Part shown: piece after piece, positions 1 to 32,012 of the stretch
How positions within the stretch are numbered: position 1 is the first letter of the stretch
How the letters are laid out: each line of letters begins with the position of its first letter
NCBI GenBank assembly: GCA_028875125.1
Contig: JAPPGC010000071.1
Span: 1-32,012, forward strand
Length of the DNA: 32,012 nt
Direction of reading: 5' to 3'
Source of the DNA: Bacteroidota bacterium
Lineage (GTDB): Bacteria; Bacteroidota; Rhodothermia; Rhodothermales; Bin80
The notes under the pieces: generated by a model
The model's database searches: none
Told to the model about the DNA's origin: nothing
Seen by the model: only the letters and a program-made list of their open reading frames with translations
Translations under genes and position numbers: made by a program

Positions 1-1
1 A

Positions 2-43
2 ACTTAAATTCTAATTGTCGCCGACTTAAATTCTAATTGACGC
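2..43. repeat. Two tandem copies of a 16-bp AT-rich motif, 22-bp period
   Basis: The motif acttaaattctaattg occurs at 2-17 and again at 24-39, and both copies are followed by a similar GC-rich tail (tcgccg and acgcta). Short tandem repeats of this kind are found at the ends of some IS21-type insertion sequences, so this may be the tip of an element lying mostly outside the window. Only the repeat itself is seen; no transposase is visible here. Confidence 0.5.
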
Positions 44-171
44 TAGACACAACTGAGGGGCGAGAAAAAAGGAATTGAGGAACACGCACATCCGTGGGTG
101 GGATGCGTGCCTACAATGTTGTGCGTAAGAATGGTATTTGTCAAATTACTAGACTTGACCGGGCCTCTTCA

Positions 172-1479
172 TCATCGCAAGAGGGTCATGGCTCGGGTTA
201 GCACTTCGGCACCTGTTTGCAGGCGATACACGTATGTTCCAGATGGCAGATCCTCGGCACCGAACCGTATTTCATAGCGTCCTGCTGGTTGAACACCATC
301 AACAAGCGTAGACACGTTACGTCCAGTCAGATCGTACACATCCAGTTGAACAGGGCCCGACCGATCCAACGTGTACGCAATTGCTGTAGATGGATTGAAC
401 GGATTCGGGTAGTTTTGCGCGAGGACTACCTCTGTGGGCAATGCATAATTAGAAATGGAAGTTGGCACATCAATCCATTGTGCGCTACTCCACAATGCGA
501 TACGATCAAAACAGTCAGCCGTGGCGAACCGAGACCCGTCGGGAGAGAATCGGACCGAACTAACGTTGCAATCAGTGAAAGGGACAGTAGGCTCAATGGT
601 TGCGACAAGGCTTTCAGTATCCAAGTCCCATAGCCTTACCGTCTCGTCATCAGACCCGGAGATCAACACTTTTCCAGTGTGTAGGAAATCAAGTGAGTTG
701 ATTTCGTCACCGTGGCCTTCAAGTGTCGAAACGAGACTTTCGGATGCCACGTCCCATAGTCTTATTGTCCCCTCATCATACCCGGCGGCCAGCATTGTCC
801 CGTCGTGGGACCAGCGTACGGACTCAGGCCCTTCGAAAGTGCCTTGATTTGCATCTTCAAGGGCGATTATTTCCTGGCCTGTGGCGAGATTCGCCGTCTC
901 CCATACCTTGACTTGCTGACTGCCCACAGCAGCAATCCTTGTCCCATCGGGTGAGAATTGCAGATCCCATACGGCAAAAATTCCGTCGCCGAACTCACTG
1001 GTTGCAACATTTTGCCCGGTGGCTACATCCCACAGCTTAATATCACCGAAGTTGGCGCCAGATACGACCATTGCACCATGGGGTGGCTGAAAGTCCACGG
1101 CGAATACTTGGGAATCATGCCCCGCGAAGGTTGTCACAACTTCCTGCGTGGATGCGTCTCGAACTCGTACGGTTCCGTCAAAGTATCCCTCGACGAACAG
1201 CGTTCCGTCTGGCGAAAAAACCGCAGAGGTGACATGGGCTCCCTCAGCGATACCATAAATCTCATCCCCGGTATCCGTTTCATACACAGCAATCGTCAAT
1301 TCTGTCGGGTCCAGAGCGTTTGATCCGACGAGTAGTCTTTTCCCGTCAGGCGAGAAGTCTACGGACTCAGTACTAAAACCCTGTGTCCGTTCCCATAGCA
1401 ATTGGGCGTTTGAGGAAAGAGGGCAGAGTGATACGGTAAGGACTACTAATGGGGCGAATGAAAGATATTTCACACGCAT
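172..1479 (-). CDS. Secreted WD40-repeat beta-propeller protein with T9SS C-terminal sorting domain
   Basis: The product (435 aa from the chosen start) is probably exported and then secreted or surface-anchored by the type IX secretion system. It begins with a typical signal peptide (MRVKYLSFAPLVVLTVSL, cleavage after SSNAQ). About seven WD40 blades follow, each with a FSPDG-like strand and an LWD/VWE ending, enough for one propeller. The last ~85 residues are a Por/T9SS type A sorting domain: NYPNPFNPST, YDLTGR and SGTYVYRL are visible. An upstream start at 1533 adds 18 residues that would bury the signal peptide, so the ATG at 1479 is preferred. No strong Shine-Dalgarno precedes it, as is usual in Bacteroidota. 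The ligand is unknown; WD40 propellers bind proteins or peptides. It is read alone, in the same direction as the gene upstream. Confidence 0.9.
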   Translation of the reverse strand: MRVKYLSFAPLVVLTVSLCPLSSNAQLLWERTQGFSTESVDFSPDGKRLLVGSNALDPTELTIAVYETDTGDEIYGIAEGAHVTSAVFSPDGTLFVEGYFDGTVRVRDASTQEVVTTFAGHDSQVFAVDFQPPHGAMVVSGANFGDIKLWDVATGQNVATSEFGDGIFAVWDLQFSPDGTRIAAVGSQQVKVWETANLATGQEIIALEDANQGTFEGPESVRWSHDGTMLAAGYDEGTIRLWDVASESLVSTLEGHGDEINSLDFLHTGKVLISGSDDETVRLWDLDTESLVATIEPTVPFTDCNVSSVRFSPDGSRFATADCFDRIALWSSAQWIDVPTSISNYALPTEVVLAQNYPNPFNPSTAIAYTLDRSGPVQLDVYDLTGRNVSTLVDGVQPAGRYEIRFGAEDLPSGTYVYRLQTGAEVLTRAMTLLR

Positions 1480-1675
1480 TTTATCTTGGCAAGAGTGATG
1501 GTCAGGAAGCCACGAAGAGGCCGAAACCACCAAGGAGGCTTTGTTGATATTGCTGCCGTATTCAGCTTACAACCTCGTCTGAGTACAACAAGTAACTGGT
1601 AATGTCAAGTGTATAAGCCACTAGATTTTCACTAAACCTCTGCACATTGTGAACAACGAGTCTGAGGTCCTGCAA

Positions 1676-2689
1676 CTACCACCATGACAACCAGGGTGCA
1701 TCACGCAGATAGGTGATACTCAGGCTCATCGGCGCCACGTAACGATCCGACATTACAGGTTCGCCATTTTCAAAATCGAAATCGTAGTCGAAATAATATT
1801 CATCATGTGACAATTTGGAGAAGGGCAGAGTGAGCCGGAGTTCTAACGCGAGCCTATTTCGGTTGAAGCGCAGCACTTCAAGTCCTACTGCACCGAAGAC
1901 CCCGATCCCAGTTCCATCTTGCTCAAACTCATCGGACCGTGTCCCGAACAACATAGATGCTCCGCCGCTGATCCAAGGTGCTATGGCCTTGTCGTTCAGG
2001 AAGTATCTTCCACCGATCGTGATCGTCCCATACTGGAACCGGCTCTCCTCTTTTTCATTGTTCGCAAAAAGAAAGTCGGCGAAGATTCCAAATCGTGGTG
2101 TTTCATAGTGCCACCCCAGCAAGAAGCCGGGAGCTGGCGTGGCATTTTCTCCTGGTGCAACCGCGGCGACCAGCCCCAATGCCCACAAACTAATGTCAGC
2201 CGCCAGATCTTCCGCGATCAAAGTTTCCATCGTAGCCGTGGATTCTACCGTTTCTTCACTTTCCAAGGCTAGCGCCAGCCGTCCGGCAGCGTCGAAAGCC
2301 TCTTCGATTGAGGCCAGTCTGACCTGTCGCTCTCGAATAATCGTGCCTAATGGAACTTCGTGGCTTACTCTCAGCAACACCGCTTCCCCAAGGAAGTGTA
2401 CCCCCACGCGGTAGACGTTTGCTGTATCGGGAACCTCGTATACCGGCTCTCCTACATCAATGCCCCTACTTCGCAGTGCCTGGCAAACCAATAGTGCCGA
2501 CGTCTGGGCATCCGGTTCCGCTATATTGAAGGGATTATGAATCAGACAACTGGCCCGAGTCGTATCTGCCCGCGCAGCCGAGGGCTCCGGGGTGTCGTCC
2601 TGGGCAAATATCGGCTCTGAAGCGATCGCGATCCATGCCACGATAAACGCGATCCTGCCTAGGTGACAGACCAAATTACGGCCGCGCAT
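1676..2689 (-). CDS. Signal-peptide protein with predicted outer-membrane beta-barrel C-terminus
   Basis: This 337-aa protein is not recognised by name. A signal peptide (MRGRNLVCHLGRIAFIVAWI, cleavage after IFAQ) starts at the ATG at 2689. A longer reading from 2848 is open but places 53 charged residues before the signal peptide, so it is rejected. Residues ~35-165 form a soluble alpha/beta segment with two cysteines and resemble, only loosely, TolB-N-like or caspase-like periplasmic domains. From ~170 on there are alternating aromatic/hydrophobic strands separated by turns (GFLLGWHYE, FGIFADFLF, TITIGGRYF, GGASMLFG, ending APWLSWW), typical of a small outer-membrane barrel with an aromatic C-terminus. 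It probably sits in the outer membrane; substrate unknown. Confidence 0.65.
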   Translation of the reverse strand: MRGRNLVCHLGRIAFIVAWIAIASEPIFAQDDTPEPSAARADTTRASCLIHNPFNIAEPDAQTSALLVCQALRSRGIDVGEPVYEVPDTANVYRVGVHFLGEAVLLRVSHEVPLGTIIRERQVRLASIEEAFDAAGRLALALESEETVESTATMETLIAEDLAADISLWALGLVAAVAPGENATPAPGFLLGWHYETPRFGIFADFLFANNEKEESRFQYGTITIGGRYFLNDKAIAPWISGGASMLFGTRSDEFEQDGTGIGVFGAVGLEVLRFNRNRLALELRLTLPFSKLSHDEYYFDYDFDFENGEPVMSDRYVAPMSLSITYLRDAPWLSWW

Positions 2690-3489
2690 TATGTGTGTCT
2701 TCGCCGCATGCCTGGCTGACGCTATTGTCTTAGGAGGCTGAATGAAAAATGCGGGGCTGATCATAACGACACCGTGTGTTTGGTTTGAGTTTCGGCTGTG
2801 ATTTGGTACACCACGGTTAACCGATTTGTTCTGGGAAGCACGTAGCATTCACTCCCTCTTGCTTCCTGAGCAAGTCGGCTTACAGCAGTAACCGATATGC
2901 TGAGTCTTGTGGTGAGCTCTATGCTGCTCTCGCACCCCTATATACAGAAATTTTCACACTTTTGCTGGAGTTCACCCGGCTGGTTATTCCGTTAACGAAT
3001 GTTCTGGAGGTGCTGTCTATTGAACTCTGCTCTCGGACTGTCGCGATGCCTGCGCCGGTTGAATTCCTCGGCTGCTCCCGTACCCCCACACTCTCCTTCA
3101 AGCAGGGTCTCCAGTTCGCCCAGTTCTTCTCTCGAAATATCCCGCGGATATCTCTTACGTGTGGTAAAAGCAATCTATTTGTGGCAGCTCAACGTAAATA
3201 CCCGTAAACGCCAGGACTGAGCATACGTCCGACATTCAGTAGTGGGAGAGTTTGGCTTGTTCCTCTGGGAATTCGGGGGCATACAACAGTTCGTGAATCC
3301 ACAGAAGGCTCAGTGCTGAAGGACTAGGTATTCTCCTCCAACGGGCTGGAATTGGGATGTGAAATTTCCTATTGAAGGGACAAGTGGCGTTGATTGGGAT
3401 TGTGATAGGGGTCATAGCCCTGTTCTGGGAGTGCTGTTGGCGTCGTCTCCCACGCCTCGAAGTGTTGATTCTGTAAAGGGAGACAGGAT
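2690..3489. other. About 800 bp without a convincing gene; possible ORF remnants
   Basis: No full-length gene is visible between the barrel-protein start and the LptF/G-like stop. Two weak items stand out. On the minus strand, 3174-2992 is an open frame without a standard start that reads protein-like (RYPRDISREELGELETLLEG) and may be the remnant of a lost gene. On the plus strand, 3372-3476 could encode a 34-residue single-helix peptide from a TTG start (VALIGIVIGVIALFW). Other open frames here have low-complexity P/R/S-rich translations typical of non-coding DNA. Confidence 0.35.
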
Positions 3490-5025
3490 TCACCTTTGAG
3501 ACGGCCTGCTACCTGATGCGTAAATTCCGTCCATTGCATTTTTAGCCGTTTTTGCGGGAAGACGCCTTGATAAGAATTTGCCGGTGGAGCGTGGTCGAGC
3601 ACGCATGTCAAGCGCCACCCTTATGAAGAGCCAGATCCCGACTATACCAATGACGATGTTTGCGCACCACATGCCAATCCAGGGGCTGAGCAGTCCCCGG
3701 TCTGCCAACTTTTCTCCTTGAACCAGCGTGACCCAATAGAAGAGAAAAATGCCGACTGCCACCATTCCGGCTGTTCCAAGACCACCCCGGCGGATACTCA
3801 ATCCAAGTGGTATGCCAATAAGGACGAAAATGAAGCATGCGACGGAAATCGAATACTTCTTGTGAATTTCGACCTTATAGCGGTTGATGGCCGATGCAGT
3901 ACGCTCCAGGTTCCTGCCTTTACCGCCAATAGAGCTTCGTGCATCTCGACTGTAATCCCGTGCGCGCTGGTAGGTACGCTTCATTTGATCTTCGGTCAAA
4001 CCATCCAGAATGGGGCGGGGTGCAATTGTTTGCTGCGTAGGATTATCGTCAAAATCTGAAGTGGCAAATGATTCAGTGCGCAGCCATTCCAAGGGGCCGC
4101 TAGGAGAATCATCCGTAGACATCACGTCAGGTTCCTGTTCAGGGGGAGGCACCGGCATACTGCTGCGTAGCTCAGCTTCCTGTTCTGACAGTCGGATCTC
4201 GAGAGAATCCACGATGCGGAGCATGCGGTCCATAGGGGTTGAGCGATCTGATCGATATCCAGTGGACGGATCGCGCACCTGAAACCCAAGCTCACTGAGG
4301 TCTAGGCGCAATTGGAGGCGTTCAAAGGCAAGTTTTTCATATCGCTCAGTCCCTCGTGCATCGGATCGCCGCGTGAGCCGGTGCATTTCGCCATCACTCA
4401 AAATGAGATTGACCGTGTTCCCAAGTGGGACCAGTTCTCCCCTGCTTGCCCGGATGGTTGCGCCATTGACACCTCCTTGCGTGTAGTCGTAGATAAGGAT
4501 GTCTTGGAGAAGGTTGCCATTCCGCTCTCCGACCAGAATGCTGTAATCATCAATCTCCTGGTAGAACACACCAGGTTCCAAGCTGAATCCTGGTCGAGCG
4601 GTGCGGATCGTCTCCCACATATTGCGTGCTCTGAAGTTTGATTCCGGCAGCAACACATTGTTAAAGTATACCATACCCCAGGTGAGGAGGATGGCGGCAA
4701 CAAATACCGGCCAGGTCAGCCCCCAAAGCGTAATACCGCAATTACGTATAACCACCCATGTACGCGATTCAGCCAGCGAGCCGAAAACCATCAGAGAAGT
4801 CAGAAGTGCCGCCATCGGTACAGACAAGACCACCATATAGGCCAGGTTGTAGGCGATGAGCTCCAATACGATTGCAAATGGCAAGTCGCGCCCCGTCAGT
4901 TCCGGCAGAAACTTGATGAGGAACTGCATTAACAGCAAAAAAAGCAGCACCCCCAACCAACCCAGCAATGGACCGGGAAGCTGACGCAGGACCATACGAT
5001 GAATAATATTGGGAAACATATTCAC
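3490..5025 (-). CDS. LptF/LptG-family lipopolysaccharide export permease (YjgP/YjgQ)
   Basis: Inner-membrane permease half of the LptBFG ABC transporter, which extracts LPS and passes it to the periplasmic Lpt bridge. The 511-aa protein has the family layout: three N-terminal membrane helices (residues ~10-115, with PGPLLGWLGVLLFLLLMQF and LSVPMAALLTSLMVFGSLAESR), a long periplasmic beta-jellyroll (~120-260), and three C-terminal helices (~385-475, VACFIFVLIGIPLGLSIRRGG). LPMA/LTSLMVFG and the IPLG...RRGG segment are family hallmarks. It is longer than the usual ~360-400 aa because of a polar, proline/acid-rich insert around 265-345 that carries PPPEQEPD. The gene stands alone, divergent from the DUF2723 gene across 263 bp. 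LptF and LptG cannot be told apart from this sequence. Confidence 0.88.
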   Translation of the reverse strand: MNMFPNIIHRMVLRQLPGPLLGWLGVLLFLLLMQFLIKFLPELTGRDLPFAIVLELIAYNLAYMVVLSVPMAALLTSLMVFGSLAESRTWVVIRNCGITLWGLTWPVFVAAILLTWGMVYFNNVLLPESNFRARNMWETIRTARPGFSLEPGVFYQEIDDYSILVGERNGNLLQDILIYDYTQGGVNGATIRASRGELVPLGNTVNLILSDGEMHRLTRRSDARGTERYEKLAFERLQLRLDLSELGFQVRDPSTGYRSDRSTPMDRMLRIVDSLEIRLSEQEAELRSSMPVPPPEQEPDVMSTDDSPSGPLEWLRTESFATSDFDDNPTQQTIAPRPILDGLTEDQMKRTYQRARDYSRDARSSIGGKGRNLERTASAINRYKVEIHKKYSISVACFIFVLIGIPLGLSIRRGGLGTAGMVAVGIFLFYWVTLVQGEKLADRGLLSPWIGMWCANIVIGIVGIWLFIRVALDMRARPRSTGKFLSRRLPAKTAKNAMDGIYASGSRPSQR

Positions 5026-5288
5026 GTTAAAAGTCCAGACTTGCTAGTGCAGAGCCAGGCACGTTGATTTCCGAAACTACAAATTTCTGACTGTCCAGTT
5101 ATTCCGTACTCTGATCCTAGCTGTACAGGCATCTTAGGAACATTCGGCAGTGCACTCACAGCATGGCTAGCCACATATTCGGACTGTAAACTGTCGACAA
5201 TCCATCTTCGATTCCCGATCCGGCAACACGCGTTCCAGTCCGTAGTTACACTGATTCCGTTTTTACGTTCATCCATGGCCGTTATAAT

Positions 5289-8240
5289 ATGAAAACCAAG
5301 GATGCAGACCTATTTGTATCTATTGGAGTATTTGCGTATGCGTTGGTACTGTACCTACTGACTGTTGCCCCCACGGCGAGTTTCTGGGATGCAGGAGAGT
5401 TTATCGCGATTGCGCATGGACTGCAGGTATCACATCCTCCAGGGGCCCCCTTCTATATGTTGGTCGGGCGGCTTTTCTCCATGTTTGTTCCATCAGATTT
5501 GATTGCATTGTCGGTCAATCTGGTTTCGGTGTTTTCCAGTGCATTCACGATACTGCTCACGTATTGGATCATCGTTCGATTGCTTCGGGAGTTCAGTCCA
5601 GACACGCGTGAAGGAAATAGCGGTCTTGTATCGGCCACTTTTCTTCAGCGATTCGGTGGCGTGGTCGGGGCCTGCACGTTTGCAGTAACCGATTCATTCT
5701 GGTTCAATGCAGTGGAGGCGGAAGTGTATGCGATGTCTATGCTCTTTACCGCACTCGTAGTGTGGCTGATCATGAAATGGAGCGAGCTTGCGCGGGAAGA
5801 ACTCGCCAATACCCGTGATCGCCTGGGATTAGGGGCCAACCGGATACTTGTATTAGTGGCCTATTTGTTTGGATTGGCCATTGGTGTGCACCTCTTGAGT
5901 TTACTGGCACTCTTTTTTATTGCACTGATCTTCTTTTTTGTCGAGTACGATCGCAAGGAATGGGATGTTCAGGGACAGCCGGGATGGAAGTCGAGAAAGC
6001 GCTGGCAGGCTATTCTGCTAACACTCGTGGTGGCGTCCGTTGGATTTCTTGTCATTTACCCGGGAATCATACAAAAACTGCCGGGTTTCGCAGGACAAGT
6101 CGGACAACCGTTGATCGTGTTGCTGCTGGTGGCTCTTGGAGTTATTGCAGCTGTGTGGATAACACATACGCGGCAAAAACAGACCGCAAACCTTGTTGCA
6201 GTCTGTCTGCTTATGGTGCTGATCGGCTACTCCAGTTATGCAGTCATCTTTATTCGCAGCGCAGCTGATCCGCCCATTGATGAAAATGATCCCGAGACTC
6301 CGGAAGCAATCGTATCCTATCTGGAGCGTGAGCAGTACGGCGAAACTCCCATTTTGACTGGACCAAGCTTCAATAATGCGACCGGTGGTGTCGACCCAAA
6401 CGACGAAAAACTGTTTCCCCGACGATATTCACCCGCGCCGCAGCATTTAAATGTTTATCGGCGCTACAGCTCCGACATGGAGTTCTTCTGGAAGTATCAG
6501 TTGGGGCATATGTATCTGCGTTATTTTCTATGGAATTTCTCGGGTCGGGAGAGTGATGTTGAAGGAGCGCGGCCCATAACGGGACTCACGTTTATTGAGG
6601 GTCCAAACGAAACACTTCAGCAGTCTCCCAGCGAAAAAGCAAGTCGCAACAGATACTTTGCGCTGCCACTGCTACTGGGTTTCTTTGGAATGTTTTATCA
6701 CTTCCGCAGGGACTGGCGGCGGGCGTTCAGCGTGTTGATCCTGTTTTTGGTCACCGGTGTGGGGATCATTCTCTATCTGAATCAGACACCGATACAGCCC
6801 CGAGAACGGGATTATTCGTATGTCGCGAGCTTTTTTGCTTTCAGCCTGTGGATTGGAATTGGAGCCAGTGGGTTTCTCCGCCTTGTACAGGACGCAATAG
6901 GTAACGCGTTCCGCAACCTAAGCTGGATTGTTGCTGCGATAATATTCTTGGCCGTTCCCGGTTGGATGGCCATAGAAAATTATGACGACCATGATCGGTC
7001 CGGTCGTTACATTGCGCCCGATTACGCGCATAATATGCTGATGAGTGTTGCACAGGATGGGATCCTGTTCACGAATGGTGACAATGACACCTTTCCTCTC
7101 TGGTATGCGCAGGAAGTTGAAGGTGTTCGAAGGGATGTACGCGTTGCAAACCTCTCATTGCTGAATACACCGTGGTACGTTCGGCAACTCAAGAACCAGT
7201 GGTCGCGGGAATCATCGCCTTTACCAATAAGTATGTCTGAAAGAGACATAGACGATCTAGGTGCCAGTCTATGGGAGCCGAGAACAATACAGTTTCCTGT
7301 TGACACAGCGCTCTTTTCCGAGGAATCAGAAGTGTTCGGCGGCCAGGCTGACCGTAGCATGATTGACAGCTCAATGACCTGGACATTAAGTGGTCGGCCA
7401 TTCGGTACGGATCCGCAGACTGGCGAGACAAGATATCTCCTGTATGGGGCAGACTGGGCTGCGCTGAATATCATTGCCGGAGCAGCAGCTGACGGATGGA
7501 AACGTCCAGTGTACTTTGCTGTAACCGTGGCGCCAGATGGACGCCTGGATTTGCAAAATTATTTTCAGTCCGAAGGAAAGGCGCTACGCGTCGTTCCGAT
7601 ACATCACGAGGATTCTCAAGGACGGGTTGAGCTTGGTGTAACCCCGGAGCGGTTGAAAACTTTCAGGTTCAGGAACCTGAATAACCCCAAGGTTTACTAT
7701 GATTCGAATATTCGGAATATGGTGGACAACTACAGGAATATCTTTGCGCAGACGGCGTTAGCGTTAATTGGGGACGGCCAAGTGGAGGAGGGCATTGCCC
7801 TCATGGACGGATTGCAGGAAGAAATTCCGTTTACTACGATCCCGGGAGACTTTGCTTCCTTCATGTACGTTTCACGGGTTTATGAACAGGCAGGTGATTA
7901 CAATAGGGCCTTGCACACCCTTCAGTATGCCGAACCCCTCGTCAGACACCGACTGAGATCAACCAATAATTCGCAAAGTATGAATGAGATGAACTTCGCT
8001 TTGGTGGACGCAATACGAAGAGCATACGTACTGGCGCAGGATTATGAGGGGGCCGCAACGTTTGAGAACAACATTCGTAAAGATTTCGGGGAGGAGGCAA
8101 CTGTTACCGCTGATGAAATGCGTGCGTTGATGATGGGGCTGCCGCAAGGAACCATTTTTGACAGCTCGGGGAATGTAGTAGGGATATCACCACCGGATTC
8201 CGCCGGACAGGACTCGGGAGTTCAAGACGAAATTCAGTAG
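5289..8240 (+). CDS. DUF2723 (TMEM260-like) polytopic membrane protein, putative GT-C glycosyltransferase
   Basis: 983-aa inner-membrane protein of the DUF2723 family, which is common in Bacteroidota. Members have a GT-C fold related to protein O-mannosyltransferases; a sugar-transfer role here is inferred from family only. The first extracytoplasmic loop shows the family motif (APTASFWDAGEFI, D34 and E37, then SHPPGAP at 48-54), with D34 the likely catalytic acid. About twelve hydrophobic helices span 10-560, with long loops near 325-415. The remaining ~400 residues are soluble and end in TPR-like helices (FMYVSRVYEQAGDYNRALHTL) and a polar tail. The start is the only ATG near the beginning of the conserved helix. 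It probably heads a short operon with the unknown gene at 8269 and ybeY. Confidence 0.9.
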   Translation: MKTKDADLFVSIGVFAYALVLYLLTVAPTASFWDAGEFIAIAHGLQVSHPPGAPFYMLVGRLFSMFVPSDLIALSVNLVSVFSSAFTILLTYWIIVRLLREFSPDTREGNSGLVSATFLQRFGGVVGACTFAVTDSFWFNAVEAEVYAMSMLFTALVVWLIMKWSELAREELANTRDRLGLGANRILVLVAYLFGLAIGVHLLSLLALFFIALIFFFVEYDRKEWDVQGQPGWKSRKRWQAILLTLVVASVGFLVIYPGIIQKLPGFAGQVGQPLIVLLLVALGVIAAVWITHTRQKQTANLVAVCLLMVLIGYSSYAVIFIRSAADPPIDENDPETPEAIVSYLEREQYGETPILTGPSFNNATGGVDPNDEKLFPRRYSPAPQHLNVYRRYSSDMEFFWKYQLGHMYLRYFLWNFSGRESDVEGARPITGLTFIEGPNETLQQSPSEKASRNRYFALPLLLGFFGMFYHFRRDWRRAFSVLILFLVTGVGIILYLNQTPIQPRERDYSYVASFFAFSLWIGIGASGFLRLVQDAIGNAFRNLSWIVAAIIFLAVPGWMAIENYDDHDRSGRYIAPDYAHNMLMSVAQDGILFTNGDNDTFPLWYAQEVEGVRRDVRVANLSLLNTPWYVRQLKNQWSRESSPLPISMSERDIDDLGASLWEPRTIQFPVDTALFSEESEVFGGQADRSMIDSSMTWTLSGRPFGTDPQTGETRYLLYGADWAALNIIAGAAADGWKRPVYFAVTVAPDGRLDLQNYFQSEGKALRVVPIHHEDSQGRVELGVTPERLKTFRFRNLNNPKVYYDSNIRNMVDNYRNIFAQTALALIGDGQVEEGIALMDGLQEEIPFTTIPGDFASFMYVSRVYEQAGDYNRALHTLQYAEPLVRHRLRSTNNSQSMNEMNFALVDAIRRAYVLAQDYEGAATFENNIRKDFGEEATVTADEMRALMMGLPQGTIFDSSGNVVGISPPDSAGQDSGVQDEIQ

Positions 8241-8268
8241 CTGAGGATCAGATCAACTGGTATCAATA

Positions 8269-8751
8269 ATGGCGTTTCAGTTTCAGGAGAACGACTTTAA
8301 ACGGATCGGCCGTGCACTGGGCGCAGCACCCATACGACAGGACCAGATTGTATGCTACGAGGTCACGAATGAAGAGCTCGGCCAGACCATCAAGCTGGAG
8401 ATCTCAATAGATGTCGAATTTCCAGGGGAACTCAAGGGTGAAATTTCCGGCCACATTGTGACCGCCGACACGGTGAGTGGACAGCTTCATCTGGTCGGAT
8501 GCACAGGCCTTGTCGCCGAAGAGGAGTTCCAGGAAGTAATCTTCTATGCGAAGGGAGACAATGTCGTGAACGCGCTTATTGTGCAGGCCACAGCTTGGTG
8601 CCAGTTTTATGCGAATTATGACCGGCGTCTGCTGGATATGGACTACACCAAGATGCCCCGGCAGATCTCAAACAGTGTGATTTCTTTCCTGATGGCTGAG
8701 GGGGCTTTGGAAGGTTTCACGTTCGACGATGAGGATGGAAACCCCGCCTGA
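8269..8751 (+). CDS. Conserved-looking hypothetical protein, 160 aa
   Basis: I do not recognise this protein. It is soluble, acidic, has no signal peptide or membrane helix, and carries three spaced cysteines without a metal-binding arrangement. The first ~90 residues alternate beta-rich segments (KLEISIDVEF, GEISGHIVT, GQLHLVGCTG); the rest is helical (NALIVQATAWCQFYANYD). It starts 28 bp after the DUF2723 stop and overlaps the start of ybeY by 23 bp, so the three are probably co-transcribed and translationally coupled. The overlap supports it being a real gene; context suggests a housekeeping rather than accessory role. Confidence 0.75.
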   Translation: MAFQFQENDFKRIGRALGAAPIRQDQIVCYEVTNEELGQTIKLEISIDVEFPGELKGEISGHIVTADTVSGQLHLVGCTGLVAEEEFQEVIFYAKGDNVVNALIVQATAWCQFYANYDRRLLDMDYTKMPRQISNSVISFLMAEGALEGFTFDDEDGNPA

Positions 8752-9211
8752 TCAATGGCCCGATCTGACCGCAGACGCGCCGGAAGGTGAGGTATCAGTC
8801 ACTGTTGCGCACCAGGAGCTTGACTTTGATCTGAATCTCATAGAGCATCTAGTGTCCCGGGTGGCGGAGGGGGAAGATCAACGAATCCGGCAACTGGAAA
8901 TCACCCTCATGACTGCTGAACAGTTGCGTGAACTGAACAGGTCGTGGAGGGAAGCAGATTATGACACTGATGTTTTGAGTTTTTCGCTCAGTGACGGAAA
9001 GGCGCTGGACGGCGAGATCTACGTGAGCCTGGATTTTGCGCGAACCCACTGTCATACTTATGGGGCAACCTATACCGAAGAGGTCTGTCGATACATCGTG
9101 CACGGCATGCTTCACCTTCTGGGGTATGAAGACGATACCGTCAGAGGTGCGCGAACCATGCGCAGAAAAGAAGATCAGTATCTCCGCAGTGCAGGGGTTA
9201 GCGGTACCTGA
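8729..9211 (+). CDS. ybeY: Endoribonuclease YbeY (rRNA maturation factor)
   Basis: Single-strand metallo-endoribonuclease needed for 16S rRNA 3'-end maturation and ribosome quality control in the cytoplasm. The 160-aa length is usual. Hallmarks are DVLSFSL (81-87) and the metal site HGMLHLLGYEDD (H125, H129). The third His of the textbook HGxLHLxGYDH motif is replaced by an acidic residue (D135 region), a form I recall from Bacteroidota YbeY, so it is probably still active. ATG codons at 8729 and 8735 are both possible starts. The 3' end overlaps the convergent DoxX-like gene by 14 bp. The upstream overlap with the 8269 gene points to coupling. Confidence 0.93.
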   Translation: MRMETPPDQWPDLTADAPEGEVSVTVAHQELDFDLNLIEHLVSRVAEGEDQRIRQLEITLMTAEQLRELNRSWREADYDTDVLSFSLSDGKALDGEIYVSLDFARTHCHTYGATYTEEVCRYIVHGMLHLLGYEDDTVRGARTMRRKEDQYLRSAGVSGT

Positions 9212-10370
9212 ACTGTTCGATGACGTTTGAATCCTTGCTACGTCGCAGGATCTGTCCACTGTGGACATCCCGGAAGACAATCTCTTTTGGCTGCGGGGTG
9301 ACATCCATCAGGAACATGGCCCAGCCCCAAAAACTGTATCGTGCCTGGGACACGATATAGGGGTTTGAGATTATTTCCTTGATTGACTCTTCGGAGGTCA
9401 GTGCCTCCGGGACTTTTAGAATGTCGACGGGGTTGGCAAATTCGCGATCCTCTGGTACATCTTGAAGAAGGATTTCCGCGGCCTGCCCGGTAACGGTGGT
9501 ACGGGTTGGCCTCGGGCCACTGATTCGCTTGAAGAAATAGTGGTCGCTGGAAATCTTGCCCGATCCGTACAGGAAGATCAGGATCAACAGGAACAGCGTC
9601 AGCATGGCAATCTCGAAGCCCTGCGTACCCGCAGTCAGCCCCCCGGCCATCTCTTCTACAAATACTGCGCCCACCAGGACGGGAATCTGGATCAGTGCGC
9701 CGACACGTGAAAGCAGCCCGGTCAGCAGCATGAATCCGCCCAGCAAGTGCGACATTGCAACGTAATGCAGCAGAACAGTGGACCGCAGCATAGCCGATGA
9801 ATTGGCACCAACGAGGTCCATGAAGCTGTTTGCGTCCGCGATGAAGAGCATGCCACGGATAAGCAGGCCGAGTCCCAGATACATTCGCAGAAGATCAAAG
9901 GCGTGTGCACGGAAACGATACAGTCTGGCCAGCAGCTGTCGTAGATCGTTCGGCGAAGTCCCGATCAGTCGATCCAGGCTCCAGTCCCCCGATCCACAGA
10001 TCACGACCAGGAGCAACATGAAGAGCACCAGCGAGGACAGTTCGAGCGACTGGTTTGCCGAAAACAAACTACCCAGGCTCAAAAAAACTGCCCCAAATAG
10101 AATGGGAACCTGGGAGAGTGCGGCGATACGTGTCCAGAATCCGGCTGTGATCAGCAGCCCGCCCACCATATGAAACCCGGCTACGAAGAGATGCACCCAG
10201 CTTTCGGAGAGCCACGCGGGTGCCCCTTCAGGCAGAAGGGCAACGAGCGTTGATGCGTCAAACAGAAAAAGAATCCCTCGCGCAAACAGGCCGATGCCCA
10301 GATAGATTCGAATCAGGTCAAAGGCAATTTCACGGTATTCGTCTAGCCACGCGTCAAATTTTTGGAGCAT
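9198..10370 (-). CDS. Tandem DoxX-like membrane protein with soluble C-terminal tail
   Basis: 390-aa inner-membrane protein made of two DoxX/DoxD-like four-helix units in tandem. The first (~15-130) and second (~155-275) each contain the same pattern: an LIRIYLGIGLFARGILF / LLRMYLGLGLLIRGMLF first helix followed by HMVGGLLITAGFWTR / HLLGGFMLLTGLLSR. This points to internal duplication or fusion. Residues ~280-390 are a soluble tail ending SKDSNVIEQFRYR. DoxX proteins are linked to redox or thiosulfate/thiol chemistry, but no specific substrate can be inferred. The gene diverges from the bd-like operon across a 168-bp intergenic region, so shared control with that operon is possible. Confidence 0.8.
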   Translation of the reverse strand: MLQKFDAWLDEYREIAFDLIRIYLGIGLFARGILFLFDASTLVALLPEGAPAWLSESWVHLFVAGFHMVGGLLITAGFWTRIAALSQVPILFGAVFLSLGSLFSANQSLELSSLVLFMLLLVVICGSGDWSLDRLIGTSPNDLRQLLARLYRFRAHAFDLLRMYLGLGLLIRGMLFIADANSFMDLVGANSSAMLRSTVLLHYVAMSHLLGGFMLLTGLLSRVGALIQIPVLVGAVFVEEMAGGLTAGTQGFEIAMLTLFLLILIFLYGSGKISSDHYFFKRISGPRPTRTTVTGQAAEILLQDVPEDREFANPVDILKVPEALTSEESIKEIISNPYIVSQARYSFWGWAMFLMDVTPQPKEIVFRDVHSGQILRRSKDSNVIEQFRYR

Positions 10371-10405
10371 ACTGAAAATTTTTTACCTTACGGGTGAAAA
10401 TAACG

Positions 10406-10430
10406 ATTTTGGGCCACGCGAACCCAAAAT
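10406..10430. promoter_or_regulatory. Inverted repeat in the divergent doxX-like / bd-like-operon promoter region (possible operator)
   Basis: Perfect 8-bp arms ATTTTGGG (10406-10413) and CCCAAAAT (10423-10430) are separated by 9 bp. The repeat sits 40-65 bp upstream of the DoxX-like start and ~110 bp upstream of the CydA-like start. Arms on about the same DNA face fit a dimeric regulator site. No T-run follows, so an intrinsic terminator is less likely. Its role is inference only. Confidence 0.4.
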
Positions 10431-10538
10431 ACCTATTCTGATCATCCTGAGGGCGCAACTTGAAGATCATTGCTTATTTTCCGGTTTCTGTTCGTGTACC
10501 TATGACTCGCCTGTTGCGCTGTCTGTCTGATAACTGCA

Positions 10539-12314
10539 ATGCTGACAATTGATCGAAGATCGTGGTTGCTGAGGGTTCCATTGGGAATCCTCGTACTGGT
10601 GTTAGTGGCTCTGTGCTCTGAGCCGGCATGGGCTGCCCCCCAGGAGGCCGATCCCGAGTACAGGGCACTGCCTTTCATAAGCAGCCGTGTCCTCATGTGG
10701 GCGGTCGCCGAGCTGCATTTGATGTTTGCAGCGTTTGTGTTGGCAGTTCCCATTTTTGCACTCGTCATAGAGTACATCGGATACAAGACCGGGGACCGGC
10801 GCTATGACCAATTGGCGTACGATTTTACAAAGTTGCTTTCGGTGTCGTTCTCATTCACAGCAACCTTGGGTGCGCTGCTTACGTTTGGGCTGATTGTCTT
10901 TTATCCAGCGCTCACCCAATATCTGGTAAAGATATTCAGTTGGACCTTTTTGCCGTACGTTCTGCTGTTCTTTCTTGAAGCGTTTTTCCTCTACGCGTAT
11001 TACTACGGCTGGGGGAAACTCCCTCCACGTCTCCACTTATTCCTGGGGGTGATGCTCAACATTGTGGGCACAGCGATCATGTTTATTGCCAACGCCTGGT
11101 TGACGTTCATGAACACGCCCAATGGGATTGACGAGATGGGCAACCTGACCAATCTCTGGGAGGCGATCAACAATTACATCTGGATGCCCATCAATATCCA
11201 CCGGATTATTGCCAATGTAGCATTTGGTGGAGCTATCGGGGCTGCCTACGGTGCCTTCAAATTCTTGGGCGCGAAAACACTGGAAGCCCGTGCCCATTAC
11301 GACTGGATGGGGTACATAGGCATTTTTGTGGCTATTTGTGCATTGCTGCCCCTCCCGTTTGCAGGTTACTGGTTGGGGGTGGAGATTTATGCGTACGACC
11401 AGAGCCTTGGAATCACGTTGATGGGAGGTACGTTTTCGTGGTTGTTTATCGTGCAGGCGGTACTGATTGGAAACCTGTTTCTGGCGGCCAACTACTATCT
11501 GTGGCTTAGTATGGCCCGAATACCGGGCGCAGAACGCTTCCGAGGGTTTATCAAGTACCTTCTGGGCATCATTACGCTTTGTTTTATCGTGTGGGCAACC
11601 CCGCATTCGCTTGTTGCGACGGTGGAAGAGGCCCGTGCGATGGGGGGGTCGCATCATCCCATACTGAATGTGCTGGGTGTGATGAGTGCGAAGAATACCG
11701 CGGTTAACCTGCTCATACTCACGACCTATGTCAGTTTCCTGCTCTATCGGCGTGCAAATAAGGAGGCGACTGTTTCGTGGGCCAAGACCGGGAACTGGAT
11801 TCAATTCGGCATATTCGCAGCTGTAGTCATCTACGTCGTATTTCTTGGGGTATACGGGTACTTTGTGGACGCCCAAACGCGTATAGGACTGAGTCAACCG
11901 CAGGTGATGTCTGTGTTGTTTGCGATGGTTTCCGTGACGGTCATTGACATTTTCCTGTTCAAGAATGCGAAGTCCCGCGGAGAAATCGTGTGGGGAAAAA
12001 TTTCGGCTCGATCGCAGTATGCCCTATTCTTCCTGGCGATCACGTTTACTTGGCTTATGGGTCTCATGGGCTATGTTCGCGCGGGTATGCGTCAGCATTG
12101 GCATGTGTATGGAGTAGTACGTGACACCTCCGTAGATGCGTTTACGCCGACACTGGGTTATGCTGGAGGTGTTGTGAGCGCGATTGTCATTGTATTCTTC
12201 CTGTTGATCGCGATTGTTTTCTTCCTGGCTGGACTTGCCGGTCGAAAGGATTGGGAACCTAAATCGGGATCGCGATGGAGTAAAGCGGAGGCATCCGCAA
12301 CTGTAGATTCTTAA
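10539..12314 (+). CDS. CydA-like subunit of a cytochrome bd-superfamily oxidoreductase (no CydB partner)
   Basis: 591-aa polytopic protein, first gene of the ten-gene operon. A hydrophobic N-terminus (to WAA, ~33) precedes the CydA-like core. Visible counterparts of CydA landmarks are H60 (AELHLMFAAF, like the b595 ligand), E147 (FFLEAFFLYAYYYGW, like the E99/E107 helix), ANAWLTFMNTPNG (184-196) and H221 (NIHRIIANVAFGG, like H186 of b558). Two features differ from quinol oxidases: the GRQPW motif is replaced by GYVRAGMRQHWHVYG (511-525, two extra His), and no E. coli-like Q-loop is seen. No cydB follows; three c-type cytochrome genes do. It is therefore probably a member of the non-quinol, cytochrome-c-linked branches of the superfamily. 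The reaction (O2 reduction or another acceptor) is not provable from sequence. Confidence 0.8.
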   Translation: MLTIDRRSWLLRVPLGILVLVLVALCSEPAWAAPQEADPEYRALPFISSRVLMWAVAELHLMFAAFVLAVPIFALVIEYIGYKTGDRRYDQLAYDFTKLLSVSFSFTATLGALLTFGLIVFYPALTQYLVKIFSWTFLPYVLLFFLEAFFLYAYYYGWGKLPPRLHLFLGVMLNIVGTAIMFIANAWLTFMNTPNGIDEMGNLTNLWEAINNYIWMPINIHRIIANVAFGGAIGAAYGAFKFLGAKTLEARAHYDWMGYIGIFVAICALLPLPFAGYWLGVEIYAYDQSLGITLMGGTFSWLFIVQAVLIGNLFLAANYYLWLSMARIPGAERFRGFIKYLLGIITLCFIVWATPHSLVATVEEARAMGGSHHPILNVLGVMSAKNTAVNLLILTTYVSFLLYRRANKEATVSWAKTGNWIQFGIFAAVVIYVVFLGVYGYFVDAQTRIGLSQPQVMSVLFAMVSVTVIDIFLFKNAKSRGEIVWGKISARSQYALFFLAITFTWLMGLMGYVRAGMRQHWHVYGVVRDTSVDAFTPTLGYAGGVVSAIVIVFFLLIAIVFFLAGLAGRKDWEPKSGSRWSKAEASATVDS

Positions 12315-12341
12315 TAAACCAACCGACCAGTAGGCAGTCCA

Positions 12342-13133
12342 GTGAAACAGGCCCTGAAAATATTTGGATTCACCATTGTGGTCAGCGTTTTTTATTGGTA
12401 CGTCAGTTTGTGGGTACCGCAGAAGCGAACAGAGCCGCCTGAGGATATAGAGATTGGCGCCAATCTTACCACAGAGGAGATGATTCCCATTGGTGAGGAA
12501 ATTGTAGCAGGCAAAGGGACCTGCCTGACCTGTCATACTATGGGAGACCATGGAACCGGGTTGCGTTTTCCGGATCTGGCCGGTATTGGTGCTATAGCTG
12601 GAGAACGTGTTGCGGGGCAAAGTGATGTTTACTATCTGGCAGAGTCAATGTATGATCCGAACGCGTACGTACTGGAAGGCTATGTGGCTGGAATGCCCAA
12701 CGTTGCCCGTCCACCGATTGCACTTACTGATCAGGAGATACTCACCGTGATCGCCTACCTGCAATCTCTCGGCGGAACACCGACGGTTACGATGGATACG
12801 CAACTTGAATGGCAGGGCCAAGCGCCCGCATCTCAGGACGTTGCTCCGGCAGCGGTAGGGGGGAATCGGGACGCAGAAACACTGTTCGCGGCGTACCTGT
12901 GCAATACCTGTCATACCCTGGATGGTACGGTAGCTGCTGGTCCAACGCTTCAAGGCTTGGGTGGACGCATGTCCAGGGCGGAAATCTACGAATCTATTGT
13001 AGACCCAGATGCAACAGTTACCGAGGGCTTTGTTGCAGGGGTGATGACCGCCATGCTTGACGCCACCGGTTTTCATGAACAGGTGTCTGCTTCGGAACTG
13101 CAGGCATTGGTAGATTATCTAGCTTCGCTTTAG
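12342..13133 (+). CDS. Membrane-anchored diheme c-type cytochrome
   Basis: 263-aa protein translated from a GTG start 27 bp after the CydA-like gene. One N-terminal helix (~6-25, FGFTIVVSVFYWYVSLW) anchors or exports it. Two cytochrome c domains follow: CLTCH at 61-65 with a distal Met candidate in GMPN (M118), and CNTCH at 187-191 with GVMTAM as distal candidate. Both domains show the usual DQEILTVIAYLQSL / SASELQALVDYLASL C-terminal helix. It likely shuttles electrons to or from the CydA-like subunit on the periplasmic side, replacing the quinol site. The linker between domains is rich in Ala, Pro and Gln. Confidence 0.88.
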   Translation: MKQALKIFGFTIVVSVFYWYVSLWVPQKRTEPPEDIEIGANLTTEEMIPIGEEIVAGKGTCLTCHTMGDHGTGLRFPDLAGIGAIAGERVAGQSDVYYLAESMYDPNAYVLEGYVAGMPNVARPPIALTDQEILTVIAYLQSLGGTPTVTMDTQLEWQGQAPASQDVAPAAVGGNRDAETLFAAYLCNTCHTLDGTVAAGPTLQGLGGRMSRAEIYESIVDPDATVTEGFVAGVMTAMLDATGFHEQVSASELQALVDYLASL

Positions 13134-13159
13134 GCTGATTGAATTGATATTGTTTGCCC

Positions 13160-13987
13160 ATGAATCTTTTTGTGCTTCTTGCGATAGCGGCGGCAATGGT
13201 TCTGGTCCAGTTCGTGGTGACACGCTGGGTCAAGCTTAACCTTCTAGCCTGGATGGGGATATGGTGGGTTGCGTTGTGGGCCGCGTTCTCGTACGGTATT
13301 AATCCACCGCTGCCGAATTCAATTATCGTGCTGTTCATGGCGATCATCACGATTGCGCTGGTTGCGTATCTGTCGGCGGATAACGAGGAGCTGAAGCAGG
13401 CCCAGGAATCGATCGTTCGTTTTATGGTAACCCGCCAGTATCGGGTTGCTTTGCTTATCGTAATGTTTTTGATTCCAGCAGCAGTGGCTGCCTGGACCTT
13501 TGCCAGTATGAACGAGGCGCCACAGCCACCTTCCAGTGGTCGTACGATACACCCGCCACCCCCGTCCTCAATTACCTTTCAGGGTACCTCGATCAATCTG
13601 ACAACCGCCAATAACCCCATCCGTGAACTCCAGCATACGGATGAAGCAGCCTTTGCAGAGCATGTTGCCAATGGGCGGCGGATTTACTTTGAGAACTGTT
13701 TCTACTGTCACGGGGACAATATGGAGGGGGCCGGGATGTTTGCGCATGGGTACGACCCGCTTCCGGCAAACTTCAATGATGCTACGACGATTGCAATGCT
13801 GCAGGAGTCCTATCTATTCTGGCGCATTGCAAAAGGAGCTCCGGGACTACCGTCGGAATCAACACCATGGTCAAGCGCAATGCCGGCATGGGAAGATTTT
13901 CTTACGGAAGAGGAAATCTGGGAAGTGATCATATTTCTGTATGAATTCACTGGATTTGAGCCACGGGCGCAGGGTATGCCGCATTAA
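13160..13987 (+). CDS. Membrane-bound monoheme c-type cytochrome
   Basis: About 275 aa from the ATG at 13160; an in-frame TTG at 13154 adds two residues and is less likely. Three hydrophobic segments occupy residues ~1-70 (FVLLAIAAAMVLVQFVV, NLLAWMGIWWVALWAAFSYG, SIIVLFMAIITIALVAYL), and a further helix lies at ~97-115. A proline-rich linker (HPPPPSS) leads into a C-terminal cytochrome c domain with CFYCH at C180-H184 and MPAW as a distal-Met candidate. It lies 26 bp after the diheme gene and 3 bp before the next, so it belongs to the same operon. The helices before the heme suggest an integral subunit of the complex, possibly taking the structural place of CydB; that is inference. Confidence 0.85.
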   Translation: MNLFVLLAIAAAMVLVQFVVTRWVKLNLLAWMGIWWVALWAAFSYGINPPLPNSIIVLFMAIITIALVAYLSADNEELKQAQESIVRFMVTRQYRVALLIVMFLIPAAVAAWTFASMNEAPQPPSSGRTIHPPPPSSITFQGTSINLTTANNPIRELQHTDEAAFAEHVANGRRIYFENCFYCHGDNMEGAGMFAHGYDPLPANFNDATTIAMLQESYLFWRIAKGAPGLPSESTPWSSAMPAWEDFLTEEEIWEVIIFLYEFTGFEPRAQGMPH

Positions 13988-13990
13988 CCG

Positions 13991-15526
13991 ATGACGAGAA
14001 TGCGAATTTTGCTGACGCTATTGCTAGTGTATATCGCTTACCCTGCGGTTGCACAGCAGGAAAACGATCTTGGCACCGAGGCGCAACGCGCTGAGGGCAA
14101 AGAAGTCTATGATATCAAATGTGCACACTGTCACGGCTATGAGGGAGATGCCAGTGCCGTGGCGACGCCTTACCTGCGCCCGACGCCCCGGGATTTTACT
14201 TCAGGCAATTATAAATTCCGTTCAACAGCGAGCGGCGAGCTTCCCACTACAGAAGATATAAAGCGGAGTATTCGCCTCGGGATGCCGTACACGAGTATGC
14301 CCGCCTGGGAAGGGATCCTCTCAGAGACGGAAATCACCGACCTGGCCTACTATCTCAAGACGTTTGAACCTGCTTTCGACGGGCCGTATGGCAATCCTAC
14401 GGTGGTAGAGATCCCGCGTGCGCCCTCCTACTCAGCGGACCCGGATCACTTGGCACGTGGGCAAGAGATTTTTGCAGCCAATCAATGTGCAGACTGTCAT
14501 GGCGAGAACGGTCGCGGAAATGGCGAAAGTGCCCCAGAACTCATGGATGACTGGGGAGACCCGATTCGCGCGGCCGACATGACCAAGCGCTGGACATTCA
14601 GAGCCGGTGCTACACGTGAGGATATATATCGGACCTTCATGACCGGTCTGAATGGTACGCCGATGCCTTCGTATGAGCAGACGATTGACGCGGAGGATCG
14701 ATGGGCATTGGTAGATTATGTATGGTCGCTGTCGAGAGATACGCCGGATTATGGTACGACGGTTACGGTGCAGGGGCGATCGGGTGAGCTTGTGCTAAGC
14801 GAAGGTCTTTTTGAAGCAGCACCGCAAGTGTACTTTCCGATCGTAGGGCAGATAACTGAGCCCGGGCGTGCTTTCTATCCTGGCGTCAATGGTATTAGTG
14901 TAAAGGCGGTTTACAACAATTCGGAGATTGCGATCCAGCTACAGTGGCACGATATGACCGCAGAAACCGATGGTATGAATAACCCATTGATTGAAATGCC
15001 AATGTTTGATCCGGCACAGCCGGATACAACAATGGATGGGTGGTCGGACGCAGTGGCGATACTCCTGCCATCCCGCACGCCAGAGGGGTTGGAGCGCCCG
15101 TACTTCATGTTTGGTGACAGCAGGTTTCCGATGAGTATCTGGTACACAGATCTTGCTACGGACTCAGCTGCGGTATTAATAGGGCAGGGGTCGGGAAGGA
15201 TCGCTGATAACGGGATCGCTCTGGAAAGATCTGCCAGCTACGAGGATGGGGTTTGGACGGTCCAGTTCAAGGGGCCCCGTAACCAGGGAGAATTGACGAT
15301 GCCGGAAGCGACTTTTGTTCCGATTTCGTTTACGATATGGGACGGGTTTAACGGGGAGCGAGGCAATAAGCGCGGGCTTTCGGCGTGGTATCATTTGTAT
15401 CTGGAACCAATGGAGACACAATCTGCGGTGCTCCCTATGGCAAAGTGGTTCCTGATTGTATTGGGAGCAGAGCTGTTGATTGTGGGCCTGGTGAATTTAC
15501 GGGCGCGTCGCAGGAAAACCGCTTAA
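13991..15526 (+). CDS. Diheme cytochrome c fused to ethylbenzene-dehydrogenase-like heme-b domain, C-terminal anchor
   Basis: 511-aa exported protein. A signal peptide (MRILLTLLLVYIAYPAVAQ) is followed by two cytochrome c domains: CAHCH at 44-48 with GMPYTSMPAW, and CADCH at 166-170 with GTPMPSY. Residues ~240-475 resemble the EB_dh / DMSO-reductase gamma family (heme b binding; NAVYNNSEIAIQLQWHD-like and DSRFPMSIWYTDL strands). A single helix at ~483-503 with an RARRRK stop-transfer end anchors it. In known molybdoenzymes the gamma subunit carries one heme b and passes electrons outward; here it sits beside a CydA homologue with no molybdenum enzyme in view. Spacing of 3 bp on both sides fixes it in the operon. 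Confidence 0.85.
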   Translation: MTRMRILLTLLLVYIAYPAVAQQENDLGTEAQRAEGKEVYDIKCAHCHGYEGDASAVATPYLRPTPRDFTSGNYKFRSTASGELPTTEDIKRSIRLGMPYTSMPAWEGILSETEITDLAYYLKTFEPAFDGPYGNPTVVEIPRAPSYSADPDHLARGQEIFAANQCADCHGENGRGNGESAPELMDDWGDPIRAADMTKRWTFRAGATREDIYRTFMTGLNGTPMPSYEQTIDAEDRWALVDYVWSLSRDTPDYGTTVTVQGRSGELVLSEGLFEAAPQVYFPIVGQITEPGRAFYPGVNGISVKAVYNNSEIAIQLQWHDMTAETDGMNNPLIEMPMFDPAQPDTTMDGWSDAVAILLPSRTPEGLERPYFMFGDSRFPMSIWYTDLATDSAAVLIGQGSGRIADNGIALERSASYEDGVWTVQFKGPRNQGELTMPEATFVPISFTIWDGFNGERGNKRGLSAWYHLYLEPMETQSAVLPMAKWFLIVLGAELLIVGLVNLRARRRKTA

Positions 15527-15529
15527 CCA

Positions 15530-16774
15530 GTGGACAGGAAGACGTACATACCGTCACTCGTATCGTGGAATCTGACCAAAAAATGCAACTTACAGTGTCC
15601 ACACTGCTATCTGTCTGCCGGACGCGCGGCTGATCGGGAGTTGACCACCGATGAGTGCCTTGCATTGCTTGAAGAAATGCGGACTCTCGGTACTGAAATG
15701 CTCATCCTGACGGGCGGCGAACCACTCCTGAGGAGAGATATCTACCAACTTGCAGAGACTGCGAGTGCTATGGGCATGTGGGTTGTGATGGGTACCAACG
15801 GCGTACTTGTGACGCGTGCTGTTGCCCGCAAAATGGTTGAGTGTGGTGTCAAAGGAGTCGGGATCAGTATTGATTCTGCCGACCCCGAACGCCACAATGC
15901 ATTCAGGGGGGGACGCAATGCGTGGCAGCACTCGGTACGCGCGCTACAGATCTGCCGGGAAGAGGGGCTGGAAGTGCTCGTGCAGACTACGGTCATGGAA
16001 GAAAATTACGACGAGATTCCCGCGCTCCTGGATTTTGCAAGGGATCACGGAGCGTGGTCGTTCAATCTGTATTTTCTGGTGCAGACCGGACGGGGGCAGG
16101 GGATGACCGATCTTTCGGCCGCGGCGACAGAAGCCATGCTAACGCGACTGGTAGATCTACAGGAAGACTATCGCCCCATGTTGGTACGCAGCAAGTGTGC
16201 GCCCCAATTCAAGCAGATTGCCTATGCTATGGGTCGCGGAGGACTCGAAAGTGGCGGATGCATGGCGGCAACAGAATATTGCAGAATTACACCGGAGGGA
16301 AATGTCACGCCCTGTCCCTATATGGATGTGGTAGCTGGAAGTGTGCTGGAGGAGTCTTTCACGACAATCTGGGATTCCTCCGCTGTTTTTGCAGAACTCA
16401 GGGACACCGCAAACCTGAAAGGGCGCTGCGGTGCATGTGAGTTCAAGGATCTATGCGGCGGTTGTCGGTGCCGGGCCTTTGCTGCCGCGGGGGATTACTT
16501 GGCAGAAGACCCTGGCTGTGCCTATCAGCCCACGGGCACAGCTCTGCCGGAGGCGGTACTGTGTTGGGATCAGGCCGCTCAGGACCGTCTTATGCGGATT
16601 CCAATTTCGTTCATTCGCAACAAGACTCGGAAAGGCGTTGAAGCGTACGCTCGCAACAAGGGCGTATCAAGCATTACCACTGAGGTCATGAATGGCGCAC
16701 TCAGCGGTATGCAGCGGACCAAGGCATTTGGCGCAGCGCCTGCCTTTTCAAGAAAACCTACACACCTCGTTTAG
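15530..16774 (+). CDS. Radical SAM/SPASM enzyme with C-terminal PCP_red-like domain (NirJ/AhbD-like)
   Basis: 414-aa protein from a GTG start. The [4Fe-4S]/SAM motif CNLQCPHC (C19, C23, C26) and GGEP (62-65) mark a radical SAM core. A SPASM-type cysteine-rich region spans ~244-330 (YCRITPEGNVTPCP, CGACEFKDLCGGCRCRAF, DPGC). The WNLTKKCNLQCPHC start and the CGGCRCRA...GDYLAEDPGC ending recall heme-pathway enzymes such as NirJ (heme d1) and AhbD (heme b by the siroheme route). Residues 346-391 are a PCP_red-like domain (WDQAAQDRLMRIPI...VEAYARNKG...ITTEV), a family known from the BchB/ChlB C-terminus. A tetrapyrrole or peptide-modifying role is inferred. It likely matures a cofactor for the operon's oxidoreductase. 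Confidence 0.85.
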   Translation: MDRKTYIPSLVSWNLTKKCNLQCPHCYLSAGRAADRELTTDECLALLEEMRTLGTEMLILTGGEPLLRRDIYQLAETASAMGMWVVMGTNGVLVTRAVARKMVECGVKGVGISIDSADPERHNAFRGGRNAWQHSVRALQICREEGLEVLVQTTVMEENYDEIPALLDFARDHGAWSFNLYFLVQTGRGQGMTDLSAAATEAMLTRLVDLQEDYRPMLVRSKCAPQFKQIAYAMGRGGLESGGCMAATEYCRITPEGNVTPCPYMDVVAGSVLEESFTTIWDSSAVFAELRDTANLKGRCGACEFKDLCGGCRCRAFAAAGDYLAEDPGCAYQPTGTALPEAVLCWDQAAQDRLMRIPISFIRNKTRKGVEAYARNKGVSSITTEVMNGALSGMQRTKAFGAAPAFSRKPTHLV

Positions 16775-16777
16775 ACT

Positions 16778-16996
16778 ATGCCATTCTATATTACGCAGGA
16801 GTGTACGGCATGTGGTGATTGTGTAGATATGTGTCCAATTGAGGCTATTAGGGTTGACGATCCTATTTACGTGATTGAACCCGAGTGTACAGATTTTATG
16901 GAGTGCTTGGCCTTCTGTGAGGTTGATGCTGTTCAGCCGATTCCAGAAATGAGTGAAGAGTCTGCCTCAACCGTTACGCTTGCGGCCAATGGTTGA
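16778..16996 (+). CDS. Small ferredoxin, one complete and one incomplete cluster motif
   Basis: 72-aa ferredoxin. The N-terminal motif CTACGDCVDMCP is a complete 4Fe-4S pattern. The second, CTDFMECLAFCEVDA, lacks the second cysteine of CxxCxxC (Phe in its place) and the proline after the last, so it may hold a 3Fe-4S cluster, use another ligand, or be empty. It lies 3 bp after the radical SAM gene and overlaps the next gene's ATG by 8 bp. The likely job is electron donor to the radical SAM enzyme or to the PCP_red proteins; this is inference. Confidence 0.9.
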   Translation: MPFYITQECTACGDCVDMCPIEAIRVDDPIYVIEPECTDFMECLAFCEVDAVQPIPEMSEESASTVTLAANG

Positions 16997-17318
16997 AAAC
17001 GAGATTCAATATCTCCCCTGGCAGCAGTTTCGTCAGATGGTCCCGCCAATCCTCGGATTGGAGGTCAGGCGACTTTCCCGACACATTGCAGACGCGGATC
17101 CGTCCTCGGATACACGTAACCAATTGGTTAAAACACGGTTTGAACTCAGGCGGTTCATTGCCTGTGTAGAGAAGGCAGATGAAGAAGAGAGAGGTTCGTG
17201 TGGAGCTTTTCTGGATGCTGCGTTACTAAACGTTGCTGCTATCGGTGACCGCCCGGAAATGGATTATGTGATTGACAGACTTCGTTATGTGCGTGATCGA
17301 ATCCCTTATGTTTATTGA
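16989..17318 (+). CDS. Hypothetical protein, 109 aa, in the bd-like operon
   Basis: Not recognised. The ATG at 16989 overlaps the ferredoxin stop by 8 bp, which suggests translational coupling; a GTG at 16953 would extend it by 12 residues inside the ferredoxin. The protein is soluble and almost all-helical with many charged residues (RRLSRHIADADPSS, TRFELRRFIACVEKADEEER), and has two cysteines (C58 and C69 approximately) not arranged as a metal site. It may be a small helical partner or adaptor for the maturation proteins on either side. Confidence 0.75.
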   Translation: MVENEIQYLPWQQFRQMVPPILGLEVRRLSRHIADADPSSDTRNQLVKTRFELRRFIACVEKADEEERGSCGAFLDAALLNVAAIGDRPEMDYVIDRLRYVRDRIPYVY

Positions 17319-17342
17319 ACCGCGGTATACGCGTTAAAGCTC

Positions 17343-19271
17343 ATGTACAAGAAGATTTTCGTACCGGTTGACAATTCTGAGCATTCGCTCAGTGCTGTTG
17401 ATTTGGCGGTAACCCTTGCCGAACAGTTTGATTCGACGGTTGTAGCGAGTCATGCATACGCAGCACGTATGCATGACTATCGATTCAAGCAAATGGAATA
17501 CACGCTTCCAGAGGAGTACCTGATTGAGGAAGCGATGGAGAAGCAACGCAAGATTCACGACACGTTGATCACAATGGGACTCGAGCTCATCAGTGATTCC
17601 TATCTGGTTGTGGCAGAAGAGCGTTGTAAAGCCGCCGGCGTGCCGTTTGAACCGAAGATGTATGACGGTAAGAACTGGAAGGTGATTGCTAAGGACATTG
17701 ACGAGAGTGACTACGACCTCGTGATCATGGGTGCACTGGGTTTGGGGGCCGTCAAGGACAGCACCATTGGGAGTGTATGTGAGCGTGTCACACGTCGGGT
17801 ACGCAAAGACACTTTGGTGATCAAGAATCTTGATCCGGGGACGGTCAGCGTTGACGGAAAGCCCGAGGGCAATATTGTCGTCGGAATTGACGGCAGTCCA
17901 GAGTCTTTCGCTGGTCTGCGTACTGCTATTGAGCTTGGTCAGAAGACGGGACGTCAGGTTGAAGCGGTATCGGTATACGATCCCTACCTGCACTATGCAA
18001 TGTTCAACAGCATTGTTAATGTGCTGACGGAAAAGGCATCAAAAGTCTTCAGGTTCAAGGAGCAGGAGCAGTTACACGAAGAGGTTATTGACACCGGACT
18101 GGCCAAGATATATCAGTCTCATCTGGATATTGCCAGGCGGATTGCGGATGAGGCAGAGGTAGATCTAAAAATCACGTTACTTGACGGCAAGGCGTTCGAG
18201 AAGATGCTGCAGTACGTCAGGCGTGAAGAGCCGTGGCTGTTGGTTCTGGGACGTATCGGGGTGCATAGTGACGAGGATATGGACATAGGGAGCAACACGG
18301 AGAACCTTCTTCGTCAAGCGCCATGTAATATCTTGCTGTCCAGTCAGCGGTTTGTGCCGCCTGTGGACGTAAGTGCTGAAGAGTCCATGCTATGGACGGA
18401 GCCTGCTACCCTCCTACTGAATACTGCTCCCGACTTCGCACGTGGAATCGCACGTACAACAATTCATCGGTGGGCCATGGAGCGTGGACACTCCGTGATT
18501 ACCCGCAAGATAGTTGAACAGGCTATGGGTAATATCCTGCCGCGCTCGTCCATGATCAAGATGGGCATTATTGCAGAGGATACCGCAGCCAAGGAAATAG
18601 TGAACGGGGAGTCTGTAACATGGATTTGCAGTCAGTGTGGATATTCAGCGCGCGATTTTGAACCCGTACGATGCGCCGTGTGCGGCAGCCCCGCGGCGGC
18701 ATTCCAGAAGCTGGACAAGGATGCGATTGCGCAATTGGCCAAACTGGAAGGTGGTTCACGGGAGCAAGGAACCTTTGATGACGTCCGCCTGAAATGGACT
18801 AAGGAAGCGTTGAAAGAAATTCGTTCTGTTCCTGATGGTTATCAGATGCGCCGGGCCAAAGCCCAGATTGAAAAACGGGCACGCGTACAGCGTGTACCTA
18901 CGATCACGCTCGGTATGGTGCGCGCGGTGTTGACCGGTAATGCTGAAGAACTGCAGAACCTCACACCAGGTGGGCATTTGAAGACGGTTGGTGAGCATGC
19001 TGATGGCTCACGTGAAGCCCCAACAAGGAAGGCCGCAGAGGATCTGATACAGGATGGAGAGTTTTTATGGGCAAAAAATGCTCGAGCGCGGCTCAGCCGG
19101 GTCCCTGAGGGCTTCATGCGTACGCGCACGAAGGAGCGAATAGAAGCGGTAGCACGTACTTCCAAGACGAACCTGATCACGCTGGCAATCACCGAAGAAG
19201 GAATCAGGGATGGAATAAAGCTAATGGAGGAAATGATCCAGGAACAGGCGAAAGCTGATTCGGATAACTGA
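17343..19271 (+). CDS. Double UspA protein fused to three PCP_red-like domains and a rubredoxin-like zinc/iron knuckle
   Basis: 642 aa with an unusual layout. Two UspA domains come first (~1-165 and ~175-335); the first keeps the ATP-binding pattern G130-xx-G133-x9-GS. A PCP_red-like domain follows at ~351-395 (WTEPATLLLN...WAMERGHSVITRKIVEQAM), then a rubredoxin-like knuckle with C429, C432, C444 and C447. Two further PCP_red-like domains sit at ~485-530 (WTKEALKEIRSVP...RVPTITLGMVRAVL) and ~576-621 (WAKNARARLSRVP...NLITLAITEEGI). UspA domains bind nucleotides, and PCP_red domains contact protochlorophyllide in DPOR. A role as scaffold or sensor for tetrapyrrole loading is inferred. It is 24 bp after the small gene and 41 bp before the Mrp gene. 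Confidence 0.85.
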   Translation: MYKKIFVPVDNSEHSLSAVDLAVTLAEQFDSTVVASHAYAARMHDYRFKQMEYTLPEEYLIEEAMEKQRKIHDTLITMGLELISDSYLVVAEERCKAAGVPFEPKMYDGKNWKVIAKDIDESDYDLVIMGALGLGAVKDSTIGSVCERVTRRVRKDTLVIKNLDPGTVSVDGKPEGNIVVGIDGSPESFAGLRTAIELGQKTGRQVEAVSVYDPYLHYAMFNSIVNVLTEKASKVFRFKEQEQLHEEVIDTGLAKIYQSHLDIARRIADEAEVDLKITLLDGKAFEKMLQYVRREEPWLLVLGRIGVHSDEDMDIGSNTENLLRQAPCNILLSSQRFVPPVDVSAEESMLWTEPATLLLNTAPDFARGIARTTIHRWAMERGHSVITRKIVEQAMGNILPRSSMIKMGIIAEDTAAKEIVNGESVTWICSQCGYSARDFEPVRCAVCGSPAAAFQKLDKDAIAQLAKLEGGSREQGTFDDVRLKWTKEALKEIRSVPDGYQMRRAKAQIEKRARVQRVPTITLGMVRAVLTGNAEELQNLTPGGHLKTVGEHADGSREAPTRKAAEDLIQDGEFLWAKNARARLSRVPEGFMRTRTKERIEAVARTSKTNLITLAITEEGIRDGIKLMEEMIQEQAKADSDN

Positions 19272-19312
19272 AAACCTATCACGATATAGCGTCCGACGGG
19301 GGATCTGATGTA

Positions 19313-20167
19313 TTGGGACAAGTTGCCCAGCAGCACGATCGGCTAAAGGAGCGTCTGGCGCAGATCGGGAATGTTTTCGCGGTGATGAGCGGAAAAGGAG
19401 GGGTTGGAAAAAGCACTGTGACGGCCTGTCTGGCGGATGGTCTGGCCAGGCTGGGCGCGCGTACTGGCGTATTGGATGCAGATCTGAATGGACCCTGCAT
19501 GGCTCGCATGATGGGAGTAAAAGACCATAAGCCGTCGCCGCAAAATGGCGCAATGATCGCTGCTCGCAACGCGTATGGTGTGCCGGTCATGTCCATGGAT
19601 ATGTTTTTGCCGGAGGACGAAACCCCGCTCGTGTGGGAAGCATCATCCCAGCAAGGCGCCTATACCTGGCGCTCAATGGTTGAGATGAGTGCACTTCGGG
19701 AACTGCTCTCAGACACGGATTGGGGTGATCTGGATGTGTTGCTGATAGATTTGCCTCCTGGAGCCGAACGGCTTCAGAACTTAGCGGACCTATTACCGGA
19801 TCTGACGGGTGCAATTGTAGTTTCTACGGCATCACAGACAGCGATGACGGTTGTGTCCCGTTCGATTTTGATGGCATTGAATGTTGCGGATGTCAGGATT
19901 ACCGGTGTGGTTGAGAACATGAGTACAATGATTTGTTCGGAGTGTGGATGTACGGAGAAAATGTTTATCGGGGCCGAGACGGTGGAGGAACTGGCCGAGC
20001 GGCATGGTGTCCCCTATTTGGGGGCTATTCCATTCAATATTACGCTTGCCGATTTTTTGGAGACGGGCAGATCTTACATTGAGGAGCATGCGGTGCATCC
20101 AGCAGCCCATGCGATTCTGGATGTTGCCAAACGTGTACATTTCTGGCTTAATAATCAATCAAAGTGA
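19313..20167 (+). CDS. Mrp/NBP35-family Fe-S carrier P-loop ATPase
   Basis: 284-aa cytoplasmic ATPase of the Mrp/ApbC/NBP35 group, which binds and transfers Fe-S clusters. The deviant Walker A is SGKGGVGKST (26-35), with the family's second lysine. The LDADLNGP strand (54-61), the DLPPG switch (146-150) and a cluster-binding cysteine site (C208, C211, C213 in MICSECGC, the usual CxxC place) are all visible. The start is a TTG directly after an in-frame TGA, and no ATG precedes the Walker A. It overlaps the next gene by GTGA. In this operon it most likely delivers clusters to the ferredoxin or radical SAM enzyme. I would not call it chromosomal mrp, since the gene is operon-specific. Confidence 0.88.
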   Translation: MGQVAQQHDRLKERLAQIGNVFAVMSGKGGVGKSTVTACLADGLARLGARTGVLDADLNGPCMARMMGVKDHKPSPQNGAMIAARNAYGVPVMSMDMFLPEDETPLVWEASSQQGAYTWRSMVEMSALRELLSDTDWGDLDVLLIDLPPGAERLQNLADLLPDLTGAIVVSTASQTAMTVVSRSILMALNVADVRITGVVENMSTMICSECGCTEKMFIGAETVEELAERHGVPYLGAIPFNITLADFLETGRSYIEEHAVHPAAHAILDVAKRVHFWLNNQSK

Positions 20168-20655
20168 AATTTTTGTGTGTTCCCTGCGACCAGCCGATGG
20201 CTCTGAAGTCTACGCATGGTCCATTTGACGGCTCAATGTCCATCATATATGAATGTCCGACCTGCACGATGCAGACAGCGATGCTGACCAACAGGGCCGA
20301 GACCCAGATGGTTCGCTCACTGGGTGTCAGGATCGGTGGACGGACTACACCAGAAGAACCCATGGAAACCCTCCGATCAAATCTCTCATCAGGCGGGAAA
20401 GAGTCAAAGGGACAACCTCCTTCTTCAAGTGGTAAATGTCCTTTTACGGGGATGGTCAATGACGCGATTGGGGCCGCAGAGCCTGAACCAAAAAAGCCTG
20501 TTTGGACCGCGGGAGCGCTGGCTCGTATTGAAGCAATCCCCCCCTACATCCAGCCCATGGTCAAGCAAAATGTCGAGAGTTTTGCCCGCGAGCAAGGCTG
20601 TTCAGAGATTGATGAGGATGTGATGGATGCAGTGAGGGGGACTCTAGGTATGTAG
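20164..20655 (+). CDS. Zinc-ribbon protein with C-terminal PCP_red-like domain
   Basis: 163 aa from a GTG start that overlaps the Mrp stop by 4 bp. The N-terminus is a zinc-ribbon-like pair, CVPC (C5, C8) and CPTC (C31, C34). A disordered Ser/Gly/Pro linker follows and contains a GKCPFTGM segment, whose CPF may be another metal site. The last ~47 residues are a PCP_red-like domain (WTAGALARIEAIPPYIQPMV...FAREQGCSEIDEDVMDAV), the fifth copy in the operon. It is the last gene of the run. Function unknown; a tetrapyrrole- or Fe-S-binding adaptor is plausible. Confidence 0.8.
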   Translation: MKFLCVPCDQPMALKSTHGPFDGSMSIIYECPTCTMQTAMLTNRAETQMVRSLGVRIGGRTTPEEPMETLRSNLSSGGKESKGQPPSSSGKCPFTGMVNDAIGAAEPEPKKPVWTAGALARIEAIPPYIQPMVKQNVESFAREQGCSEIDEDVMDAVRGTLGM

Positions 20656-20829
20656 TTGGGTACAGGCGGGAGTAGACTACGGATATTACGGTCCAACCCA
20701 ATCGTTGAATCCGCAATAATACAGATACAGTGATTGGCGGGTAAGGAATGGCACGTTGGGAAGCGTGAATATTTTACTAGTCAATGCGTATTCGGCGTAG
20801 CACTATGATCGTTAGGGCGGTATCCATCT

Positions 20830-21225
20830 TTGATTTTGTGCCCAAAAAGCAAACTTTTCGATCCTTACTTGGAGGAGATAGCCGAGAGCATCGAGGTTTC
20901 TGTATTACTTCTTGCCGGGGACCTGGCAGGAACAACGATTCACCCGAAGTATTGTGGGTGCAGGCGACTTGCGTCAAGTACCAATTACGTCCCTTATTGG
21001 AACCTTATTTTGCCCCCGGATGTTGCAAAAACACCACGTCGATTTGACCCCATGAGCACGCTCCCTGCCATACCAAAGGACAAGGTATTGATTCCATTCG
21101 AGTTCACGATCAAAGAGTTCGTGGGGGCGTCCTGTAAGGCGCCCGTCAAGTCAGAACTCCCAGAGCTTATCTCGGCTCTCGAGAACAGACTCCGTGATCA
21201 GTGCCGACCGCGGTTGTATGCTTGA
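20830..21225 (+). CDS. Hypothetical small ORF upstream of the type IIG enzyme (A)
   Basis: A 131-residue frame from a TTG (no ATG until 21052) that reads moderately protein-like (LFDPYLEEIAESIEV, KVLIPFEFTIKEFVGASCK). No family recognised. Its stop overlaps the start of the next ORF by 8 bp in an ATGCTTGA arrangement, as in coupled genes. It may be the start of the restriction operon, but composition alone does not prove it is translated. Roughly 170 bp without any gene separates it from the bd-like operon. Confidence 0.4.
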   Translation: MILCPKSKLFDPYLEEIAESIEVSVLLLAGDLAGTTIHPKYCGCRRLASSTNYVPYWNLILPPDVAKTPRRFDPMSTLPAIPKDKVLIPFEFTIKEFVGASCKAPVKSELPELISALENRLRDQCRPRLYA

Positions 21226-21460
21226 GCACACAAGTACTACCCCGAGGCAGCGGTTGTGGACACGCGTGCTGAATGGCGATCCACTAAGTCTGGACGACTT
21301 AGATGACCGGGGGATGGCTCTGGAGCAATTATGGCAAAGGGCAAAGGGCATCAAGGACCCGCGCCTGCCTTCAGGTTTGCCGACATCCTTGATGATTGGG
21401 CTAATTCCCAAACATGTGAATCAAGTACATAATTGCGCACAGTGGTCCCCTCCAATATAA
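21218..21460 (+). CDS. Hypothetical small ORF upstream of the type IIG enzyme (B)
   Basis: An 80-residue frame starting with an ATG inside the end of ORF A and ending 25 bp before the type IIG start. Central helical segment (DPLSLDDLDDRGMALEQLW). Not recognised. The order A-B-restriction enzyme, all on one strand with small gaps, suggests one transcription unit; B could be a regulator or antitoxin-sized helper, but nothing in the sequence shows which. Confidence 0.4.
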   Translation: MLEHTSTTPRQRLWTRVLNGDPLSLDDLDDRGMALEQLWQRAKGIKDPRLPSGLPTSLMIGLIPKHVNQVHNCAQWSPPI

Positions 21461-21485
21461 TTCCCCTAGATTCACAAATTGTTTA

Positions 21486-24400
21486 ATGGATTGGTACGCT
21501 AAGGCACTGAATGAGCTTACAAACAAGCCCAGGGCTCACGAATCTGAGGTTTGTACCCACTTAATTACTCCCTTGCTCATGGAAGTATTGGGATTTTCCA
21601 TCAGCGAGATTGATATGGAGCGCCAAGAGGGTCGTCGGCCTGACTATGTGTGCACACGGTCAGGCTCGCGTTATGCGAATGTGATAGTAGAAGCCAAAAG
21701 ACTGAACACGGATCTTTGCAGGCGTACGACACAGAATTTCGCGTCCAGTCCGGTAGGTCAGCTCCGGCGATATTTAAATACTTTCCCGGCCGCAGACGAA
21801 GGTACATGGGGCGTAGTAACCAACGGGACACAATGGATGATTCTACGGAGAACCGGGGGGCGTGTACCTACAACGGCCATTGGTGAGCCAGTGGAAGCTC
21901 GTTCACTGGCTCGGATTACTGAGTTGCTATCTCCTTTGCGCGAACGTACCAAGTCAAGTAGTAAAGTCCAGGAAGCCCCCGCTCCTAACGATTGGTTTTC
22001 CGTCGCTGCTTACTGTGAATCTCCGCGCCAGTTTTTGCAGAGTATAGCCCCGAGCGCTGAGATACAAACGGGGTGGAATAGTGCATCCTTCGCACATGTC
22101 GGAGAATATACTCCTCTGAACGGTCAAATATTCCCCGAGCCCATCTATCTGGCGTGCCTGTCAATTGATTTCCCCGACGGGAGACTGTCTGCACACGACA
22201 TAGCGGAGGAGCTTCTGATGTTGCCCAATGGGGATGGGCGCGTGGCCGGTATTGCGTATACAGCCTCCCGGTCTGATGGCAATCGCTACGTACGTGCGTT
22301 TCTGCGGGAAGATGGGAAATTGCATGCCACAGCCCTTGTGGACGCCCAGCTCCCCGGGTCTCGGGCGACCCGCCAAGTCCGTTTGCTGGCAAAGGCTTTT
22401 GAAAACCCTAACGTCAGCAATGTGATAACAGCCTTTTCTGCCGAATCACTACAGCGGCAGTTTCACGAGGAGATCAGTGCTTGGTTCTTGGATACCGCAG
22501 GGAGGCGCAGTGAGCTACGACACCTTATTCGGATTCTCTTTGTCTGGCTTCTGCAGGAGCGGGGGGTAGTCCCTGATGACACCTTGTGGCAGGCTGAAAT
22601 AAATTGGCGCGAACTGCCAGAGGGCTCCATTCATGACCACATCTTGTGGTTGTTTGAAAAGATTCTGCCCAAACCAATGGATGCCCGCTCACCTTCGACC
22701 TCTAACTGGCGCGCTAAACTGATCCTGACCGTTCCATTCCTGAATGGATCACTATTTACAGAGCTCAAAGCAGAAGATCAGCCCGAACCCCTGGCCAATG
22801 CACAGTATGTTGACCTTGAACAAGGATTGTTTTCCATACTCGGACGCTATGACTGGACCCTTAGTGAGCGTACCGGATACGCCACAGAATCCGCCATAGA
22901 TGCCTCAATGCTGGGCGATCTCTTTGAGAGGCTTATTTTGGTAACAGATGGCCCCCGCATTGAGCCGGATGACCACATCAAGATGCCCGGGGGAACTTAT
23001 TACACCCCCCAGGACATTGCCGACGAGATGGTCGCAGACGCGCTATCTGGATGGACAGAGCGTAAAGTGGGGGGCGATGTATCCCTCCACGATTTGTTCC
23101 ATCCTGCCCCTCGGTCCCGCGAGTGGGAAAATCTGACTGGCCGCCAGTTGCTGGCGATTTTGAAGGCACTTGAGGGTGCTAATATCCTGGATCCGTGCTG
23201 CGGAAGCGGTGTGTTCACCGTTGCTGCTTTACAAGGCTTGTGGCGCGCACGCAAGCGACTACTATTAACCTTACGTACCAGTGGCGATCTCACGGAACGT
23301 ACTAATTCGCTTGATGACATTATTGAGCACAACCTGTTTGCCACTGATATTCATCCATTAGCAGTGCTCATCACCAGGCTCCGCATTTTCATTGCACTAG
23401 TAGATATCCGGGGGCACGAATTAAAGCCGCTGCCCAACCTGGATACCCGGATTGTTGCGGCCAATACCCTTTGTGTAAATTTAGGAGGCCAACTATCCAT
23501 TGAGGATCCGGGCATCAAGGGGCTCATCGGAGATCTTGGCGCAGTTCGCGAAGCATGGACTACCGCCTATAGACCAGAGGATAAGAAGACGGTTTTGAAT
23601 TTGGATGGAGAAATTCGAGCCAAAATTCACAATAAGTCCGATTGGGGATCAGACGACGAATCTGAGTGGCTTGCGGTTGATCTGTTGTATCCTGCGGCTC
23701 CACCCGCCAACATGGATATTCGCCTACTATTCCCTAAGCCGGATGGCTGGGATATCGTCATTGGCAACCCGCCTTATCAGCAACCTGACTTGGCTGACAC
23801 CTTCCGCGGCAAACGCCTGAGCTACATTGGGGCTAAAACTAATCTATACCTCATGTTTATGGAGGCTGCATTGAACGTCGCACGCAGGGGAGGCGTCGTG
23901 ACTTTAATTGTCCCCCACTCGATTATATTCCAGCGTTCAGCCAAGGCCTATGAACGGGTTCGTAACCGAATTGAGCACCTATCTGAACGAGTGGATATTC
24001 GCACGTACGACAACCGACCGCAGCCTGTTTTCCCTCAGTTACCATGGCTGAAAGCGGGTAGTGATAAGACGAATCGCCAGAGGGTAACGATTGTCCGCAT
24101 TCTATTATCCGGGCCTGACGGCAATTCCGAACAATGTGCCATCTACAGTAGAGGCCTCTTGAGATTATCATCAAAAGACCGCCTCCGCGTTCTCCGAAGT
24201 CGTTTATCTCCCCAACTTCAGCCCCGAACTCCAGGTCAGTGGACTCAGGCACCGACTCGCGATTTGGCGCTATTGCTCAAACTCATGCGGGAGGAGAAGC
24301 CAATGATAACATCTGGGCGGCGTGTCACGATTTCAAAGTCTGCCATGTACTTCATTACGTGCCTGCCAGCGGAACGCCTCGCTAACCCAAGTAGGAAGCA

Positions 24401-24968
24401 ATTTTTCCTTGCGAGGGATGAGTTCTACTGGGCTTGGATTGGGCTTTACAATTCCCATCTCTTCCATGCGTATTGGCTGATGATGGGAAACCATATGGAC
24501 CTTACGTCCAACACATACGCGTCAGTGCGTTCACCAGAAGGCTGGAACGACAAAGCGCTGCTAGCCAAGACGACCTCAATTGCGAAGATGCTTACCAGCC
24601 CAGCAATGATTGGGAAATGCCGCAAAGTGTACAGGGGTAAAGGTGGCAAGGAGTTTCCCAACTGCGACTTTCACGACCATCCAGAAGGGGAGGCACTCAT
24701 TGAGAAGCTGGATCGGCTCCTGCTCCAGGCGTACGGACTGCCGGAGGATCCGTTGCTCTCCCAGATGCATACCATTCGGACCGGGAGCGCACATCAGTTA
24801 CAGAAAAGCGCACCCTCTTACAATCAACAGTGCGGGGGTGCAAGCTTCTGCGACTTAATTGGCTTTTCTATCACCGAAGTTTGGTCGTGTGACCAGCGCA
24901 TCAAAGATATTCAGAACGACGTCAACATTTACAGCATTCCCGAAGGCTCTGTACGCGCTACCTTTTGA
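21486..24968 (+). CDS. Type IIG restriction-modification enzyme (nuclease, adenine-N6 methylase and specificity in one chain)
   Basis: 1160 aa, Eco57I/MmeI-like. The N-terminal PD-(D/E)XK nuclease is visible: RRPDYV (D53) and VIVEAKR (E69, K71), with the Q-loop PVGQLRRYL. The methylase has the PGGTYYTPQDIADEMV pre-motif (~500), the SAM site ILDPCCGSGVF (~566-576) and the catalytic NPPYQQ (~760). The rest (~830-1160) is the likely target-recognition domain. It modifies adenine and cuts at a distance from its site; the site cannot be read off. The last 114 bp overlap antisense with the end of the Dcm gene, so the final ~38 residues are encoded opposite conserved methylase motif X. The original C-terminus may have been lost or extended when the Dcm operon arrived. 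Confidence 0.9.
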   Translation: MDWYAKALNELTNKPRAHESEVCTHLITPLLMEVLGFSISEIDMERQEGRRPDYVCTRSGSRYANVIVEAKRLNTDLCRRTTQNFASSPVGQLRRYLNTFPAADEGTWGVVTNGTQWMILRRTGGRVPTTAIGEPVEARSLARITELLSPLRERTKSSSKVQEAPAPNDWFSVAAYCESPRQFLQSIAPSAEIQTGWNSASFAHVGEYTPLNGQIFPEPIYLACLSIDFPDGRLSAHDIAEELLMLPNGDGRVAGIAYTASRSDGNRYVRAFLREDGKLHATALVDAQLPGSRATRQVRLLAKAFENPNVSNVITAFSAESLQRQFHEEISAWFLDTAGRRSELRHLIRILFVWLLQERGVVPDDTLWQAEINWRELPEGSIHDHILWLFEKILPKPMDARSPSTSNWRAKLILTVPFLNGSLFTELKAEDQPEPLANAQYVDLEQGLFSILGRYDWTLSERTGYATESAIDASMLGDLFERLILVTDGPRIEPDDHIKMPGGTYYTPQDIADEMVADALSGWTERKVGGDVSLHDLFHPAPRSREWENLTGRQLLAILKALEGANILDPCCGSGVFTVAALQGLWRARKRLLLTLRTSGDLTERTNSLDDIIEHNLFATDIHPLAVLITRLRIFIALVDIRGHELKPLPNLDTRIVAANTLCVNLGGQLSIEDPGIKGLIGDLGAVREAWTTAYRPEDKKTVLNLDGEIRAKIHNKSDWGSDDESEWLAVDLLYPAAPPANMDIRLLFPKPDGWDIVIGNPPYQQPDLADTFRGKRLSYIGAKTNLYLMFMEAALNVARRGGVVTLIVPHSIIFQRSAKAYERVRNRIEHLSERVDIRTYDNRPQPVFPQLPWLKAGSDKTNRQRVTIVRILLSGPDGNSEQCAIYSRGLLRLSSKDRLRVLRSRLSPQLQPRTPGQWTQAPTRDLALLLKLMREEKPMITSGRRVTISKSAMYFITCLPAERLANPSRKQFFLARDEFYWAWIGLYNSHLFHAYWLMMGNHMDLTSNTYASVRSPEGWNDKALLAKTTSIAKMLTSPAMIGKCRKVYRGKGGKEFPNCDFHDHPEGEALIEKLDRLLLQAYGLPEDPLLSQMHTIRTGSAHQLQKSAPSYNQQCGGASFCDLIGFSITEVWSCDQRIKDIQNDVNIYSIPEGSVRATF

Positions 24969-26147
24969 ATCAGGAAGATTCGGCAACATCCCCATGCTTT
25001 GCAGACGACTGCACTCCCGTGGTGTCATATAACGCTTCTGCCATGCTATTATTGGCACCTGGCTAGTAGTCATTGCAATGAGAGAGGGGGCAGTTTCGGT
25101 TCTTCTCACGCGAATGCCACTTGCTCGAAACTGGAGCAGGTGCTTCCAGATGTTCCGCTCACTATCCTTGCAATTCCATTCAAGTTTCTGAAAGCTGGGC
25201 GGGAATACCCGAACCTTGTTAAGCCAGCCATCGATCAACTCTTGGTAGCGGGTGTAAAAAGCACGGTTCTTTTGGATGAAGTTAATCTTCCACCGAGGAA
25301 AAGTATCCCGCTTTGTCCGGGCATACCCAGGAAGAGCTTCTGCGACATTCCCAGGAGACAAGTTCTTGAGTGGTTGCCCAAAAGCTCCCCTGAATGCCCC
25401 CAACTTGGTATAACCCCTTCTGTAGGGAGTCAGACCATCTACTGGATAGTTTGCCCCAAACTCCATGGCCCAGATTGGAAAAGAGGGAAAGTCCTCGTCT
25501 GGAGGGAAAGCCGAAATAAACTCCTGCCAGGTTTCAAGATAATTGATGTGGTCTTTGTTCAGAACTAGGGCATCTTTGGGGGAGTCATCTAGAACCGTGC
25601 GGATCGATAAATCAGGCATTTTATCCGTAAGAGGCCACCTGAATCCTTTCAAGCCTTGTCGGTCACCCACAATGAAGGTGCGTTCCCGCTTCTGCGGAAT
25701 GCCGAACATGTGGGGGGACAGCTTTTCAAAACTGATATTGTAGTCCACACGAAGTTGGTCGCAGATAGTATCCCACGTTTTACCGTTATTGTGTCTAACA
25801 AGGTTGGGGACATTCTCAATAATAAAATAACGGGGCCCCTTGGCCTCCAGGATTCTGACAACATAACTGAACAGGTCGCCCCATTGCGGGCATTTCAGCC
25901 CTTTTTGATCGCCTGCTTTGGAGAAGGGCTGGCAGGGGAATCCGGCACATAGAACATCATGATCAGGTATTGCGGAAGGCCTGATCTTCCTGATATCCCC
26001 CCATGGGGGGATCCCGAAATTCTTTTCGTATAGGCTCGAGAGTTTGGGGTCAACTTCTGACGCAAAAACACATTGCCCTCCCCGTTGTCTGAGTGCTTGG
26101 TGAAATCCACCAAGGCCTGCAAACAAGTCAATAAATTTGATCGCCAT
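24855..26147 (-). CDS. DNA C5-cytosine methyltransferase (Dcm/type II family)
   Basis: 430-aa SAM-dependent enzyme that methylates C5 of cytosine. All key motifs are in order: I FIDLFAGLGGF (5-15), IV GFPCQPFSKAG (catalytic C72), VI ENV (111-113), VIII PQKRER (151-156), a target-recognition region at ~190-330, IX-like TAPSLIAMTT, and X YRAFGNAVNVDVV near the end. It starts 1 bp after the nuclease-like gene and follows the ParB-domain gene in the same direction, so it is the modification part of a restriction-type operon. Convergent with the type IIG gene, overlapping it by 114 bp. Motif X is intact, so this gene appears functional. Confidence 0.95.
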   Translation of the reverse strand: MAIKFIDLFAGLGGFHQALRQRGGQCVFASEVDPKLSSLYEKNFGIPPWGDIRKIRPSAIPDHDVLCAGFPCQPFSKAGDQKGLKCPQWGDLFSYVVRILEAKGPRYFIIENVPNLVRHNNGKTWDTICDQLRVDYNISFEKLSPHMFGIPQKRERTFIVGDRQGLKGFRWPLTDKMPDLSIRTVLDDSPKDALVLNKDHINYLETWQEFISAFPPDEDFPSFPIWAMEFGANYPVDGLTPYRRGYTKLGAFRGAFGQPLKNLSPGNVAEALPGYARTKRDTFPRWKINFIQKNRAFYTRYQELIDGWLNKVRVFPPSFQKLEWNCKDSERNIWKHLLQFRASGIRVRRTETAPSLIAMTTSQVPIIAWQKRYMTPRECSRLQSMGMLPNLPDSKGSAYRAFGNAVNVDVVLNIFDALVTRPNFGDRKAN

Positions 26148-26148
26148 A

Positions 26149-27060
26149 TTACTCCTGCTTAAGAGCTTCTATTCTCGGGGTCAACCACTTGTTCAGATCT
26201 GAGCCAAGTTTAGGTGGAACTTGGCTGCCGACTCTGTCAAGAGGAGCAATAAGCCTTAGACGGTCAAGTAGGATACCATCTACGCGATTAGCAATGCGCC
26301 GAAACTCCCTCTTTGTTGACAGGACGTAAGGGATTGCTAACCCGCGAGTAGGAGTGAATAGAAACTTGATGAGGTCCCCCCAATACTCAAGATCCGGAGT
26401 CTTGATCTTGGATTTCCAATTCCGACCGGAAGCGCATTGAAAAAAATATAGGGGGTGCCCTCCTCGGCCATCCGAAAATGGTTTATCAACTACTAAGTCC
26501 AAGCCGCCATCTTTGCCATCCTCCTCGATCCATTCTTCAATATCACTTGCAACGGGTTCCTCGATGTGTGACGACACCTCTTCAACCAGTTCTCGCACAT
26601 TGCTGGAATTTGTTGAGGGCTAGCCGGTTTTATGCGTCCGCCAACCTCTCGCAGCCATAGAACATTCGGTGAGTCTCTCAAACAACTCCCCCTGCTCCTT
26701 AGAGGAAGTGTCCCTACAGGAGCACCAATCCCTGAGAGCCAGTGTAAGACAAAACGAGTAGGCAGGAAATTCCTTCCAATGGCCTTCTGGGGTTACTCCG
26801 TCTGAATCTATGCGCAGCGCGCGGATTCCGCCATGCCTCACCCGATACTTGATGTCACTCCATAGGTTAGTAATGAAATGCCAGGCAAAGTCGTCGTTTC
26901 TGTAGACTTGCTCCTCAATGAGCCTGTCAACAACATCGCTCTTGGAAATACGCGTTTGAGTAAGAAGTACAGAACCTTCGATCCAGTCAGCCACAACATC
27001 AACACGGCAATTGTGTTGCTTCACGGAAGGCCGAAGCCCCTTTGAAGGAATGCGGAGCAT
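26149..27060 (-). pseudogene. Restriction-nuclease-like gene split by an in-frame TAG
   Basis: A 304-codon frame reads through with one interruption, TAG at 26620-26622 (codon 147). Before it the product ends ...LFERLTECSMAARGWRTHKTG; after it the same frame continues PSTNSSNVRELVEEV... to the natural stop. Both halves look protein-like, and the second holds a nuclease-like core (DGGLDLVV with D at codon 188, then YFFQCASGRNWKSK). The residues suggest a PD-(D/E)XK-type core, though the classical (E/Q)xK lysine is not clear. The ATG at 27060 shares its A with the TGA of the ParB-domain gene (TGATG), so the frame was built to be co-translated. A GTG at 26598 could restart the second part. Likely the restriction partner of the Dcm gene, inactivated while the methylase survived. 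Confidence 0.75.
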
Positions 27061-28160
27061 CAAGCAGAGCCGTTAATAATCTTGTCTTTTAGGTCCGGAA
27101 ACAACTCGATCAATCGAATCGCTCCTTGCCCAAAGCGATCTACGGCTTCGCGTAACTTGCGAGAATTCTTGTACAGGTGAGCTACACGCAAAGCATCCTC
27201 AACTTCAATGGCCGCTTGGTCGACATGACCCACAACGTCAATCTCCTCGGTTCCGGCTAAACGCTCGGCGACTTCAAAAAGGGGCTTGGGGACTCGCTCA
27301 AGATATTCCACGGCTTTCTCGTTGTTGAGGATCCTCCCAAACGTATCCGTTTGTCGCGAGTCCCCGAACAATGGGTCGTGCTCTCCCGCGCCAAAAAGCC
27401 AGCGCGCATAATATCCCAGCTTACTGGAATGCGACAATGGGACCGGCCGAAGCTGTTCGCTAGGTTGTACAGTTAGATCAATCCCGAGATATTTCTGTGT
27501 GCCGGTAGATCGAATAGACAAATACATGACACTGAAGCGTTCCTCCACGTCTTTCAGGGATACTTCCTCTACTTCCTCTTCGATCTGGCGCAGTAAGCGA
27601 CAGGCAATATAATGTCGGCGAACCGTCGGTGTCTTGCTTCCGATACGGCGCATGACTTCTTCGTAAGAAAGCCCCTCTTCTTCAATCAGGTGTGTAATAT
27701 AGGAGGCCTTCTCTGCGGGAGCCCATTGCTTGATTCCAGTCACATGACGGAATCCCAGATATGATTGAACTTCCCTGCGATTATTCACCTTTATGCACGG
27801 AACGGATAGCAATTTTCCAATCTTCTCCGGTGTAGCCGATACCGCAATCTCTTTCCACTTGGGGGAGTATGGCTCTCCGTCTTTCGCTTGGTGGAGTAAC
27901 TGTAATGCCGCCAGACGCCGGTTACCTTCCAACACAGTGAACGGGCCATCCTTGTCGTCAAGGACTACAAGAGCTTCCTGGGGCCAGAAACCGTTTTCAA
28001 TGAATGAAATAGCCAACTCATCAAGAGTCCAACTACTCATCTTGGCCAGGATTTCTTTCTGGCCCGGATTCGTACTGATAAAATGCCGCCCGAGTCTGGG
28101 ATTATTCGCATCAAGTCGAAGACACGAGACTTTGATCGGTTCGATGCGGTTGGTGGGCAT
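27060..28160 (-). CDS. ParB/Srx N-terminal domain protein of the Dcm operon
   Basis: 366 aa from the ATG at 28160 (an ATG at 28211 adds 17 unsupported residues). A ParB/sulfiredoxin-like nucleotide-binding domain lies at ~1-110, with FIENGFWPQEALVVLDD (53-69) and the signature EGNRRLAAL (78-86). A helix-turn-helix-like stretch follows (GLSYEEVMRRIGSKTPTVRRHY, ~180-200), then a C-terminal helical region. ParB-type domains bind or hydrolyse CTP, or act as nuclease-associated DNA-binding modules in defence systems. There is no parA and no replicon, so this is not a segregation system. It is first in a run with the nuclease-like gene and the Dcm gene, joined to the former by TGATG. Confidence 0.85.
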   Translation of the reverse strand: MPTNRIEPIKVSCLRLDANNPRLGRHFISTNPGQKEILAKMSSWTLDELAISFIENGFWPQEALVVLDDKDGPFTVLEGNRRLAALQLLHQAKDGEPYSPKWKEIAVSATPEKIGKLLSVPCIKVNNRREVQSYLGFRHVTGIKQWAPAEKASYITHLIEEEGLSYEEVMRRIGSKTPTVRRHYIACRLLRQIEEEVEEVSLKDVEERFSVMYLSIRSTGTQKYLGIDLTVQPSEQLRPVPLSHSSKLGYYARWLFGAGEHDPLFGDSRQTDTFGRILNNEKAVEYLERVPKPLFEVAERLAGTEEIDVVGHVDQAAIEVEDALRVAHLYKNSRKLREAVDRFGQGAIRLIELFPDLKDKIINGSA

Positions 28161-28315
28161 TATCGTCTGGTGAAGTGATAGAGCAGGTAAACCAAACAAT
28201 CTAGGGTGCACGCAAACTGCACCCGGTTTGCCTAAATATAACGTCAGAGCATTGAACTATAACAGCACGGGAGGGCAAAAGGCTGTAATCATGCCTGGCG
28301 CCGCGTATGAGCGGG

Positions 28316-28579
28316 TTACCGCATCTGGGACCACTTGCTCTCTATCGCACTGACTACGCCTTCAAAGAAACGCCCTGCACTCAGACGTCCCCGCAGCAAC
28401 GCGAAATTCTCATCCGACACCGCCGGTAAATCTTCGCGCGTGCATTGCCGGACAATCTCGCCCTCGTATTCAGACAACTTAAAAATGGACAGACACTGCA
28501 CATCTGGCACATGGTGCTGGTTGTGGTCGTAGGACAGGTCCCTGTACAGATTTATCGTGGCGTCGGTGATCTTCTCCAT
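28316..28579 (-). CDS. Small hypothetical protein, 87 aa
   Basis: Starts at an ATG 45 bp after the stop of the AlbA_2-like gene and ends ~155 bp before the ParB-domain gene. Soluble, acidic, two cysteines, helical C-terminus (LLRGRLSAGRFFEGVVSAIESKW). No family recognised. It is in the same frame as the upstream gene, but the intervening 15 codons (SWLLPPSACASSG...) do not look like protein, so I treat it as separate. It could be a small partner of the AlbA_2 gene. Confidence 0.45.
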   Translation of the reverse strand: MEKITDATINLYRDLSYDHNQHHVPDVQCLSIFKLSEYEGEIVRQCTREDLPAVSDENFALLRGRLSAGRFFEGVVSAIESKWSQMR

Positions 28580-28624
28580 ACGCAGCCCGGACGATGCACA
28601 GGCGCTGGGGGGTAAGAGCCAGCT

Positions 28625-29950
28625 TTATCTATGCTCTGACGTAACCTCGAATTCGCCGAGGACGTCGTCCGGGTAGCCCTTCCCCCCGGCGTTACACAGG
28701 TCGCGCTCAAATGTGGACAATATTGCTCCGGCCTCCGAAACCTCAGATAGCGCGTATTTTGGCATTGTAGTCAGCCCCCTCTCGAGCTTTCCCGCAACAT
28801 CCTCAATACGCCAGGGATCGGGGGCGTTTTGGGGGCTACCCCTCACCACAAGGACCTTCTCGCTCTTGACGTGCACGGCTATCTGCACGGCATACTCTAC
28901 TTGCCCAACACCAGCACAACGACGCAGCGCGTCGGCCCAGTAGATTGCGTACGCAAGCGCCCAGACAGCGGGATCCGCACAAATCGGCCTTGTCTTCGCA
29001 TCCGTAATTACTGACACCAAGCCGAACTCCACAAGGCCATCGCAGTGGAGTTCGATGTAGTCGTACAGATCCATATTGATGGGGGGCAGGTGCTCGTATC
29101 GCGAGCGAGTTCGTGCTGCGCGAAGCTTAGGTGTCCACCCCAGATCACGAATCCTCTGAGGAAGGTCGCTTGTTCCATCAACGGGCTGCACGTCCCTGCC
29201 TGGAATTTGGCGCTTGACCGTAAACGTAGGGGGGACTATCTCTTTAACGAGACGATTCTGCGACTGAAATATCCTTTGGAGACGGAGGTCGTCTCCAACA
29301 GGCACGGCCGTAATACGTATTCCATAAGTACGCTCCGGTGCACTGATTCGCTCGAATTCATGCTCGAACCTTTTCTCGCGCTCTTGCAGCTTCTTATCTA
29401 GCCGTTCGAGCCCCCGTGCCACATTCAGCGTCATGTCTTGTATCTCTCGCATTGTCATTTCCTCGCTTCGGTCCCATCGGCGGATGGGACATATTTTCGT
29501 TCCCAGGATGCGATGTGGCGCTAACCGTGACCTGCCAGGGACCCTGAATACGACGACCCCAGTCTCCTCGCTGCCCTTTTGCACTGCGAAAATCTCGCAC
29601 GCCGGCAGTTCACTAGCTCTTCCTAGTCACGGAGAGCCCCCTACTATACCAGGAATTGGACAGATCTTCTTGGCCACGGCAGGCTTTGCTTTTCCATCCT
29701 CCTCAATGCCGAGGACGAGTAAACCACCGTATGCGTTGGCAAAAGCGACCACCTCCTTGAGAATCTTGTTTTTGGCGTGGCTGCCGATCCTCTTCTGACC
29801 AGACATCCATGGATCTTGCTTGCCCGTCCCTTTCGCAGGCAGTTCCTTCTTGAATTCCATCTGCTCCCCCTCGGGGACGCCCGAAGCCACCAGCGACTCA
29901 ATATCAGCGTGGGTGATATCCCTGATGGGCTTAGATAATATGTCGGTCAT
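28625..29950 (-). pseudogene. AlbA_2 (Schlafen-type) putative DNA-binding gene split by an in-frame TGA
   Basis: 441-codon frame from the ATG at 29950 (MTDILSKPIRDI), interrupted by TGA at 29627-29629 after codon 107. The first part is an AlbA_2 domain: EGEQMEFKKELP and KNKILKEVVAFANAYGGLLVLGI, as in Schlafen-like divergent AAA proteins. After the stop the same frame continues LGRASELPACEIFAV, then GVVVFRVPGRSRLAPHRI and CPIRRWDRSEEMTMREIQDM, which are also family-like, and ends EFEVTSEHR. A GTG at 29584 could restart translation. The residues around the stop (GIVGGSP / LGRASE) do not match the usual PIPRC...ELA stretch, so this part may also have lost sequence. Such genes are frequent in defence islands. 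Confidence 0.7.
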
Positions 29951-30163
29951 TTCTCGAAAGTCTACTCCGTTGTAGGAAGTGTTGGCGCCCCTTGTATATT
30001 GCAGGGGGCATTGTACGATTGTTATGCCCACGTGATCATACGATTGATATGCTTAGCAGCTTCCGATCGGACATATCTTTGATATATTTTTGTCGCCTCT
30101 CCCTAGGTAAGTAGCCCAAACGGAGGGCGGGACACCTCGCCTCCATGCCGAGGATTCTGTTTG

Positions 30164-30248
30164 CGGAGAGAGTAGGATTCGAACCTACGGAACCTTTCGG
30201 CCCGCTTCCTTAGCAGGGAAGCGCAATCAACCACTCTGCCATCTCTCC
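30164..30248 (-). tRNA. tRNA-Ser (GCT)
   Basis: Complete class II tRNA, 85 nt. Acceptor GGAGAGA/TCTCTCC pairs throughout, discriminator G. Anticodon stem CTTCC/GGAAG with loop CTGCTAA gives anticodon GCT. A long variable arm and T-arm GTAGG/CCTAC with TTCGAAT are present. No CCA encoded. Last gene of the array. Confidence 0.95.
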
Positions 30249-30254
30249 ATCTTG

Positions 30255-30336
30255 TGCCGAGAGCGGGAGTCGAACCCGCAAGCCCAATGGCGTCGGGGCT
30301 TAAACCCGATGTGTTTTCCAGTTTCACCATCCCGGC
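30255..30336 (-). tRNA. tRNA-Leu (TAA)
   Basis: Class II tRNA. Acceptor GCCGGGA/TCTCGGC (one G-T), discriminator A. Anticodon stem TCGGG/CCCGA, loop TTTAAGC, anticodon TAA. Good T-arm GCGGG/CCCGC. Only 6 bp separate it from tRNA-Ser(GCT). Confidence 0.95.
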
Positions 30337-30342
30337 TAGTCG

Positions 30343-30424
30343 TGCCACAGGAGGGAGTCGAACCCCCACGGCCTAAGCCACTGGTTCCTAAGACCAGTGT
30401 GTCTACTAGTTTCACCACTTTGGC
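30343..30424 (-). tRNA. tRNA-Leu (TAG), one acceptor mismatch
   Basis: Class II tRNA. Anticodon stem CTGGT/ACCAG, loop CTTAGGA, anticodon TAG, which reads CUN leucine codons (it is not a stop suppressor). Acceptor GCCAAAG/CTGTGGC has an A5-G68 mismatch, unusual for a chromosomal tRNA. T-arm GGGGG/CCCTC with one G-T. Confidence 0.88.
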
Positions 30425-30429
30425 ATTTG

Positions 30430-30502
30430 AGCGGAAGGCGAGGATCGAACTCGCAACATTCAGATTGGAAGGCTGACACTCTACCAATTGAGTTACTCCC
30501 GC
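30430..30502 (-). tRNA. tRNA-Gly (TCC)
   Basis: 73 nt. Acceptor GCGGGAG/CTTCCGC pairs with one G-T. Anticodon loop CTTCCAA gives TCC; the stem TCAGC/TCTGA has one C-T mismatch next to the loop. T-arm GCGAG/CTCGC. Discriminator T. Confidence 0.9.
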
Positions 30503-30587
30503 TGGTGGATTGGGGCGCATTTGAACCTCCAAAGGACTAAGCCAGGACATTTGCAGTCTGCCCCGTTGACCACTTGGGTACCTACCC
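30503..30587 (-). tRNA. Degenerate Tyr-like tRNA with GCA anticodon, CCA encoded
   Basis: The body matches class II tRNA-Tyr: acceptor GGGTAGG/CCAATCC (one mismatch, one G-T), D-arm CCC...GGG and a long variable arm. The anticodon loop is CTGCAAA, so the anticodon is GCA (Cys codons) where Tyr would have CTGTAAA. The anticodon stem has two mismatches, as does the T-stem (GGAGG/GCGCC). The 3' CCA is encoded (positions 30503-30505). It abuts tRNA-Gly. Functional status uncertain: a decayed Tyr tRNA, or a mutated one with a changed reading. Confidence 0.7.
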
Positions 30588-30640
30588 TAAAAACGCAGAG
30601 AATAGACTGGTACTCACGACATCCTGCCTCCCTGCGTAAG

Positions 30641-30713
30641 CGCTAGCGGTAGGAGTCGAACCTACATCCTCCGGTTTTGGAGACCAGTGCCCTGCCATTT
30701 GGGCCTCACTAGC
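30641..30713 (-). tRNA. tRNA-Trp (CCA)
   Basis: 73 nt. Acceptor GCTAGTG/CGCTAGC, discriminator G. D-stem GCCC/GGGC. Anticodon stem CTGGT/ACCGG, loop CTCCAAA, anticodon CCA. T-arm GTAGG/CCTAC. All arms fold normally. Confidence 0.93.
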
Positions 30714-30720
30714 AAAATTT

Positions 30721-30794
30721 GATAGCACCTTCGTCAATAGGGTGTCGAACCCTAAGCCCCTAGCAGACCGCCCCTGCTTGACGAAAGCACTATC
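30721..30794 (-). ncRNA. 74-nt tRNA-like element: 17-bp stem closing two hairpins, one a T-arm mimic
   Basis: The ends, 30721-30737 and 30778-30794, pair over 17 bp without a break (G-T pairs allowed; eight inner pairs TTCGTCAA/TTGACGAA are perfect). Inside are a hairpin AGCAG/CTGCT with a 7-nt loop and, next to the stem, a T-arm-like hairpin TAGGG-TTCGACA-CCCTA. There is no D-arm, and the acceptor is far longer than the canonical 7 bp. The size and position in a tRNA run suggest a tRNA-derived RNA; other readings are an inverted-repeat structure or recombination site. Confidence 0.5.
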
Positions 30795-30832
30795 GCGAGG
30801 ATGCTATCCCCCGCATCGGTGCACCACCAGCG

Positions 30833-30904
30833 TCGGAATGGATGGAATCGAACCACCGCTGCCAGGGCTTCAACCAAGTGCTCTACCAATTGAGCTACAT
30901 CCCG
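30833..30904 (-). tRNA. tRNA with GAA anticodon (Phe codons) and C1-G72, Pro-like ends
   Basis: 72 nt. Acceptor CGGGATG/CATTCCG begins with C1-G72 and has discriminator A, as tRNA-Pro does. The anticodon loop is TTGAAGC, giving GAA (Phe). The anticodon stem CTTGG/CCTGG contains one T-T mismatch. D-arm GCTC/GAGC and T-arm GGTGG/CCATC are sound. Amino-acid identity is ambiguous; the anticodon argues for Phe, the acceptor for Pro. Confidence 0.8.
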
Positions 30905-30914
30905 ATAATATGTG

Positions 30915-30987
30915 TGGAATTGGTGAGACTCGAACTCACGACATCTAGCTTGCAAAGCCAGTGCTCTACCAACTGAGCGACAACCCC
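30915..30987 (-). tRNA. tRNA-Ala (TGC)
   Basis: 73 nt. Acceptor GGGGTTG/CAATTCC shows the G3-U70 wobble that marks alanine identity. Anticodon stem CTGGC/GCTAG, loop TTTGCAA, anticodon TGC. T-arm GTGAG/CTCAC. Discriminator A. Confidence 0.95.
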
Positions 30988-31114
30988 AAATTGCAGGAAA
31001 CTTAAACGGGCTTTCCTGCTATGCCCGGTGTCGTGATGCCCCAAGCTTCGCAAGCCTCTACCTGTCCAGGCAGCATGAATACCGGCAGACACCCAGCCAG
31101 TAATGCAAGCATCG
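30988..31114. other. 127-bp gap in the tRNA array with competing hairpins
   Basis: No tRNA fits here. GCAGGAAA (30993-31000) can pair with TTTCCTGC (31012-31019). Alternatively CGGGC (31007-31011) can pair with GCCCG (31023-31027); the two stems exclude each other. No T-run follows either. It may be a processing site or the remnant of a lost tRNA. Confidence 0.35.
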
Positions 31115-31199
31115 CGGAGGGAGAGGGATTCGAACCCTCGGTACCTTGCGGCACGCTGGTTTTCAAGACCAGTGCATTCAACCACTCTGCCACCCCTCC
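31115..31199 (-). tRNA. tRNA-Ser (TGA)
   Basis: Class II, 85 nt. Acceptor GGAGGGG/TCCCTCC, discriminator G. Anticodon stem CTGGT/ACCAG, loop CTTGAAA, anticodon TGA, which reads UCA-type serine codons. Long variable arm; T-arm GAGGG/CCCTC. First gene of the array in transcription order. Confidence 0.95.
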
Positions 31200-31293
31200 G
31201 CGAGACAATACACACTGCATCTGCGCGGGACGTAGTAAGCATCTGCCAAAACGGGTGGTTTCTGGATCAAAGCGACAGCAACACTCTATAGAT

Positions 31294-32012
31294 CTAACGT
31301 CCCCTTAGCTTCTCGAGTACGTCATTGCCGCTATCGGAAAGTGTTTTAGCCCTTTCAGTTAGGCTGTCTTCCGGGAGTAAAAACCTTGGTGCCAACTCGG
31401 TTATGCGAATTAGTATTTCGGTGACCAGGAAGTCGAACTCGAGCTCCTTAATGTCTTGGAAGAATGTGCCTTCACCCCAGGCAGTAAACGGAATATGGCG
31501 CCTGGGAGTGTCTGGATGTAAGACCGCCAACCGAGACATCACCGAATAATTGCCATGCACTTCGGGGTTGCATAAATGGTATAGTTTGGCGTATTTCTTG
31601 TCCGCCTCCTCAATAATGGATTGAGGGCTCGTTCTCTTCTTTGAACCTGGGTTAACCCAAGCAAGGGGTTGGGGGAATGACTTAAATCGTTCTTTCAGCT
31701 CTTTAATGAGTTTGCGGTTAAGCATGAATAACTCTACTTCTTCTCCTTGTTGGGTTGAATTGGAGCGTTCTTTTGATACCTCTCTAATGTATGGGATGTT
31801 GTGCCTTTGTCTTAGGCTGACTTCCCGGGTCCGCACGTCGTAAGTATCCGCCAGATTGCTGATCGCAATGTAGTCGTGGCAGATAGTCTGGCGACTTTCC
31901 ATGCTTATTGAGATGAAATGGCACTTGGCGTATGCCTCTATGACTGACCGGAGCAGACCAACTCCTGACTTCGACAGTTTGCAACTCTCTGAAGGCCAAA
32001 AAGGCCCTGTTT
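31294..32012 (-). CDS. DUF5677-like protein, 5' end beyond the window
   Basis: The frame stays open from the stop at 31294 to the window edge, giving at least 238 residues. An internal ATG at 31902 is not the real start, because the 36 codons before it are protein-like (SKSGVGLLRSVIEAYAKCHF). Helical throughout; LLRSVIEAYAKCHFI and KKYAKLYHLCNPEVHGNY recall DUF5677, a family of unknown function often met near defence genes. No signal peptide or membrane helix visible. Family call is tentative. Confidence 0.6.
   Translation of the reverse strand, partial: TGPFWPSESCKLSKSGVGLLRSVIEAYAKCHFISISMESRQTICHDYIAISNLADTYDVRTREVSLRQRHNIPYIREVSKERSNSTQQGEEVELFMLNRKLIKELKERFKSFPQPLAWVNPGSKKRTSPQSIIEEADKKYAKLYHLCNPEVHGNYSVMSRLAVLHPDTPRRHIPFTAWGEGTFFQDIKELEFDFLVTEILIRITELAPRFLLPEDSLTERAKTLSDSGNDVLEKLRGR

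Follow-up and report, generated by a model that had tools for sequence, protein, structure and literature searches.

What does a protein that joins two universal stress protein (Usp) domains, three PCP_red domains and a four-cysteine metal knuckle do within an operon for a cytochrome bd-like oxidase? This question is raised by an open reading frame at positions 17343–19271 (forward strand) of the window, that is, the whole stretch of 32,012 nucleotides from a Bacteroidota bacterium of the Rhodothermales that was analyzed here. The frame starts with ATG and encodes a soluble-looking product of 642 aa, ordered as Usp-Usp-PCP_red-Cys4-PCP_red-PCP_red. A first-pass annotation, made from the sequence, had regarded this architecture as unusual and suggested an ATP-gated scaffold that holds a cofactor or senses redox state for the oxidase.

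Domain Architecture and Conservation of the Fusion

The proposed domain order was recovered with Pfam and a family-specific HMM, together with the alignment of homologues. Two stretches match Usp (PF00582; 136.9 bits against a cut-off of 24). Usp domain 1 occupies residues 1–161 (17343–17825; all segments of the protein lie on the forward strand) and contains D10 and the motif G130-x2-G133-x9-G143-S144, and Usp domain 2 extends over residues 176–333 approximately (17868–18341), with D183, G303, G306 and G316. These aspartates, as well as G130, G133, G143 and the three glycines of the second domain, are invariant in 60 aligned sequences, which supports ATP-type motifs in both Usp domains. Of 75 full-length fusions, 31 keep the strict G-2x-G-9x-G-(S/T) spacing in each of the two domains, 40 in one and 4 in neither. 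Moreover, each Usp domain bears a long helical insert, at residues 39–95 in Usp1 (17457–17627; MHDYRFKQME...TLPEEYL...RKIHDTLITMGLELISDSYL) and at residues 211–264 in Usp2 (17973–18134; YDPYLHY...VFRFKEQEQLHEEVIDTGLAKIYQSHL).

The C-terminal half contains PCP_red-1 (residues 350–396; 18390–18530), a rubredoxin/rubrerythrin-like Cys4 knuckle (residues 425–457; 18615–18713), PCP_red-2 (residues 483–530; 18789–18932) and PCP_red-3 (residues 575–622; 19065–19208). Pfam finds the three PCP_red stretches with a joint score of 75.3 bits (cut-off 32.5); PCP_red-2 on its own, at 28.0 bits, falls under that cut-off, and all three copies are recovered at 61–63 bits by the family-specific HMM. The knuckle consists of two CxxC pairs (CxxC-x11-CxxC), and its match to RUBY_RBDX (PF21349; residues 427–454) reaches 20.7 bits, under the cut-off of 26.5; the best PDB match of the rubrerythrin C-terminal type is 3mps (E = 0.025). 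All 60 aligned homologues keep C429, C432, C444 and C447 and, given this invariance, the weak-scoring knuckle is real. TIGR01278 matches the C-terminal tail alone (43.6 bits against a cut-off of 490), and the nitrogenase-like catalytic domain is missing. No DNA-binding or kinase domain was found in the fusion with Pfam.

An AF2 model of the fusion, built from a 60-row alignment, has a mean pLDDT of 79.3 and a pTM of 0.55, so the single domains seem reasonably modelled, but not their arrangement with respect to each other. The top PDB folds are tandem Usp proteins, namely Rv2623 (3cis, E = 3.5e-17) and TTHA0350 with ATP (3ab8).

A homologue scan over one genome per species yielded 79 loci, with identities to the fusion of 98% in Rhodothermales and down to about 45–50% in other phyla, including Acidobacteriota, Planctomycetota, Methylomirabilota, Dormibacterota, Chloroflexi, Myxococcota, Verrucomicrobia and others. 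The domain order is common to 75 full-length proteins of 45–98% identity, Bacteroidota and Entotheonella among them, and the domain-architecture search proposed at the outset therefore found linked domains, rather than homologues in which they occur only separately. According to the family-specific HMM, 72 of the 75 have exactly three PCP_red domains, and the other three (two from Entotheonella and one from a proteobacterial MAG) have two. Since the order is kept across many phyla, chance and misassembly are both untenable; a chimeric open reading frame was ruled out because assemblies of many different projects, covering many phyla, contain the same fusion. No plasmid-borne copies were found.

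Conservation is highest in a region that the first-pass annotation had overlooked, the helical Usp inserts. Their mean column identities are 0.83 in Usp1 and 0.87 in Usp2, the latter being the most conserved stretch of the protein, with values of 0.69, 0.65 and 0.59 for PCP_red-1 to -3 and 0.53 for the knuckle region. The inserts include the conserved residues H44, H72, H217, H245, E246 and H260. With a conservation above that of the PCP_red domains and the knuckle, the inserts are the best candidates for the main surface by which the protein works or docks.

The Operon and Its Surroundings

The fusion is one of ten genes on the forward strand between 10539 and 20655, separated by gaps of at most 41 bases and with two overlapping pairs; judging from this spacing, they are probably transcribed as one unit. 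Scans for promoters and terminators gave counts not clearly above those of shuffled sequences. The run starts with a CydA-like cytochrome bd-type oxidase subunit I (10539–12314) and continues with a cytochrome c with two Cytochrom_C stretches (12342–13133), a cytochrome c with a CBB3-type match (13154–13987), both assigned by Pfam, and a cytochrome c (two stretches) joined to EB_dh, which resembles the heme b subunit of type II DMSO reductases (13991–15526). These are followed by a radical SAM/SPASM protein of AhbD/NirJ2-like type with a C-terminal PCP_red domain and an intact C19xxxC23xxC26 motif (15530–16774), a 4Fe-4S ferredoxin (16778–16996) and a 121-aa hypothetical protein that occurs in Rhodothermales-type loci only (16953–17318). 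Downstream of the fusion, a P-loop ATPase of the Mrp/ApbC (NUBPL) type (19313–20167) and a protein with a zinc ribbon, an invariant CPF motif and a C-terminal PCP_red domain (20164–20655) complete the operon. The Mrp/ApbC partner is present in 60 of 88 loci.

Three operon proteins, the fusion, the radical SAM protein and the zinc-ribbon protein, thus carry five PCP_red domains, those on the two partners having been missed earlier. No further PCP_red domain above threshold was found elsewhere in the genome, and BchB is likewise absent; an origin of the operon's PCP_red domains as a remnant of chlorophyll synthesis is ruled out by these two observations. In the AF2 model of the zinc-ribbon partner, the first three structural matches are 2kru, 2l09 (asr4154) and 2ynm (DPOR subunit B), with modest E-values of 0.0025–0.05, and superposition on 2kru, the solved PCP_red domain of BchB, gives an rmsd of 1.2 and a TMt of 0.79. 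All 46 zinc-ribbon/PCP_red partners share the CPF motif (residues 92–94) without change, and 39 of 74 fusions have a CP motif in their C-terminal part. CP motifs of this kind bind heme in some proteins, and those found here are possible heme ligands.

In NCBIfam, the AhbD/NirJ2 pair of models gives the radical SAM protein 346.3 and 299.5 bits, both under the cut-off of 500 bits. The genome encodes a ferrochelatase, so ordinary heme b does not depend on this enzyme; given the ferrochelatase and the score under the equivalog cut-off, a role as ordinary heme b synthase is unlikely.

On the reverse strand, a 390-aa protein with two DoxX stretches (9198–10370) is divergent from the oxidase operon and keeps the same position in close Rhodothermales relatives. 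Elsewhere in the window, a Type IIG-like Eco57I restriction-methyltransferase of 1160 aa (21486–24968, forward strand) is convergent and overlaps with a C-5 cytosine DNA methylase (24855–26147, reverse strand), and a gene at 27060–28211 (reverse strand) matches PD-Lambda-5_A models, which together suggest a defence island. Eight tRNA genes (Ser, Leu, Leu, Gly, Trp, Phe, Ala and Ser) lie at 30163–31199 on the reverse strand, where several short ORF calls overlap them.

The Oxidase

The Pfam match of the oxidase subunit covers profile positions 2–240 of the 418 in CydA and does not include the whole length of the subunit with its quinol loop. Moreover, the genome has no match to CydB (PF02322), and the enzyme thus differs from a canonical quinol-oxidising cytochrome bd. 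H60 is highly conserved and H221 invariant, within the regions that align to known CydA, and both are candidate heme ligands.

The oxidase resembles the OR-N (or OR-C) bd-like oxidases, CydAA', in having CydA without CydB and cytochromes c in the operon (PMC10839748, PMC12342949). For OR-N enzymes, cytochrome c is described as the probable substrate and experimental characterisation as lacking (PMC10839748), and OR-N5 CydAA' of Nitrospirales is reported to lie beside alternative complex III (PMC12342949). In Acidobacteriota, alternative complex III-like genes (ActA/ActB) lie directly upstream of the same CydA and cytochromes, a likeness to OR-N5 that is solely one of gene context. Unlike the operon described here, the OR-N/OR-C oxidases appear in the available parts of those descriptions with no mention of an accessory PCP_red kit (PMC10839748, PMC12342949).

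Variation of the oxidase was seen in two groups. In eight loci of the Dormibacterota/Chloroflexi type (L033, L050, L052, L063, L066, L067, L068 and L081), a distinct CydA-like gene and a cytochrome b come after the fusion, so that the same fusion accompanies an oxidase arranged differently. The CydA homologues of genomes G060, G063, G065 and G066 are long open frames (about 760–810 aa) with split matches, which suggests that the oxidase subunit contains inserts or is fused to other sequences.

Co-Occurrence of the Fusion and the Oxidase

The suggested link to the oxidase proved sound in two phyla. Among 178 genomes, the fusion and the oxidase clade are both present in 31 and both absent in 147, and the association is kept where the genes are unlinked. 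In the own genome and its relatives from the order and related groups (59 genomes), the same 20 contain the fusion, PCP_red and a close CydA (E < 1e-270), the fusion being detected in two of them by a partial match alone, at the end of a contig, and all three are absent in the other 39, including four of the nine other genomes of the same genus. In the phylum Acidobacteria (that of genome G064, locus L030; 119 genomes), strong CydA and the fusion occur in the same 11. The hypergeometric chance of these patterns, 3.6e-16 for the 59 genomes and 9.5e-16 for the 119, is uncorrected for relatedness; both relatedness and operon co-transfer make these figures exaggerate the association. Weak CydA matches (1e-13 to 1e-20) are present in four genomes of the 59, in one of them besides a close CydA; CydB adjoins the weak match in all three such genomes covered by the CydB search, and these matches are therefore canonical bd.

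As a more stringent check, the association was followed in 21 genomes whose retrieved stretch showed the fusion but no close CydA next to it. A CydA match is present in 18 of them, 14 of these matches being close (E <= 1e-102) and four diverged (1e-20 to 1e-30); the latter belong to G075–G078 (Dormibacterota/Chloroflexi) and lie beside the fusion in three. The three genomes with no CydA match have contigs that start inside the cytochrome genes of the operon. Operon co-transfer could account for part of the co-occurrence. However, the fusion and CydA are located on separate contigs in several genomes (e.g., L025, L026, L029 and L080), and the relationship is therefore more than co-transfer. The link between the fusion and the oxidase is strong.

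The PCP_red Kit in Other Genomes

PCP_red searches of 16 genomes of the kind just described, followed by blast of the matching frames, revealed a recurring trio formed by the fusion, the zinc-ribbon/CPF/PCP_red protein and the AhbD/NirJ-like radical SAM protein with PCP_red. In a chromosome-level assembly of Entotheonella, the radical SAM protein of the trio is encoded about 1.9 Mb away. The cultured Sulfidibacter corallicola M133 (locus L062) has the fusion and the zinc-ribbon protein. The trio is smaller in the Dormibacterota/Chloroflexi genomes searched, where the zinc-ribbon protein gives way to a CP-motif protein that carries two or three PCP_red stretches and a radical SAM partner was not found; thus, the radical SAM step is not universal. 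Besides the usual trio, genome G068 (L166) has an extra open frame with three PCP_red stretches.

Three genomes of the Acidobacteria sample have PCP_red and lack the kit, with a true BchB in G188 (542.6 bits against TIGR01278), a match that resembles BchB in G164 and a short frame in G106. In loci of Methylomirabilota, TA06 and Entotheonella, the fusion lies beside Cox and/or CtaB genes.

Possible Role of the Fusion

Taken together with its genomic distribution, the fusion very probably has an accessory role for the oxidase. As to what this role could be, we tentatively favor, with a confidence that falls somewhat short of even, an ATP-binding assembly scaffold in a relay that matures the tetrapyrrole cofactor of the bd-like oxidase or loads it into the enzyme. 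The tandem Usp half would bind ATP as a pseudo-dimer, and its two conserved helical inserts would dock onto the oxidase or the kit, while the C-terminal half would display the three PCP_red modules and the Cys4 metal knuckle. Through PCP_red on the fusion, on the AhbD/NirJ-like radical SAM protein and on the zinc-ribbon protein, the three proteins could meet around a tetrapyrrole, with Mrp/ApbC as the source of Fe–S clusters and the ferredoxin as the source of electrons. A modified or protected heme would be made and then loaded into CydA. A tetrapyrrole is proposed as the cargo because heme-modifying enzymes are the nearest relatives of the radical SAM protein, because PCP_red is otherwise known from an enzyme that reduces a tetrapyrrole, and because the oxidase to be served contains heme. 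AhbD and NirJ modify side chains of heme (PMC7242693). The dependence on ATP, or gating by it, and the direction of the relay are likewise inferred, as is redox sensing by the Cys4 knuckle. PCP_red might serve for docking alone and, since the fusion lies beside the heme-copper (Cox/CtaB) cluster in some lineages, the client may be broader than CydA. A more far-reaching version, in which the PCP_red kit constitutes an undescribed tetrapyrrole pathway that makes and delivers a modified heme for CydB-less, cytochrome c-linked bd-type oxidases only, seems unlikely.

Other functions would also be compatible with part of these observations. The Usp half could sense ATP/AMP or low oxygen, and the knuckle the redox state, so that the fusion would tune the expression or activity of the oxidase with no part in building it. 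The invariant glycine motifs and aspartates of the Usp domains and the nearest folds, Rv2623 and ATP-bound TTHA0350, agree with such a regulator, as does the increase under low oxygen of UspA proteins encoded beside electron-transport operons in Nitrospira marina (PMC8115632), which are comparable as UspA only. However, it would leave unexplained the three PCP_red copies and those on the co-travelling radical SAM and zinc-ribbon proteins, and the lack of a recognizable DNA-binding or kinase domain also speaks against it, which makes a purely regulatory function rather doubtful. Alternatively, PCP_red could be no more than a docking module, in a system that handles no tetrapyrrole and in which Mrp/ApbC, the zinc ribbon, the knuckle and Usp insert metal or Fe–S clusters. 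The frequency of the Mrp/ApbC partner, the two Cys4 sites of zinc-ribbon/rubredoxin-like type and the small size and multiple copies of PCP_red would fit this delivery, but the radical SAM partner is nearest to heme-modifying enzymes, no Fe–S centre is known in the heme protein that would be the client, and the PCP_red matches examined outside the kit are BchB or BchB-like, plus one short frame; we consider it improbable.

The proximity to Cox and/or CtaB in Methylomirabilota, TA06 and Entotheonella could also reflect a general helper of both CydA-like and heme-copper oxidases, e.g., a heme chaperone, with no specificity for the bd-like enzyme. Nevertheless, the genomes with Cox/CtaB-type loci carry a bd-like CydA too, and the absence of the fusion from 147 of 147 sampled genomes without that CydA renders such a general function very unlikely.

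Relation to Known Systems and Biological Meaning

The domains of the fusion are already known, and it is the combination and the kit for which no description was found. In tandem universal stress proteins (Rv2623, 3cis; TTHA0350, 3ab8; UspE), there are likewise two Usp folds per chain with the ATP-motif glycines; the fusion differs from them in its conserved oxidase operon, in the long and conserved helical insert of each Usp domain and in a C-terminal half that carries three PCP_red domains and the Cys4 knuckle. With subunit B of DPOR (BchB/ChlB), the source of the Pfam PCP_red family, it has the sequence and fold of PCP_red in common, but it lacks the nitrogenase-like catalytic domain, bears three copies on a Usp protein and occurs in a genome without BchB. 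Similarly, the operon radical SAM protein has AhbD and NirJ2, radical SAM heme enzymes, as its best NCBIfam matches and differs from them in scoring under their curated 500-bit cut-offs and in having a PCP_red domain. The knuckle shares CxxC-x11-CxxC with P and G/F positions with the C-terminal rubredoxin domain of rubrerythrin, but its Pfam score is below the cut-off and no di-iron domain accompanies it. A search limited to literature outside subscription found no published description of the fusion architecture or of the kit.

We know of no assembly factors for CydB-less bd-like oxidases. These enzymes, which occur in nitrite oxidisers and many uncultured phyla, are described in the literature as lacking experimental characterisation. 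A kit that tracks one oxidase clade without exception across 178 sampled genomes provides named candidates for their maturation, and the fusion together with the zinc-ribbon PCP_red protein could serve as a genomic marker for organisms with such an oxidase. The kit also places PCP_red, otherwise a domain of chlorophyll synthesis, in respiration and, if the more far-reaching version above is true, PCP_red would be a general tetrapyrrole-handling module of respiration, beyond chlorophyll synthesis.
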